From the NCBI RefSeq assembly GCF_000338295.1, contig NZ_ANMO01000212.1, positions 1 to 58,352 on the forward strand: a stretch of DNA of 58,352 nt. The letters are read 5' to 3'. This stretch comes from Rhodopirellula europaea 6C (lineage in GTDB: Bacteria > Planctomycetota > Planctomycetia > Pirellulales > Pirellulaceae). Both the position numbers and the translations under genes were made by a program. The notes beneath the pieces are model-generated. The model was not told where the DNA came from. It ran no database searches and saw only the letters and a program-made list of their open reading frames with translations. Positions within the stretch are counted from its first letter, which is position 1. The number at the start of each line of letters is the position of its first letter. Below, in pieces: positions 1 to 58,352 of the stretch.

Positions 1-175
1 GCGAAGGGTTGGTTGGGATTTTTGATGGCCGATCAATTGCGACGGGGCGTGGTTGATTGACGCGAATCTTGAAACGCGGAGTGGCGGAGGAGCGGAGCTT
101 CGCGGAGATTGGGGTAACATCGTTTAAGCTGGTCGCTTCCTTCACCCGTCGCCGAATTCTCGCTCTCCCCGTTCC

Positions 176-790
176 ATGTCTGTTGAAAACGAATCACTGC
201 GACGGATCGGGCGGCCACGGAACTTCGATCGCGAGGAGACTTTGCTTGCGATCGTCGACGTGTTCTGGCGATTGGGATACAACCAAACCAGTTTTCGCGA
301 ATTGGAAGCCGCGACCGGCGAAGGCCGCCAAAGTTTGGTGAATGCGTTCGGTGACAAGGCGGCCATCTTTGAAAAAGCTATTCAGTGCTACATCGATCAC
401 CGCGTCAATGAAGTGATCGAGTTGCTTCGCGGCGAAGGCGAACCATTGGACCGGATCGCGAAAGTGTTGGCTCGATGGGAAGCCGATGCAAAGGCACCTG
501 ACCATCGCGGATGCTTGTTGGTCAACACGGGCGGTGAGATTGGCCCGAAAAATGCGGCCATCGCGGATCGGATGGCTAACTCGACCCAACGTATGGTGAA
601 CGAGTTTGCCAAGACTTATCAACAAGCGATGAAAACAGGTGCGATTGCGACCAAACCGTCCGCGAAATCGTTGGCTCGGCTCACCGTCGCGTTGGGCGAT
701 GGGGCGTTGTTGCAGGCACGTGTCAGTGGCGATGCGGCTACCGCGAAGCAAACGCTGGCGACGCTGACGGAATTGATTCGCAGTCGCTGA
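176..790 (+). CDS. TetR/AcrR-family transcriptional regulator
   Basis: A 204-residue protein with the TetR layout: an N-terminal helix-turn-helix at about residues 14-60 (GRPRNFD opening, then GYNQTSFRELEAATG and an AFGDKAAIFEKAI stretch) followed by a helical ligand-binding half. The C-terminal half contains GCLLVNTGGEIGP, which is common in TetR members that sense small hydrophobic ligands. It would act as a cytoplasmic repressor dimer. The alpha/beta hydrolase gene lies 110 bases downstream on the same strand and is the obvious candidate target, but I saw no clear operator. No other in-frame start gives a better N-terminus. Ligand unknown. Confidence 0.93.
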   Translation: MSVENESLRRIGRPRNFDREETLLAIVDVFWRLGYNQTSFRELEAATGEGRQSLVNAFGDKAAIFEKAIQCYIDHRVNEVIELLRGEGEPLDRIAKVLARWEADAKAPDHRGCLLVNTGGEIGPKNAAIADRMANSTQRMVNEFAKTYQQAMKTGAIATKPSAKSLARLTVALGDGALLQARVSGDAATAKQTLATLTELIRSR

Positions 791-900
791 TGTGACAGTG
801 AATGGATCGAACGCATGGCGGACTTGAATCATCACTGTGCATTTTGTTTTTGAACACGCATTCAAAAACGATATGCATTTCCCTTTTGATGGAGACTCCG

Positions 901-1761
901 ATGAATATTCAAGAATTTCGAAAACGTCAGCAAACCATCTCGCTCGATGGCGTGATCAATGAACCGCTGGACGTCGCTTACACTGACGTGGGCGAGGGCG
1001 AGCCCATTCTGTTGTTGCATGGCATCCCAACCTGGTCGTTCCTGTTCCACGATGTGATCGACACGCTGGCTCAGCACTACCGAGTCATCGCGCCGGACAT
1101 GATTGGTTATGGGTACTCCGATCGCCGCGACCAGTTTGATCGTTCGATTGAATTTCAGGCTGACTTCGTCGAGCGTTTCCTGGAACACTTGGACGTCGAA
1201 AGTGCCCACTTCGTTGCTCACGACATTGGTGGCGGCGTGGCACTGATCCTGGCGGACCGAAAGCCTGAACTGGTGCGATCGATGGTGTTGTCCAACAGCG
1301 TCGCCTACGACAGTTGGCCTGTGGATGAGATGCTCGCGATGGGGCACCCTCGCAACGCGAAGATGAAACCGGAAGAGATGACCGAGAAGTTGGTCGGGAG
1401 TTTTCAGTTTGGTTTGTCGCGTTCGGAACGACTCACCGAAGAGTTCAAGGAAGGCATCGTGACGCCCTACCAAGAACGCGACGGAATCGTGAGCTTGGTT
1501 CGCAACGCGGCGAGTTTGAACACGAACCACACCACTCCGCTGACCAGTCGTCTGGGCCAAATGCAGCAACCGACGCTACTGCTGTGGGGCGAAGACGACA
1601 AATGGCAGCCGATCAGCACGGCGGAGCAGTTGGTGAAGGACATGCCTCACGCGGAACTGCATCCGATGAAAGACTGCTCGCACTGGGTTCCGCAAGACAA
1701 CCCGGAAGAGTTCGCCAGTGCGACGCTGGAGTTCCTGCAACGGGTTCCTGTGGCCGTGTAA
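901..1761 (+). CDS. Alpha/beta hydrolase with Asp nucleophile (haloalkane dehalogenase/epoxide hydrolase-like)
   Basis: The start at 901 is chosen because GGAG lies just upstream and the protein then begins MNIQEFRKRQ; the open frame runs back to 802 but with unlikely sequence. The 286-residue protein has the oxyanion motif LLHGIPTWSF, the nucleophile elbow VAHDIGGG (Asp, not Ser), an acid in the LLLWGEDDKW stretch and a late His in CSHWVPQDN. An Asp nucleophile is typical of haloalkane and haloacetate dehalogenases and epoxide hydrolases, so hydrolysis through an alkyl-enzyme ester is expected. Substrate unknown. It ends six bases from the end of the convergent glycosidase gene. No signal peptide, so cytoplasmic. 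Confidence 0.92.
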   Translation: MNIQEFRKRQQTISLDGVINEPLDVAYTDVGEGEPILLLHGIPTWSFLFHDVIDTLAQHYRVIAPDMIGYGYSDRRDQFDRSIEFQADFVERFLEHLDVESAHFVAHDIGGGVALILADRKPELVRSMVLSNSVAYDSWPVDEMLAMGHPRNAKMKPEEMTEKLVGSFQFGLSRSERLTEEFKEGIVTPYQERDGIVSLVRNAASLNTNHTTPLTSRLGQMQQPTLLLWGEDDKWQPISTAEQLVKDMPHAELHPMKDCSHWVPQDNPEEFASATLEFLQRVPVAV

Positions 1762-1767
1762 GGTCAT

Positions 1768-3393
1768 TCACTCGCTGGCGACGGGATGGTTCAGGATCAA
1801 GATTCGGAAACCATCTCCGCCAGGGACTTTCACCGCCGGCCATTGTTCGATCTTCTGCTGGGTCGTTTCGCTGAACGTGCCGTCGAAGGGATTGAACCAG
1901 GTCAAGTTCATCGTTTGCCCGCGGACTTCGCTGGGCAGTCGCAGTCCCAAGAAGTCATTTTCTTTGGGGACATAGTAGAGGATTTGCCCCTTGTCGTTGT
2001 GGAGGCAGAAGCCAGCGTTGCTGCGTTTGTCACCGGCGATCAAATTGCCAAGGTCGTACTTTTCAACCAGAGTTTGCAGGTGGCGGTAGTAGTCCAATCG
2101 CGGGCGATCTTCGGGGTCGAGTTCGGTGATGTCGGGAACGATGACATTCCACGCGGCGCCTTGCCAGTAATGAGTTGGGAACGTGCCTGCGAAGACGCAC
2201 TGGTAGGCTCGTTCGAGGCAGACTTCCGGTGATGTGTAGTTGCCGCTGAAGACGACGTAGGGGCCTTTTTCGTAGCCACCGTGTTCGATGTTGAGGATCG
2301 GTTTGCCGGGGATGTTTTTGCAGACTTCTCGCATTACGTGGTAGAGTTCGGATTGCCAAAGCTGAACGGAGACAAAATCAATTTTGTCGGCGAAGCGTCG
2401 GCAGTAGCCGTAGTCATGCACGGTGATCAAACGTTGGTAGGCATCCAGCTCACGCAGACGCTTGATGCGGCCGTGGATATAGGTGACGTCGTTGTGACCG
2501 TATCCGAGAGCTTCTTTGGAGATGTCCCAAATCAGGTTGGGGTAGGCTTGGTACCGGCGGACGACGTAATCGAAATAGCGGTTGTCGGCGTCTGAGTTGG
2601 CTTCTGGCCAGTTCACGCGTTTATTCCAGACGTAGACCATCAGGTGAGCGGCGATGCCCTTTTGATCGAGGTATTCGATCACTCGGTCGAGTCGTTGGAA
2701 GTATTCGATGTTGAGCTTCGAATGATCAGGTGATTCGTTGTCGCCCGCAAACGGATAGACGTTGGGGCTGCCGTATTCGTACTTGGAATCCAAACGATCG
2801 TCCTTGGCCCATTTGACGTCGTAAGCAAACACGTTTAGGACGACTTGGTTGAAACCGTTTTCGGCCAGCGTGTCGACGAACTGCCGCGTCTTGGGGATGT
2901 CGCCCGCATTTTCAGCGTCGAGCGCAAACAGCCAATCGCATTCAAACGCGATCGGGTAATAGCGGTCTCCGTTTTGAAATTGGAATTGGCGATCGTTGCT
3001 CGGATCAAGCTCAATTCCGCCACGACGTTCGTCAGCGGCCGCGGCAACATTCAGCGTGCCGGTTTGAGCGTTGAGCTCGGTGTTGGGTGAAGCCGTTTGG
3101 TATGTCCACTTGCCTGCGGCGGACGGTGTGAACCGAATACAATAGGTTTGGTCGCCGTCGTAGAAGCCGGGGACTTTGAGTGTTTGGCCGGCTTCGTCTG
3201 TGAAGGTTGCGGAGAACGGTGTGTCGACGGGATTGTCTGCCAGCGCGTCGACTTGGAAACGAAGCTCGGTGACCTCCCGCTGCCTCGGTGTTTGGGGAGA
3301 CGCTTCGTCGGCATGAACGAAGGAATGGCCGATCACGACGCAACTGGCGAGAAGCAGGTGGAGTGCGAAAGCTGGCAAACGCATGGGATTCAT
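1768..3393 (-). CDS. Secreted DUF5060/DUF4038-type glycoside hydrolase
   Basis: The start at 3393 gives a good signal peptide (MNPMRLPAFALHLLLASCVV, then a cut near HADEAS); a longer frame begins at 3429. The roughly 541-residue protein has a DUF5060-like beta-sandwich (about residues 35-110, ending GKWTYQT), a DUF4038-like TIM barrel (opening GDRYYPIAFECDWLFALD, with LIWDISKEALGYGHND and PILNIEHGGYEKGPYV holding Glu residues in plausible catalytic positions) and a C-terminal beta domain ending GDGFRILILNH, similar to the so-called putative collagen-binding domain. Proteins of this build are abundant in planctomycetes and are thought to attack complex algal or plant polysaccharides. It would act in the periplasm or outside. 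Substrate not predictable. Confidence 0.9.
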   Translation of the reverse strand: MNPMRLPAFALHLLLASCVVIGHSFVHADEASPQTPRQREVTELRFQVDALADNPVDTPFSATFTDEAGQTLKVPGFYDGDQTYCIRFTPSAAGKWTYQTASPNTELNAQTGTLNVAAAADERRGGIELDPSNDRQFQFQNGDRYYPIAFECDWLFALDAENAGDIPKTRQFVDTLAENGFNQVVLNVFAYDVKWAKDDRLDSKYEYGSPNVYPFAGDNESPDHSKLNIEYFQRLDRVIEYLDQKGIAAHLMVYVWNKRVNWPEANSDADNRYFDYVVRRYQAYPNLIWDISKEALGYGHNDVTYIHGRIKRLRELDAYQRLITVHDYGYCRRFADKIDFVSVQLWQSELYHVMREVCKNIPGKPILNIEHGGYEKGPYVVFSGNYTSPEVCLERAYQCVFAGTFPTHYWQGAAWNVIVPDITELDPEDRPRLDYYRHLQTLVEKYDLGNLIAGDKRSNAGFCLHNDKGQILYYVPKENDFLGLRLPSEVRGQTMNLTWFNPFDGTFSETTQQKIEQWPAVKVPGGDGFRILILNHPVASE

Positions 3394-3626
3394 CTGGGGA
3401 AGATGGGGTGGGGAAGCGAGACGAGGCATCGTATTTCAGCCGGTGGGCGGCTTCTATTCGAGTGGACACAAGAAAATCAGAAACGCCGTGTTTTCCGGGG
3501 TGAGACGCGATCGGATTGCGAAAGGGCTCTATGGATCGTGCCGGGCTGGGGATCGGCGGATGTCGAGGGAGAATCTGCATTGGTAGAGTTTGTGATCATC
3601 TCCCCCACAACCACAGGAATACTGCC

Positions 3627-4607
3627 ATGCGAGGCGTCTTGGTCACGAAGAACGACAAGGATATCAGCGCGACGTTGCAAGACATTGATGAGCAACAATT
3701 GCCCGAGGGCAATGTGACCGTGCGAGTGCACTGGTCCAGCTTCAACTACAAAGACGTGTTGGCGATCACGGGAAAGATGCCGGTGATTCGTTCGTACCCC
3801 ATGGTGCCCGGAATCGATTTGGCTGGCGTCGTCGAATCCAGCGACGACGATCGCTATCAAGTCGGCCAAGAGGTCTTGGTGACGGGCTATGGAATTGGCG
3901 AAGCCCACTGGGGCGGGTACGCCGAATTGGCTCGTGTGCCGGGTGATTGGTTGGTGCCGCTTCCAGAAGGATTGACGATGCGTCAATCGATGGCGATCGG
4001 GACGGCTGGCTTCACCGCGATGCTGTGCGTGATGGCGTTGGAACGTGGCGGTGTTACGCCCGACCAAGGGCCGATCTTGGTGACCGGTGCTGGCGGGGGT
4101 GTTGGCAGCGTCGCGATTGGGTTGCTGTCGAAACTGGGTTATGAAGTCGCGGCGGTTTCAGGGCGTCCAGAAGCGGCGGACTATTTGAAAGAACTCGGTG
4201 CGAGCGAAGTGCTGCCGCGCTCAGAGTTTTCCGAAGCCGGCAAACCGTTGGGCAAAGAACGTTGGGCGGCCGCGGTGGATGTCGTCGGCAGTCACACGCT
4301 GGCGAACATCTGTGCATCGACGAAGTACGACGGCATCGTGACGGCGTGTGGGTTGGCTGGTGGCATGGAATTCCCCGCGACGGTGGCTCCGTTCATTCTG
4401 CGAGGCGTGACGTTGGTCGGCATCGACAGTGTCCAGTGCAAGCAGCCTCGACGCTCGGAAGCTTGGCAGCGTTTGGTGGAAGATTTGGACCTGGCGAAAT
4501 TGGAAACCATGACCAACGAGATCCAGCTCGATGACGTGATCGAGACCGCGAAAAATTGGGGACAGAGTGATCACCGCGGACGTGTCGTGGTGGCGGTTCA
4601 GAGTTAG
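3627..4607 (+). CDS. YhdH/AcuI-type NADPH-dependent quinone or acrylyl-CoA reductase
   Basis: The start at 3627 gives MRGVLVTKND, the usual N-terminus of this family; the frame is open upstream to 3516 without family-like sequence. The 326-residue length is typical. A GroES-like fold with FNYKDVLAITGKMPVI and PMVPGIDLAGVV is followed by a Rossmann domain with ILVTGAGGGVGSVAIGLLS and a NADPH-type loop (AVSGRPEAADYLKELGA). The C-terminus (DDVIETAKNWGQSDHRGRVVV) is also characteristic. Known members reduce acrylyl-CoA to propionyl-CoA or act on quinones. It is a medium-chain dehydrogenase without zinc ligands. Exact substrate is uncertain. Confidence 0.92.
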   Translation: MRGVLVTKNDKDISATLQDIDEQQLPEGNVTVRVHWSSFNYKDVLAITGKMPVIRSYPMVPGIDLAGVVESSDDDRYQVGQEVLVTGYGIGEAHWGGYAELARVPGDWLVPLPEGLTMRQSMAIGTAGFTAMLCVMALERGGVTPDQGPILVTGAGGGVGSVAIGLLSKLGYEVAAVSGRPEAADYLKELGASEVLPRSEFSEAGKPLGKERWAAAVDVVGSHTLANICASTKYDGIVTACGLAGGMEFPATVAPFILRGVTLVGIDSVQCKQPRRSEAWQRLVEDLDLAKLETMTNEIQLDDVIETAKNWGQSDHRGRVVVAVQS

Positions 4608-4622
4608 TTGGCCGCGACAATA

Positions 4623-4649
4623 TTAGCCGCACGGCGTTAGCCGCGGTTC
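4623..4649. repeat. Dispersed TTAGCCG/GGCGTTAGCC repeat, copy 1
   Basis: TTAGCCG, three variable bases, GGCGTTAGCC, one variable base and CGGTTC occur here and again at 55175-55201 in an unrelated intergenic region. GGC..GCC gives it partial dyad symmetry. It lies just after the reductase stop codon. Confidence 0.7.
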
Positions 4650-4683
4650 TCTCCATCACAAGACGGCTTAGTGCAGCATTTGG

Positions 4684-4711
4684 GTACGACGGACTTGGAA
4701 GTCCATCGTAC
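4684..4711. repeat. Dispersed palindrome GGACTTGGAAGTCC, copy 1
   Basis: A 28-base near-perfect inverted repeat, GTACGA at the left and ATCGTAC at the right around the core GGACTTGGAAGTCC. Bases 4687-4711 are identical to 11763-11787. It sits in the 148-base gap between the convergent reductase and gluQ genes. Confidence 0.8.
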
Positions 4712-4755
4712 GTGGGGCAATATGAGTTGATCGTGAAAGATGCTCTGATGTTTCG

Positions 4756-5742
4756 TCAGTCCGTTGACGAGCCGAAGTCGTCGACGATGGTTGGTTGGCG
4801 TTGGATGCGAACCCAGTCGAATTGACCGATCAGTTTTTGGTGGATTTGATCGAGCGTCATGTCTTTTAGCGAGTCATCCGAATCGGGGCAAAGTCCCGAT
4901 GTTTTCGCGGCCCAGCGGACGATCGTTTCAGGCGTCATGCCTTGTTCGCGAAAATGTGACAGGCGTGTGTCGCCGTGACGTTTGGCGAGCCGGCGACCGT
5001 CGGTGCCGGTGACCAGCGGCACGTGGGCGTGGCTGGGTGGGGAATGCCCCAATGCTTCGTAGAGTTGAAGTTGCCGAAACGTGCTGAGGATTAAATCGTC
5101 GCCGCGGACGACTTCCGTGACTCCCGCGTCGATGTCATCGATGACGACCGCGAGTTGATACGCCGCCAAGCAGTCTGCTGCTGTTTCGGCTTTTCGAGTG
5201 ATGGGAAAGTCGCCGATGTCTTGAATGGGATCGCAGGTGACTTCGCCGTGGACTCGGTCGTAGAAACGATCGGGTTTCGCATGCATTCGAAAGCGAAAGC
5301 AGAACGGTTTGTCTTCCGGCAACGGGTCGCCGTTTTTCCAGCCCGCACATGTGCCGGGGTAGACCGGTGCATCGGGCGTCCATCCCGAGGCGGTGCTTTC
5401 ATGCGGTGCTGACGCGGCGGCTTCGATGTCGCGACGTGTGCAACTGCATGGGTACACGCGACCGGCGTCGAGCAATTGTTCGCGGGCCCGGTCGTACAGC
5501 GGCGAGCGTTCGGTTTGGATGATCGGGTCGCCGTCCCAATCGATGCCGAGCCATCTCAGGTCTGTGATGGCTTGTTCGGTGGCCCACGGTTTAATGCGTG
5601 GCGAATCGATGTCTTCGATCCGCAAAATCAAACGCGCGTTTTGGGAGCGAGCACTCCAGTACGCGATCAGGAATGTTCTCGCGTTGCCGAGGTGCTGGGC
5701 TCCCGTTGGCGAAGGTGCCAATCGGCAAACGGCACTGGACAT
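4756..5742 (-). CDS. gluQ: Glutamyl-Q tRNA(Asp) synthetase
   Basis: The start at 5742 gives [14 protein letters not shown], and its ATG shares one base with the asnS stop (TGATG). The 328-residue protein is a class I GluRS-like catalytic core without an anticodon-binding domain: HIGH-like motif in SPTGAQHLGNAR, LRIEDIDSPR, zinc site CSC...YPGTC (about residues 98-145) and a KMSK-like KRHGD. The enzyme family activates glutamate and attaches it to queuosine at position 34 of tRNA-Asp rather than charging tRNA-Glu. Co-transcription with asnS is likely given the overlap. The short C-terminus separates it from true GltX, which is about 470-500 residues. Confidence 0.93.
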   Translation of the reverse strand: MSSAVCRLAPSPTGAQHLGNARTFLIAYWSARSQNARLILRIEDIDSPRIKPWATEQAITDLRWLGIDWDGDPIIQTERSPLYDRAREQLLDAGRVYPCSCTRRDIEAAASAPHESTASGWTPDAPVYPGTCAGWKNGDPLPEDKPFCFRFRMHAKPDRFYDRVHGEVTCDPIQDIGDFPITRKAETAADCLAAYQLAVVIDDIDAGVTEVVRGDDLILSTFRQLQLYEALGHSPPSHAHVPLVTGTDGRRLAKRHGDTRLSHFREQGMTPETIVRWAAKTSGLCPDSDDSLKDMTLDQIHQKLIGQFDWVRIQRQPTIVDDFGSSTD

Positions 5743-7142
5743 CAAAATTCGGCGTTGCCCGGTGTGCGTGGAAACGGGATCACGTCGCGAATATTGGCCA
5801 TGCCGGTGACATACTGGACGGCTCGTTCCAGTCCCAAGCCGAATCCCGCGTGGGGCACGGTGCCGTAGCGACGCAGGTCGACGTACCACCAGTATTCCGA
5901 TTCGTCCAAGCCGCCTTCGGCCATGCGGCGTTGCAGCACATCAAGACGTTCCTCGCGTTGTGATCCGCCGATGATTTCGCCGACACCGGGAACCAAAACG
6001 TCCATCGCGGCGACCGTTTTGCCGTCGTCGCTGACTCGCATGTAGAACGGTTTGATCGAGGACGGGTAGTCCGTCAGGATGACTGGGCCGCCGACGACGC
6101 TGGTCAAATACCGTTCGTGTTCGGCTTGGAGGTCCGTGCCCCACTCGACCGGGTATTCGAACTTTTCATCGCAAGCAAGTAAACGTTCAACCGCATCGGT
6201 GTAGGTCATGTGTTCGAATGGTTTTTCGATCACCGATTTGAGTTGGTCGATTTTTCCTTTTTCGATGCGCTCGTTGAAGAACTCCATGTCTTCGCCGCAA
6301 TGCGAGAGGCAATCCGAGAAGACTCGTTTGAGGAATCTTTCCGCCAATTGCATGTTGTCGTGAAGGTCGTAGAAGGCGGCTTCGGGTTCGACCATCCAAA
6401 ATTCAGCCAAGTGCCGCGACGTGTTGCTGTTTTCGGCGCGGAAGGTGGGGCCAAAGGTGTACACGCGGGACAAGGCTGTCGCGTAGGTTTCCGCTTCCAG
6501 TTGGCCGCTGACCGTCAGGTGGGTTGGCTTTTGAAAAAAATCCTGCTTGGTGTCGAAGGGGCGATTCGAACCAGCCAGTTTTTCCAGGTTCAGCGTTGTG
6601 ACGCGGAACATCTCGCCGGCACCTTCGCAGTCGCTGGCCGTGATGATCGGCGTGTGCAGGTAGTTGAATCCTTCGTCGTCGAAGAAGCGGTGGATCGATT
6701 GGCTGATCCGGTTGCGAACTCGCATCACCGCGCCGAGCGTGTTGGTTCGGGCTCGCAGGTGCGACCATTCGCGAAGTTTTTCGAACGAGTGCCGTTTCTT
6801 TTGCAGCGGGTAGGTTTCTCCATCGCACCAGCCGATGACGCGAACGGAGTTGGCGTGCAGTTCGGTGGCCTGGCCTTTGGCGGGGGACTCGACTAGTTCG
6901 CCTTTGACGACGACGCTGCATCCGGCCGTCAATTTTTGAATTTCTTCGGCATAGTTTTCCAGCTCGGCCGGGGCGACGACTTGCAGGTTGCCCAGCGAAG
7001 TGCCGTCGTTGACTTCCAAGAAGCTGAAACCGCCTTTGCTGTCACGTCGTGTTCGGATCCACCCGCGAATTTCGACTGGGCGAGGCAACTCAGTGCTGGT
7101 GCGGCAGGCGTCAATCGTGGTCCAGTCCATGGGAGCAATCAT
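5742..7142 (-). CDS. asnS: Asparaginyl-tRNA synthetase
   Basis: The start at 7142 gives [14 protein letters not shown] (an ATG at 7130 is equally possible; a frame from 7214 adds unlikely residues). The 466-residue protein is a class IIb synthetase: OB-fold anticodon domain at about residues 20-110 ([20 protein letters not shown]), motif 1 near [18 protein letters not shown], motif 2 in [20 protein letters not shown] and motif 3 [20 protein letters not shown], ending in an AsnRS-type PFPRTPG tail. It charges tRNA-Asn directly. It overlaps gluQ by one base, and a 145-base divergent region separates it from acs. Confidence 0.96.
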
Positions 7143-7287
7143 CGAGCGTTGAAAGGAGGCAAAAGGATGAACTGTGTATCGTAGCGAATTGGTTCTGGAT
7201 CGCCTCCACCACAACGGAAGCGATTCCCATTAAGCTAAGGGCTGACGTGTTTCCCTCCCCGCTTCTCGATTGCCCCCATCCTGACCC

Positions 7288-9303
7288 ATGCCCACCGCAT
7301 CCGCGTCTGAATCCAGTTCCAACCAACCCGAATCCTCAAATGCGTCGGGATCGATTGATCACGTTTTGGTGGAAGAACGTTTGTTTCACCCGTCGGCCGA
7401 ATTCACTTCCAAGGCGGTGATCTCGACGGAGGAACAGTACGAAAAGCTGGCCACCGCCGCTCGCGAAAATCCGGATGAATTTTGGCGAGCCGAAGCACTC
7501 GAACATTTGCATTGGTTCGAACCGTTTGACACCGTTTGCGACTGGCAGCCGCCTCATGCGAAATGGTTTGTGAATGGCAAAACCAACGCTTGCTACAACA
7601 GCGTTGACGCCCACGTGGCAGCGGGACGCGGTGACCGGACCGCCATCATTTGGGAAGGCGAACCGGTCGAAGACGGTCAGCCGCGAGACCAGCGAACGCT
7701 GACCTACGCCGAATTGCAAACCGAAGTTGCCAAGTGTGCTGAAGGTTTGACGCAGCTCGGGATTGGCGTCGGCGACGTCGTCAGCATTTATATGCCGATG
7801 ACGCCCGAACTCGCCGTCGCGATGCTGGCGTGTGCTCGAATCGGCGCGATTCACTCGGTGATCTTCGCGGGATTCAGTGCGGAATCGATTGCGGAACGAA
7901 ACAATGATGCATCGGCTAAGTTGGTTATCACTTCCGACGGTCTGTATCGCCGCGGCAAAGTGTTGCCGCTCAAAGCGACCGTGGACGAGGCGCTTGAAAA
8001 GTCACCGACGGTTGAAAAATGCTTGGTGCTTCGCCGGACTGGCGACGATGCCCCCATGCAGGAAGGTCGTGACGTTTGGTGGCACGATGTAGTCGAGAAT
8101 CAACCTGGCCAGATGGCCGCCGAGCCGCTCGACAGCGAAACGCCACTGTTCATTCTTTACACCTCCGGCAGCACAGGTAAACCCAAGGGCATCCTACATA
8201 CCACCGCGGGATACAACCTGTGGGCCAAACGAACGTTCGAGTGGGTGTTCGATCATCGCGAAGACGATATTTACTGGTGCACCGCCGATTGTGGTTGGAT
8301 CACCGGGCACAGCTACATCGTCTACGGACCGTTGTCAGCTGGGGCGACATGTTTGATGTACGAAGGCGCTCCAAACTTCCCCGCCGAAGATCGCTTTTGG
8401 GATATCGTCGAGCGCCACAAGGTCAGCATTCTTTACACAGCACCGACGGCTGTTCGAGCCTTTATTAAGTGGGGCGACGAACATGTCGACAAGCACGATT
8501 TGTCCAGCCTGAGATTGCTGGGAAGTGTCGGCGAAGGAATCAATCCGGAAGCCTGGATGTGGTACCACAAAAAGATCGGCGGGGAAAAATGTCCGATCGT
8601 CGACACTTGGTGGCAAACCGAAACGGGCGGCATCATGATGAGCCCGCTGCCAGGAATCACGCCCACTAAACCAGGGTCCTGCACCCGCCCCTTGCCAGGA
8701 GTTGTGCCCAGCATCGTCGATGAACTCGGCAATTCAGTGGACAGCGAACACGGCGGCAAACTTTGTATTTCGCAACCTTGGCCCGGAATGTTGCGTGGGA
8801 TCTACGGCGATGAAGAACGCTTTGTCGAGCAGTATTGGTCGGACGTGCCCGACAAGTATTTGACGGGTGACAACGCACGTTGCGATACCGATGGCTACTA
8901 CTGGATCATGGGACGCATCGATGATGTGATCAACGTGTCCGGGCACCGGTTGAGCACGATCGAGGTGGAATCCGCCTTAGTTTCTCATCCCGATGTTTGC
9001 GAAGCCGCTGTCGTGGGGCGACCTCACGATTTGAAGGGACAAGCCATCGCGGCATTTGTCACTTCCAACGATCGGGGGCACGACGACGAGTTTCGAAATG
9101 AATTGAAGCAGCACGTGCGAAAACAGATCGGTGCGTTGGCTCAGCCCGATGATATCCGCTTCACCGCGGCACTTCCGAAGACTCGCAGCGGCAAAATTAT
9201 GCGGCGATTGTTGCGAGATGTTGCCGCGGGACGCGAATTGGTGGGTGACACATCGACGCTGGAGGACCTTTCCTCGCTCGCGAAGTTGCGTGAGGAAGAC
9301 TAG
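7288..9303 (+). CDS. acs: Acetyl-CoA synthetase
   Basis: A 671-residue AMP-forming synthetase of the usual length. Motifs: FILYTSGSTGKPKGIL (P-loop), DTWWQTETGG, the hinge region GRIDDVINVSGHRLST and LPKTRSGKIMRRLLR, in which Lys636 is the lysine known to be acetylated in this family to switch it off. It converts acetate, ATP and CoA to acetyl-CoA in the cytoplasm. The N-terminal 25 residues are Ser/Asn-rich and not conserved. No acetyltransferase or deacetylase is adjacent. Confidence 0.97.
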   Translation: MPTASASESSSNQPESSNASGSIDHVLVEERLFHPSAEFTSKAVISTEEQYEKLATAARENPDEFWRAEALEHLHWFEPFDTVCDWQPPHAKWFVNGKTNACYNSVDAHVAAGRGDRTAIIWEGEPVEDGQPRDQRTLTYAELQTEVAKCAEGLTQLGIGVGDVVSIYMPMTPELAVAMLACARIGAIHSVIFAGFSAESIAERNNDASAKLVITSDGLYRRGKVLPLKATVDEALEKSPTVEKCLVLRRTGDDAPMQEGRDVWWHDVVENQPGQMAAEPLDSETPLFILYTSGSTGKPKGILHTTAGYNLWAKRTFEWVFDHREDDIYWCTADCGWITGHSYIVYGPLSAGATCLMYEGAPNFPAEDRFWDIVERHKVSILYTAPTAVRAFIKWGDEHVDKHDLSSLRLLGSVGEGINPEAWMWYHKKIGGEKCPIVDTWWQTETGGIMMSPLPGITPTKPGSCTRPLPGVVPSIVDELGNSVDSEHGGKLCISQPWPGMLRGIYGDEERFVEQYWSDVPDKYLTGDNARCDTDGYYWIMGRIDDVINVSGHRLSTIEVESALVSHPDVCEAAVVGRPHDLKGQAIAAFVTSNDRGHDDEFRNELKQHVRKQIGALAQPDDIRFTAALPKTRSGKIMRRLLRDVAAGRELVGDTSTLEDLSSLAKLREED

Positions 9304-9374
9304 AGTGGTGGGTTTCCACCCCCTAGTTCTTTGAACTGCTGAGATCGGTTCCCAGGCGAACCGATGCATGCTCC

Positions 9375-11693
9375 ATGCCAGATGACCCGCAAAGTGCCGA
9401 CACGCCTCATTCGATTGGCAAGTCGTCGATTGATCGGTATGCGGGTGATGGCTTGGCGAACCGGGTGAGACATCTGAAGACGACTGGAAACGAAAGGTCG
9501 TTCTCCGTCGTCGATTCAGATGACGTGCCTGGCGTACTTTCCGACACCGGTTTTCGGCCATCGATGCCACTGGTTCCGTGGTTCACACGGCGGCGTGTCG
9601 CGACCGGGATCTCCGTCCTGGTGGTTTTGATAACCGCGTGTATGGCCGGGGCCATCTTGGCATCAGCGATACAACGCGCGACCGAAAACTTGGTCGCTCA
9701 TTCGTTGCAGTCTGTTTTGGCGGCCAACGTGCATTCGTTGGAAATGATGTTTTCTGATTTGCAAGGCGAATCGGAACGTTACTCACGGGACGAACGCGTC
9801 CGCCAACTTAGTTTGCAATTGTTGCGTGGTGACGACGAGCTGACCCCGTATGAAGGTGAGTCGATTCGACACGAGCTGCGTGTGATAATCCCAGAGTTGA
9901 TCGGGACCGTTCCGTGGCTGGTGATGAGTCGCGACGGAGTCGTTTTGGCCAGCAGTCGCGAATCGATCATCGGGTTGAAAGTCGAGTTTTCGAAACTCAA
10001 TCACGAGCGATTGATCGGCGGAAAGTCGACCCTGGCGATGCCACAGCGTTTGGGGGAAACTGAAAGTCAGACCGTGGTCATGGTGTCGATGTCACCCTTG
10101 ATGGACCGCAATCAGTGCTTCGGGGCGTTTGGTTGGGTGATGGAAGCCGACGACCGATTCAGTGATTTGTTGAAGATCACGCAGTCGGGGGAAACAGATG
10201 AGTCGTACGCGATTGATGGTCGCGGGCGAATGCTTTCAACCAGTCGGTTTGAAGTTCAATTGGCCGAGAAAGGGTTTCCCGAGTACAGCGTGTTGAATTA
10301 TCAGATGCGTGATCCCGGGGCTGATGTTCTGGCCAGCGATCAGCTCACGATTCCAATGCAGCAATTGCCCCTGACTCGAATGGCCGATCAGGCGACTCGC
10401 CGTGCCGACGGGATGGAGTTGGAAGGGTACCGCAACTATCGCGGCGCAATGGTTGTGGGCGCGTGGAAATGGTTGCCGGAATTCGACATGGCGGTCGCGA
10501 CCGAAATCGATGTGGCGGAAGCGTATCAACCAGCGACGATTCTTCGGCGAGTTCTCATTGCAACTCTTGCCGGTGTGGTGACGTTATCCGGAATCGCGTT
10601 GAGTTTGATCGCGTATTCACGGCACCGAGCGATTCGCAAACCTCCAATGGCAGCAGAAGAAGAAGGCGATGGTCGCCGAATCGGGCAATACCGAATTTTG
10701 GAATTGTTGGGTGTTGGTGGGATGGGATCGGTATATCGAGGCCAGCACGAATACTTACGCCGCGATGTCGCGATCAAGGTGCTGGAAGGTGAGCGATTGT
10801 CGACTCGATCGGTGGCGCGGTTTCATCGCGAAGTTCAGTTGACGTCGACGTTGAGACATCCAAATACGATCGCGATTTATGACTTTGGTCAGTGCAGTGC
10901 GGAAACCGGCGAATCTCAGATCGGAAGTTCGCGAATCGGCGAGGAAGTGGATCCTGCCGAAACGTTCTACTACGTGATGGAATACATCGACGGCATCTCG
11001 CTGCAACAATTGATTGATTACTACGGGCCTCAAACGCCCGAGCGAACAGTGCATTTCTTGCTGCAGATCTGCGGGTCGATCTCGGAAGCCCACAACGCCG
11101 GTTTGATTCATCGAGACATCAAGCCGGCGAACATTCTAGTGAGCGCACACGGTGGTCTTTGGGATCACATCAAGGTGTTGGATTTTGGATTGGTCAAAGA
11201 CATCGGCGGTGATTCGAATTTAACGCTTCAAGAAGGCGTGACGCGTGCCGACTCGATGACGGGCACGCCGCTTTACATGGCACCCGAAACCATTCGTGAT
11301 CCCGCCGCCGCTTCACCTCGTGCGGACATCTATTCGATCGGGTCAGTTGGCTACGCGTTGCTGACCGGGCGTCCGATCTTCGAAGGTGACTCGGTGATCG
11401 ACCTGTGTTTGAAACAGCTCGAGCAAAACCCACCTCGTCCTGAAGATCGCTTGCAACGTCGATTGCCGACTGCATTACAGGATATCTTGATGCGTTGCTT
11501 GGATCGTTCCGCATCGAAGCGATTTCAAACGGTTGCAGAGTGCACCGCGGCACTGGAGTCACTGCCGGAAGCCGGGCGATGGACGCAAGCCAGATCGGTC
11601 GAATGGTGGGCGAACGAATTCGAACAGGCTGCTCGAACGCAGCCTGGCCAGACCAAGAACCCAACCGTTGACGACACCGCGTTGACGCGATGA
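9375..11693 (+). CDS. Membrane Ser/Thr protein kinase with extracytoplasmic Cache-like sensor
   Basis: A 772-residue protein. Residues 1-75 are cytoplasmic and low-complexity; TM1 is at about 76-98 (GISVLVVLITACMAGAILAS); then about 295 extracytoplasmic residues resembling a double Cache sensor (VPWLVMSRDGVVLASS, later YRGAMVVGAWKWLPEFDMAV); TM2 is at about 394-413. The kinase domain spans about 437-715 with glycine loop LGVGGMGSVYRG, lysine in VAIKVLE, HRDIKPANI, DFGLVKD and MAPETI, all intact. It should phosphorylate cytoplasmic proteins in response to an external small ligand. Cache domains are usual in chemoreceptors and histidine kinases; pairing with a Hanks-type kinase is less common. 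It starts 71 bases after acs on the same strand. Confidence 0.93.
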   Translation: MPDDPQSADTPHSIGKSSIDRYAGDGLANRVRHLKTTGNERSFSVVDSDDVPGVLSDTGFRPSMPLVPWFTRRRVATGISVLVVLITACMAGAILASAIQRATENLVAHSLQSVLAANVHSLEMMFSDLQGESERYSRDERVRQLSLQLLRGDDELTPYEGESIRHELRVIIPELIGTVPWLVMSRDGVVLASSRESIIGLKVEFSKLNHERLIGGKSTLAMPQRLGETESQTVVMVSMSPLMDRNQCFGAFGWVMEADDRFSDLLKITQSGETDESYAIDGRGRMLSTSRFEVQLAEKGFPEYSVLNYQMRDPGADVLASDQLTIPMQQLPLTRMADQATRRADGMELEGYRNYRGAMVVGAWKWLPEFDMAVATEIDVAEAYQPATILRRVLIATLAGVVTLSGIALSLIAYSRHRAIRKPPMAAEEEGDGRRIGQYRILELLGVGGMGSVYRGQHEYLRRDVAIKVLEGERLSTRSVARFHREVQLTSTLRHPNTIAIYDFGQCSAETGESQIGSSRIGEEVDPAETFYYVMEYIDGISLQQLIDYYGPQTPERTVHFLLQICGSISEAHNAGLIHRDIKPANILVSAHGGLWDHIKVLDFGLVKDIGGDSNLTLQEGVTRADSMTGTPLYMAPETIRDPAAASPRADIYSIGSVGYALLTGRPIFEGDSVIDLCLKQLEQNPPRPEDRLQRRLPTALQDILMRCLDRSASKRFQTVAECTAALESLPEAGRWTQARSVEWWANEFEQAARTQPGQTKNPTVDDTALTR

Positions 11694-11762
11694 TCGGTTG
11701 GTGGCGAAGACGATGCGTCAGCGTTCGCTGCCAAAGCGTTTGTTGCCGCTTTGGAATCACGC

Positions 11763-11787
11763 CGACGGACTTGGAAGTCCATCGTAC
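11763..11787. repeat. Dispersed palindrome GGACTTGGAAGTCC, copy 2
   Basis: Identical over 25 bases to 4687-4711. It lies in the 131-base gap between the ends of the convergent kinase and methyltransferase-like genes, the same kind of site as copy 1 (between convergent gene ends). Confidence 0.8.
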
Positions 11788-11824
11788 GGGGAACAAGTGC
11801 TTCAATCGCCTGGGCTGGGCCCAA

Positions 11825-12550
11825 TTAGGCGGCTCGGCGAGTGGCGCGAAGCGTTGTCGAGTTCGACGCCGTGGATTGCCATTTGCCGTTGGTTTGACGC
11901 AGGATCATCGTGTCGGCATACGAGACCTTGCTCAGCACCGTGTCGAGTTCCGCCAACGTCTCGGCATCGAGCGATGGATCGAGAATGATCGCGTCCATCA
12001 TGCCCAGGCGGTGCAGCACCGTCACGACTCCTCGAGCCGCGTTTTCGGGAACGATGGAGGGACGAATCGCGAGTCCCGCCAATTGGCCGTGGAAGTCACG
12101 CAGTTTGACTGTGCCGCCAACCATTTCGAATTGATCGATCACGGCATACTTGAGTGCCGGGTTGGTCTCGGCCAACGCATGCACGACAGCCGGAGTTCGC
12201 GAACCGTCGCCGACGCCGATTTCCAAGATGCTGGACGGTTGAAGCTTGGTCAGTGTTTTGACCAACGCGTCGTGCTCGCCTCGCGACAGCATCGACAAGA
12301 CGCCGCGTGCTGCTACGGCCGGTTTGGATTTCGCAACGGATGTCGGTGTCGGGACGCTCGCCTGCGGTGCAGCGACCGGTTTGGAAGCAGCCATCGTCGT
12401 CTTCTCGGATGGCTTGCTGGCCGTTTTCTTGCGAGCAGCCGGCTCGGGTTGGGTAGTACCCGGCGACGTGGTCGCAGGGGCAGCCTCGAGAGTCACCTTT
12501 GGTTGAGGAGTGACTCCACGCAGCGAATTCCACAGCTTCTTCAAAGGCAT
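11825..12550 (-). CDS. Class I SAM-dependent methyltransferase-like protein with Pro/Ala/Lys-rich N-terminus
   Basis: 241 residues. Residues 1-82 are a low-complexity Ala/Pro/Lys/Thr linker. The folded part has ILEIGVGDGSRTPAVVHAL at about 108-126, a good SAM-binding motif I, then YAVIDQFEMV (motif II position) and MDAIILDPSL. No specific catalytic motif is visible and the domain is short (about 155 residues), so it may bind SAM or a nucleotide without being an active methyltransferase. The long charged leader is unusual for the family. The opposite strand carries a 359-codon open frame (11690-12769) that looks like a shadow. Confidence 0.8.
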   Translation of the reverse strand: MPLKKLWNSLRGVTPQPKVTLEAAPATTSPGTTQPEPAARKKTASKPSEKTTMAASKPVAAPQASVPTPTSVAKSKPAVAARGVLSMLSRGEHDALVKTLTKLQPSSILEIGVGDGSRTPAVVHALAETNPALKYAVIDQFEMVGGTVKLRDFHGQLAGLAIRPSIVPENAARGVVTVLHRLGMMDAIILDPSLDAETLAELDTVLSKVSYADTMILRQTNGKWQSTASNSTTLRATRRAA

Positions 12551-12800
12551 TGCCTGAGACCCTTCCTAGCTTGGCTCGTCTGGCGACGTGCATTGGCGGT
12601 GACCGATCCATCCAGTGGTTCCCATCGGAACAATTGGCACCGAAATTCATCGCCACAAACGAGAGTCTGGTTAGGCAAGATTGGAAAGAATCGCCGGGGA
12701 CGATTTCAGGGTCTCGCCGACGGATCAGGGGCTCACCCTGGGCTGATGAAAATCTTGGCAGGGTGGTAAGTGCGCGAACCGAATGCAACTCATTGAAAAA

Positions 12801-12857
12801 TGCAAATTGATGCGAATTCATCCACGCATTCCGGCATTTTACATTTGTCAATTTGCA
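12801..12857. other. AT-rich inverted repeat in the 12551-12952 gap
   Basis: TGCAAATTGA at 12801-12810 and its exact complement TCAATTTGCA at 12848-12857, separated by 37 bases, in the only clearly AT-rich part of this 402-base gap. It is downstream of the ATP-grasp gene (minus strand), so it may be a terminator or RNA stability element. The rest of the gap shows no gene I can support. Confidence 0.35.
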
Positions 12858-12952
12858 CTTTAACTTTTTCAATAGCGACAAACGCCGAATCAATATCATT
12901 CGTCGGAAACCGCCCAAACCGCCTTGTTGATTTCATCTTTATCAGCCCAAGC

Positions 12953-13978
12953 TCAACCCATCCAAGCGGCTCGGTAGCTCAACCCGAGGTTGAGAATGCG
13001 TTGGATCAACGATTCGTAAGGGATTCCGGCGGCTTCGGCGGATTCCGCGAAGTCTTCCCCGTATTCGATATTGGGGTTCGCATTGGCCTCGATTACGAAG
13101 ACCTCGCCTGTGGGAGTCATCCGCAGATCCATGCGAGCGTAGCCGCTCATGTGAAGCGCTCGATAAACCCGTTTGCAAAGTTTGGCAATGTGCTTTTGCT
13201 GGAGCTCGGTCAAGCCTTCGGCGGCATGACAAGTGATGTCGTGTTTCTCCTGGTATTTCCGGTCCCATTTGACGCGGCTGGTCGCGATTCGTGCGGACTC
13301 GTCAGGCATTTTTCCAAAGTCCATTTCCCAGGCGGGAAAGGTCACCAATCGAGTGTTGCCCATCACGCCGACATACAATTCGCGGCCTTCGATGTACTGT
13401 TCGACGATCACGTCGCCGCCAGTTTTCTCGTGTAAGAATGCGACTCGTTCGGCGAGTGATTCGTCGTTGTGCACAATCGAGGCTTGAGCGATCCCGAACG
13501 AAGCATCCTCGATGGTCGATTTGACGAACAAGGGGAACTCGAGCTTTTTCGGACGACGCACCGCACGGCCGTTGGGAAACACCGCGAAGCGTGGCGTTGG
13601 GATGCGGTGATACATCAGCAGTTTTTTCGACAATGCCTTGTCTTTGCTGAGCATCAATCCTCGCGGGTTGCATCCGCTGTAGGGTTGCTGCATCAATTCG
13701 AGATAGCTGATCACGGCGAAATCGTACGTGACCACACCGTAGAACTCTTCCAACAACATGTAGGTGATGTTGGGTTGAAAGTTCTGTAGTGCCGCACGAA
13801 TCGGGGCCAGATCGTCAAAGATGCCCAGTGGCAAAACCTCATGCCCGAGCCCACGAAGGGTTTCGCAGACGTCGTATTCCGCCTTCCATGGGTCGGATTC
13901 TTTGTCGGTGAATCCTTCCAGGGTATCCGGTGGAACGTTGCCTTCTCGGACCAAAACCAGCACACGCAATTTGCTCAT
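12953..13978 (-). CDS. ATP-grasp ligase, D-alanine-D-alanine ligase-like
   Basis: 341 residues. The N-terminal Rossmann-like part (MSKLRVLVLVREGNVPPD) is followed by an ATP-grasp domain from about residue 110: DKALSKKLLMYHRIPTP, FPLFVKSTIEDASFGIAQAS, DVIVEQYIEGRELYVGV and the magnesium site VFVIEANANPNIEYGED. It resembles Ddl but lacks convincing Ddl substrate motifs, and Ddl normally sits with mur genes, absent here. ATP-grasp ligases join a carboxylate to an amine through an acyl phosphate, so a peptide or amino-acid ligase is likely. The next gene upstream (same strand, across 339 bases of repeats) is an HEAGH metallopeptidase. Confidence 0.9.
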   Translation of the reverse strand: MSKLRVLVLVREGNVPPDTLEGFTDKESDPWKAEYDVCETLRGLGHEVLPLGIFDDLAPIRAALQNFQPNITYMLLEEFYGVVTYDFAVISYLELMQQPYSGCNPRGLMLSKDKALSKKLLMYHRIPTPRFAVFPNGRAVRRPKKLEFPLFVKSTIEDASFGIAQASIVHNDESLAERVAFLHEKTGGDVIVEQYIEGRELYVGVMGNTRLVTFPAWEMDFGKMPDESARIATSRVKWDRKYQEKHDITCHAAEGLTELQQKHIAKLCKRVYRALHMSGYARMDLRMTPTGEVFVIEANANPNIEYGEDFAESAEAAGIPYESLIQRILNLGLSYRAAWMG

Positions 13979-13999
13979 GACAGAGTTCCTGCGGCGAAG

Positions 14000-14290
14000 A
14001 GGTCGTGCCGTTTTACTTCACCCTCCCCTTGGAAGGAGGTCGTGCAGTTTTGAAGTGCCGTGCTCGCAAGGTTGAAGTCACCCTCCTGAACGGAGTTGGG
14101 GAGGGTCGGAATGCGAGCGTTCAGCGAGAATTCCGGGGAGGGTAGTACGCGTTTTTTCCCGTGCTCGGCCCTCACCCTCGCGTACGCCTGAACGGCGTCG
14201 CTCGACCTCTCCCCAAACTTTGTTTCGGGAGAGGTACGCCGTGTGTAAAGCTGCCGAAAAGCGGCACTTGAAAACTGCACGACCTCGAAG
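14000..14290. repeat. Mosaic intergenic repeat, copy A
   Basis: The gap between the ATP-grasp and metallopeptidase genes is filled with pieces also found at 49424-49690. Shared modules: GTTTTACTTCACC at 14010-14022 (49435-49447, direct); about 40 bases at 14102-14144 including GCGAGCGTTCAGCGA (49640-49684, inverted); CGGCCCTCACCCTCGCGTAC at 14166-14185 (inverted at 49598-49617). Two copies of the GTGCAGTTTT-AAGTGCC motif lie at 14041-14060 and 14262-14280 in opposite orientation. No gene is visible here. Confidence 0.75.
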
Positions 14291-14317
14291 GGTCGAGGGG
14301 AGCTGGATTCGCTCGTT

Positions 14318-15379
14318 TTAGACCGCTGCACGATGGCCTCCTTCGTGAAGGAAGTTTGTCGTGCGGACGGCGACCAGGATCATGGCATCTCGTTTGGTTT
14401 CTTCCGGGGACGCACCAAGTCGAAGCTGCAGTTCGCGGCAACGTTCGATCATTTCTTGGATGACTTGATCGATCGTGTAAGCGTATTCGCCGGTCCATTT
14501 GGCGACGGAACCACGCAGTTCGGTTCGAATGCGGCTTAGAAATGCGGCCGCGGTGACGTTACGGCGGTGGGCGTCGTCGGAAGAGAACAAACGCCGGAGG
14601 TCGTTGTCGTAGACGCTGGGTAGATCCAGTCCGTAGTGCTGGCGTTTGCGTTCGTAGTGCGTTCGCAGTGTCTTGCGAATGCGACTGATAGGGTCCAAGG
14701 TCGCCCGGCATTGCACGCGAGGCTTTTTGCCTTGAAGCGACGTCATGAGTTCGTTCACCATCTTCAACTTTTCGATCGCTGGCCAATCTTTGTAGCGAGT
14801 TCGCCAACGCGAACCGGGCCGCAACCAAACCGCGAATGTTTCGGCGAAATCCTCCAGCGGGTGGACCTGAGCGTACCACATGTCGAGGTGCAAAACGTAG
14901 TCGCGGCTGGACGGCTTGGGCTGATAGTATTCTGGGTAAGGCAGCGAGGTTTTGCCGAATGTGTTGCGGTAGATCGCCTTGCGCCGCAATCGAAACGCGG
15001 TGTCGATTGCATGGCCGGCTTCGTGCCGCAAAATTTTCATGCACCATTCGTGGGTGCCACCTTCGACCTCCAGCAACTGCTTTCGTTCCAGTCGCATGAG
15101 CCGGGGATGTGCCAAATAAAACGGAATGGCGATCCCAGGGATTTCATCGGGTGAAAACCAATCTTCACTTAACCAACAGTGGGGAGTGAATCGGAGATCG
15201 CGGTCGGCGAGCTCAGCGTTGAGTTGCTCGATGCGTTTCTTCAGCGGCGAATTGGCAATCGTGACACCCAGGTCACATATCCGTAGATCGAGCAATTGCT
15301 CGTCAGAGAGAGAATCGAGATCCGGTTTGCGTTTGGCCATCAATCCGTGGTGCTGAGAATCCGTTGAGGGAGTGGCCAT
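14318..15379 (-). CDS. Putative zinc metallopeptidase (HEAGH family)
   Basis: 353 residues (340 if the internal ATG at 15340, MAKRKPDLDSLS, is used). HEAGH at residues 119-123 (LRHEAGHAIDTAF) supplies two zinc ligands and the catalytic Glu; EDFAETFAVWLRPG about 80 residues later is a likely source of the third ligand, as in gluzincins. No signal peptide, so cytoplasmic. It resembles the putative zinc-binding metallopeptidase group of bacterial genomes, whose substrates are unknown. It lies upstream of the ATP-grasp ligase on the same strand, separated by repeats, a pairing that suggests peptide ligation and cleavage. Confidence 0.85.
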   Translation of the reverse strand: MATPSTDSQHHGLMAKRKPDLDSLSDEQLLDLRICDLGVTIANSPLKKRIEQLNAELADRDLRFTPHCWLSEDWFSPDEIPGIAIPFYLAHPRLMRLERKQLLEVEGGTHEWCMKILRHEAGHAIDTAFRLRRKAIYRNTFGKTSLPYPEYYQPKPSSRDYVLHLDMWYAQVHPLEDFAETFAVWLRPGSRWRTRYKDWPAIEKLKMVNELMTSLQGKKPRVQCRATLDPISRIRKTLRTHYERKRQHYGLDLPSVYDNDLRRLFSSDDAHRRNVTAAAFLSRIRTELRGSVAKWTGEYAYTIDQVIQEMIERCRELQLRLGASPEETKRDAMILVAVRTTNFLHEGGHRAAV

Positions 15380-15510
15380 CCAGGAACGTTCCGCCGAGAC
15401 ATTTTCCTGGTGACGTGCTGTCGATCCACGCTCAGTGTATTCACGGTCTCTTCAGATGCGAGTTCAAAGAGGCGTGAAAGACCAGTCGTGAAACACGAGC
15501 GGTGCGATTG

Positions 15511-16230
15511 TCAGTTGCCTTTGCTCTTGCCCTTCCAACCGCGACTGCGTTCTTCGGGATAGAGTCGCTCGCCATTGCGACGGGCGTGACTCCGCGGACT
15601 GGGATCCCAATTTTTCGCGTCGCCTTCGGCGGTGATCAACGCGATGTCGTCCATCGAGATATCGTGCAGAGCTGCCAACTGACGCATCGAATTGTCATGG
15701 ATGGCTTGCTGGCTTTTCTCCATTGTCGAACGCACTGGATTTCCGTCGGGAACCAGCAATGGTGCCTCGATCGTGGTCCGGGCGGAGTCGCGAATTTGAT
15801 CGTAAATCGCACGGCGTTTGCTTTCAGGGACGCTTGCGATCGGCAATGCCGCGAGTTCCTCTTCGCTGAGTACGACCAGGACCGGTTTGTCATCTTCCGT
15901 GGATGCCACGTCCGATGTCTGAGACCCGCTCGTCTCGGATGACGCGTCAGAATCGGAGCCGCCCACGAACATGACCGCCAGCACCCCGACCATCGCGAAA
16001 ACCAGGACTCCGACCAATACCCCGGCCAGCAGCGGCACGTTGATGTCACCGGCCGGCGAAGAAGCTTTCTTCTTCCTCGGCTTCGCCGATGCGGCCTGCG
16101 GTTCCGCTGCGACTTGAGCGTATGCAACACCAAAAACATGGCCGCACGATGGGCATCGAGCGGTCACCACCGACGGGGGAACATTGGCGGTCGTGTTGCA
16201 TTGCGGGCAGCGGACGGAACGATTGCTCAT
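15511..16230 (-). CDS. Zinc-ribbon single-pass membrane protein
   Basis: 239 residues. The N-terminus is a zinc ribbon, CPQC at 8-11 and CPSCGHVFGV at 26-35 (MJ0042-like), followed by a Lys/Ala linker and one transmembrane segment at about 65-92 (VPLLAGVLVGVLVFAMVGVL). The remaining 140 residues are probably extracytoplasmic, begin with an acidic Ser/Asp stretch, and include LVVLSEEELAALPIASV. The C-terminus is basic (ERSRGWKGKSKGN). No enzyme motif. Such ribbon-plus-TM proteins are frequent in planctomycetes; role unknown. It is in line with the upstream secreted protein gene (60-base gap). Confidence 0.85.
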   Translation of the reverse strand: MSNRSVRCPQCNTTANVPPSVVTARCPSCGHVFGVAYAQVAAEPQAASAKPRKKKASSPAGDINVPLLAGVLVGVLVFAMVGVLAVMFVGGSDSDASSETSGSQTSDVASTEDDKPVLVVLSEEELAALPIASVPESKRRAIYDQIRDSARTTIEAPLLVPDGNPVRSTMEKSQQAIHDNSMRQLAALHDISMDDIALITAEGDAKNWDPSPRSHARRNGERLYPEERSRGWKGKSKGN

Positions 16231-16289
16231 GGGCGAGTCGGGCTGTGATTTGGTGAGATAGAAAGGAGCGAGACTGGTTTGATGGCGAC

Positions 16290-17846
16290 TTACCGAGTGG
16301 GCAGCAACGAAGCGGACAAGGAACCAACCATCGGCAGCATTTGCTCAAACCGTTGTTTGATCGAATCCGCTCGGCGACCGGTCAGCCCATGAGAATCAAT
16401 GTGACTAATCTCGTCGGAAAGTGATTCCCAGACCTCCGCTAGCTCCGCCGCGGTGCGTTGCAATCGATCCAGTGGCTGGCGTCGGTCCAAATCCTCGTGC
16501 AGCTTTTTTGCCAGCTCGTACAACCGGTCGGTTCCCCGAAGAACTTCACGCTCGTACGAATCGGGGCTCAGGTAGCGGGCGTAGCGTTTCAGGTCGGCTC
16601 GGAAGTATTCGGCGGAGCCTTCTAAAGACGCGGCGTCGGACATCAAGGTCTGCCGCGTTCGAGGCGACAACTCACCCTGGTTGGAGCCACCCCCAGGGAA
16701 TCCGCCACCTGGAAATCCTGTGCCGGGATAAACCGGGCCGGGGTAACCGGGCGATGGATAGCCGGGACCGGGAAGCGGTGTTGGTCGTGGTGGCGGAGGC
16801 ATCCACAACAGTGCATAAGTTTGGTCGCCGCACTGGGCGATGCGGGCGAGTCGACGATCCAGAACCGGATCGCGAAGCATTGCCAGTTCGCTCGCGTAGG
16901 CTTGCCAACGAGCAACGAAATCGGTGAAGCGGCTGACGATCTCGTCGTACTGAACCGACTCGGCGTGGTCGGCTTCTTCCAAGATCGCCTCGCGAAGCAA
17001 TCGGCCTCGGTGCACCAAATCGTGGGCTTGGTCTGATGGCACCCGTGCGGTTTCGACGTCATCGAGTAACGCTTGCATGTATGTCGCGGCGATGATCATT
17101 TGGTCGTGCAACCCGTGACGATCGAACTGAGGTTCAATCTTCATCAAACGCGAAAGCTTGCGGCCGGTTTGATCACAGTTGGCAACGATGGAACGCAGCC
17201 GATCCGATCGATTTGGAATCGAGCGGACTTGAAAGGAAAGCTCTCGCCAGCGTTGATCCAGACTTCGGTACGGATCGCGGAGCAACGAAAGTGAGTTGGC
17301 GCCGTCACATTGACGTAGCACCGTGCGCGCGAGTGCTTGGACTTGATAGGTCTCCGGCAATAGCGCTCGGATGCCGGCGTCGCGTCGTGACAGATCTTGC
17401 AGTTCGTCTTTGAGCGACGCCAGTTCGCGATCCATTTGAATCAGCAGTTCGGCGAATTGCCCAACCTCTCGCGAATTGGTGCGGATCGTTTGTGGGCGAT
17501 CCGGGCGGCGATCGTCGCGAGGTCTGTCCGGTTGAATCGGCGGGCGATTGCCGGGGATCGGCGGGCCAAGTGGTCCTGCGGGAAAATCGCCGGGACGTGG
17601 TGCGGGCGCGGGCGGCCGACCGCCGCGATCTGTTTCCCGCTTAGAAAGTTCGTCTTGCAGCTTCTTTTCCGCGATCGAGCGAAACAGACTTTCTAAGAAG
17701 GAACCGTTTTGTGCGACGGCCGCCGGTGCGATCAGCAAGCTGAACATCATGCCCGCCAGCAGCAACGCGATCACGCCGATGTGCGAGCGATGCGAAGAGG
17801 CAAGTCGATGGCGAGAGGCAGACTCGCGGAAGATAGAAGTGAGCAT
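16290..17846 (-). CDS. Large secreted alpha-helical protein of unknown function
   Basis: 518 residues with a signal peptide (hydrophobic run HIGVIALLLAGMMFSLLIAP, cut near AVAQNG). Residues 65-110 are Pro/Arg/Asp-rich (PPAPAPRPGDFPAGPLGPP). Two largely helical regions follow, separated at about 360-400 by a Pro/Gly linker built of short PGYPG and PGGGF repeats. The second helical half repeats the theme of the first, so this may be an internal duplication. No catalytic motif seen. Predicted periplasmic or envelope-associated. A 230-base divergent region separates it from the pilM/N-like gene. Confidence 0.85.
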   Translation of the reverse strand: MLTSIFRESASRHRLASSHRSHIGVIALLLAGMMFSLLIAPAAVAQNGSFLESLFRSIAEKKLQDELSKRETDRGGRPPAPAPRPGDFPAGPLGPPIPGNRPPIQPDRPRDDRRPDRPQTIRTNSREVGQFAELLIQMDRELASLKDELQDLSRRDAGIRALLPETYQVQALARTVLRQCDGANSLSLLRDPYRSLDQRWRELSFQVRSIPNRSDRLRSIVANCDQTGRKLSRLMKIEPQFDRHGLHDQMIIAATYMQALLDDVETARVPSDQAHDLVHRGRLLREAILEEADHAESVQYDEIVSRFTDFVARWQAYASELAMLRDPVLDRRLARIAQCGDQTYALLWMPPPPRPTPLPGPGYPSPGYPGPVYPGTGFPGGGFPGGGSNQGELSPRTRQTLMSDAASLEGSAEYFRADLKRYARYLSPDSYEREVLRGTDRLYELAKKLHEDLDRRQPLDRLQRTAAELAEVWESLSDEISHIDSHGLTGRRADSIKQRFEQMLPMVGSLSASLLPTR

Positions 17847-18076
17847 GTGTGGCCCGCCTGATTACAGGTCAAGGGAGGGCTCGGCGTGGTTTGGTGTGCA
17901 CTCGCCAAGCAATTGGATTGATTGTTGCCATCGTAACAGTTTGCCAACACGGCGCCGTCGTTCCGTCTGGTATTGCCGCCAAGATCTAGGCAGCCCACCA
18001 CAAGTGGGTGGAATCTTTCTACCTGGACGGGTTTTGACCTCAGACGCAAAGGGAAGAATGCCGTTGCCACGAGCAT

Positions 18077-19693
18077 ATGAATCGCTCTGCAACCAAAACG
18101 AACGAACGTTCCCCTCGGTGGCCACTCGGTCGCTCGAAGTTCGCGTCGACGGTTGATCGCAGCGTTGCGTTGCGCATCGAAGACGATCGGTTGTTGTTGG
18201 CGAGTGCATACAAGTCGACCGACGCGGTTCAGTTGAACGAACCAGCAGACGAGATGATTGTCGATCAGGTTCGATGCTCGGATCCAAACGGTTGGATCAA
18301 CAGTGGACGCTGGACTGAAATGGTCGAAGCGTTAACCACACTGAAGCAGCGCCATCAAATTGGTGATGCACCCATTGCCGTATCGCTGAGTGGTGACTTT
18401 TGCGTCACTCGCATATCAGTCGGAACAGTGGAAGACGTTGACCGCGACTTGACCGCATTGGCGGGCCGCATCCCTCGTTATCTGCAGCTGGGACCCGGCG
18501 GCAAAGTCACCGGTCACACTCGCGAGACGATCGGGCCGGGGATGGAGCATGCATTGACGGCGGTTGGTAACCGCGTTCGTCTGCAGAATCTTTATGAAGT
18601 GTTCCGCATGTGCGATATCGAGATCGCGTGGGTGGAGCCTTCGTTGGTCAGTCTGTCTCGATTGATCGGTTGGTTGGGCTTAGACCGGCACGCCCCCGTT
18701 TTGATAGCTGATTCGTTTGGTCAATCGTGGGAAGTGGGGATTTCGTTCGAAGGACGTTTGTTGTTGGACTACCGCCCGGCGGCTGCGCGAGACGGCAGTG
18801 AATTCGCGGACGTGATCGATCACCACCTCGAACGTTTGCAGCGTTTCTGCCAGCGTCATCGTGGGATGTCGGATCACCAATTGGATCAACTGTTTGTCGG
18901 CGGCGGACCTGACAAGGTGAATCCTGTCGTCAAACGTTTTGCCAACGATTCAAAACTGTCCGTTTCGGCGATCACGTTGGAATCCGCGTCTTGGAAGATT
19001 GACCGTTACAACTCGACTGTCATCGAGGGTGCAGACGAAGTCTACTGTGAGGTTCCGATTACCGAAAGCGATACGGTAGCCATCGCGGCGGCCGTGTTAC
19101 CGCTGATCGCTAATCCAGAACTGCCCAAACCAGACTTGCTGCAAGAGATTCGACGTGATCGTGGCAAGTCGTTTGTACGGCGAGTGGTCGGAACGTTTTG
19201 GCCCGTCGCGGCAGCCGTGATTTTGTTGTCGATCGGTTTTACGATGGTCGCCAACGAACGTTTGCGAGCAGAACGGCATCGTCAACAACGCGACTTCGTC
19301 GAGACACAGATGCGTCAGACGCAGGTGCGAATGGCGGGTGTACAAGAAATGCGTGAATTTGTCACGCATCTACAAACCATCGAGGCCAAAACGTTCACGC
19401 CGCACGTGAATCAGATCGTCACGCAAATGGCGCAGTGTCTGCCCGCTCAAACTCGATTGCGGTCCATGGTGCTGGATGCCGAGCATCAAATTCACTTGGA
19501 AGGTTGGACGGCTCAAGAGAACGATATCTACGACGTGATCAGCTACGTCCGTCGCGTGCCAGAGATCAATCAAGTTGCTCTGCTGGGTACGAACACCAGC
19601 GCAGATGACGATGGTTTGGTGTTTCAAATTCGATTGGGAATGCGTCCGGAACATCGTGATTCGCGAACGGGAGAGTCGAGTTCCCATGAATAA
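18077..19693 (+). CDS. PilM-PilN fusion protein (type IV pilus/type II secretion inner-membrane platform)
   Basis: 538 residues. About 25-360 is a PilM/GspL-like actin-fold domain (VALRIEDDRLLLAS, VLIADSFGQSWEVGISFEG, DQLFVGGGPDKVNPVVK). A transmembrane helix at about 373-393 (TFWPVAAAVILLSIGFTMV) leads to a PilN-like periplasmic part with a coiled coil and a ferredoxin-like domain (CLPAQTRLRSMVLDAEHQIHLEGW). PilM and PilN are separate proteins in most type IV pilus systems; here they are one, as in GspL. First gene of a block whose members overlap by a few bases; the next ATG is inside its last codons. Confidence 0.9.
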   Translation: MNRSATKTNERSPRWPLGRSKFASTVDRSVALRIEDDRLLLASAYKSTDAVQLNEPADEMIVDQVRCSDPNGWINSGRWTEMVEALTTLKQRHQIGDAPIAVSLSGDFCVTRISVGTVEDVDRDLTALAGRIPRYLQLGPGGKVTGHTRETIGPGMEHALTAVGNRVRLQNLYEVFRMCDIEIAWVEPSLVSLSRLIGWLGLDRHAPVLIADSFGQSWEVGISFEGRLLLDYRPAAARDGSEFADVIDHHLERLQRFCQRHRGMSDHQLDQLFVGGGPDKVNPVVKRFANDSKLSVSAITLESASWKIDRYNSTVIEGADEVYCEVPITESDTVAIAAAVLPLIANPELPKPDLLQEIRRDRGKSFVRRVVGTFWPVAAAVILLSIGFTMVANERLRAERHRQQRDFVETQMRQTQVRMAGVQEMREFVTHLQTIEAKTFTPHVNQIVTQMAQCLPAQTRLRSMVLDAEHQIHLEGWTAQENDIYDVISYVRRVPEINQVALLGTNTSADDDGLVFQIRLGMRPEHRDSRTGESSSHE

Positions 19694-20333
19694 ACCGAAT
19701 GACCGGCTAACCCGGGTGATCGTCGCCGCTGGAAGTTTCCTTGTGTTGATAGTGATCGGAAAACCACTGGTCGATGAATACAGCGAGCTACGTGCGGGCC
19801 ATCGCGAATTGTCGAAGCTTGAAGAAGAGTTTGACATGCTGCAATCCCGCGACGTGCGGTTGCAGCGAATCGAGACGACGTTGCAAGAAGAACGAATGCA
19901 ATTGCTGGAACGTTCGACCACGCCGGACAAAATCCAGAAGGTACGTGACACGGTGATTGGCATTGTTCGGCAAAGCAACGCCACCTTGCGAAGTTTGGAA
20001 ATAGAAGACGGGCAACGTCGACGTTGGGCATTTCAGAACGATGACCCGCACAGTCGACGGTTGCCCGAGATGGACGAAGAGTCTGACTTCGAGTTGCATT
20101 CGCACTCGTTGACATTGGTCGCCGACGGGACGTTGGATGCGATCATGGAAGTGATGGAGAAGATCAAGAACCAGCAATGGTTGATGACGGTTGAGACTTT
20201 GGGATTGGAGCCCGCTGGATCAAGCGAAAAATGGATTGGATTGGAATTGCGAATCACGCTGTATGGACTGCAGCGTTCGGTTCGTGAGGATGATGATCTG
20301 GTCGCTGCGATTGAATCGACGCGACTGAAGTGA
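19686..20333 (+). CDS. PilO/GspM-like pilus assembly protein
   Basis: The ATG at 19686 lies eight bases before the end of the previous gene and gives MNKPNDRLTRVIVAAGSFLV. The 215-residue protein has one N-terminal transmembrane helix at about 10-26, a coiled coil from 30 to about 90 (ELSKLEEEFDMLQSR), and a C-terminal ferredoxin-like domain (ELHSHSLTLVADGTLDAIME). This is the PilO/GspM layout. It should pair with the PilN part of the fusion in the inner membrane. Sequence identity to known PilO appears low; the assignment rests on architecture and position. Confidence 0.85.
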   Translation: MNKPNDRLTRVIVAAGSFLVLIVIGKPLVDEYSELRAGHRELSKLEEEFDMLQSRDVRLQRIETTLQEERMQLLERSTTPDKIQKVRDTVIGIVRQSNATLRSLEIEDGQRRRWAFQNDDPHSRRLPEMDEESDFELHSHSLTLVADGTLDAIMEVMEKIKNQQWLMTVETLGLEPAGSSEKWIGLELRITLYGLQRSVREDDDLVAAIESTRLK

Positions 20334-20380
20334 TCCGACGTCAAGTCGTGCACTTACTTTTCACCAACAGGGATCAACGC

Positions 20381-22864
20381 ATGGCCAAGGAAGGCTCCGC
20401 GTCACAAGCTACATACGTGATGATGACTCCGAGCAATCCGCTCGCGAGTCAGGTGACGTCGCGTCGTTCGCAAGCTCGGCGTGTGCTCGCTGCAATGGTT
20501 CGATCCGTTTCAATTGGTGTGGGATTGTCGTTGGCAACGTTCGCGACAACCTGGAGCGGTGCCGCCGCGGTCGCTGCCGATGCGAACGCGGCACCGAGCA
20601 GTTCTCAGAGTATCGCGGTTGATGCGAACCGAGGTACTCCACAGTCCGGCGAATTGGAAACAGAGGCTGTCTCGGGAGCATCGTTGGCGGCGGGAACCGA
20701 GTCGCACGTCCAATTGGACGGCCCTTCACTTTCTATCGACGAAGTGCTTTCAAAACGGGGAAGCATCACGTTCCGAAAGACATCGCTGCAGGAGGTTGTG
20801 TTTTTGCTGTCGGATCTGTGGAACATCAACATCGTCGCGGGTGAAAAGATCACCGGGGACGTTTCCGGTGTTTTCAAAGACGCTCCTCTGCGAGACGTTT
20901 TGTCTGCGATTCTGACTTCTTCTGGTTACGGCTACATTGCCGCGGGAAACAGTTTGGTTGTGTTGCCGCTGGATGAAGTTGGAACGGGAAGCCCAGATTT
21001 CGAATCGCGAACGCTGCAGTTCCGAGCCGTTGATGAAGCGGAGATGAGTTCGACAATCGCGGCGGCTCAGCTGTTGTTGTCTGATCGCGGACGAATTCAA
21101 CCGATCGGACGCGACGCGATTTTGGTGGTCGACTACAAAGAGAATATCGATCGCGTTCAGCAAATTTTGTTTGCAATGCGGCCAGAAGGCACCGTTCAAA
21201 GCAGCAACAATCTGGCAGACTCCGCGTCGCCCGGGCTTCAACGTCCAGCGGCACCGAACGTCTATGATGCGATGGCAACTGAGGTCATCTACCTAACGCC
21301 TCAATTTACCGAAGCCTCGGAAATGCGAGAGTCGCTTCAAGGTGCGCTGGGAGAAGACACAATTGTGTCCGTTTACGAAGCTGAAAATCGCATCCTGATC
21401 AAAGGCAACCGGGCTCAGTTGGAGTTGGCCACGGAGGCGTTCAAACAGCTCGACGTTCCTCGGGCTCAGGTACGTATCACGGCGTTGATTTATGACGTCA
21501 GCTTGGAAGAGCTCGAAGAGTTGGGCGTGAATTGGGGCCGTGGGTTCCGTCTGGACACGACCGACGAATCGGCGCTTGCTGATTTGGCGGGAAATGTAGA
21601 AAAAGCGGTAACCTTTGGAACGCTCGGATCGGGCGGCGCAAGTTCGTTTGGCATTCGCACTTTAACGAACACGTTTGACACCAGCGTTTTGCTTCGTGCC
21701 TTGGATAGCAGTGATGAGGCAAAGTTGTTGGCTGACCCATCGATCACCGCAATCGATCGCCGCGAAGCTTCGATCAAAATCGTCCAACAAATTCCAATCG
21801 TCGCCGCGTCACCGGCCGAAGGCAGCAACGTCGTTTTCGCTCAGGTCGAATTCAAAGATGCCGGGATCATTCTGAAGGTGACGCCGCGGATCAGCAACGA
21901 CAACACAATCGAATTGCAGGTCCAACCCGAGTACAGCGTCAAAGTTGGCGAAATCGAAAACAATCCGGTGATTGATAGCCGAACGGCCGAGACCACTGTT
22001 CGTGTCGCGAACGGCCACATGTTCACGCTAGGTGGTTTGCGTCAGAAACGGATTATTGAGGGCACCAGCGGAGTGCCTTATCTGCGAGATTTGAAATACG
22101 TGGGGAAGTTGTTTCGAAGCCACTCAACCGAAGTCCGTGAAAGCGAACTGATTGTGTTTCTGAAACCCGAGATCATCTCGCCTTATGACCATGGCAACGA
22201 ACGTTCGCGGCAGGCGATGTGCGTCGCAAACCGGCAACTCGACGCGATTCCCTACGCGTCAGTTTGTCCGCAAACACCACATTGCTACGACAAGAATTGT
22301 CCCAATCACCATCCACGACCTCGGATCAACGGCGGCACCGATGAACTGCGTATGTTGGGGGGCGAAGGCATCGCACCGATGGAGTTTTCGTTTCCTGGTT
22401 TGGTGAACCCCGCGCCGGTTGTCCCCGGCCGAGTGACGCCTTCGCATGAATCCGAAACTGTGATTTCGGATTCGATCAGGTTTGATACAGAGCCCGTGAT
22501 GCTGGGGCCGCCAACCCCTGCTCTACGTGGCTCAACTGACGCGTTGCCAACTCCGATGCTGAATCATAGTTCTCGTGCAACGGACGAAAGTCCGTCCAGT
22601 CCAATCCAGTCCGTTGCGATCGTTGGTCCGTCCGACCTTCGAAATCAAAGGACTCCGCAGATCCGAGCCCGCATGCGAAACGAGTCCGTTTCGGCGGTGG
22701 CGGCATCGTCTAGAATGATGCCGGCCAAGGTTGAGACGTTTCGGTCGCTGATCAATGAACCGTTGCGGGCCGATGTGCCATTTGGTGCTGTCTCGTCCCA
22801 ACAGGATGCGGAAGAATTTGCAGGCTATCCGCCAGTCCATGTTCGTGAGATGGAGCAGCGATAA
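20381..22864 (+). CDS. Secretin (PilQ/GspD family)
   Basis: The ATG at 20381 has AGGGA upstream and gives an 827-residue protein; a GTG at 20330 that overlaps the previous stop is the alternative. Signal-like segment at about 35-65; STN/N0-like domain ([20 protein letters not shown]); N1-type domain ([20 protein letters not shown]); secretin channel domain with [32 protein letters not shown] and [12 protein letters not shown], closing near [13 protein letters not shown]. Unusually, about 220 residues follow the channel: a Cys/His-bearing patch ([20 protein letters not shown]) and a Pro/Ser-rich tail. It forms the outer-membrane pore of the pilus or secretion machine. Confidence 0.93.
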
Positions 22865-23409
22865 TGTTCGAGCGACATTTGATGGGACGATTGCAAAACC
22901 ACGGCGAGAAAACTGTGTCGAAGGGTAACAGCACATCAACAACGGCTCGGGTGAAATGGTCTGCCGTATTTGCGTTGATGTTCGTGAAGGTGGTGGTCCT
23001 ACCGGGGTGTGGCGTGGATTCCGAGTCGATTGAGACCATTCGCCGTGTCGCGATGCAGGACCGGGAGACTCAGTCGGACCTAAAGATTGGTATGGGTGAA
23101 GTTGGGGCGATGGCGGTGAGTTCTCCAAGAGTCTTTGAACCACCGTTCCCAGATCGCAAAGATCCTTTTCACATTGACCAAGCGGCCCCGTCGACAATGA
23201 CGCGTCCGACGAAAGCGTCCGAGTACTTGGTGCTTGGATTTGCGGACGTCGGAAAGACACGGGCAATCATTCGTTTCGGCGACGAGACGCAATTTGTTTC
23301 CAAGGGCGACACGATTGGCGACGCCGAAGTGCTGGATGTCATTCCGCCCCGCGTTCGTTTGAGAAACGGCAGTTTCATTTGGGAAGCCAGCATGTTCCAG
23401 ACTCCCTGA
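22864..23409 (+). CDS. PilP/GspC-like lipoprotein
   Basis: 181 residues; the ATG shares a base with the secretin stop (TAATG). A hydrophobic stretch ends in a lipobox, [11 protein letters not shown], but sits after about 30 polar residues, so a GTG at 22915 may be the true start. The C-terminal 60 residues ([20 protein letters not shown], then [20 protein letters not shown] and [12 protein letters not shown]) form the small beta-barrel homology region of PilP and GspC, which docks on the secretin N0 domain. Last gene of the pilus block; the order M/N, O, Q, P differs from the usual M, N, O, P, Q. Confidence 0.82.
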
Positions 23410-23774
23410 GATCTTCTTCGAGGATCCGCCGATTTTTCGGTGCGAAGACCGTGGTCCGTATGAAGTGATTCGTGCGGGCCATTTTTAGTATGCGCAGAGC
23501 TGGTGCCGAGAACTTTCGCTGCAACGCAAATTCTTTCGGTTCAGGATGCGAAATTTTGGGGAAGCTCGTGGCGAGATCTTTCGAAGGCGTCGCTCAGAAG
23601 GACGCCAATGCGGTTTCTTCAATTCTGGCCATCTGATAGGCTTTTGCTTTGCCGCTCATTCCAACGCGAACCGGCCGAGTCATCTTGGGACTGCTCGCTT
23701 CACCCCGACGGAATTGAAATATCTGGTGCCCTGGAGGCAGTTCGTTTTTTCGCTCGCTTTTCTCCGCCTTTATC
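23410..23774. other. 365-base gap after the pilus block
   Basis: No gene I can support. Two overlapping plus-strand frames (from 23503 and 23546) look non-coding. The last 57 bases (23718-23774) are in frame with the next gene and encode a signal-peptide-like stretch (SSFFRSLFSAFI) but contain no ATG, GTG or TTG, so the 5' end of that gene may be misread or use a rare start. Confidence 0.5.
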
Positions 23775-24362
23775 ATGGGCAGCGGGTGGATCTTTCTGAT
23801 TCAGGCATCGCCTGTTGCCGGTCAAGAACCGTCGGATGGTTTTGAATCGGCCGCGTCGGTTGCGTTTCAAGCAGATATTCTTGAGAAACCAATCGTCTCT
23901 CATGAAGGCTATTTTCAGTTGAATTGGGAAGTGACCGGAGCGTCTGGCTTCGACGGCTCGTTTCGGGTTTCGAGCGTGGTTGATTCAATCACCGAAGGTT
24001 CGTCGGATGGTCAGCAGTCACTAGGTGCATCAGCCGAGGAAGCCGAGAATGGTATCCCGGAACGAGTGGTTTACGAGGGGACACTTCCATCCGCATTCGT
24101 ATCAGGACTTCCTGACGGAACGTATCGCTATCGAGTGGAAGCGTTGGATGCGAACGGGCGTGTGATCGCAACGTCGGAAGTTCCTGCGACGGTTCAGGTT
24201 CAGCATTGGGCGGTGTGGCAGGCAACGTTGTTGCTGGCCATCGGCGCGATCGTGTTTCTGGCGGTCATCGTCGTGATCGTGCGAGGCACGTGGATGCACC
24301 GGTCCACGAGCATGGTCGCCGAGACGAATGATCAGGCACCAGCGGAAGGAAGCGAAGCATGA
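23775..24362 (+). CDS. Membrane-anchored beta-sandwich (fibronectin III-like) protein
   Basis: 195 residues from the first ATG. A short hydrophobic N-terminus (MGSGWIFLIQASPVAGQ) is followed by a beta-sandwich domain at about 30-140 with features of an Fn3 fold (YFQLNWEVTG, LPSAFVSGLPDGTYRYRVEA) and a C-terminal transmembrane helix at about 150-174 (WQATLLLAIGAIVFLAVIVV). The domain should face the periplasm. The stop overlaps the symporter start (ATGA), so the two are probably translated together, and this protein may be an accessory or substrate-capture partner of the transporter. Function unknown. Confidence 0.8.
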   Translation: MGSGWIFLIQASPVAGQEPSDGFESAASVAFQADILEKPIVSHEGYFQLNWEVTGASGFDGSFRVSSVVDSITEGSSDGQQSLGASAEEAENGIPERVVYEGTLPSAFVSGLPDGTYRYRVEALDANGRVIATSEVPATVQVQHWAVWQATLLLAIGAIVFLAVIVVIVRGTWMHRSTSMVAETNDQAPAEGSEA

Positions 24363-25807
24363 GTGGTGAGTTGTTGGCAATATCCGGGGCCATCCTCAGC
24401 CCTCAATCTGGATACGTCTTGCTGGCCATCTTTGGCATTCTGTGGATTGCGTTGGGATGGTGGTGGGGACGTCAAGCCAAATCGTATGACGGTTTTGCCG
24501 TTGCCGGCCGAAACGTTGGGCTGGCAATGGGGACCGCGACCGCCGTGGCGACTTGGATCACTTCCAACACAACCATGTTGGCCCCGCAATATGCATTGCA
24601 ATTGGGAATCTGGGGAGCACTGGCCTATTCAACGGCAAGCTTTGGATTGTTTGCATTTGCTCCGATGAGCGGTCGCATTCGGCAGTTGATGCCAAAGGGA
24701 TACACCGCCGTTGAGTTCATCCGCCGCCGCTACGGTTGGTTGGGGACGGTTCCATTCTTGATCATTTCGTTGTTCTATGCCGTGACCTGGTTGGTCTCGA
24801 TGTCGATGGCGGGCGGAAAGCTGTTGAACGTGCTGTCGGGAATTCCGTACGAGTATGGAATGACGGTGGTCGTGTTGGTCTGCGTCGCCTACACGTTGTT
24901 CGGCGGAATGTACGCGGTGATCGGGACGGACTTCATACAAAGCCTGATCATTTTGGTGGGCCTGGTCGTGGTCGCGATCGCCGTTCTGACTCAGGTTGAA
25001 ATTCAAGAGGTGCACGAAAAACTGCGAAACGAGCGACCAATGTTGCTCTCAGCGTTTTTTCCCGCCGCGCTGATGGCTTTGTTCAACAACATGCTGTTCG
25101 GGTTCGGAGAGATTTTTCATAGCAATGTTTGGTGGAGTCGCGCGTTTGCAATGCGTGAAGGGGTCGGACCAAAAGCCTATGCTTTGGGCGGTGTGCTGTG
25201 GTTGCCGGTTCCCATCGTGGCAGGGTTTCTGGGTCTCGCCGCACCGGCACTTGGCATCGGTATCAGCGAGCCGGACACGGCGGGCCCGTTGGTGGCAGCG
25301 ACATTGCTTGGGACCAGCGGCGCATTGCTGGTTTTTGTCGTTGTTTTTTGCTCTTTGGCGTCCAGCATTGATAGTCTGCTTGCTGCGACGTCGGATTTGA
25401 TTGTCAACGACATTGCCGAACCTATTCACAACCACGTGACCCATCAGCACTCAAGTGACTCGTCCAAGCGAAAATTATCTGCGATGGCCATCATTGGCCT
25501 CGGAGCGATCGCTTGGATTGCGGCGTTCCCAAACGTGGGATCATTGGCGACGGTGCTTTTCTTCGCTGGCCCGATGGTCGGCAGCTGCATTTGGCCGATT
25601 CTTTGCGGTCTGTACTTTCGCCGGGCCAGCCCCATCGCCGCGTGTGCTTCGATGGTTTTGGGGAGCATCCTCGGGTTGGTTGCCTATTTTCAAATTGGTT
25701 GGTTCACCGCATCTTTGATCGGGGCCGCCGTCTCGGGTGTCACATTTGCCGTTTGCTGCCAGATCTGGCCAGACGATTTTGAATTTGCAACTTTGGCGGA
25801 CGACTGA
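24359..25807 (+). CDS. Sodium:solute symporter (SSS family)
   Basis: 482 residues with about 13 hydrophobic segments. The N-terminus (GRQAKSYDGFAVAGRNVGLA) and the TM5-TM8 region carry SSS-type sequence (GGMYAVIGTDFIQSLIILVG, then SSIDSLLAATSDLI with the Ser-rich sodium-site segment). Family members use the sodium gradient to import sugars, amino acids, carboxylates, nucleobases or urea derivatives. The substrate cannot be read from sequence, but the downstream carbamoyl and amide enzymes point to a nitrogen-containing solute. A 39-residue membrane protein follows after four bases. Confidence 0.92.
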   Translation: MSGELLAISGAILSPQSGYVLLAIFGILWIALGWWWGRQAKSYDGFAVAGRNVGLAMGTATAVATWITSNTTMLAPQYALQLGIWGALAYSTASFGLFAFAPMSGRIRQLMPKGYTAVEFIRRRYGWLGTVPFLIISLFYAVTWLVSMSMAGGKLLNVLSGIPYEYGMTVVVLVCVAYTLFGGMYAVIGTDFIQSLIILVGLVVVAIAVLTQVEIQEVHEKLRNERPMLLSAFFPAALMALFNNMLFGFGEIFHSNVWWSRAFAMREGVGPKAYALGGVLWLPVPIVAGFLGLAAPALGIGISEPDTAGPLVAATLLGTSGALLVFVVVFCSLASSIDSLLAATSDLIVNDIAEPIHNHVTHQHSSDSSKRKLSAMAIIGLGAIAWIAAFPNVGSLATVLFFAGPMVGSCIWPILCGLYFRRASPIAACASMVLGSILGLVAYFQIGWFTASLIGAAVSGVTFAVCCQIWPDDFEFATLADD

Positions 25808-25811
25808 ATCC

Positions 25812-25931
25812 ATGTTTTCCGTTTTCTTCTTACAATTTCTTGTGATTGGCAGTCTGGTGCTTTGTGTCATCGGCGTAGCGGTGCTGATCGGATTTTTATG
25901 GATCGACTTACGAGACAAACAAATCTGGTAG
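25812..25931 (+). CDS. 39-residue single-pass membrane protein, probable symporter accessory
   Basis: MFSVFFLQFLVIGSLVLCVI is almost wholly hydrophobic and the C-terminus is charged (WIDLRDKQIW). It starts four bases after the symporter stop and ends four bases before the next ATG, a spacing that leaves little doubt about translation. SSS symporters are known to be accompanied by small accessory membrane proteins; this one is probably analogous, though I cannot assign it to a named family. Confidence 0.72.
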   Translation: MFSVFFLQFLVIGSLVLCVIGVAVLIGFLWIDLRDKQIW

Positions 25932-25935
25932 TCCA

Positions 25936-27018
25936 ATGAATTCACTTTCCAATCAACAGGTTTCGGAAGCCTTGAGTGCATCCGCAGCAAACTCCAAGGG
26001 ACAGAAGCTGTCACCGCTGTCGCTGTTGGATGCGTTCGATGGCAACATTGACCGTGACGCTTTGAAGTCGCTCGCCGGGCAGTCGATCTTGAACCCGCGG
26101 CAATTCGATCGTCGGACCGTCTTGTCGATTGCGCAGCTCGCTGCACTCCTTGAATCACGCAACGTCGAAATGGATAAACCGCTGGACGGAAAGATCGCCA
26201 TCACGGCTTTCTTCGAACCCAGCACCCGAACTCGGTTGTCGTTCGAAAGTGCGGTGCAGCGACTCGACGGAAAAGTCCTATCGGTACCCGATGGTCAAGT
26301 CACCGGGATCGCGAAGGGCGAATCGCTGGCGGACATCGGTGAGATGTTCAACACGTACGGCGACGTTGTGATCATGCGTCACCCCGAGACGGACAGCATG
26401 GACGAGATTCAAAAGAATCTGCAGCGTCCGTTGATCAATGCTGGCAATGGTTCGGGCCATCACCCAACCCAGGCATTGATCGACTGGTACGCGTTGCTGA
26501 AGTGGCGTCCCGAGTTGCACTCAGAGCAATGCCCGCCGGAGAAGCGTGTGCATCTGGGTATCATCGGTACACCCGGGTCAATGCGGGCGGTGAAAAGCTT
26601 TCTGCGTCTGTCGCTGATGTTCACCGGTGCGGTCAGCAAGATCACGTTGGTTAGCGAGATGGCGGATCCGGTTGGATTGGATTTGACTGAACCGATCGAG
26701 CAGTCACCGATTCCGATTGAGATCACCAACGACGTGCAGGAAGTGCTGCCGCAGTTGGACGTCGTCTATGTGAACTCGATCGCATTTCTTGGTGACAGCT
26801 ATCGCAATCTGGATTCTCGCTACAGTCTTGATGCGAGCAGTCCTTTCAAAGACGGCGCGGTAATCATGCACCCGCTCGCTCGCAATGCAGAGTTGAGCGA
26901 GGACCTGGATGAAACCGACCACAATCTGTACTTCGCCCAGGCGGCTGGCGCGGTATTTGTTCGGCAAGCACTCTTGGCGGCCGTTTTGGATCGAACCGAC
27001 CGAATCAGCGGCATCTAA
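25936..27018 (+). CDS. Aspartate/ornithine carbamoyltransferase-family protein (PyrB-like, altered acceptor site)
   Basis: 360 residues, about 50 more than typical PyrB because of an N-terminal extension. Carbamoyl-phosphate residues are intact: STRTR at 96-100, Lys128 in GIAKGESLAD, HPTQ at 176-179. An Arg equivalent to E. coli Arg167 is present at 217. However, the segment that carries Arg229 and Gln231 in E. coli (TRVQKER) reads VNSIAFLGD at 279-287, and HPLP is HPLA (312-315). Those residues bind aspartate, so a different acceptor is plausible. It could still be the cell's only aspartate carbamoyltransferase. It sits between a transporter and amidotransferase/ureidohydrolase genes rather than with pyrimidine genes. 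Confidence 0.88.
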   Translation: MNSLSNQQVSEALSASAANSKGQKLSPLSLLDAFDGNIDRDALKSLAGQSILNPRQFDRRTVLSIAQLAALLESRNVEMDKPLDGKIAITAFFEPSTRTRLSFESAVQRLDGKVLSVPDGQVTGIAKGESLADIGEMFNTYGDVVIMRHPETDSMDEIQKNLQRPLINAGNGSGHHPTQALIDWYALLKWRPELHSEQCPPEKRVHLGIIGTPGSMRAVKSFLRLSLMFTGAVSKITLVSEMADPVGLDLTEPIEQSPIPIEITNDVQEVLPQLDVVYVNSIAFLGDSYRNLDSRYSLDASSPFKDGAVIMHPLARNAELSEDLDETDHNLYFAQAAGAVFVRQALLAAVLDRTDRISGI

Positions 27019-27086
27019 CCGTTGCATCTAACTGCGGCGTTTGATCCTCTCTCTCAATCCATTTCTACGAAACACCAACACCATTT

Positions 27087-29006
27087 ATGTGTGGCATCAC
27101 CGGATTCTGGAATCCATCTCGTACCAACGAACGCGAATTGCGGTTTGCGCTCGATCCTATGCTCGATGTTCTCGACCATCGCGGTCCCGATGAACGCGGC
27201 AGCCGTTTCTTTCAGGAACGTGGGCTGGCGATGGGTCACACGCGTTTGTCGATCATTGGACTCGCATGTGGTCATCAACCGATCGAAACGGATGACGGTG
27301 ATTACGCGGTCACAGTCAACGGCGAACTGTACGATTACAAACGCATTCGCACCGCATTGGCTTGCGAGAAATACGAGTGCAACGGAAAGAGCGACAGTGC
27401 GATCACCCTGCCGCTGTACCTGAAACACGACCTGGCGATGGTCGATCATCTTCGCGGTGAATTCGCGGTGGTGCTGTACGACGATCGCAAGGAACGACTC
27501 ATCCTGATCCGTGACCGGTTTGGTGTGAAGCCGCTGTATTTCGCGGTCAACGACAACGGGATCGTTTGGGGATCCGAAGTCAAATCAATTTTGCAGCACC
27601 CCGATGTCGAGCCACGGTTGTGCCCCAAAGCTGCCGTTCACCAAATGATGCAAGTCATGGTGCCGGGATCGACCGCGTTCGAAGGTGTCGATGCGTTGTT
27701 GCCGGGCCACATGTTGGTGGTTCAGAAAAACGGCGATTCACTGGAGGTTCAAACCAAGCGTTGGTGGGATTTCGAGTTTCCTGAATCGCACGAAGAGAAT
27801 GCGGATCCAGAACCGTTCATTCAAGGCGTCCAAGATCGCTTGATCGATGCGGTCGCGGCACGTTTGGAAGCGGACGTTCCGGTTGGCTGCTACTTGTCTG
27901 GCGGAATCGACAGTTGTTCGATCCTCGGGCTGGCGAACACATTGCAGCAGTCGCCCGTCAAAGCGTTCACGATTGCCTTTGATAGTGACGAATATGACGA
28001 ATCAAACATTGCCAAACGGATGGCCGAACGCACCGGGGCAGAGCAGGAATTGCTGCGGCTGACCGAGAAAGAACTGTACGGCCCGGCTTTTGAACGTGCG
28101 ACTTGGCATGCCGAGCGGACGTTCTACAACACTCTCGCGGTCGCGAAGTGGCATATGAGTCGTCGTGTGCGTGCGTGCAATTACAAAGCCGTGATCACGG
28201 GCGAAGGAAGTGATGAGCTGTTTGGCGGCTATCCATTCTTCAAACGCGATTGGCTCGGTCGAGATGACGAAGGTGGTATCTTCGCCGGCGCGATTCTGGC
28301 CGAGGAAGATTTGCAACACAGTGCTTGGCAAGACCTGTGTGGCTTCACGCCGTCATGGATCCAGCCGTGGATGTTGGTGCTCAAGCGTTTCGAGCCGATC
28401 CTGTCATCATCGTTGACCGATTTGTTGCAGGAATATGATCCGGTCGGTGAAGTGGCCGGAGCAATCGATCCAGCTCAGGTTCGCGGCCGCCACCGCTTGG
28501 ACGTGTCGCAGTACACGTGGAGCAAAACAATGTTGGAAGGTCAGATCCTGACATGGGGTGGCGACCGGATGGACATGGCCAACAGCATGGAAGCCCGTCC
28601 GGCCTTCCTCGATCACCATGTTGCCGAGTACGCAACGACCATTCCACCGGACATTCGCATCCGCGATGGCGTCGAGAAATGGGTGCTTCGCGAAGCAATG
28701 GTCAACGTGTTGCCGCGTGAGTTGTATGAACGCAAGAAGTTTGCATTCATGGCCCCGCCTGCACACACGGACCCGGTCAAGCGAGCCGCCGTGCAAGAGA
28801 TGATCGATCATTGGTTGACGTCGTCACGTGTCGAATCGGTAGGGTTCTTCCAGCACGATAAGTTGATGCAGTTCATCGATGATGCTTGGAAAGAATCCGA
28901 TGGGACGATCGCTCGTCGGAACGACATTGTCATGAACCACGTGTTGCAACTGCACATGCTGCACGGTCAGTACGTCGAAGGGCTGCCCTTGCCGGCAGTG
29001 GATTGA
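27087..29006 (+). CDS. Glutamine-hydrolysing asparagine synthetase family amidotransferase (AsnB-like)
   Basis: 639 residues. Cys2 (MCGITGFWNP) is the nucleophile of the N-terminal glutaminase, with GRL-type sequence GHTRLSIIGLACGHQPIE and NGELYDYKRIR. The synthetase half has the PP-loop SGGIDS at about 270 and GEGSDELFGGYPFF. The full set of catalytic features is present, so it should activate a carboxylate as an acyl-AMP and amidate it with ammonia from glutamine. Aspartate is the default substrate, but AsnB paralogs act on other acids. It follows the carbamoyltransferase by 68 bases and precedes the ureidohydrolase by five. Confidence 0.93.
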   Translation: MCGITGFWNPSRTNERELRFALDPMLDVLDHRGPDERGSRFFQERGLAMGHTRLSIIGLACGHQPIETDDGDYAVTVNGELYDYKRIRTALACEKYECNGKSDSAITLPLYLKHDLAMVDHLRGEFAVVLYDDRKERLILIRDRFGVKPLYFAVNDNGIVWGSEVKSILQHPDVEPRLCPKAAVHQMMQVMVPGSTAFEGVDALLPGHMLVVQKNGDSLEVQTKRWWDFEFPESHEENADPEPFIQGVQDRLIDAVAARLEADVPVGCYLSGGIDSCSILGLANTLQQSPVKAFTIAFDSDEYDESNIAKRMAERTGAEQELLRLTEKELYGPAFERATWHAERTFYNTLAVAKWHMSRRVRACNYKAVITGEGSDELFGGYPFFKRDWLGRDDEGGIFAGAILAEEDLQHSAWQDLCGFTPSWIQPWMLVLKRFEPILSSSLTDLLQEYDPVGEVAGAIDPAQVRGRHRLDVSQYTWSKTMLEGQILTWGGDRMDMANSMEARPAFLDHHVAEYATTIPPDIRIRDGVEKWVLREAMVNVLPRELYERKKFAFMAPPAHTDPVKRAAVQEMIDHWLTSSRVESVGFFQHDKLMQFIDDAWKESDGTIARRNDIVMNHVLQLHMLHGQYVEGLPLPAVD

Positions 29007-29011
29007 TTGCC

Positions 29012-30250
29012 ATGCAAGTGAATCTGGAACGAATCAAGGCCGACATTCTCGAACTCTCGCAGATCGGCCGCAATTCGGAAGACCATGGCATTTACCGAAT
29101 GGCATTCACCGACGCTGATATCGCTGGCAAACGCTGGTTGATTGACCGAATTGAAGCGGCTGGTTTACCCAGCTCCATCGATGGTGCCGCCAACATTTCG
29201 GCGACCTTAGCCGGCACATCTGATCTGCCTCGCGTGTTGGTCGGATCGCATATCGACACGGTGCCTTGCGCTGGTGCCCTCGATGGAACTCTCGGGGTGG
29301 TGGCGGGGCTGGAATGCCTCCGTTGCCTAAAGGAATCCGGCGTTCAACCTGATCGGACAATCGAATTGGTTGCCTTCAGCGATGAGGAAGGCCGTTTCGG
29401 CGGGATGTTTGGCTCGCAATCAGTCTGTGGACAAATCAATCCCGAGATGATTGCGACCATGACGGACATGAACGGTGTTTCGTTGCAGGAAGAGATGTCA
29501 CGGCATGGATACGATCCCGTTGCCGCTTTGGATGCGGCGAGGGATCCTGAAAGCCTGCATTGCTATTTGGAGATGCACATCGAGCAAGGTCCCGTCCTGG
29601 ACCGTTTGCACAAATCGGTTGGTGTCGTCGACCAAATCACCGGTTTGTTCACTTGGTCGGTGCGGCTCAAGGGCGAAGCCAACCATGCGGGCACGACGCC
29701 GATGGACATGCGGCACGACGCGTTCATGGGGTTGGCCGATTTTGCTCATGAGGTTCCACGGATCTTGGAAGAGAACGGTAGCGACCGAAGTCGTGCGACC
29801 ATTGGCAAGGCTCAGATTTTGCCGGGAGCAACAAACACGGTTCCTGGTTTGGTCGAGTTTGCATTGGACGTTCGCGACACTTCGATGGACGTCTTGGAAG
29901 ATTTGGCCGATGCGTTTCGCAAAGCACTCTCAGCGATCGCGCGTCGTCGAAGTTTGATGTTCGAGTTTGAGCAGAAAAGTTTGATCAGTCCGGTCGAGTG
30001 TGGTGACCTGATCGTGAAGACGATCCAGCAACAAGCCGAAAAGTTGCAGCTTGATTACGAAATCATGCCCAGTGGGGCTGCCCATGACGCGCAAATCATG
30101 GGAAGAATGATTCCGGTCGGTATGATCTTTGTCCCCAGCAAGTCTGGGCAAAGTCACTCGCCCGCGGAATGGACCGCGTGGCAGGACATTGAGGCGGGAG
30201 CCAACGTGTTGCTCCACTCGCTCACCGAAATGTCAAGCAAACCAGATTGA
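29012..30250 (+). CDS. M20-family N-carbamoyl-amino acid/allantoate amidohydrolase (HyuC/AllC-like)
   Basis: The ATG at 29012, five bases after asnB-like, gives 412 residues, the family's normal length. Metal ligands are all in place: GSHIDTVP (His), GALDGTLGV (Asp), FSDEEGRFGG (Glu), EMHIEQGP (His) and GQSHSPAEW (His). The dimerisation lid holds NHAGTTPMDMRHDA. The family hydrolyses the carbamoyl C-N bond of N-carbamoyl-amino acids, allantoate, ureidoglycolate or beta-ureidopropionate using two metal ions. Which ureido compound is used here is unknown. Neighbours include a carbamoyltransferase and a second amidohydrolase. Confidence 0.92.
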   Translation: MQVNLERIKADILELSQIGRNSEDHGIYRMAFTDADIAGKRWLIDRIEAAGLPSSIDGAANISATLAGTSDLPRVLVGSHIDTVPCAGALDGTLGVVAGLECLRCLKESGVQPDRTIELVAFSDEEGRFGGMFGSQSVCGQINPEMIATMTDMNGVSLQEEMSRHGYDPVAALDAARDPESLHCYLEMHIEQGPVLDRLHKSVGVVDQITGLFTWSVRLKGEANHAGTTPMDMRHDAFMGLADFAHEVPRILEENGSDRSRATIGKAQILPGATNTVPGLVEFALDVRDTSMDVLEDLADAFRKALSAIARRRSLMFEFEQKSLISPVECGDLIVKTIQQQAEKLQLDYEIMPSGAAHDAQIMGRMIPVGMIFVPSKSGQSHSPAEWTAWQDIEAGANVLLHSLTEMSSKPD

Positions 30251-30268
30251 TCGCATCGAAGGCTCACC

Positions 30269-31012
30269 ATGAACGATTTTGCACCGCACGACGAACACCC
30301 GGATCCGCTTCGCGAAATTTATCACGAATCGTTTGTTGAAAATCCTGCTCACGGCGAATTTCTAGTCGGCCGGCACACCGCTTTGTTGTGCATCGATCTG
30401 CAATATCTGGACGCCGCACCAGGATGCGGTGTTTTTGCCGAAGGAAACAACCACGGCGTGTCCCCCGAAGGCCAGAAATACTACTTCGATCGACTGAACG
30501 ACACGGTGTTGCCAAACGTGCGGCGGTTGCAAGAGGCGTTTCGTCGACGCAATCTGGAAGTCATTCACACCCGGATTCAGTCGCTGACGCGAGACGGACG
30601 CGACCGAGGAAAAGGGCACAAACGGCTGAATCTGCTGGCGGCTCCAGGATCGCACGAAGCAGAGTTTTTGGCGGAGGTGGCACCGGAGCCGGATCGCGAT
30701 GAAATCGTCATCAACAAAACGGCCAGCGGAGTTTTCAGTTCGACCAACTTGCACTACGTCCTGAAAAACATGGGCATTGAAGCCCTGTTCGTCGTCGGCG
30801 TCTACACCAATGAATGCGTCGAAACCACCGTTCGCGACGCCTGCGATTTGGGGTATTTGGTCACCGTGGTCGAGGACTGCTGTGCGACGGTGACGCCGGA
30901 GCTACACAACGCGACGCTGGCAACGCTTCGCGACCGATACGCGAGAGTCATGACAATCGGCGAGGTCATCCAAACGGTCGTGAATCTGATTCCTGCGAAA
31001 GCCGAAGGTTGA
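30269..31012 (+). CDS. Isochorismatase-like cysteine amidohydrolase (N-carbamoylsarcosine amidase/RutB-like)
   Basis: 247 residues with the family's catalytic triad: Asp43 (LLCIDLQYLD), Lys150 (VINKTASGVF) and Cys183 (YTNECVETTVRDA). Members with Cys hydrolyse amides or ureido groups (N-carbamoylsarcosine, ureidoacrylate, nicotinamide, biuret). The 35-residue N-terminal extension (HPDPLREIYHESF) is typical of the larger amidase subgroup. It follows the M20 hydrolase by 18 bases and probably closes the operon, since a 181-base gap follows. Confidence 0.92.
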   Translation: MNDFAPHDEHPDPLREIYHESFVENPAHGEFLVGRHTALLCIDLQYLDAAPGCGVFAEGNNHGVSPEGQKYYFDRLNDTVLPNVRRLQEAFRRRNLEVIHTRIQSLTRDGRDRGKGHKRLNLLAAPGSHEAEFLAEVAPEPDRDEIVINKTASGVFSSTNLHYVLKNMGIEALFVVGVYTNECVETTVRDACDLGYLVTVVEDCCATVTPELHNATLATLRDRYARVMTIGEVIQTVVNLIPAKAEG

Positions 31013-31193
31013 TCGCTGGTACGGGTGGGAGGATCGATCTGGGGATTGAGAGTGCGATAAAATAGGCTCTCACGCGGCTCTGAACTCAGTTAAGCTGGTA
31101 AGCAAACCGATGTGGATGCAAATGCTTGTCGTTTGCAAGTTCGTTTGATCCAATCGCGTTTTGCTGACAGAACTTCGCCGCAGGAAATGAGCC

Positions 31194-32606
31194 TTGAATT
31201 ACAAACGCGGGTTAGCTTTCATCGTGATCGTCGCGGTCGTCGGCTGGTTCGGCTACAGCATGACGCAGACAAAACGCGATGATGAGCTGTTTCGTGATTT
31301 GGTGAAGAGTCAGCAACAGCGAAAGAGCAGCGAAGCTGAATCGGCGGCTCTTTTGGAATCGACCAAAGTTTCCGCGCCGCCCAATGACATGGTGGTGAAT
31401 CTGATTCCCGGGAACGTCTGGTTCGTCGGGAAATACGAGGATGGCGGCGGCGTCGAAATTCCTTTTCGTCCCGGTGAGTCTCCGCAAAAAACGGACGACG
31501 ACACTCCTCACCAGGAGAACCCTGGATTTGTCGGCCCCGAGCAGTGTCAGGAGTGTCATCGCGAAAAATATCAGTCGTTTCTCGCGACGGGGCACTACAA
31601 GACGTGTCGCCCGGTCAATGAATCAACGATCGACGGAATCTTTGAGTCCGGTGGCAATCGTTTTCAAACGTCCGATCCCAACGTGTCGTTCGAGATGATT
31701 CGGCGGGGGGATGAGTTTCTGCAACGAGCCCATTTCTTTGATTGGAGCTTTGAGATTCCGATGGAGATCATCATGGGATCGTCCAAAATGGCTCAGACGT
31801 ATCTGTATTGGCACAGGGATGGGCTCTATCAGCACAATGTGACGCACATCACCGATGGTGATCAATGGATCAACAGCCCCGGCTACATCGACGGGGATGC
31901 TGCCTACGCCCGGCCCATTCCGCAGCGTTGCCTGGATTGCCACATGACGTACTTTGATTTTCGCGGCAACACCAATCGCTACACGCCAGGTTCTTTGATC
32001 ATGGGTGTGACCTGTGAACGGTGTCATGGGCCGGCGAAGGACCATGTGAATTTTCATCGCGAAAATCGGGACGCTCGAGAAGCCGTTGGCATCACCAATC
32101 CGGCCGACTTAGAGCGTCAGCTTCAAATGGACATTTGTGGTCAGTGTCACGGAGGTTCACGGGAACTCAAGGGCGATGCACTCAGTTTCCGACCGGGGGA
32201 TCCTTTGGAGGATCATTACTATCCGCCCGATGAAGAAGCGGATGCGAAGAACAGCGTGCACACCAGCAATCAGCTGAATCGATTGTCTCAAAGCGAATGC
32301 TTCCTGCAGTCGCAGATGACTTGCATTGATTGCCACGACCCGCATCATAACGAGCGGGGCAACGAGCTTTTGTTTTCCAGCCGGTGCATGAAGTGCCACG
32401 AGAACGAAAGCGACTGCGGCTACTTTCCTCACGAAGGTGTGAACTTTGCCGAGAACTGTGTCGACTGCCACATGCCACGTCGATCGACAGAAGAGCTGCG
32501 GTTGGAAAGTGTCAAAGGTGACGTCTTTCCTCCACTTCGCGACCACTACATTCGCGTTGATGAAACGGCGACGGAGCGATTCCTGTTGGGCTTGGATGAA
32601 GGTTAG
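31194..32606 (+). CDS. Membrane-anchored multihaem cytochrome c (seven CxxCH)
   Basis: The frame opens with TTG at 31194 (AGGA upstream); a nearby ATG is out of frame. 470 residues with an N-terminal anchor (GLAFIVIVAVVGWFGYSM) and seven CxxCH haem sites: CQECH, CLDCH, CERCH, CGQCH, CIDCH, CMKCH and CVDCH. The first and neighbouring sequence (GPEQCQECHREKYQSFLATG) resembles cytochrome c554/NrfA-like proteins. It probably transfers electrons in the periplasm. Extra His residues (CHDPHHNE, GYFPHEGVNFAENC) could be distal ligands. No partner oxidoreductase is adjacent. Confidence 0.9.
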   Translation: MNYKRGLAFIVIVAVVGWFGYSMTQTKRDDELFRDLVKSQQQRKSSEAESAALLESTKVSAPPNDMVVNLIPGNVWFVGKYEDGGGVEIPFRPGESPQKTDDDTPHQENPGFVGPEQCQECHREKYQSFLATGHYKTCRPVNESTIDGIFESGGNRFQTSDPNVSFEMIRRGDEFLQRAHFFDWSFEIPMEIIMGSSKMAQTYLYWHRDGLYQHNVTHITDGDQWINSPGYIDGDAAYARPIPQRCLDCHMTYFDFRGNTNRYTPGSLIMGVTCERCHGPAKDHVNFHRENRDAREAVGITNPADLERQLQMDICGQCHGGSRELKGDALSFRPGDPLEDHYYPPDEEADAKNSVHTSNQLNRLSQSECFLQSQMTCIDCHDPHHNERGNELLFSSRCMKCHENESDCGYFPHEGVNFAENCVDCHMPRRSTEELRLESVKGDVFPPLRDHYIRVDETATERFLLGLDEG

Positions 32607-32836
32607 TTCACAAGGGTCGACATGATTGGTCGGCGTAAGTCGGGATCGTGCTAGCGAATGGAGCTGCCGAAGGCGGTCGCGTCCAGTGGAAACGTGTTTC
32701 GACGTAGGGTAAGACGAATGGCGTTAGAAACCGGTTGGTTTCAGTAGACATGGTCGATCGGAGCGCCCATGGTTTTTGGGTGCGGAGTTCGATCCGCAGC
32801 TTTCCTTGCATCTATCTGTCAGGTCAGCGAATGAAA

Positions 32837-32867
32837 AAACCTCGCCCGCGGATTGCGGACGAGGTTT
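32837..32867 (-). terminator. Rho-independent terminator of DUF1559 gene A
   Basis: AAACCTCG and CGAGGTTT flank CCCGC/GCGGA arms; on the minus strand the stem is followed by a U-run (AAAAAA at 32834-32839 on the plus strand). It lies 34 bases past the stop of the 32901-34142 gene. Nearly the same sequence is at 35995-36025 after the paralog. Confidence 0.85.
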
Positions 32868-32900
32868 CGATGGTTGATCAGTCTGTGGGACGTCTAGCTC

Positions 32901-34142
32901 TTAGAGCTCGAAGTCAACGACTTCTTTCACGTCACGCGTTCCAAGTGCACCCCAGACTCCGTATGGACTCTGCGATCCCGGCGGGAGACCAGGTGAGTTA
33001 CGGCAAACTGTGCTCGCCTCAAGATTGCCAGTGTCGATGCTGTCCGTGATGAACTTCACCGCACCATCACCCATCAGCACATGAGCACCACCTGCGTGCC
33101 GACTGCCGGCAGTCGAGATGACACCGGAATGGTTGCCATCGTTGTTGGAGTGGACGCAGTTGGCACCGTTGGGCGGCAGAATGGTGTGGAAAGCCGTGTA
33201 GTACGGTCGCGAGTCAGCCCAGCGAGCGTGCTTGGCTTGTGACAAGCTTCCACTAACGGTGGCACTTGGGTCGTAAAACTGTGGGCGTGTCGGATCGATG
33301 TGAGCACCCGTCGCGCAACGAGCGGGGATCAAAATCGTGTTGTTTGGGTTCGCCATCGCACTGATGTTTCGAACAAAGTCCGCATTGATCTCTCGCTTGC
33401 CACCCGAAGTGACAACTTCACCGGCGGCGATCGTGTTCGACAGACCATCGAGGACGTCTCGGAATTGGATCTTGTTGCGATTCCAAAAGAACCCACGTTG
33501 TGCCGCACGAGCACGAGTCACAGCCCAGTTTTCGTCACGATTGTCGAAATTGCCAAAGTAGCCGTAATCGTTGATACCGCCGTTGTGACCTCGGTCGACC
33601 GCATCGCCAACCGAACACGCGTAGTTCGATCGGGCGAGTTGACCGGGGCCTTGGGCCGCACCGGTGTCACTGGGGCAACGATACGCGGGCACTTGAGTGA
33701 CCCAAGGAACATATCGAGTCTGCCATGGGCAAGGTCCCATTGCAGGCCAAGCACCATTCACGCTACCAGGCAGCGTTTGCCCTGGCGTGACGTTTGTGCT
33801 CGGGTTCGAGATTTGTTCCCACAAACCTTGTTGCTCGATGTAAGGCAGGGTGGGGACAAGCCAGCTGAGAAACAATCGGTTGCTATTATTGGTTGCGTCG
33901 TTCATCCCGACTTGTCGGGCTGATCCGGTGCCGTTGGTCGGAATCTGGTTGAAAGCACTGTGGTAGTTGTGAATAGCAAGCCCAATTTGCTTGAAATTAT
34001 TACTGCACGACATGCGTCGTGCTGCTTCTCGAGCGGCCTGAACAGCAGGCAGCAAGAGACCGACGAGGACGCCAATGATGGCGATGACGACCAACAGTTC
34101 CACCAGTGTGAAACCTGATCGCGTGCGATGAGTTCTTTGCAT
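32901..34142 (-). CDS. DUF1559 pseudopilin, paralog A
   Basis: The ATG at 34142 has TAGGAG upstream and gives [20 protein letters not shown]; upstream frame to 34208 is ignored. 413 residues. The prepilin peptidase site is SG-FTLVE, followed by one hydrophobic helix, the DUF1559 signature [20 protein letters not shown], and the C-terminal H-x9-DG motif ([17 protein letters not shown]). Such type II secretion/type IV pilin-like proteins are hugely expanded in planctomycetes; their role is unclear. It is very similar throughout to the 36060-37301 protein. Confidence 0.95.
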   Translation of the reverse strand: MQRTHRTRSGFTLVELLVVIAIIGVLVGLLLPAVQAAREAARRMSCSNNFKQIGLAIHNYHSAFNQIPTNGTGSARQVGMNDATNNSNRLFLSWLVPTLPYIEQQGLWEQISNPSTNVTPGQTLPGSVNGAWPAMGPCPWQTRYVPWVTQVPAYRCPSDTGAAQGPGQLARSNYACSVGDAVDRGHNGGINDYGYFGNFDNRDENWAVTRARAAQRGFFWNRNKIQFRDVLDGLSNTIAAGEVVTSGGKREINADFVRNISAMANPNNTILIPARCATGAHIDPTRPQFYDPSATVSGSLSQAKHARWADSRPYYTAFHTILPPNGANCVHSNNDGNHSGVISTAGSRHAGGAHVLMGDGAVKFITDSIDTGNLEASTVCRNSPGLPPGSQSPYGVWGALGTRDVKEVVDFEL

Positions 34143-34640
34143 GGAAGACTCTCCTAAAGGAAGACAAGCACTTGAACGGGGAATGAAAAACCCCCAAATG
34201 GAAAGCACACCGTAACATTTGAACGAGGGTGAGTGGAGCCTAAAATCGAAATTAATGCCGCTTAAGGTTGCGTTGGACCCCCTTAAATATGAAGCGCGAT
34301 GTTTCGGCTCGAGCTGTCAGTGCAGTGGAATGATCGTGCATGGGTTCATTGTTCAGTCCATTTGCCACTTGTGTGTTCGCAGAACTGTTGCCACTCGATG
34401 GGGGATCCGGTTGGAGCAGCCGTCGCGGACAACCGCTGGTCGGTTCTTTGGCGTGACTTCATAGCCGGATGTCGAGGGTAGCTTCTTCCCGCGATCGTCG
34501 GTCGCTGAACAGCCATGGCGACGCCCGAGATCGTCACTCCGTTCAAAGAAAAAACTATGCAGCGATCCAGCGTGATGACTCGATCAATGCATGCTTTGAG
34601 CGGGAGGTTCGTGGCGTGAATTTCGTTTGGTCGCGAATAC
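34143..34640. other. Gap between pseudopilin A and the SGNH gene
   Basis: 498 bases. The right-hand part holds the pseudopilin's upstream region, which resembles that of paralog B (TTCCCC, CTTTAGGAG). I see no gene, hairpin or repeat that I can support in the rest. Confidence 0.5.
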
Positions 34641-35807
34641 TTATTCAGACACAACCGAATCTGATGCAATGGCCTTTTGAATTTGTGGTGCATAGCCCGC
34701 TATCCAGATGGCTCGGCCTGCATCATTGAGATGGCAATGATCGTCAAAAAGTGTTTCGCCAGGAATGCCATGTGGTTCCGCGGTGGCGATCATTGATTCG
34801 ACGTCGACGAGAGGCAACGAATACTCGTCGGCCAGATCTTTTAGGATGTTGTTTTCCAACTCGCTGCATTGATGCCGGCCGGTCGTTTCGGCCAAGATCT
34901 GCTTTGCAAGCTGAAGACCTTCGTCCTTCTTTCCGTCCTTCCAAAGTTCGTACACCCGTTGGTATCTCACCGCCGCCTCGCGAGGTAAGTAGGGCTGAAG
35001 CAAGTTGGATGAAACGGTGCCCATGATCACCGGGATCTGTTGCTGCTTTGTTGTCGCTAGAATCAATCTCAGGTTGTGTTCGTAGCTCTGCATGCGTTCT
35101 TGCACATCTTGCTCACCAAAATCATGCGACCAGGCTCGGGCAAAGTTGGAATCGCTGACTGGTTCCTCGCGGGCCAGCAGTCGTTGATTGTGCTCTTTCT
35201 CTAGACGGTCGACTTCGTAGTCGGCTCGACGATCGCGAAGGAACCTGATGATCGCTGAGTGGCTGATCGTTCGTTCGAATGAAAGTTTGTCCACACCGGA
35301 AAGGGAGAGCTGTTCAACCTCCTCAAATTCGTTGTGCCCGGTGTAGAGAAGCATCAAGTCAGGTTCGTACTCCAGCATCTCACGCATGACCAACACCAAC
35401 CGATGGCTTCCATAGGCCAAGCCGCCGCAGTTGATGATCTCGATCTGTTTGGATTCGCTGCTGAGTTGACGTTCCAATTGCTCGAATTCAGGCTCGAGGT
35501 AATTCACCGACGAACCACCCAGCGCCACGATCCGATAAACATCCGCCGGTTTTTCCCGGAGGAACCGTTGCCTCACAAAGCTGACTCGTTTTGCCGGATC
35601 GGTTTCCATGTAACCGGGGTGAAGCGTCGAGTCGACGAACACTCGGCTGTCGTCGTTGAACCCCAGTCCAAAATCAACGTGGCGAGGAGGCCAAAAGATC
35701 TCCATCGCTCGAAAACCAATTTCGGCGAAGCAAAAGAAAGACAGGGTGACGAAGGCGCTGAAAGCGATCCGCTTCTTGAGGCTGAGCCGGACTCGTTTTT
35801 GATTCAT
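34641..35807 (-). CDS. Membrane-anchored SGNH/GDSL-type hydrolase
   Basis: The ATG at 35807 gives MNQKRVRLSLKKRIAFSAFV, a signal-anchor; 388 residues. The catalytic blocks of an SGNH fold are visible: RIVALGGSSVNYL (nucleophile Ser99 or Ser100), NCGGLAYGSHR (block II Gly), YTGHNEFEE (block III, Asn) and DDHCHLNDAGR (D-x-x-H). The active domain is predicted outside the cytoplasm. SGNH enzymes of this kind add or remove acetyl or other acyl groups on envelope glycans, but no acyl donor transporter is nearby. It lies between two DUF1559 genes. Confidence 0.85.
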   Translation of the reverse strand: MNQKRVRLSLKKRIAFSAFVTLSFFCFAEIGFRAMEIFWPPRHVDFGLGFNDDSRVFVDSTLHPGYMETDPAKRVSFVRQRFLREKPADVYRIVALGGSSVNYLEPEFEQLERQLSSESKQIEIINCGGLAYGSHRLVLVMREMLEYEPDLMLLYTGHNEFEEVEQLSLSGVDKLSFERTISHSAIIRFLRDRRADYEVDRLEKEHNQRLLAREEPVSDSNFARAWSHDFGEQDVQERMQSYEHNLRLILATTKQQQIPVIMGTVSSNLLQPYLPREAAVRYQRVYELWKDGKKDEGLQLAKQILAETTGRHQCSELENNILKDLADEYSLPLVDVESMIATAEPHGIPGETLFDDHCHLNDAGRAIWIAGYAPQIQKAIASDSVVSE

Positions 35808-35994
35808 GATTCGGCCATCGTCATGCGTGGCATCCAATGGCAGTCTGTGGGGAGGCAAATGGCGAGGAAGCACATGGCGTTGAAACAGAAAGATTGTAAC
35901 GGATCATCCTGATCGGGCCTGACCTTACGCATTGTTGTATGACGTGCGGAAAACGTCGTCCCGTTCCGGTGCTTACTCTTTGCTTGATACGAAA

Positions 35995-36025
35995 AAACCT
36001 CGCCCGCGAATTGCGGACGAGGTTT
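35995..36025 (-). terminator. Rho-independent terminator of DUF1559 gene B
   Basis: Same stem as at 32837-32867, with AAACCT..AGGTTT arms and AAAAAA on the plus-strand left side. It lies 35 bases past the stop of the 36060-37301 gene. The match between the two terminators shows that the duplicated unit included the 3' region. Confidence 0.85.
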
Positions 36026-36059
36026 CGATGGTTGAAAAGTCTATGCGACGTCTAGCTTC

Positions 36060-37301
36060 TTAGAGTTCGAAGTCAACGACTTCTTTGACGTCGCGTGTTC
36101 CGAGTGCACCCCAGACTCCGTATGGACTTTGCGATCCTGGTGGTAGGCCAGGTGCATTGCGGCAAACGGTGCTTGCCTCAAGGTTGCCGGTATCGATGCT
36201 GTCCGTGATGAACTTCACGGCACCGTCGCCCATCAGCACGTGAGCACCACCAGCGTGACGACTGCCGGCAGTCGAAATCACACCGGAGTGGTTTCCATCG
36301 CCACCGTCATGCACACAGTTAGCGCCGTTAGGTGCCAGGATCGTGTGGAACGCGGTGTAGTACGGACGCGAGTCGGCCCAGCGAGCATGCTTGGCTTGCG
36401 ACAAACTTCCGCTGACGTTTGCACCTGGGGCATAGAATTGCGGACGCGTCGGATCGATATGCGCACCCTCTTTGCAACGTGCAGGAATCAAGATGGTTTC
36501 GTTGGGATTCAACATCGAGGTGATGTTTCGAACGAAGTCAGCGTTGATTTCTCGCTTGCCGCCCGAAGTGACAACTTCGCCTGCAGCGATCGTATTGGAC
36601 AGACCGTCCAGAACATCGCGGAACTGGATCTTGTTGCGGTTCCAGAAGAATCCACGTTGTGCCGCACGGGCACGAGTCACTGCCCAGTCTTCGTCACGGT
36701 TGTTTTGGTTACCGAAATAGCCGAAGTCGTTGACACCACCATTGTTTGCGCGGTCGACGGCATCGCCAACCGAACAAGCGTAATTGGAACGTGCAAGTTG
36801 ACCAGGACCTTGGGCGGCTCCAGCATCGCTCGGGCAACGGTATGCTGGGATTTGGGTAACCCAAGGAACATACGTCGTCTGCCATGGGCAAGGTCCCATC
36901 GCAGGCCAAGCTCCATTGACGTTGCCGGGCAATGTTTGGCCGGGTGTGACGATGGTGCTTGGGTTCGAGATTTGCTCCCACAACCCTTGCTGTTCGATGT
37001 AGGGAAGGACTGGAACCAACCAGCTCAGGAACAAACGGTTGCTTTGGTTGGTACCACTTGCCATTCCGATTTCTTGCTTCGTACCAGTTCCGTTGGTCGG
37101 AATTTGGTTGAAGGCGCTGTGGTAGTTGTGAATCGCAAGCCCAATCTGCTTGAAATTGTTGCTGCACGACATGCGGCGTGCTGCCTCACGTGCGGCCTGA
37201 ACAGCCGGCAACAAAAGACCGACAAGGACGCCGATGATGGCGATGACGACCAACAGTTCCACCAGGGTGAAACCTGATCGCGAACGATGAGTTCTCTGCA
37301 T
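36060..37301 (-). CDS. DUF1559 pseudopilin, paralog B
   Basis: The ATG at 37301 (TAGGAG upstream) gives [20 protein letters not shown]; 413 residues. Same layout as paralog A: prepilin cleavage site, hydrophobic helix, [20 protein letters not shown], and the tail motif [13 protein letters not shown]. Differences from A are concentrated in a few short stretches (after IPTNGTG, around NNRDEDWAV, and [15 protein letters not shown]). Its antisense strand has a 345-codon open frame (36240-37277), a composition effect seen in A too. Confidence 0.95.
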
Positions 37302-37496
37302 TGATGATGCTCCTAAAGAAAGCAAAGAGACGAATGGGGAAGATAAGACCCCGAAAATTGAAGGTGAAGATTAGCATAAGATCTCCAATTTGCAGAGGGA
37401 AAATTTCACAATTGTGCAGTGGAAGGGCGTACTGACTGCCGTTATGCCACGGAAGAGGGGTTCGCAACGAGCGTTTCTGTGCTCGTTGTGAACTGT

Positions 37497-39263
37497 TTAG
37501 CGCAGCCGGTTGAGGGCTTTTAAGGCTCGAGAGTCGGTTGGATCGACCGCTAATGCCCGCTGGTATTGCTCGATTGCCTGAGGTTGCATCCCGGACAATT
37601 CGAAGGCTTCCCCCAGCTGCAAGTGCACTCCGACCAACCGCGGATCAAGAATGAGAGCGTTTTGGAAGCATTGCGCAGCACGCCCAGGCTGCCGGCTCAT
37701 CATGTATGCCCGGCCGAGATTGACGTATCCTTCCGCCATCTCTGGGAACTCGGCAATTGCCTTTTTCAGCAATCGAATTCCTGTCGGAAGGTCGCCGGCC
37801 TTGCTGGCCGCGATGCCCATGTTCATGTAGGAACTGGCCTGGAGGGACTGCTCTTCGTAAACGGTGATGTTGCAAAGGATCGCCGACAATACCAGGACCA
37901 CGGCGGCTGCACCGATCGATCGCCACTGCTGTTCTCGAAGTCGCCGGTAAAGGTCGACCGCACCCGCCGCTGCGAATGGGACAAACAATACCGCCACCGG
38001 ATTGCGGTAACGTCCCAGGATGAAGAACAACACCACCGCGGCGATCATCGATAGCAACAACAGGTAGTGCAGCCACAACCTGCGCCAATCGCCTCGAGTC
38101 GCAATCAATCCCCAAATGCCCAATGGGCACAAAATGCCAAAGTGCCAGATTCGGCTCAGTTGCAACGGAAAGGAATAGTCTCGAAAGACGTACATGCTTT
38201 CAACATCGGGGACTTCATAGCGATTGAAGACCATGAATGTCTTCGCGACCATCAGCTGCAGCCAGCGACCGGGCGCCTGCCGAGTCTCCTCCCACGCCAG
38301 TGACATCCAAAACTGCGAAACTTCGCGAGAGGAAAGTTCGCGGCCAACCTCTTGTTCTGCCAGTCGTTGCGCATCGGCACGCTCGTGCATCGGCGTCTCG
38401 TGACCGGCTACCAAGGGCACGTAGATGCCGCTGGCTTGCAGGTTGTTGCCGATATAGAAGTTTGGCCCGGCTTGGAACGTCGTTGGCGACCACTCGCCTC
38501 CCAAGGACGCGTTTCTTGCTGCGATAGGCACAACGATCAAGGCGAGTCCGCATACGAAACAGCCGATAAGCGTCCATCGCTGCCGTTTGGTTTCATCGAT
38601 TCCAAACAGAATCCAAGCTGGAATCAGCGGTGTCCAAAGCAACGAGTTTTCTCGTGTCAGCACCAGCAAACCCAACGAAACGCCGGCCAAAATAGCGTAT
38701 CGACGACGCACCTCACTTTGAAGGTAGACGCATGCGGTGACCAAAACGCACAGCAAGAAAGTAGCCAAGGATGCTTTCTGGATGATGCCGTCGTAGTAGA
38801 TGGCCGGTGGGTAGACCGCCAGCATGAGTGCCGAAACTAGCCCGACGTTCTTAGAGAAGAGCTTGCGACCTGATAGGCCGATCAACGCGACTCCGGCAAC
38901 GCCCAGCAGCATTTGAACGACCCGGATCAGCGTGATGCTCGGGCCGAAAACGGTCATCAGAACCGCCAAGAAGTACGGGTACAACGGAGCCTGGTAAAAG
39001 GTTTCGGAGCCGTACCAGTCACCATCGCTGATGAGAATTGCCCAGTTGAAATACCCTCTGGCATCGCCCAGCAATTCAATCAGCGTCGGGACTTCAAGCG
39101 TCTGCAGCACATTGACGAGGCGCAGAAAAAAAGCGAGCCCGCAAATGCTCGCTAAAAGGATCGCGTACGAAACGCGATCCGTCAGTGCAGAGTTCGTGGA
39201 AGAACTCTCTGGATTCGAAGGCGTCTGGCCAACTGCGTTTGCTCGTTTTCGTCGGCTAACCAC
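37497..39263 (-). CDS. GT39-like glycosyltransferase with C-terminal TPR repeats
   Basis: 588 residues. About 10-12 transmembrane helices occupy residues 25-450, with the ArnT/PMT-type first loop after TM1 (LGDARGYFNWAILISDGDWY, where the acidic residue would be catalytic) and FYQAPLYPYFLAVLM. From about 470 the protein carries two to three TPR units (SYMNMGIAASKAGDLPTGIR, GYVNLGRAYMMSRQPGRAAQ, VHLQLGEAFELSGMQPQAIE). The family transfers sugars from polyprenyl-phosphate donors to lipids or proteins at the outer face. It is downstream of the small lipoprotein gene by 42 bases. Confidence 0.9.
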   Translation of the reverse strand: MVSRRKRANAVGQTPSNPESSSTNSALTDRVSYAILLASICGLAFFLRLVNVLQTLEVPTLIELLGDARGYFNWAILISDGDWYGSETFYQAPLYPYFLAVLMTVFGPSITLIRVVQMLLGVAGVALIGLSGRKLFSKNVGLVSALMLAVYPPAIYYDGIIQKASLATFLLCVLVTACVYLQSEVRRRYAILAGVSLGLLVLTRENSLLWTPLIPAWILFGIDETKRQRWTLIGCFVCGLALIVVPIAARNASLGGEWSPTTFQAGPNFYIGNNLQASGIYVPLVAGHETPMHERADAQRLAEQEVGRELSSREVSQFWMSLAWEETRQAPGRWLQLMVAKTFMVFNRYEVPDVESMYVFRDYSFPLQLSRIWHFGILCPLGIWGLIATRGDWRRLWLHYLLLLSMIAAVVLFFILGRYRNPVAVLFVPFAAAGAVDLYRRLREQQWRSIGAAAVVLVLSAILCNITVYEEQSLQASSYMNMGIAASKAGDLPTGIRLLKKAIAEFPEMAEGYVNLGRAYMMSRQPGRAAQCFQNALILDPRLVGVHLQLGEAFELSGMQPQAIEQYQRALAVDPTDSRALKALNRLR

Positions 39264-39305
39264 AATCTACGCCATGCCTTTCATGCTGCCATCAGAAACG
39301 GCGAA

Positions 39306-39485
39306 CTAGCTGTTCGTGGCGGAATCCATTGTTTCTTCCATTTGCTTTTCGTAATCTTCTTGTTCTTGTTGCACTTCGGCTGGTGAGCGAGTGTCTTCGA
39401 TCACTTCGTTGCCGCCGCCTCCGCAACCAACAGTGAAGACAGAAACGCTGAACGCAAACAGGGCGGAGAAAAACAATCGCGACAT
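39306..39485 (-). CDS. 59-residue lipoprotein
   Basis: Translating the minus strand from the ATG at 39485 gives a signal peptide (MSRLFFSALFAFSVSVFTVG) ending at a cysteine, FTVGCGGGGNEV, a convincing lipobox with GCGGGG after it. The mature part is short, acidic and helical (PAEVQQEQEDYEKQMEETMD). It was missed as an ORF because of its size, while a non-coding frame overlaps it. Small lipoproteins of this kind commonly accompany pseudopilin genes in planctomycetes. Same strand as, and just upstream of, the GT39 gene. Confidence 0.82.
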   Translation of the reverse strand: MSRLFFSALFAFSVSVFTVGCGGGGNEVIEDTRSPAEVQQEQEDYEKQMEETMDSATNS

Positions 39486-39644
39486 TACTATTGCTCGATG
39501 GAGTCAAGGAATGAGTCTAAAAAAACTTGTCCGAGAATTAATTCTTCTACGGATCCGTCCGTGACGCAAGTAGCCAGGGAGCAATTTGATCTCATTGATT
39601 TCTCTGGCGGACAAGAGCTGGCAGACAAGAGTCTGGCTTGATCG

Positions 39645-39678
39645 CAAAAAAAATGCGTTCGGCAAATCGCCGAACGCA
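39645..39678 (-). terminator. Rho-independent terminator
   Basis: TGCGTTCGGC and GCCGAACGCA are a perfect 10-base stem around a five-base loop (39654-39678), with an eight-base A-run on the left that becomes a U-run on the minus strand. It is 35 bases past the stop of the 39713-40828 gene. Confidence 0.9.
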
Positions 39679-39712
39679 ATGCGTCACTCATTCATGGACG
39701 TAATCAATCGAA

Positions 39713-40828
39713 TCACTTCTTCGCCATCCGCGAGATGTCGATTGTGTCACCATCCAAGGTGACCTTGGTGGCGAGCAACATCACGCGATCCTTCACTTGA
39801 ACGGCGGGACCGTTGATCGTCACTTGGCTGCCTTCAGTGATGTTGGCATCCAAGTCTTGTTTGCGTCCCAAATCGACGAGCATCTTTTTGCCGTTGTCGG
39901 TTTTGATTCTTGCAAGCTGTCGTTGCTGTCCTCGCACGTCAACGGTCTTCGTGCTTTCGATCGTGCCGGTGTATTCGCGACCGCTACGTTCGACCTGCGT
40001 CTGTTGCCCGTCGTGTTCAATCGATCGCGACAGCAGCACGCGGGTGTCTCCGGTCTTGAACGGTGAACCCTTGACCGTCAGCGTGTCGTTGAGCTGCGGC
40101 ATACGGTCGAGTTGATCAGCGGGACCCAAGTCGGCGATCATCGATTTGCCTTCACTTTGGTTCTGAAGTTCCACAACGATGTTGGTCGTTGCTGGTGTCT
40201 TCACCTTCTTGGCTCGAGTGATCTTACCGGTGAACGACTGACTCCTGGCGGATGAGTTTTGTTGATCGGCTTTTTGCTGAGCAGTCTTTTGCGAGTCGCT
40301 TTGTTCGTCGCTGTCGGAGAACGAGACGTATGTGGCGTCGTCGTAGGTTCCATCACCATCGGTGTCGGTGTAGGAAGCGAAGGCGTCGTACACACCATCG
40401 TTGTCATAGTCGTAGTAGTTCGATGTGTACTCGTAGTTGCCGTCGTTGTTGTAGTCGCCGTAGTCCGAGTAGCCATGGTCATAGTAGTCGTAGAACCAAG
40501 TATCACTTGACTCGGTGTCGGCGTAGTAACCGTGATCGTTGTTCGTCCAGTCGATGTCGTTATCGGAATCGCTGGACGTCAGGGCTTCGTCGCGGTCGTA
40601 CGTCTCGTTGTCCCAGCGGCCGATCGCTTCGTCGGTTGGGTTGTAATCGTTTCCGTCGAACCATTCGCTGACGTCATACCAGGCATCGTCCTCGTAGTAA
40701 GGCGATCCGGTTTCCCACTCCCATCCAAAACCTGCTTTCGCAGTGGATGCAGCGGCCAGTGGCGTGATCAGTCCAGCAGCAACAGCAAGTGCAAGACGTC
40801 GTTGGCGTGTAGGTAGTCGCTTAGTCAT
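39713..40828 (-). CDS. Secreted Asp/Tyr-rich EF-hand-like protein with duplicated C-terminal domain
   Basis: 371 residues with a signal peptide (LALAVAAGLITPLAAASTAK, cut near AFG). Residues 35-165 are rich in Asp, Tyr, Asn and Ser and contain calcium-loop sequences such as DYDNDGVYDAF and DTDGDGTYDDA. Residues 195-370 hold two copies of an about 80-residue domain: GKITRAKKVKTPATTN..SMIADLG..LLSRSI and GTIESTKTVDVRGQQR..KMLVDLG..LLATKV, each perhaps a small beta barrel of OB type. It should be extracellular or periplasmic and calcium-dependent. Not recognised as a named family. Confidence 0.85.
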   Translation of the reverse strand: MTKRLPTRQRRLALAVAAGLITPLAAASTAKAGFGWEWETGSPYYEDDAWYDVSEWFDGNDYNPTDEAIGRWDNETYDRDEALTSSDSDNDIDWTNNDHGYYADTESSDTWFYDYYDHGYSDYGDYNNDGNYEYTSNYYDYDNDGVYDAFASYTDTDGDGTYDDATYVSFSDSDEQSDSQKTAQQKADQQNSSARSQSFTGKITRAKKVKTPATTNIVVELQNQSEGKSMIADLGPADQLDRMPQLNDTLTVKGSPFKTGDTRVLLSRSIEHDGQQTQVERSGREYTGTIESTKTVDVRGQQRQLARIKTDNGKKMLVDLGRKQDLDANITEGSQVTINGPAVQVKDRVMLLATKVTLDGDTIDISRMAKK

Positions 40829-41046
40829 TTCGGTCTCCTGTGTAGGGGCACAAATTGACGCGTGCGTTTACGTTCACAGAGCGTCGTTCAGGAGAGAAAT
40901 GGCCGCAAAGTCGATGCCAAAAAGGACATCGACGCAGCGAGAGTTTGGCGTCTAAATCGCTTTGGCGGGAAACTCTCATGCGTCGCGGCGTGCCTTGGTC
41001 AATTGCCAAAAGGGCAATGATTTCCGCGGCGAAACGCTGTTGAAGA

Positions 41047-44000
41047 TCAACCCATTTCGGCCTTGATCAAATCGATCAAGTCTTGCGTTTGCAATTTCGC
41101 GGCGGCGTCAGTGCCATCCAAGATGCCGGCGACAAGTTCTCGCTTGTCGGCATGCAGTTGAAGGATTTGCTCCTCGATCGTTCGCTCAGCGACCAATCGA
41201 TAAACCGTCACGGCCCGTTCTTGTCCGATGCGGTGCGCTCGGTCAGTTGCTTGATCTTCGACGGCGGGGTTCCACCATGGATCCAAGTGCAACACATAGT
41301 CGGCCGCGGTCAGGTTCAAACCGGTTCCACCCGCTTTCAACGAGATCAAGAACAGATCGCCTTCGCCGTTTTGGAAAGCATCGACTCGGCGTTGCCGTTC
41401 GTGCGACGGAGTGGCTCCATCAAGGTACTGATACGAGATCCCACGTTCGTCCAATGCCGCTCGCACCACGCTGAGGTGTTTGACGAATTGGCTGAACACG
41501 AGAGCGCGGTGATCACCTTCGCGGAGTTCTTCCACCAGCGACAAGAACAATTGCAACTTGGAAGAGGTGCCCTTCCAGCTTGGTTCGACCAACGATGGGT
41601 GACACGCAAGTTGACGCAAGCGGGTCAGCCATGACAGCGTCTGAATGCGACGTCGGCCTTCGTGCGATGGTGCTCCGCCGCCCGCGGTCAATTCCGCCAG
41701 CGCGGCCAAGCGAGCGTCTTCGTAAAGTTTGCGTTCTGGTGCCGACAATTCCGCACGCAGCGTGATCTCGGTGCGAGGCGGCAATTCCTTCAGCACCTTG
41801 TCTTTTGTTCGCCGCAGCACAAACGGTCGAACCAACCGCGCCAACGATTCGCGACGATCCGCGTCACTGTGTCGTTCGATCGGCTCAGCGAATCGGCTTC
41901 GGAATCGTTGCCAAGACCCGAGCAAGCCTGGGCTCAGCGTTCGGAACAAACTCCACAACTCGCCGAGGTGATTCTCGAGCGGCGTACCGGAAAGTCCCAA
42001 ACGCCAATCCGCTTGGATTGTGCGAATGGCTTGCGATGTTTTGGTTTGTGAGTTCTTGATGAACTGAGCTTCGTCGAGCACCAACGTGTGCCAACTTCGC
42101 GAAGCAAATCGTTTCGCGTCGCGTTGCAGCAATTGATAGCTGACGATCAGCAAGTCGTTTGGCCCCGCGGTCTTGATGACTTCGTCTCGATCGCAATCGC
42201 GGTAGAGCTTGCCGGTCAACGCGGGAGTGAACTTCTCCGCTTCTCGAACCCAGTTCTCACCGACACTGGTTGGTGCCACGACCAAAGCGGGGCCAGTGGG
42301 ACCACGTTCGACCAAGATGCCGAGTGTTTGGACGGTTTTACCGAGCCCCATGTCATCGGCGAGGACGCCACCAACGCCCCAGCGACTCAAACGTGCCAGC
42401 CATCGGTACCCGTCCAATTGGTAATCACGCAGCGTCGCATCGAGGCCATCCGGACGATCCGGTGACCAATCCTGAAGCGAATCGAGTCGCTCGATCGCTT
42501 GGTGCCAAGCCGCTGTTGTTTCCAGCGTCACGTCGTCGCCCAGAACGTCGCGAGCCAACGGCACCGCTGCTCCGGCCAATCGCAGTTGTCCTTTTTCGCT
42601 GACCAGCGTGTCGCCCAACTGAGTCAACCGTTTGCGGAACGCCTCACTGATTTTCGCGAAACGGCGATCGCCGACACGAACGAGTTGACGGTCTTCGCGG
42701 ACCGCCATCAAAAGATCTTGTAGTGGCACGTCGACACCATCGACGGTCACGGTTCCCGTCATGCCGAACCAGTCCGGCGAGTCATCGATTTTGATTCGCA
42801 GCGATTTCGGTGTGATCTCACCACGCACGCGGAACGTTTCGCCTTCGGGCCAAACGATTCGAGGCGATTCATCACCGGCGTCGTGCAAACGACCGAGCAA
42901 ATCCAATGCGGCGTGATCGGTCAGTGCGACCCACTCCATGGTGCTCTCGTGAGACAGACGGCTCAGGCCAAAACGTTGCACGATCTTTTCGGCAGATTCC
43001 AATTCCGCTTTCAAATCGCGTTGCAATCGAATCGGACCGGTCTCGGCCAAACATGGCACCAACTCGGGAGCATCCCCGGGGATCAACGAATCTCGCAGAC
43101 GTGACTCGTAGACTCGCAGGGATACCTTCAATCCCGCACCCGGACGCGGACGCATTTGCAGCACTAGCTCACACGGAGCCGGAACGATCGGGCCGGCCAA
43201 TTGCGGTGGCAGTTCCACTCGAATCAACGAGTCGATCGACCCAGCGGCCAAAGCCAACCGCGAAGCCGTCGCGTGATCGAGCAATGTGTCGCGATAGTCG
43301 CCGCGAAGCAAGAACTGAATGATTCCAATCGCAGCGGGATCGGCCAGCGTGCACAGGACGATTCGGTCTTCGTCGGAATCGGCCAAGATGATCGCTGGTT
43401 CGACCGGGCTCAGGCCGCCAACAACGATCTCGCACTTTTGCACATTGATGTCAATTCCGTCGACCGACAGTCGCGGTTGAAATTGCACCTCGACCTTTTC
43501 TTCATCGGGAATTAAATCGTCGGGGATCAAACCATCGGCGGATGGAGCCTCGACGGAATCCAGTTCCGATTCCGGCATGGTCATCGTCGCGGTGACGTTG
43601 CCCAACAACTCATCGGCGGATTTGCCCGAACGTTTGCCTGATGATTTGCGAGTTGTCTTTGCCGCGGTCTTCTTCTTGGAAGCTTCGCCGTCGGTTTGGC
43701 TCTTGGATGCTTTGGGTTTCTTGGACTGTTCGACTTCAACTGGCTGCAACGTCAACAACAACTGACTGCAGAAGACTTCGACGGGAAGTGCGTTCTGATC
43801 GTCCCAGGCAACGTTCTCGTGGCCGGCCAGCATTCGCAAGGCTTCGAAGATGGCGTAGTTGTCATCGTGAACGCCGTGTGTCGGCACCGAAGTCAGCGAT
43901 GCGATTTTGCTGTCCAGCGGATCGGTCAACAAGTTTTGATCCAGCAGGTCGAAGCTGCGGACTTCGCGACCCTTCGTCCAACCCTTGCCGCCTTTGCGTT

Positions 44001-44577
44001 GCTTTTGTTCAAACGGCGTGATCGTCAGCGGTGCCGTCTGCGATGCCATGTTCACGCGAACTCGCCACTGCAAACGAGTGGGCTCGGCGTCTTCGGCTGG
44101 TGCCGGTCGCGAATTTTTGGCTCGTCGCAACAGTTCATCCACGAACTGCTTGCCCGCCGCGACGGCGTCGGCTTTCAGACCGCCCAGGAATTCGATCAGT
44201 TGCCCGTTGCCGTTTCGCCGAGCGATTTGTTCTTGCAACCACCAAGCGGCCGCCAACGTGTGCGGGCACGAGTTGTCTCGCAGGAACGCCACGCATCCGC
44301 ATTGGCATTCGCTGGAAAGTTCGCCGACTCCGCCGGGATCGTCCTCGTCGACTTGCGGGACGATTTCGAGAGCAACGTTTTGCTGCTTTTCTCGGTTGCC
44401 AACCACCTGGAAATCAAAGCGAACTCCGTTGTCGCCTTGCGTCAGAGTGGGAGTCTTCACCGTCAGCATTGCTGCGCGGGAATCGAAACCCTGGTCGTGC
44501 GAATCAACGAGACGCTCCACCGCCTCGCCCATCAGCAATCCAAGCGATCCGAGTTGGTCTTCCGCGATCCAGTCCAT
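41047..44577 (-). CDS. SNF2-family DNA helicase/translocase with SWIM zinc finger
   Basis: 1176 residues. The N-terminal SWIM motif CQCGCVAFLRDNSCPH (C-x-C...C-x-H) is at about residues 88-103. A basic Lys/Thr/Ser linker with an acidic flank follows at about 280-340. The helicase core from about 700: DDMGLGKTVQTLGIL (Walker A), VLDEAQFIKN (DEAQ box), LGLSGTPLENHLGELWSL, and QATDRAHRIGQERAVTVYR (motif VI). These ATPases move on double-stranded DNA to remodel proteins or assist repair or transcription. Typical bacterial SNF2 proteins with a SWIM finger are of this size. A 572-base gap separates it from the next gene. Confidence 0.95.
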   Translation of the reverse strand: MDWIAEDQLGSLGLLMGEAVERLVDSHDQGFDSRAAMLTVKTPTLTQGDNGVRFDFQVVGNREKQQNVALEIVPQVDEDDPGGVGELSSECQCGCVAFLRDNSCPHTLAAAWWLQEQIARRNGNGQLIEFLGGLKADAVAAGKQFVDELLRRAKNSRPAPAEDAEPTRLQWRVRVNMASQTAPLTITPFEQKQRKGGKGWTKGREVRSFDLLDQNLLTDPLDSKIASLTSVPTHGVHDDNYAIFEALRMLAGHENVAWDDQNALPVEVFCSQLLLTLQPVEVEQSKKPKASKSQTDGEASKKKTAAKTTRKSSGKRSGKSADELLGNVTATMTMPESELDSVEAPSADGLIPDDLIPDEEKVEVQFQPRLSVDGIDINVQKCEIVVGGLSPVEPAIILADSDEDRIVLCTLADPAAIGIIQFLLRGDYRDTLLDHATASRLALAAGSIDSLIRVELPPQLAGPIVPAPCELVLQMRPRPGAGLKVSLRVYESRLRDSLIPGDAPELVPCLAETGPIRLQRDLKAELESAEKIVQRFGLSRLSHESTMEWVALTDHAALDLLGRLHDAGDESPRIVWPEGETFRVRGEITPKSLRIKIDDSPDWFGMTGTVTVDGVDVPLQDLLMAVREDRQLVRVGDRRFAKISEAFRKRLTQLGDTLVSEKGQLRLAGAAVPLARDVLGDDVTLETTAAWHQAIERLDSLQDWSPDRPDGLDATLRDYQLDGYRWLARLSRWGVGGVLADDMGLGKTVQTLGILVERGPTGPALVVAPTSVGENWVREAEKFTPALTGKLYRDCDRDEVIKTAGPNDLLIVSYQLLQRDAKRFASRSWHTLVLDEAQFIKNSQTKTSQAIRTIQADWRLGLSGTPLENHLGELWSLFRTLSPGLLGSWQRFRSRFAEPIERHSDADRRESLARLVRPFVLRRTKDKVLKELPPRTEITLRAELSAPERKLYEDARLAALAELTAGGGAPSHEGRRRIQTLSWLTRLRQLACHPSLVEPSWKGTSSKLQLFLSLVEELREGDHRALVFSQFVKHLSVVRAALDERGISYQYLDGATPSHERQRRVDAFQNGEGDLFLISLKAGGTGLNLTAADYVLHLDPWWNPAVEDQATDRAHRIGQERAVTVYRLVAERTIEEQILQLHADKRELVAGILDGTDAAAKLQTQDLIDLIKAEMG

Positions 44578-45149
44578 GCGTGTTGCTTCTCAGAAGGTGC
44601 AATTCAAAAAACGAGCGAAACAGGTTACACGCGATGGCGCTTCAAAGCGATGGTGCAAAGCGACAACCTCCCACGTCGGAGCTCAATGGGCGATTCGTCC
44701 CCCAAAGGGTGCTCTTGTGCCTCGAACCAGCCATCTCGCGGCGACTGACCGAACCGACTACTATGATGGCGCTAAGGCGAAAGCCGGCGGAGTGGCACCA
44801 GTCGCGTGCCAAACCATCCCACCCGGCCCCTTTTCAGATCGACTCGGTTGTTTCCAGCCCGGTTGGACAAAGGTGGTTGTTCACACGTTGTGTGCGGGAG
44901 TTCCTTGGGAATGACACTCGGACAAGACACTTTGTTGCCAGGGATCGTTTCGGAGGGCATTTTCGGACAATCCTTCGAAAGTTGAGAATCGCTTGATTCA
45001 GGCGTTTCAGTCAACTCGAACGAACGTCGGGGAAACGGATGGCGGGCGACATGGGTGAGCCGCACCGTCTCGGTTGCCAGGATGGTCCTGAGTAACGTTT
45101 CGGACGTTTCCCGATAGTTTTTTGTTCGGTCTTTGAATCGCTGGTTGCC
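44578..45149. other. Divergent gap between the SNF2 and GH10-fold genes
   Basis: 572 bases expected to hold two divergent promoters. Open frames here on both strands have no coding character I can support; I saw no terminator, repeat or RNA. Confidence 0.45.
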
Positions 45150-46700
45150 ATGGGGCAAATGCATTTTGATGTCCCTGACGCAGCGAACGAGTTCTTTGAA
45201 TCGACTCGTTGGGAAGACGCGTATCTATGCGGCATCGAAGGGGTGCCGTGGCAGTCACGCAATTCTTACGCGAACGGCCGCTTCACGCTGACTCGCGGCG
45301 TCGACACCTCGGCCAAACTGTTCCTGACCTGCCCGATTCCCTCCATCGGGTATCGCCAACTCAGCACATGCAGTTTGCGTTGCCTGGACAGCTCGCACCG
45401 ACTGTTTGTCGAACTGGCTCGTGGAAGCTGTTACCGCGTTCGTGTTCAAGCCGATGTCTGGCAGCGCGGCGGGTTGGTCCTCAGCGATCGATTCGACGAT
45501 TTTCTGACGCGAGGCACCAAGCGTTTTCTGGACGCGGCACAGTGTGCCCCCGACGACCCGTCGTGCGTGGATGCCGCCTTGGAAGCCATCGAAGCTCTCG
45601 AGCAGGCATCGAACGAACTGGGCGATCTGTTCTCGACTCAGTCCGTTGCCTATCGCCGAAGTCGCGAAACTCGGTTGAGCACCATGTTGGCCGTCGGAGT
45701 TTTGCCGCCGCTGCCCGCCACCGAAGTCACCGCGGACATGCAGTCCGGCCGTGCCAGCAATTCAATTGATGAACAAGCCACCATCACGCGAGCATTCAAC
45801 GCCGCCGCGGTTCGAATTAGCTGGGGCGAAATCGAAACCGATTCGGGGCGTCCAAATTACGAACCCGCGGACGAAGCCCTGACCGCGTGTGCCCAAATGG
45901 GGCTGCGTGTGATCGGCGGACCGGTCATCGACTACCGCAAAGGTTTGTTGCCGGATTGGTTGACTTTGTTGGAGGATGACTTCGACAAGTTGATGTCAAC
46001 GATGACCAGCTTCGTCGAAAAGACGGTCATGCAATTTCGCGGACGCGTGAACCTTTGGAACGCAGCCTCCGGACTGAACGTTGCCGGACCGCTTGGGTTC
46101 GATGATGAACAAGTCATGCGGTTCTCGATCGGAATCCTGCAAACGATCCGACGTTGCGATCCAAACACGCCCGTCTTGATGTCGTTGGACCAACCTTGTG
46201 GCGAATACCTCGCTCGCGACGAACAAGGGATCAGCCCGTTGCACTTTGCCGACGCATTGCTGCGGAGCGGTTTGGGGCTGGCCGGGATTGGATTGAATTT
46301 CCGATTTGGATTCGACGACGGTGACACTCACCCACGATCGGCGGTCGAGTTCGGGCAAATGCTTGACCGTTGGGGAACCCTGAACGCTCCGCTGATGGTT
46401 CAGTTGTCCGTCGCGGGAGCACCCGGAAAAGACGCCGCGGCACGCTTGCCAATTCAAACGCGGCCGTTGTCACCCGAAATCAACGGCGAGCCTGACTCTT
46501 GGGCCAAGGCTCAATTCGAATTTGTGCAACCACTGATCGAAACGTTGCTGTCAAAACAAATCGTGCACGCGGTGGTGTGGGACGGTTGGTCGGACCAGCA
46601 TCCTCACATGACGCCGCACGCGGGATTGATCGATGCCAAAGGTCGGCCACGACCCATGCTCGCCTACCTCACCAAAATTCGCGAAGAAATGTTGATCTGA
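45150..46700 (+). CDS. GH10-fold protein lacking both catalytic glutamates
   Basis: 516 residues, no signal peptide. The first 190 residues are a beta-rich then helical region without a clear match. From about 200 it follows the GH10 xylanase barrel: AAVRISWGEIETDSGRPNYE, ALTACAQMGLRVIGGPVIDY, and a C-terminal GH10 signature VVWDGWSDQHPHMTPHAGLI with GRPRPMLAYL. The acid/base segment, normally W-D-V-V-N-E, is LWNAASG near residue 301, and the nucleophile strand, normally T-E-L-D, is MVQLSVA near 416. Both glutamates are gone, so hydrolysis by the usual mechanism is unlikely. A sugar-binding or structural role is more plausible. Confidence 0.85.
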   Translation: MGQMHFDVPDAANEFFESTRWEDAYLCGIEGVPWQSRNSYANGRFTLTRGVDTSAKLFLTCPIPSIGYRQLSTCSLRCLDSSHRLFVELARGSCYRVRVQADVWQRGGLVLSDRFDDFLTRGTKRFLDAAQCAPDDPSCVDAALEAIEALEQASNELGDLFSTQSVAYRRSRETRLSTMLAVGVLPPLPATEVTADMQSGRASNSIDEQATITRAFNAAAVRISWGEIETDSGRPNYEPADEALTACAQMGLRVIGGPVIDYRKGLLPDWLTLLEDDFDKLMSTMTSFVEKTVMQFRGRVNLWNAASGLNVAGPLGFDDEQVMRFSIGILQTIRRCDPNTPVLMSLDQPCGEYLARDEQGISPLHFADALLRSGLGLAGIGLNFRFGFDDGDTHPRSAVEFGQMLDRWGTLNAPLMVQLSVAGAPGKDAAARLPIQTRPLSPEINGEPDSWAKAQFEFVQPLIETLLSKQIVHAVVWDGWSDQHPHMTPHAGLIDAKGRPRPMLAYLTKIREEMLI

Positions 46701-46717
46701 AAGCGGAGGATGTCTTT

Positions 46718-46952
46718 CCTCGCTGACGCGTCGGGCTGGGACAGACATGTAGGCCAGGTTGCACCTGGCGGGGTGAATAGGCGGACATCGCTGAGTCTTG
46801 CGTGATCGGCTGGACGGCTCGCTTTGTTCCAAAGCATCGGCTGGGTGCCAGGTAATGACCTGGCCTACGTTGGTGGCTTCGCCAGACTTCAGACGTGTCC
46901 CTCACTGACCGGCTCGTTGCAATGGCACGCGATCCCTCGCTGACGCGTCGGG
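46718..46952. repeat. Direct repeat CCTCGCTGACGCGTCGGG
   Basis: The 18-base sequence occurs at 46718-46735 and 46935-46952 in the same orientation, each followed by C or T and TGGGA; the centre GACGCGTC is palindromic. Between them lies the composite GTAG...CTAC element. The whole 370-base gap 46701-47070 appears to be repeats, with no gene. Confidence 0.75.
46749..46868. repeat. Composite palindrome with GTAG...CTAC ends (element 1)
   Basis: Hairpin GCCAGGT-TGC-ACCTGGC at 46753-46769 and hairpin GCCAGGT-AATG-ACCTGGC at 46847-46864, bounded by GTAG (46749-46752) and CTAC (46865-46868). The ends GTAGGCCAGG and CCTGGCCTAC also pair with each other. See elements 2 (49728-49789) and 3 (56578-56639). 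Confidence 0.75.
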
Positions 46953-47044
46953 TTGGGATTCGATCAACAGGCCCGTGAGCGAGGAACGAAATGAGACAGG
47001 TGCGATTCATGATCTTCGCCCCGGATGGCGCCGGCTTCCTTAGT

Positions 47045-47060
47045 CGGGGCGGAAGCCCCG
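47045..47060. repeat. Hairpin CGGGGC-GGAA-GCCCCG
   Basis: Perfect six-base stem with a GGAA loop, 11 bases past the stop of the coiled-coil gene. It lacks a U-run, so it is more likely a dispersed hairpin than a classical terminator. Confidence 0.5.
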
Positions 47061-47070
47061 AGACGGATGG

Positions 47071-49302
47071 CTACGCGGCGCGACGTTGGTTCTCGTTGGA
47101 TTCCAACACGGGCACGTGGGCTCGTTTGCGACGAAGGTCCCGCATGACGGCGGCACTCTCGTGCAGTTTGCCTTCCAGCACTCGCATGCGTTCTTGCATT
47201 TCCGCGTTCGCATCGAGACTTTGATCAAGTTCGCTCGAAACGCGTTTGAGCTCGACGGTCAGGTCGGCGACCTGGGACTGCATCGCCGCGGCACGCGGTT
47301 CGTGCTGACGAGCGGTTTGCAGAGATTCTTTGGTCGACTTCAGCTCTTGGGTCAATCGTTGCACCAGCGAAGTTTGTTCGCCGATTCGAGACTCCAGTTG
47401 CTCCTGCGATCGTCGCAGCGATTGAACTTGCTGATTGCGTTCGTCGATCTCTTGCTGCAACTGCGTTTCGCGTTGCTGATGATTCTTGACCTGTTGAGCC
47501 AAACGCGTGGATTCGTTGGTTCGATCCGAAACGGTTTGCTTCAACTTCTCGAACTCGGGACGAACCGATTGAAGACGTTCGATCTCGGCACGGTGCCGCG
47601 ACACGGAATCTTGCTGTTCCTGCAGATCGATCCGCAGTTGTGAGATCGCGTCGTCTTTCGCCGCAATGGTGGCTTCCAATTGCGTGGCTTCGTTGCGGAG
47701 TTGTTCTGTCGAGGCGTGGATCTCTTGCAGCGTTTTCTCGTGACGGTCACGTTGGACAATCGCGGACGCGAGCGAAGACTCCGTCGTTTCCAAACGAGAC
47801 GCGGTGGATGCCAAATCGGTTTGAGCTTGCTCGAGTTGCGACTCGACGGTCGACAATTTCTGTGCGGTGGCGGAGAGTTTGGATTCCGATTCTGACAGCT
47901 TGGCTTGGCTCTCATTCCAACTGGTTTGAACCGATGCCAGCTCCGTCCGTGTTTGTTCCAGCTGAGACTCGGTCGTCGTCAGTTTTTCGACCGTCTGCGA
48001 AAGTTGCGACTGGGTTTCGGACAGGCTCGATTCGGTCGACTCCAATTGCGATGCGGTGCTTTCCAGTTTGGAATTCAGCTCCGTTTGAGTCAGGCTGAGC
48101 CGCTCTTCGAGTTCTGAAAGTGCGGACTCGGCGACCACTCGGCTGTCGATGGCTTCTTGGATTCGAAGCGTTCGCTCGTCCAGTTCGTCTGCCAACTCTT
48201 CGCGTTCGCTTTGCAGCGTTTGCAGTTTCAGTTCGTTCTCCTGCAACGTGGATTCCAGTTGCGTGCGAGCGGTCTTCAGTTCGCTCACCTCTTCGTTGCG
48301 AGTTTCCAATTCTTCGCGAACCACTTGCACGGTTTCTTCGTGGCGGGTCGCGGTTTGGATGGCGATCTCGTGTTGTGATCGCAGGTGCTCGTATTCCTTT
48401 TGCAACTCGGCAAAGCGTTGGCCGGTTTCGTCGTATTCGTTGGATACGTTTTCACGCTCGGCGGCGAATTGATCACGCTGCAAGATCGCGGCGTCACGCT
48501 GGGTGACCGCTTCTTCAATTCGTTGAAGCAGCGACTCGTTGGCTTGGCTGAGAGTGTCGATCTCTTCGTTCGCAGCGTTGAGGTCCGCAAGGATTTGTTG
48601 GACCTGGCTTTGTGTGTTTTGTTGTTCGTTCTGCAGCGTGGTTTGTTGTTCTCGGAAAGCGTTGAGGGCTTCCTCAGCTGCAAAGACTTCACCGCGAGTG
48701 ACTTCGATTTGCGACTCGAGTTCCGCGTTTTGTGTTTTGAGTTGCTCGTTGGCTTGCATCAGGAATTCCTGCTGCTTCTCCTTGTTGGCAAGCTCATCGC
48801 CGGTGGCGTTGGCGGTTTCGGCGAGCTCACGCATCTTGGAAGCGGATTCTTCAAACCGGGTTTCGTTGTCCGCCAAAGCAGAACGCAACGACTCGATTTC
48901 TTTTTCCGCTTGTTCCAATGAATCGGTCGCGGCTTTGCGAGCTTCTTCCGCGTCTTTGTTGGCCAATTCGAAACGGCTGTGTTCGGTCCGCAGGTGGCCG
49001 AGTTCGGTTTCCGCTTCGGCCGTCAGTTGCTTTTGGTCTTTCAGCCACTGACGCAGTTGTTCGTTTTCGGCTTTCACTTCGTCCCGGCTGGATTGCAGCG
49101 AATCGATGTCGCCTTGCATGCTGAGGAAGTGGTGTTTTCGGCTTCGAGCCGCCGCTTTCGCTTTCGCGTACTTTTTCTCGGCGTCTTTGATGGCCTGCAC
49201 ATCACGACTGCGATCGCGGTACCACAGCAAATGCCCAGCCAGAATGCCTGCCAACATACAGACGAGGGCGGTAAACGACGGGATTCCGATCCAAGTATTC
49301 AT
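47071..49302 (-). CDS. Long coiled-coil membrane-anchored protein
   Basis: The ATG at 49302 gives MNTWIGIPSFTALVCMLAGI, one N-terminal transmembrane helix (about 5-22), then about 690 residues of nearly unbroken coiled coil rich in Glu, Gln, Ser and Leu (743 residues in all; an upstream frame to 49395 is unlikely). The middle contains near-repeats such as TTTESQLEQTRTELASV and STVESQLEQAQTDLAST, which suggest internal duplication. The basic tail (RRKRAHVPVLESNENQRRAA) might bind DNA or phosphates. No Walker motif, so not an SMC. Predicted as a cytoplasmic rod tethered to the membrane. Confidence 0.88.
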   Translation of the reverse strand: MNTWIGIPSFTALVCMLAGILAGHLLWYRDRSRDVQAIKDAEKKYAKAKAAARSRKHHFLSMQGDIDSLQSSRDEVKAENEQLRQWLKDQKQLTAEAETELGHLRTEHSRFELANKDAEEARKAATDSLEQAEKEIESLRSALADNETRFEESASKMRELAETANATGDELANKEKQQEFLMQANEQLKTQNAELESQIEVTRGEVFAAEEALNAFREQQTTLQNEQQNTQSQVQQILADLNAANEEIDTLSQANESLLQRIEEAVTQRDAAILQRDQFAAERENVSNEYDETGQRFAELQKEYEHLRSQHEIAIQTATRHEETVQVVREELETRNEEVSELKTARTQLESTLQENELKLQTLQSEREELADELDERTLRIQEAIDSRVVAESALSELEERLSLTQTELNSKLESTASQLESTESSLSETQSQLSQTVEKLTTTESQLEQTRTELASVQTSWNESQAKLSESESKLSATAQKLSTVESQLEQAQTDLASTASRLETTESSLASAIVQRDRHEKTLQEIHASTEQLRNEATQLEATIAAKDDAISQLRIDLQEQQDSVSRHRAEIERLQSVRPEFEKLKQTVSDRTNESTRLAQQVKNHQQRETQLQQEIDERNQQVQSLRRSQEQLESRIGEQTSLVQRLTQELKSTKESLQTARQHEPRAAAMQSQVADLTVELKRVSSELDQSLDANAEMQERMRVLEGKLHESAAVMRDLRRKRAHVPVLESNENQRRAA

Positions 49303-49423
49303 GGCAGCCACCAACACAAAACAAACGAGAACGCGTGGCAAAAACCACGCTTCAAGTGGCCTGTAGCAAGCCGCCGGCCGGCGTGTCGATACCAAACGGC
49401 CACTGAACCACTTCGGGGGTGTG

Positions 49424-49690
49424 GAGGCCGTGCAGTTTTACTTCACCTTCCCTTTGGGAGTGTCGGGCCGCTTTGGGCCGGGGAGGGTTACGTGCTGGAT
49501 TCAATGCTGAGCCCTCCCCTCGCTTCGCTCGACCCTCCCAGGGGGAGGGTGATGTTAAACGCTTGGCAACACAGCAGTTAACAACTGCACGACCTCCGTA
49601 CGCGAGGGTGAGGGCCGGGCATGTGAAACGGTGCGCACTCCCTTCCCCGGAATTTTCGCTGAACGCTCGCATTCCGATCCTCCCGCTGCG
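49424..49690. repeat. Mosaic intergenic repeat, copy B
   Basis: The start of the 821-base gap (49303-50123) holds the counterparts of copy A modules at 14000-14290, some inverted. It also holds CCCTCCC-AGGG-GGAGGG at about 49543-49558, a strong hairpin, and ACTGCACGACCTC (49584-49596), shared with 14274-14286. No gene seen in this gap. Confidence 0.75.
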
Positions 49691-49727
49691 GCTTGTCGGT
49701 TGAGTCGTCAATGGGGTTTCCAACGCA

Positions 49728-49789
49728 TGTAGGATGGGCACTCTTGCCCGTCCAAGTTGCGGATGTCGGCCAAGAGTGGCCAACCTACA
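49728..49789. repeat. Composite palindrome with TGTAGG...CCTACA ends (element 2)
   Basis: TGTAGG (49728-49733) and CCTACA (49784-49789) enclose a hairpin GGATGGGCA-CTCT-TGCCCGTCC (49732-49753, one G-T pair) and a hairpin GGCCA-AGAG-TGGCC (49768-49781). Same design as elements 1 and 3 but with different stems. Confidence 0.75.
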
Positions 49790-49843
49790 GCAAAATCGAC
49801 AAGCTCATTGCCAACGGGCGGGGTTCGCAAGACGCCAACAACA

Positions 49844-49862
49844 CGGCACTTTAAAACTGCAC
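49844..49862. repeat. CGGCACTT-AAAACTGCAC motif
   Basis: CGGCACTTTAAAACTGCAC; the same motif occurs at 14262-14280 (one base different), and inverted at 14041-14060 and 58300-58316. It is in the gap upstream of the propeller-cytochrome gene. Confidence 0.7.
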
Positions 49863-50123
49863 AACCACGATAAAGCGTGGGATTCCGAACGAGAGTCCGC
49901 TCGGCCACCAACCAGTGCTGATTCGAGGAGAGGAGAGATCGATCGGTGCGGTTTCACGCCACTTTGGGGCGGGCGAGAGGGACTTCGAAGATCTTCACCG
50001 TGTTGGTTGGCGGTTGCCCTGGCCGCCGGTTAATATATGGACTTCTCCGAGCGAACGCTCGACGGCGTGGTTTGCGACCACGTCCCCCACTCCCTCCCCA
50101 TCCCTCCGGCAACTGCTTCGTCC

Positions 50124-52736
50124 ATGAAATCCCTCTGTTCTTCCACGTTTGCTGGCGTTTTCGCGAGCTCGCACGCGGGAAACTGTTTGTCCCGGCGAGT
50201 TCTCGCGGTGACGTCATCCGCCCTTCGTCTGGGAGCCATCGTTGGCGTCCTCGGACTGAGCCAACTTCATCTTCCGACCGCATCGGCTGGGTTGGGCGTC
50301 ACGCCCGCCGAGCAGTTCAAGGTCCCTGAAGGCTTTGAAGTCGAGCTGTTGCACGAAGTCTCCCCCGAGTCGGAAGGCTCTTGGGTCAGCTTGACGGTCG
50401 ATCCCAAAGGACGCCTGATTGCCTGCGATCAAGCCGGCGGACTGTTCCGAATCGACATGAGCTCGGGTGAAGCCAAAGTTGAAAAGCTCGAGATTGAATT
50501 TGTCGGTGCCCAAGGTTTGCTGTGCGCATTCGGGTCGCTGTACGCCAACGTCAACGCTCGCGAATTCCCGTGCGGTTTGTGGCGTTTGACTGACACCAAT
50601 GGCGACGATCAGTACGACAAAAAGGAACACATCATTCCGCTCAATGGCGGCAGTGAGCACGGTCCTCACGCGTTGCTGGTCACGCCCGATGGCAAACGCA
50701 TCATCATGGTCGCGGGCAACAACACCAATTTGCCCGAAGACATCGCCCACTCGCGAGTGCCAAAGGTTTGGGACGAAGACCACTTGCTCGGCCGCATGCC
50801 CGATGCTCGAGGCCACAACGCCAACCGAATGGCTCCTGGTGGATTCATCTGCTCGTTGAACCCTGACGGCAGCGATGTGGAATTGATCGCAACTGGTTTC
50901 CGTAACCCCTACGACATCGCGTTGAACCGTCAAGGCGAACTGTTCACCTACGACGCTGACATGGAATGGGACGTCGGCACGCCTTGGTACCGCCCCACTC
51001 GAATCAACCACGTGATCAGTGGATCAGAATTCGGATGGCGAAACGGTACCGGCAAATGGCCTGCGTACTATCCCGATTCGTTTGGATCCGCTGTTGATAT
51101 CGGACCCGGATCACCAACGGGCATTGTCTTTGGCTACGGAGCCAAATTCCCTAAGAAGTATGAGAACGCTCTGTTCATTTCGGATTGGAGCTACGGCAAC
51201 ATTCACGCGGTTCACCTGACCGAAGATGGTTCCAGCTACAGCGGGACTTACGAAACCTTCGCCACCGCAGCACCCTTGCCCGTGACGGACTTGGTCATCC
51301 ATCCCGATGGAGCCTTGTACTTCGCGATCGGTGGTCGTGGCACGCAAAGCGGTCTGTACCGGATCAAGTACACCGGTGACATCGCCGCTGCCGATGCGGC
51401 GGAAGAAGTTGTCGCTCTGTCGGACGAAGCCAAACAACTTCGTGAGCTGCGTCAAAGCATCGAAGCTTTGCACGTGGACGACGCGGATCTTTCGGTCACT
51501 CCTGACGAAGCTGTCAAACAAGCGATCAAGAACCTGAGCCATGACGACCGCGCGATTCGCTTCGCCGCTCGAGTCGCTTTGGAACACCGTTCGCCTTCGG
51601 CGTGGAAGAATACGGCGCTAAACGAAGCAAACGCCGAAGCCAAAATTCTCGGCGTGATCGCTTTGGCTCGTACGGGCGAAAAATCGGATCAAGCTGATGC
51701 TGTCAAAGCGTTGGAAACGATCGAGCTGGATTCGTTGACGGCCAATGAAAAGATTGACTTCCTTCGTGCGGCTGGTCTGGTCGCGATGCGTTTGGGCGAA
51801 TTCACCGAAACGCAGCGAGATGCCCTGTTCGGCAAGATCAAAGGTCAATTCCCGACCGGCGTCGATTCGCTCGACCGCGAGCTGGCGATCATGGCGATCT
51901 ACTTGGGCGATCCAGATTCGACCGCCTCGGTCGTGGCCGCTTTGCAAAATTCGCCAAGCCAAGAGAGCCAAATCCACTACGCGATGGCATTGCGGGCAGC
52001 CAAGGAAGGTTGGAGCAAGGACCTTCGTCGCGATTACTTGGCGTGGTTCAACGAAATGGCAACCGCTCGTGGCGGAATGTCGTTTGGTGGTTTCTTGGAC
52101 AACATCAAAAAGGTCACTGTTGAACGTTTGTCAGACGCTGACAAGCAATCGCTGGCTGACGTGCTGGCCAAACCCAAGCAAGCCGATGAGGCACCCACCG
52201 GACCGCCACGCGAATTTGTCAAGCAATGGAAGGTCGACGATTTGGTTGATCTGGTGAGCGATGAAAACCGTCGTCCCGACTTCGAAAACGGCAAGGCGAT
52301 GTTTGCCGCCGCGACGTGTTACAAGTGTCACCGAATGGGATTGCAAGGCGGGATTCTTGGTCCCGATTTGACGAGTGCCGGTGGCAAGTTCAGCCCTCGT
52401 GACATGTTGGTTTCGATCATCGAACCCAGCAAGGTGATCAGCGACCAATATGGGTCGACGCAGTTCCTGACCGAGGATGGAGAAGTCATCACCGGCCGTG
52501 TGATCAACATGCGGAACAAAGAGCTGAACGTGATGACCAACATGTTGGATCCTTCTTCACTCACGAAAGTGGATCGGGAAGCCGTCATCCAAACGCGTGA
52601 ATCCACCGTCAGCATGATGCCCAACGGTTTGTTGGACACGCTGAACGAGGAAGAGATCGCTGACCTGGTTGCTTACCTGCGAGCCGGTGGCAACGCCAAG
52701 CACGCGATCTACACGCAACCGGTCGCCACGCGATAG
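50124..52736 (+). CDS. Secreted PVC-type protein: NHL/PQQ-like propeller, helical repeats, and C-terminal cytochrome c haem domain
   Basis: The ATG at 50124 (frame open from 50037) gives 870 residues. Signal segment at about 28-58 (LGAIVGVLGLSQLHLPTASA). Residues 60-430 form a beta-propeller typical of sugar or membrane-bound dehydrogenase-like proteins (FEVELLHEVSPESEGSWVSL, GFRNPYDIALNRQGELFTYD). A HEAT-like helical region spans about 440-680. The haem domain has CYKCH at residues 732-736 (ATCYKCHRMGLQGGILGPDL) and a Met-bearing tail. This combination is characteristic of Pirellula/Verrucomicrobium. It may oxidise a sugar or alcohol. A clear terminator follows. Confidence 0.93.
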   Translation: MKSLCSSTFAGVFASSHAGNCLSRRVLAVTSSALRLGAIVGVLGLSQLHLPTASAGLGVTPAEQFKVPEGFEVELLHEVSPESEGSWVSLTVDPKGRLIACDQAGGLFRIDMSSGEAKVEKLEIEFVGAQGLLCAFGSLYANVNAREFPCGLWRLTDTNGDDQYDKKEHIIPLNGGSEHGPHALLVTPDGKRIIMVAGNNTNLPEDIAHSRVPKVWDEDHLLGRMPDARGHNANRMAPGGFICSLNPDGSDVELIATGFRNPYDIALNRQGELFTYDADMEWDVGTPWYRPTRINHVISGSEFGWRNGTGKWPAYYPDSFGSAVDIGPGSPTGIVFGYGAKFPKKYENALFISDWSYGNIHAVHLTEDGSSYSGTYETFATAAPLPVTDLVIHPDGALYFAIGGRGTQSGLYRIKYTGDIAAADAAEEVVALSDEAKQLRELRQSIEALHVDDADLSVTPDEAVKQAIKNLSHDDRAIRFAARVALEHRSPSAWKNTALNEANAEAKILGVIALARTGEKSDQADAVKALETIELDSLTANEKIDFLRAAGLVAMRLGEFTETQRDALFGKIKGQFPTGVDSLDRELAIMAIYLGDPDSTASVVAALQNSPSQESQIHYAMALRAAKEGWSKDLRRDYLAWFNEMATARGGMSFGGFLDNIKKVTVERLSDADKQSLADVLAKPKQADEAPTGPPREFVKQWKVDDLVDLVSDENRRPDFENGKAMFAAATCYKCHRMGLQGGILGPDLTSAGGKFSPRDMLVSIIEPSKVISDQYGSTQFLTEDGEVITGRVINMRNKELNVMTNMLDPSSLTKVDREAVIQTRESTVSMMPNGLLDTLNEEEIADLVAYLRAGGNAKHAIYTQPVATR

Positions 52737-52767
52737 TTCGTCGACGATCGATTTCAAAGACTAGCGG

Positions 52768-52803
52768 CCCCGGAGAGCCAGACTCTCCGGGGTCGTTTTT
52801 TTA
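52768..52803 (+). terminator. Rho-independent terminator
   Basis: CCCCGGAGAG (52768-52777) and CTCTCCGGGG (52783-52792) form a perfect 10-base stem with a five-base loop, followed by TCG and a run of T. It lies 32 bases past the preceding stop codon. Confidence 0.92.
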
Positions 52804-52869
52804 TGCGCGCTTCATCAAATCGTTATCCTTGAGGTTTATCAACCGCCGCTTGTATTCCGAGGAATTGCC

Positions 52870-53358
52870 GTGCCACCCCGACAACTGCTGCGTGCCCTTG
52901 AAGGAGATTGGCGAGGGAACTGTCAAACCTGGTTCGAACCCGGCAAGCTCGCTGACGAATCCGACGTCTCCGGCAGCATCAAGCCAATGCTGGAAGGTCG
53001 CTTTCTGCGTCACGTGTACCAAAGTCAGATCCAAGGCCGTCCGCGTCACGGCGAAGAATGGATCGCTTTCAACGAAGTCACGGAGAACTTTGAGATCTCC
53101 TGGGTAGACGATTTCCACATGAGCGGAGCCATCATGATTTCGCGTGGACCGTTGTCGGTGCCCGAAGGGTCGTCAAAACGATGTGCTGCGTTCGAAGTCT
53201 TCGGCCACTACGACGTTGGCAAGGATCACCCACGCTGGGGCTGGAAAACTCGCTACGCGTACGATGAAGAATCCGGCTTGGTCATCACCGCCTACAACGT
53301 CACGCCAGACGGAGAAGAGGCCAAAGCGATCGAAACGGTTTACCAACGAAACTCGTGA
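52870..53358 (+). CDS. DUF1579-like small beta-barrel protein
   Basis: 162 residues from a GTG start (GTG CCA CCC). The order of strands and the phrases LEGDWRGNCQTWFEPG, LEGRFLRHVYQSQIQGRP and GHYDVGKDHPRWGWKTRYAY match the DUF1579 group of lipocalin-like cytosolic proteins. No signal peptide or catalytic motif. Function unknown; small-ligand binding is likely from the fold. It lies 67 bases past the terminator, so it has its own promoter. Confidence 0.85.
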   Translation: MPPRQLLRALEGDWRGNCQTWFEPGKLADESDVSGSIKPMLEGRFLRHVYQSQIQGRPRHGEEWIAFNEVTENFEISWVDDFHMSGAIMISRGPLSVPEGSSKRCAAFEVFGHYDVGKDHPRWGWKTRYAYDEESGLVITAYNVTPDGEEAKAIETVYQRNS

Positions 53359-53490
53359 AACTTTTCAGGCAAACGAGCAATTGGATTGAGCGCCCACAAG
53401 CAACGGATTCCTCGCCCATCCATCTGCGACCCACACCTCTGGCCCGAGAATGGTTCGTATTTTCAATCCAAACCTACCGGGATCCATTCC

Positions 53491-53850
53491 ATGCAGAGCA
53501 ATTTTGTAATCGTCGATGTATTTGATCATGTGGTCGATGCGGAGATGTTGGCCATGTTGTTGACGCGAGAAGGTTTGACGCCTCAGCTCGTGGACAACCA
53601 CACCGTCGGCATGAACTGGATGCATTCCGGTGCGTATGGGGGCGTCAAGGTGAAGGTGCCCGAGTCTCAGGAGGCCCATGCCAAGCAGATTGCCAGCCAA
53701 CTGAGGACTCAATCGAAGGCTCGGCTTCAGATGATGGCGAACACGAACGAGGACGCGTGTCTGGCGTGTGGCAATGAAATGGCGGAAGACAATGACGAGT
53801 GCGGGGAGTGCGGTTGGTCCTACGGGCAAACCGGCATCGAGGCCGACTGA
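53491..53850 (+). CDS. DUF2007-like protein with zinc ribbon
   Basis: The ATG at 53491 gives MQSNFVIVDVFDHVVDAEML; 119 residues. The N-terminal about 75 residues have the DUF2007 (putative signal-transducing) pattern, with an exchange-type start DVFDHVVDAEMLAMLLTREG. The C-terminus is a zinc ribbon: CLACGNEM (two Cys) and CGECGWSYGQ (two Cys). The zinc part resembles the end of many DUF2007 proteins. Function unknown; cytoplasmic. It ends 100 bases before the tRNA gene. Confidence 0.85.
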   Translation: MQSNFVIVDVFDHVVDAEMLAMLLTREGLTPQLVDNHTVGMNWMHSGAYGGVKVKVPESQEAHAKQIASQLRTQSKARLQMMANTNEDACLACGNEMAEDNDECGECGWSYGQTGIEAD

Positions 53851-53950
53851 GTCGCGAATCAAGCGGCCACCAAAACGCGGCAGGTCAACTCGCCAAATCG
53901 AAACCGGTGGTTTAAACTGCCGCTCGTCGCCATCGAGCGACCCTCCTCTC

Positions 53951-54024
<74 letters not shown>

Positions 54025-54178
54025 CTGGATGTTCCCCACCGGAATATCTGCTTCTTCAATCGCAGTGTGGATTGCTGCCGAATGCCACGCGGTCGCCAAT
54101 TGCGGAAGTGAACCGCCGGTGCGGGCAGCGTTTCGCGGACGTCGAATGGCACGCGATCGTTTCTCGCTCAATCCTTCG

Positions 54179-54964
54179 CTATTCGTTCGTTTGCTGTGAC
54201 GAGATGTGCGCGCGGATCAGGTGGGCGGGAACCATCTTGGACAGCTTGGCACCCGACACGTCGTGAACCACGCCGACGTAAATGCCGATCACCGTCAGTT
54301 CTCCGTCCGGCTGGTTGTTCAGAAAAGCTGGGCCGCCACTGGTTCCTTGAGCGAGGGCTGGCGAGCAATACACGATTGGTTCGTGCCCCCAACTATTCGC
54401 CGTGTTCGTTTCGCGAGATGCGACATGCCCCACCACCGCGACGGGTGAGATCACATCACCAGCTCCGATGGCCAGCGGAAACCCGACCGTCACGATTTCG
54501 GTCGTGCGAGGCGGGGTTTCGGTGCAAATGGAATCCAACGAGATCGAGAGTGCAGAAAGATGAGAACGGTACGTTTCAGCACCATCGACATTGGGAAGCT
54601 CTGCGATCGCGAAGTCGGATTGCTCGTTTCGTTGCCACGGATTGGTCGATGTTCGGAAGAATGTCTTGAGCGATACCCACTGCGTCACGCCATCTGGATC
54701 TCGATACCGAAGCTTGCTCTTGAGGTTTGTTTCAGCGGAAGCGTGGCCAGCCGTCACGAGATACAACCGTTCGTCTGCGGTGACGAGAAACGCCGAGCAA
54801 AGCTTGCCCGTGTCGGGTTTCGATTCGACCTGGCTTTGGATGCAGACAACTCTGTCCCACGCTTCGATCGGCTTTGGTTCAGACGCAACGATCGACGCTG
54901 AGAATGCCACCACGGCAATGGCCAATGCGGACGCATTTCTTACCAGGGAATGGATGCGGTGCAT
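54179..54964 (-). CDS. Secreted trypsin-like serine protease
   Basis: The ATG at 54964 gives a signal peptide (MHRIHSLVRNASALAIAVVA, cut near VASEP); the frame is open to 55123 without coding-like sequence. 261 residues. The triad can be placed: His in LYLVTAGHAS, Asp in QSDFAIAEL, Ser in QGTSGGPAFLN. The spacing suits a chymotrypsin-fold protease of the S1 type without PDZ. An unusual number of disulfide-compatible Cys residues (VVCIQS, LCSAF, SICTE, VYCSP) is seen. It is predicted to act in the periplasm or outside. Convergent with tRNA-Arg. Confidence 0.85.
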   Translation of the reverse strand: MHRIHSLVRNASALAIAVVAFSASIVASEPKPIEAWDRVVCIQSQVESKPDTGKLCSAFLVTADERLYLVTAGHASAETNLKSKLRYRDPDGVTQWVSLKTFFRTSTNPWQRNEQSDFAIAELPNVDGAETYRSHLSALSISLDSICTETPPRTTEIVTVGFPLAIGAGDVISPVAVVGHVASRETNTANSWGHEPIVYCSPALAQGTSGGPAFLNNQPDGELTVIGIYVGVVHDVSGAKLSKMVPAHLIRAHISSQQTNE

Positions 54965-55318
54965 GAATTCGTTGCCAAGCTCGTGAGAGGAAAGAAGTTG
55001 CAACTGTTCACCAAGGTTGCGTGGACACTGGTTTCTTTGATGAGCATCGAGATACGTCTGCAGAAAGTAGCGTCGATCAACTCGCAGTGGTAGCGAGCGA
55101 TCGGCTCTCCCGATTCCTTCCATCGATCACCTCGACCCTTTTGACATCCACCACGGTTCCTTCCCACGATCACTTTAGCCGTTTGGCGTTAGCCACGGTT
55201 CGCTTCAGCAAGCTCAAACGGTCTATCCAGACCGATGCTGCGAGTCAACGAAAGCCGCGTTTGCATCTTGATTGGTCGAACGCATCGAATTCGACGTCCA
55301 GTTCGTGGCCGTGGATGC
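54965..55318. other. 354-base gap containing repeat copy
   Basis: Between the protease and the next minus-strand gene. It contains the second TTAGCCG/GGCGTTAGCC copy (55175-55201). Otherwise no feature seen; the protease promoter should be here. Confidence 0.45.
55175..55201. repeat. Dispersed TTAGCCG/GGCGTTAGCC repeat, copy 2
   Basis: TTAGCCG-TTT-GGCGTTAGCC-A-CGGTTC, matching 4623-4649 except in the variable bases. Confidence 0.7.
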
Positions 55319-55762
55319 TTAACTGCCATCCAACTCATCGGACATTGATTGATCTGGGAACGCCCCGCGGATCTCAGGATCACGCAGAAGTCTCAATGCC
55401 CAGATACCGAATGGGATGCCTAGCCAGACGAAGGGTGTCAGCAAGGGAACGCACGCGAGAATCGATCCGATGCGTGCCATTCGATAGGATTCCAAAAATC
55501 CAAGCTTGGCGGCACCAATGGAAATCACAATCATCGACACGAGTTGTGCGGCGGCGGTGCCGGTCGCGATCAACGAAATCCCAGAACCAAGCTGCTGGTA
55601 ATAGACAAAACCTGCTGAAACAAGATGAATCGTCACAAGCACGGCATGGATCGACGCCATGATGAGCAGTGCCGTCGCAGGGCGGGAGACTCGCTTCCGA
55701 ACGGCTTGGTGGCTGAGATCAAAACTGGCATCAGACTGCGGCGGTCGATAAGGATTCGTCAA
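55319..55762 (-). CDS. Small integral membrane protein (NPYRPP start)
   Basis: 147 residues. It begins MTNPYRPPQSD, an N-terminus found on many planctomycete membrane proteins. Four hydrophobic segments follow (TALLIMASIHAVLVTIHLV; GISLIATGTAAAQLVSMIVI; RIGSILACVPLLTPFVWLG; PFGIWALRLL). The short tail is acidic. No enzymatic motif; function unknown. Followed upstream, on the same strand after 100 bases, by a second membrane protein gene. Confidence 0.82.
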   Translation of the reverse strand: MTNPYRPPQSDASFDLSHQAVRKRVSRPATALLIMASIHAVLVTIHLVSAGFVYYQQLGSGISLIATGTAAAQLVSMIVISIGAAKLGFLESYRMARIGSILACVPLLTPFVWLGIPFGIWALRLLRDPEIRGAFPDQSMSDELDGS

Positions 55763-55862
55763 CAGATTTGATCTTCACAAGCGATTTTGATAGGGGAAGG
55801 ACGCTCGGTGGGCGGGCGAGGAGACGACATGTTCAACACTTCGATGCGCGTCTGATCGGAGT

Positions 55863-56318
55863 TCACACGTCTTGGTTTGCCCGTTTCGACGTGCCGTGAT
55901 GAGAGTATTCGAGGAAGCAAAACCAGATCGCAATGGTGGGGCAGATCAGCGCGACCATCGCAGTGATCGCGATTGACTGAGGCCAATTGAGGAGCACAAG
56001 GGAATCCGCCGTCGCGTTGGTTGCAACGGTGAACCAAGCAAATGGAGTCGTGATCGAGAATAGCATTAACATGCCAATCAATGCTCGAAACGGACGTACT
56101 CGGTCACGATTGTGCCAAAGGGCCAGCCCAACAAGAATCGTCAGCACGCAGCATCCCGAAGGTACCAGAGCGAGCATGGGTTGACCGTTCAACGCAAGGA
56201 TCGCCGACATGGGAACCAGCCAAGCGGATCCGCCGATCACGCATCCAAACCAGCCACCGCCCTGCCACTGAAATTGCCGAGGCCCCACCATGGCCGACTT
56301 GGTTTGCTTTTGGTTCAT
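55863..56318 (-). CDS. Small integral membrane protein
   Basis: 151 residues, MNQKQTKSAMVGPRQFQWQG at the N-terminus, then four hydrophobic segments (GCVIGGSAWLVPMSAILALN; LALVPSGCCVLTILVGLALW; LIGMLMLFSITTPFAWFTV; SIAITAMVALICPTIAIWF). Function unknown. Its ATG overlaps the stop of an upstream in-frame coding-like segment (56315-56563) as ATGA, which suggests a lost or undetected upstream partner gene. Confidence 0.8.
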   Translation of the reverse strand: MNQKQTKSAMVGPRQFQWQGGGWFGCVIGGSAWLVPMSAILALNGQPMLALVPSGCCVLTILVGLALWHNRDRVRPFRALIGMLMLFSITTPFAWFTVATNATADSLVLLNWPQSIAITAMVALICPTIAIWFCFLEYSHHGTSKRANQDV

Positions 56319-56563
56319 TCTTTTGGGGCATCGGAAAACGCTGAAAGAGACAACGATAACGCCAGATTCTTGTTTGCGGCAAACGTGATGTAACCTGCTT
56401 CGTCGCGGTCTCTCGTCGTCGCAATCTGTTCAGCATACGCTCTGCGAGAACCGCACTCAACGATCGAAACTGCCTCGCGATCGAGGAGGGAGAGGATGGC
56501 GGATTGGCCGATGTCGAATGTATCGAAGTCGCAATTTTCATGTCCTAAGCACGTGAGCGGGAG
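56315..56563 (-). pseudogene. Start-less coding-like segment (3' remnant of a gene)
   Basis: In this frame the minus strand reads, after a stop at 56564-56566, ...HENCDFDTFDIGQSAIL.., ..EAVSIVECGSRRAYAEQI.., ..DEAGYITFAANKNLALS.. and ends SDAPKE with a TGA that overlaps the next gene's ATG (ATGA). About 82 codons, GC-rich third positions and an amphipathic protein-like composition, but no ATG, GTG or TTG near the 5' end. The composite palindrome at 56578-56639 begins 12 bases beyond the upstream stop. Probably the tail of a gene cut off by that element. Confidence 0.5.
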
Positions 56564-56577
56564 TCATTGGGCTTGAT

Positions 56578-56639
56578 CACGTAGCGGCGTCTCTCCGAGA
56601 CGCTGTTATTTGCGAGTCTCAGAGAGACTCGCCTACGTG
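56578..56639. repeat. Composite palindrome with CACGTAG...CTACGTG ends (element 3)
   Basis: CACGTAG (56578-56584) and CTACGTG (56633-56639) enclose the perfect hairpins GCGTCTC-TCC-GAGACGC (56587-56603) and GCGAGTCTC-AGA-GAGACTCGC (56612-56632). The remaining 323 bases up to the next start codon show no supportable feature. Confidence 0.8.
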
Positions 56640-56962
56640 AGGTTCTACACAGTTATTCCTGCCTACCCGCTTAGAACCGCTGGGATTTGGTCGATCTGAA
56701 CTCCCGTTTATTTTAGAGAGTGAATTTGAAGAGCGTGCGATCGCTGTTTGGTTTGAAGTAGAATCATCGCCACAGAGCCTTTTGCCGCGATTTTGTGGGC
56801 AGGCTCGAGCTGGTAATGGCTCTCGGTTTCGTCACCCAATTGACAGATCCGGCTCGGAAAACAGAGATTGGCACCCGCAGGATGCACCGAAATTGCTCGT
56901 GGAAACGACCACCGCGGCCGGTGCATTTCAGATTCATCATCCTCCAAAAAAGACTCTCAATC

Positions 56963-58147
56963 GTGCCCTACACCCGAATAATCATCTGCTCCGTTTTTGC
57001 GATCCTCTCCGGAATTCCTTTGGCGGGAATGACCCATGAAGGCCACGAGCACGGAGATTCCGATGCGTCGAAGGAATCCACCGCGAAGTTCGATCCAACT
57101 GCGCCGACCAACAAGTTCCAAGTCAACGGCAAAACGTATCGCTGGGAACACCGTCCGGAATTGGGCAAGCAATCCGAAGCGATGATCAATGCGGCCAAAG
57201 GTGGCTTGCACAACAACGCCGACCGGGATTTGTTGACCGGAGAAGTCGTGACGGCTGTTGCTAAACACGGACTCGTGAAGCTCGATTCCGAGTTGAAGGA
57301 ATGGACTCTCGTTGAAGATCAGGATCCAGTGTTCGCTGCTGGCATGAACGCTCACGGAACCGATTGCTTTGTCTTGGATGGCGAATCCTACTGGGCGTTC
57401 GCTTCGACCAACACGCAAGAAGTGTTCGTGACCAAACGCGGTGAAGTCCTTGCGAAACTGACTCAACCCAAGGGCGACGAATTCGACAACCCGACCGTCA
57501 ATCAATACTTCAAGTCAGGCGGACGATTCACTCCGTGCGATGTTGTCTTTCTGCCGGATGCAAAGCGATTGGTTGTTGTCATCGGATACGCACCGGGTGA
57601 CTTTGCTCTGTCCGCCGAATTGGTCGACGGCCAGTGGAAATGGGGCGGTCCGGCATGGGGCGGCCGAGAAGGCAGCGGCGGCATGCTGAACACCGGTCAC
57701 GGCGTTCAGGTTGCAACCGAAGGCGGCAAAGAGATCGTCGAAATCGCGTCCCGCTCGCACGGTCGCATTTTCTCCTTCACTCCAGGTGGAGCTCAGCTTC
57801 GCACACCGGGAGCTGAAAAGGAGTACTACATTCAATTGCCCAAGGGCTCGAACCCTTGCAACATTTCAAGCTTTGGCGACAGCATGTTTTTGCCGCTGTT
57901 GAACGCGTTGCCGACGACGAATGAAACAGCGCCCGTGTTGGTGATGGAAAATGGAAAGCCTTCCGGTGCTTTGGTGCCCGCGACCTACGAGAGCCTGCAG
58001 CTGATGCAACACATGCACGGTTTCTGCCCGGTTGAAATCGATGGCAAGCTGTACGGTGTTGTTCTTTCATGGCGACGTGCCAGCGAGAATTCGAACGGCA
58101 AACCCAACGATGGCCAAATCGCGATCTTCGAAGCTGTCGAAGAATAG
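56963..58147 (+). CDS. Secreted protein of unknown function with His-rich N-terminus
   Basis: A GTG at 56963 gives a good signal peptide (VPYTRIIICSVFAILSGIPL); the frame is open from 56795 but those 56 residues look non-coding. 394 residues. The mature N-terminus is MTHEGHEHGDSD, a likely metal-binding stretch. The body is beta-rich with recurring blocks (EVFVTKRGEVLAKLTQP, PDAKRLVVVIGYAPGD, ADNGG-like turns) suggesting a propeller. Near the end, LQLMQHMHGFCPVEIDGKLY repeats His/Met. No enzyme family recognised. Possibly a copper- or zinc-related envelope protein. Confidence 0.82.
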   Translation: MPYTRIIICSVFAILSGIPLAGMTHEGHEHGDSDASKESTAKFDPTAPTNKFQVNGKTYRWEHRPELGKQSEAMINAAKGGLHNNADRDLLTGEVVTAVAKHGLVKLDSELKEWTLVEDQDPVFAAGMNAHGTDCFVLDGESYWAFASTNTQEVFVTKRGEVLAKLTQPKGDEFDNPTVNQYFKSGGRFTPCDVVFLPDAKRLVVVIGYAPGDFALSAELVDGQWKWGGPAWGGREGSGGMLNTGHGVQVATEGGKEIVEIASRSHGRIFSFTPGGAQLRTPGAEKEYYIQLPKGSNPCNISSFGDSMFLPLLNALPTTNETAPVLVMENGKPSGALVPATYESLQLMQHMHGFCPVEIDGKLYGVVLSWRRASENSNGKPNDGQIAIFEAVEE

Positions 58148-58223
58148 AGAAGCACTTTAGAAGCGGACCGTGCTCGAACCGGCCTCGCCGGTGCGATTCT
58201 CGTTGATTGGAGCGACCGATGTC

Positions 58224-58352
58224 ATGGCAAACCTTCCTCTGGTATTGGTCTGGCTTCTGTTTTTAGTCTTCGCCATTCCCCTCGCGGGATTGGCGTGGAG
58301 TGCAGTTTTCAAGTGCTTTGCCAGTAACGCCTTAAGAACCCCGCCCGAGCAG
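58224..58352 (+). CDS. Possible 5' part of a membrane protein gene, cut by the window edge
   Basis: From the ATG at 58224 the frame is open to the end (43 codons), starting with a strong hydrophobic run (MANLPLVLVWLLFLVFAIPL) and continuing without a stop. It overlaps the GTGCAGTTTTCAAGTGC repeat motif at 58300-58316, so it may be only a chance frame through intergenic repeats. Confidence 0.35.
   Translation, partial: MANLPLVLVWLLFLVFAIPLAGLAWSAVFKCFASNALRTPPEQ
58300..58316. repeat. GTGCAGTTTT-AAGTGC motif
   Basis: GTGCAGTTTTCAAGTGC, the same orientation as the copy at 14041-14060 and opposite to those at 14262-14280 and 49844-49862. Confidence 0.65.

Follow-up and report, generated by a model that had tools for sequence, protein, structure and literature searches.

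We have analyzed a window of 58,352 nucleotides from Rhodopirellula europaea 6C (contig NZ_ANMO01000212.1), in which seven consecutive genes lie on the forward strand (Table 1). The open reading frame (ORF) listing and the translations confirmed these genes at their coordinates and agreed with the initial annotation, which had described a co-directional series with gaps of −4, 4, 4, 68, 5 and 18 bases between successive genes. Pfam and NCBIfam scans assigned the families SSF (PF00474), OTCace_N/OTCace, GATase_7 with Asn_synthase, M20 hydantoinase/carbamoylase and an Isochorismatase-type cysteine hydrolase, and gave no family assignment for the products of the first gene (195 aa) and the third gene (39 aa). 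A gap of 365 bases separates the first gene from the preceding ORF, which ends at 23409. Of the 14 fetched relatives having the gene set, 3 carry the multihaem cytochrome gene found downstream (31194), which is therefore probably not part of the unit.

Table 1. Features of the seven-gene unit (positions in the window)
Feature	Coordinates	Strand	Basis or proposed role
anchored partner of symporter, 195 aa	23775..24362	+	FN3-like domain then one C-terminal transmembrane helix
sodium:solute symporter, SSS family, 482 aa	24359..25807	+	PF00474; predicted solute importer
one-helix membrane peptide, 39 residues	25812..25931	+	hydropathy and alignment
carbamoyltransferase (CT), distinct subfamily, 360 aa	25936..27018	+	OTCace_N + OTCace; proposed glutamine carbamoyltransferase
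AsnB-like glutamine-dependent amidotransferase, 639 aa	27087..29006	+	GATase_7 + Asn_synthase; proposed alpha-carboxylate amidation
M20 N-carbamoyl-amino-acid hydrolase, 412 aa	29012..30250	+	M20 hydantoinase/carbamoylase; proposed second degradation step
cysteine amidase, Isochorismatase-type, 247 aa	30269..31012	+	proposed first degradation step (C1 amide removal)

Conservation of the block and of the symporter unit

Conservation of the gene set, which the initial annotation had suggested as a check, extended well beyond the near relatives. The genes of the symporter, the FN3-like anchored protein, the 39-residue peptide, the CT and the AsnB-like enzyme formed one block in 80 loci from six phyla, and since this block recurs wherever the contigs of the fetched loci extend far enough, it is more than a chance association. 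These loci were the best 80 of 116 relatives, ranked by similarity to the window's CT, so that conservation within them is partly selected; the scan of the genomes relied on two short peptide patterns that do not span the changed acceptor residues of the CT described below. The gene set was found in members of Planctomycetota, Verrucomicrobiota, Bacteroidota and Myxococcota, and none of the best 80 of 116 relatives was gammaproteobacterial by title.

The symporter scored 71.6 bits against PF00474 (cut-off 22.8) and 108.4 against TIGR00813, below the cut-off of 184. It was present in 79 of the 80 loci, the single miss being a contig end. For the anchored protein, tblastn gave 55 loci and an ORF family at the equivalent position a further 19 (6 of these 19 were included in the alignment), making 74 in all; the six misses all fell at contig ends. 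Its FN3-like reading was made by eye on 24 aligned rows, with no Pfam match. In the 39-residue peptide, of which a single copy was found in the genome, D32 and the C-terminal W39 were invariant in 21 aligned rows; the peptide ORFs exceeded the hydropathy threshold in 77 of 79 loci and ended in Trp in 78 of the 79 listed. The peptide and the anchored protein are conserved parts of the symporter unit.

The carbamoyltransferase and the AsnB-like amidotransferase

The CT is one of three carbamoyltransferase genes in the genome. It has the fold of aspartate carbamoyltransferase (PyrB), with ~30% identity, and the window's copy differs by an N-terminal extension of ~40 residues. It scored under the cut-off of every carbamoyltransferase NCBIfam model listed (TIGR00670, 172.2 vs 236.95; NF002032, the best, 172.6 vs 263), and far under the curated ones of the ornithine, putrescine, N-acetylornithine carbamoyltransferase and YgeW models. 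We have then aligned 96 CT sequences with E. coli PyrB (at most 91 distinct, the 95 non-window rows being 90 distinct sequences; for rows L138 and L141 the translation follows the match span and reads through an in-frame stop at its N-terminal edge). Residues S52, T53, R54, T55, K84, R105, H134 and Q137, which we take to be the carbamoyl-phosphate site of PyrB, were retained in 96/96, as was R167. The position of S80, presumably contributed by the neighbouring subunit, was G in 96/96, the sole changed carbamoyl-phosphate contact among those checked. R229 and Q231, which we take to be the PyrB contacts for the aspartate side-chain carboxylate, were replaced in all sequences, the former by S (95/96) or A (1/96) and the latter by A (93/96) or T (3/96); P268 was replaced by A (95/96) or S (1/96). 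With the carbamoyl-phosphate residues and R167 kept, and R229 and Q231 replaced, the alignment therefore suggests that the CT probably still binds carbamoyl phosphate and an alpha-carboxylate, and that the beta-carboxylate site is lost.

The scores under cut-off and the replacement of R229 and Q231 in 96/96 led us to reject an ordinary PyrB identity, an objection that the initial annotation had itself raised. The other PyrB-like gene of the genome retains S80, R229 and Q231. Four distant CT-like genes from other Planctomycetota (L048, L049, L050 and L053) were not counted as members, because they keep R-x-Q, the aspartate carbamoyltransferase motif, and tblastn of their loci found none of the other genes of the set. 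The matches listed from plasmid and viral searches included no member, the best listed plasmid match being 35.6% and the single viral match 30%.

The AsnB-like protein passed the asparagine synthase model TIGR01536 (390.3 vs a cut-off of 267.1), and its C2 nucleophile and SGGxDS loop (S271-S276) were invariant in 32 aligned rows. Its gene was present in 78 of the 80 loci, both misses being contig ends. It is 27% identical to E. coli AsnB and 26-27% identical to two other full-size AsnB-like proteins encoded in the genome; the identity comparison took in 66 of the 80 loci irrespective of species relatedness. The pathway of N-acetylglutaminylglutamine amide (NAGGN) has an AsnB-like amidotransferase that amidates the carboxylate of a glutamine compound already blocked at its amine. 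An equivalent step is proposed here, with the difference that the amine would be blocked by the CT and that the NAGGN amidotransferase cut-off was missed (TIGR03104, 263.6 vs 570.1).

These data bear on whether the locus could hold a duplicated ordinary PyrB and an asparagine synthase, with unrelated hydrolases adjacent by chance. The PyrB fold and identity of the CT and the TIGR01536 match are compatible with it, but the CT scores, the R229 and Q231 replacements, the separate PyrB-like gene and two further AsnB-like genes in the same genome, and the retention of the block across phyla make it very improbable.

Osmotic neighbours and the two hydrolases

An EctR/CosR-like MarR regulator was found at ≤5 kb from the block in 21 of the 80 loci; in 17 of them the distance to a core gene is at most 2.5 kb, and in the other 4 it is 4-5 kb. 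Among annotated plasmid homologues of this regulator, 7 of 8 sit in an ectABC cluster, with proVWX interposed in one of the 7. This context came from 11 of 38 records chosen non-randomly (7 with ectABC, one Sphingobium without it and 3 unannotated), the sample leaving out Aminobacter (5 records) and the remaining Sphingobium records. As most branches of the MarR tree were unresolved, pairwise scores were used instead, for 15 of the 16 clustered regulators (the L122 ORF was omitted as misread). The best scores of these 15 were 75-125 bits against regulators of ectABC clusters, and E. coli MarR, MprA and a partial SlyA gave at most 48 bits. Such scores are not confined to regulators of ectoine clusters, because the Sphingobium MarR located away from ectABC reached up to 102 bits against operon-side regulators and Sphingobium accounts for 11 of the 38 records.

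Genes for betaine synthesis (GSMT and SDMT) and a BCCT transporter adjoined the block in 6 of the 80 loci, five from Pirellulaceae and one from Phycisphaerales (opposite strand), and GSMT was found in 4 of 40 genomes searched vs 0 of 14 controls. The flank scan of the non-Pirellulaceae loci covered 93 of 97 nearest and 78 of 84 second-nearest ORFs, plus one ORF inside L092; the remaining ORFs were dropped by hand, and results were listed from the 25 commonest families. In the window itself, neither the MarR nor the betaine genes are adjacent to the operon; elsewhere in its genome, one piece of a split match to the MarR lies 271 bases from GSMT. The regulators and betaine genes near the block in relatives point to osmoadaptation. 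The operon of the initial annotation is a real, conserved unit, whose purpose had been missed.

Ectoine clusters, with EctR/CosR and the SSS importer EctI, resemble the unit through the apparently similar MarR regulator of part of the relatives; they differ in enzymes and product, in the two small membrane partners of the window's symporter and in the regulator not being adjacent to the window's operon. An SSS importer adjoining osmolyte synthesis genes is already on record in Planctomycetota (PMC13342039).

The M20 enzyme passed the hydantoinase/carbamoylase model TIGR01879 (371 vs 204) and the subfamily model NF006771 (567.5 vs 399). The latter is named allantoate amidohydrolase and may indicate an allantoate-like substrate, the name being no proof of it. 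Residues H80, D91, E126, H189 and H382, presumably the metal site, were invariant in 33 aligned rows, and R288 and N275, presumably functional residues, were retained and align with the same residues of a solved carbamoylase. This M20 thus resembles the L-N-carbamoylase/hydantoinase family and differs in missing the equivalog cut-offs of AllC (TIGR03176, 288.4 vs 597.75) and of the ErtE N-carbamyl-glutamate hydrolase (363.2 vs 520). In the cysteine amidase, D43, K150 and C183, which we take to be the catalytic triad, were invariant in 32 aligned rows, and the biuret hydrolase (72 vs 370) and RutB (58.1 vs 377.95) cut-offs were missed. Residue counts for M20, amidase and AsnB refer to 32-33 chosen rows.

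Both hydrolases accompanied the block in 29 of 43 complete loci, in three arrangements, and neither was within reach in 12 of the 43, while CT, AsnB and symporter remained. One genome without nearby hydrolases carries the amidase ~15 kb off, and 2 of the 7 genomes searched from this group gave no amidase match at E ≤ 1e-10. Since the synthesis genes are kept in those 12 loci, uptake and processing alone, one of the two possibilities that the initial annotation had advanced for a ureido or amide compound, is insufficient; the other, a synthesis-degradation cycle, stands together with the idea of uptake.

The same loci argue against nitrogen scavenging, in which compounds of ureido or amide type would enter through the symporter and be broken down by the hydrolases, with CT and AsnB recapturing the carbamoyl and amide nitrogen. 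An importer, both hydrolase classes and the two models passed by the M20 would suit such a role, but the recurrent neighbours are osmotic and no hydantoinase, allantoinase or dihydropyrimidinase family was found by Pfam among ten window proteins scanned, so that we regard it as improbable. Allantoin, hydantoin and pyrimidine degradation were rejected for the same lack of a partner enzyme family in these ten proteins. AsnB-like enzymes also occur in natural-product clusters, and lasso-peptide and macrolactam cyclase models appeared among the relatives of the window's AsnB, all under cut-off. However, a small secreted natural product, such as an amidated ureido amino acid, is hardly to be expected from a block with osmotic neighbours, and neither a peptide synthetase nor a precursor or an export family was seen among the ten window proteins.

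A proposed pathway for a CGA-type compatible solute

Bacteria can live in salt thanks to compatible solutes, some of which are sold as protectants. The compatible solute Nα-carbamoyl-L-glutamine 1-amide (CGA) was described in 1991, and its host, Ectothiorhodospira marismortui, is a gammaproteobacterium. Our literature searches for CGA genes found none. Earlier work presents CGA and NAGGN as osmolytes with both charged groups masked (PMC1224877), and CGA as a neutral osmolyte (PMC1224877, PMC3857566). In the later literature, CGA is a solute of one organism only (2013 review, PMC3857566) and is mentioned for purple sulfur bacteria (2020 paper, PMC7824335); the latter also predicts betaine synthesis via GMT-DMT from the E. 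marismortui genome (PMC7824335), which is the betaine route near the block here.

The sequences show the gene set, how it is conserved, the altered active site and, in relatives, the nearby regulator and betaine genes; from these we infer the reactions, the direction of transport and the identity of the solute. The best explanation overall, to which we assign a probability of about 0.62, is a compatible-solute operon whose CT most likely accepts L-glutamine and which yields a CGA-type product. With carbamoyl phosphate as donor, the CT would carbamoylate the alpha-amino group of an amino acid whose side chain is neutral, L-glutamine being the likeliest; the AsnB-like enzyme would then amidate the alpha-carboxylate, drawing the ammonia from a second glutamine. 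Leaked or external solute would be recovered by the symporter, driven by sodium and working together with the FN3-like anchored protein and the 39-residue peptide. Once the solute is not needed any more, degradation would begin with the cysteine amidase, which takes off the C1 amide, and end with the M20 enzyme, which strips the carbamoyl group, so that the amino acid, ammonia and CO2 are left.

That the operon makes an osmolyte is highly probable. The predicted chemistry suggests an N-carbamoyl amide of an amino acid, a class to which CGA belongs; a product of this class is likely, and CGA itself is slightly favoured. The predicted carbamoyl-on-amine and amide-on-carboxyl chemistry would yield CGA if glutamine is the acceptor, the difference being that in E. 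marismortui CGA is known as a compound and here it is predicted from genes. An osmolyte of other composition, namely the N-carbamoyl amide of asparagine, glycine or alanine, or of glutamate doubly amidated by AsnB, is rather unlikely. Room for it comes from the CT data, which show the loss of the second-carboxylate site and not what replaces it, and from the AsnB-like enzyme, which may act on other acceptors. On the other hand, CGA is a known osmolyte and we know of no osmolyte of the other kinds; a glutamate acceptor would be expected to keep the distal-carboxylate contact, yet this is lost in the CT.

Several observations count against this explanation. Among them are the TIGR01536 and NF006771 matches of the AsnB-like and M20 enzymes, the position of the MarR and betaine genes away from the window's operon, and the high score of the Sphingobium MarR. 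The gene set also occurs in Sphingobacterium and Chitinophaga, which to our knowledge are not salt-lovers. The fetched genome that we take to be that of R. baltica SH1 (G004) carries the whole set, while an NMR study of R. baltica DSM 10527 reported sucrose, glutamate, trehalose and MGG as the main solutes (PMC3694870). The words "asparagine", "carbamoyl" and "symporter" are absent from the main text of an R. baltica salt-shock array paper, and no R. baltica paper on the operon genes was among the literature matches listed.

The chances are about even that the orphan osmolyte CGA has here its first gene set, covering synthesis, salvage and degradation, with a new glutamine-specific CT subfamily, a three-part, osmotically controlled sodium symporter and a scatter over six phyla, probably through gene transfer. 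If true, CGA would gain its pathway, testable with two enzymes in vitro, and if the set makes CGA, this solute would also belong to members of the four phyla named above. Whatever amide is the product, the set adds a CT subfamily with altered acceptor residues and, for an SSS transporter, a conserved microprotein.

Composition and distribution of the operon

The ORF listing and its translation bore out the seven genes of the initial annotation and their gaps of -4, 4, 4, 68, 5 and 18 bases. Distant relatives of the anchored protein aligned over approximately its last 75-100 residues only. The 39-residue peptide, which had no Pfam or NCBIfam match, was found as a single copy in the genome and, in different phyla, accompanied a single kind of SSS symporter.

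Genes of the operon (+ strand), its flanks in the window and unusual related loci
Feature	Location	Size	Observation
Secretin-like gene and second gene	window 20330-23409	181 aa (second protein)	directly 5' of the operon; type II/type IV pilus secretin models matched below cut-off; second protein without family; both at that place in 5/14 fetched relatives
Anchored protein	window 23775-24362	195 aa	FN3-like domain plus helix, by eye from alignment
SSS symporter	second gene		family profile match
Membrane peptide	window 25812-25931	39 aa	D32 and C-terminal W39 invariant in 21 aligned rows
Carbamoyltransferase	window 25936-27018 (gene 4)		family profile match
AsnB-like amidotransferase	gene 5		family profile match
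M20 hydrolase	gene 6		family profile match
Isochorismatase-type cysteine hydrolase (amidase)	gene 7		family profile match
Multihaem cytochrome	window 31194-32606		3' of the operon; several CxxCH motifs; there in 3/14 fetched relatives
Split symporter, L042 (same genome as L066, Neorhodopirellula pilleata)	locus 5619-7042		match in two pieces with 4-base overlap; looks like a frameshift in gene or assembly
Insertion, L142 (Polyangia)	locus 5565-6995	477 aa	opposite-strand ORF breaking the symporter match
ORF, L092 (Bacteroidota)	locus 8993-11887	965 aa	no Pfam match; between carbamoyltransferase and AsnB genes
M20 hydrolase, L089			different M20 hydrolase after AsnB

A close carbamoyltransferase was present in 15 of the 60 near genomes searched; within the genus it occurred in 12 of 13 genomes (the present one counted), and in other genera of the same family in three. 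The anchored protein, symporter, peptide, carbamoyltransferase and AsnB-like enzyme (hereafter the block) were found in all 14 relatives with fetched loci, whose stretches held the M20 hydrolase in 13 cases and the amidase in 12. Conservation of the gene set, raised in the initial annotation, was confirmed by a genome-collection scan of 84,980 species that yielded 116 relatives, the block recurring in the best 80 of 116, whose record titles place them in six phyla (Planctomycetota, Verrucomicrobiota, Bacteroidota, Myxococcota, Calditrichota and candidate division GN15).

Among these 80 loci, the symporter adjoined the carbamoyltransferase in 79, AsnB was present in 78 and the anchored protein in 74 (tblastn found 55 of these, and an ORF family at the same place accounted for 19), with all absences of the three at contig ends. 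The peptide passed the hydropathy threshold in 77 of 79 loci, the exceptions being L139, slightly below it, and L142, whose symporter gene carries an insertion; Trp was the last residue in 78 of the 79 listed peptide ORFs. The 43 complete loci (at least 5.5 kb on each side of the carbamoyltransferase) carried both M20 and amidase (29), M20 only (2) or neither (12), and the 45 M20-bearing loci showed three arrangements (30, 11 and 4). The two hydrolase genes were divergent from the synthesis genes in G084, from another family of the phylum. Spearman correlations of identity matrices for 66 loci, which still include species relatedness, were 0.73 (carbamoyltransferase-AsnB), 0.52 (carbamoyltransferase-symporter) and 0.54 (AsnB-symporter). 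The gene set is rare and patchy, with 2 of 392 Planctomycetota genomes carrying it at E <= 1e-100 (own genome counted) and 2 of 145 in the phylum of Pelagicoccus (centre genome counted).

The carbamoyltransferase compared with PyrB

That the enzyme is the cell's ordinary PyrB was rejected, since it scored under every listed carbamoyltransferase cut-off and its acceptor residues were changed. Its AlphaFold model (mean pLDDT 86.4, poor at residues 285-289 adjoining the changed site) had the aspartate carbamoyltransferase fold. Unlike PyrB, all 96 aligned subfamily members (E. coli PyrB as reference and numbering) had replaced S80 (always G), R229 (S 95, A 1), Q231 (A 93, T 3) and P268 (A 95, S 1), while S52, T53, R54, T55, K84, R105, H134, Q137 and R167 were kept in 96/96. 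Three OTCace_N genes were found in the genome, and its second PyrB-like gene retains S80, R229 and Q231. In PyrB, R229 and Q231 bind aspartate through its side-chain carboxylate and R167 through its alpha-carboxylate; judging from these replacements, the enzyme probably accepts an amino acid whose side chain is neutral. Another aspartate-carbamoyltransferase-like gene type, with the R-x-Q motif retained, was seen in L048 and L053 from related Pirellulaceae.

Osmotic genes beside the block

Five Pirellulaceae loci (L067, L069, L073, L074 and L075) carried, upstream of the block and on the same strand, genes for two betaine-synthesis enzymes, glycine/sarcosine N-methyltransferase (GSMT) and sarcosine/dimethylglycine methyltransferase (SDMT), and for a BCCT transporter. 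In L073 the scores were 494.7 for GSMT (cut-off 350), 374.6 for SDMT (below its cut-off of 550) and 563.3 for Pfam BCCT; the remaining betaine loci were assigned from tblastn matches to L073. The three genes lay on the opposite strand in L083 (Phycisphaerales). A search of 40 genomes gave GSMT in 4, and none of the 14 controls had it; chance is thus an unlikely explanation for its position next to the block in 6 of 80 loci. Downstream, two Sphingobacterium loci carried a BCCT transporter and L138 carried a universal-stress-like gene.

One flanking family recurred past close relatives, a MarR regulator present in 21 of 80 loci (less than 2.5 kb from a core gene in 17, 4-5 kb in 4), including four of the five betaine loci, L069 being cut off near there. 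No MarR or GSMT gene adjoined the operon in the window; elsewhere in this genome, GSMT lay on a different contig, 271 bases from a piece of the same MarR. Osmotic regulators of the MarR type include CosR. Seven of the eight annotated plasmid homologues opened lay in an ectABC cluster, one of them behind proVWX. Fifteen operon-side regulators had best scores of 75-125 bits against ectoine-side regulators versus no more than 48 bits for E. coli MarR, MprA and a partial SlyA. The eighth homologue, from Sphingobium and outside any ectABC cluster, also scored up to 102 bits with operon-side regulators; ectoine regulators are thus not alone in this likeness. Pairwise scores were used, as the tree branches left operon-side versus ectoine-side placement undecided. 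A passage of PMC13342039 names ectR as a MarR repressor.

Predicted pathway and its product

The carbamoyltransferase would block the amino group of its amino-acid acceptor with a carbamoyl group, and the AsnB-like enzyme would convert the carboxylate to an amide, giving a neutral molecule; with glutamine as acceptor, this would be Nα-carbamoyl-L-glutamine 1-amide (CGA). The amidase and M20 hydrolase would break the solute down by hydrolysis. R288 and N275 of M20 are kept and align with the same residues of a solved carbamoylase, where they bind the substrate carboxylate, so that M20 should act after the amidase. The predicted chemistry shares the charge-masking logic of N-acetylglutaminylglutamine amide and CGA, described in a passage of PMC1224877 as the two amino-acid osmolytes with masked charged groups.

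These reactions remain predictions from sequence. M20 scores above the cut-off of a subfamily model with the name allantoate amidohydrolase, as the AsnB-like enzyme does for the asparagine synthase model; each could therefore receive an ordinary-enzyme annotation. All seven genes are present in G004, presumably R. baltica SH1. The strongest result against CGA as main solute in Rhodopirellula is the NMR study of R. baltica DSM 10527, whose main solutes, in the passage concerned of PMC3694870, were sucrose, glutamate, trehalose and mannosylglucosylglycerate; in that organism CGA may be a minor component or missing altogether. A passage of PMC3857566 rates it a minor solute in Ectothiorhodospira marismortui as well. 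Passages on CGA in the open literature (preprints and most subscription journals outside this scope) named no genes for it; among the matches listed there, we found no pathway for carbamoyl-glutamine compounds, and none among those listed for a carbamoyltransferase plus asparagine synthase osmolyte route or for Planctomycetes osmolytes.

In seven genomes searched for the amidase, no match at E <= 1e-10 was obtained in two (Sphingobacterium and Chitinophaga); the other five had one, the Paraliomyxa copy lying approximately 15 kb from the block. Synthesis and uptake kept without the amidase fit an osmolyte better than pure scavenging.
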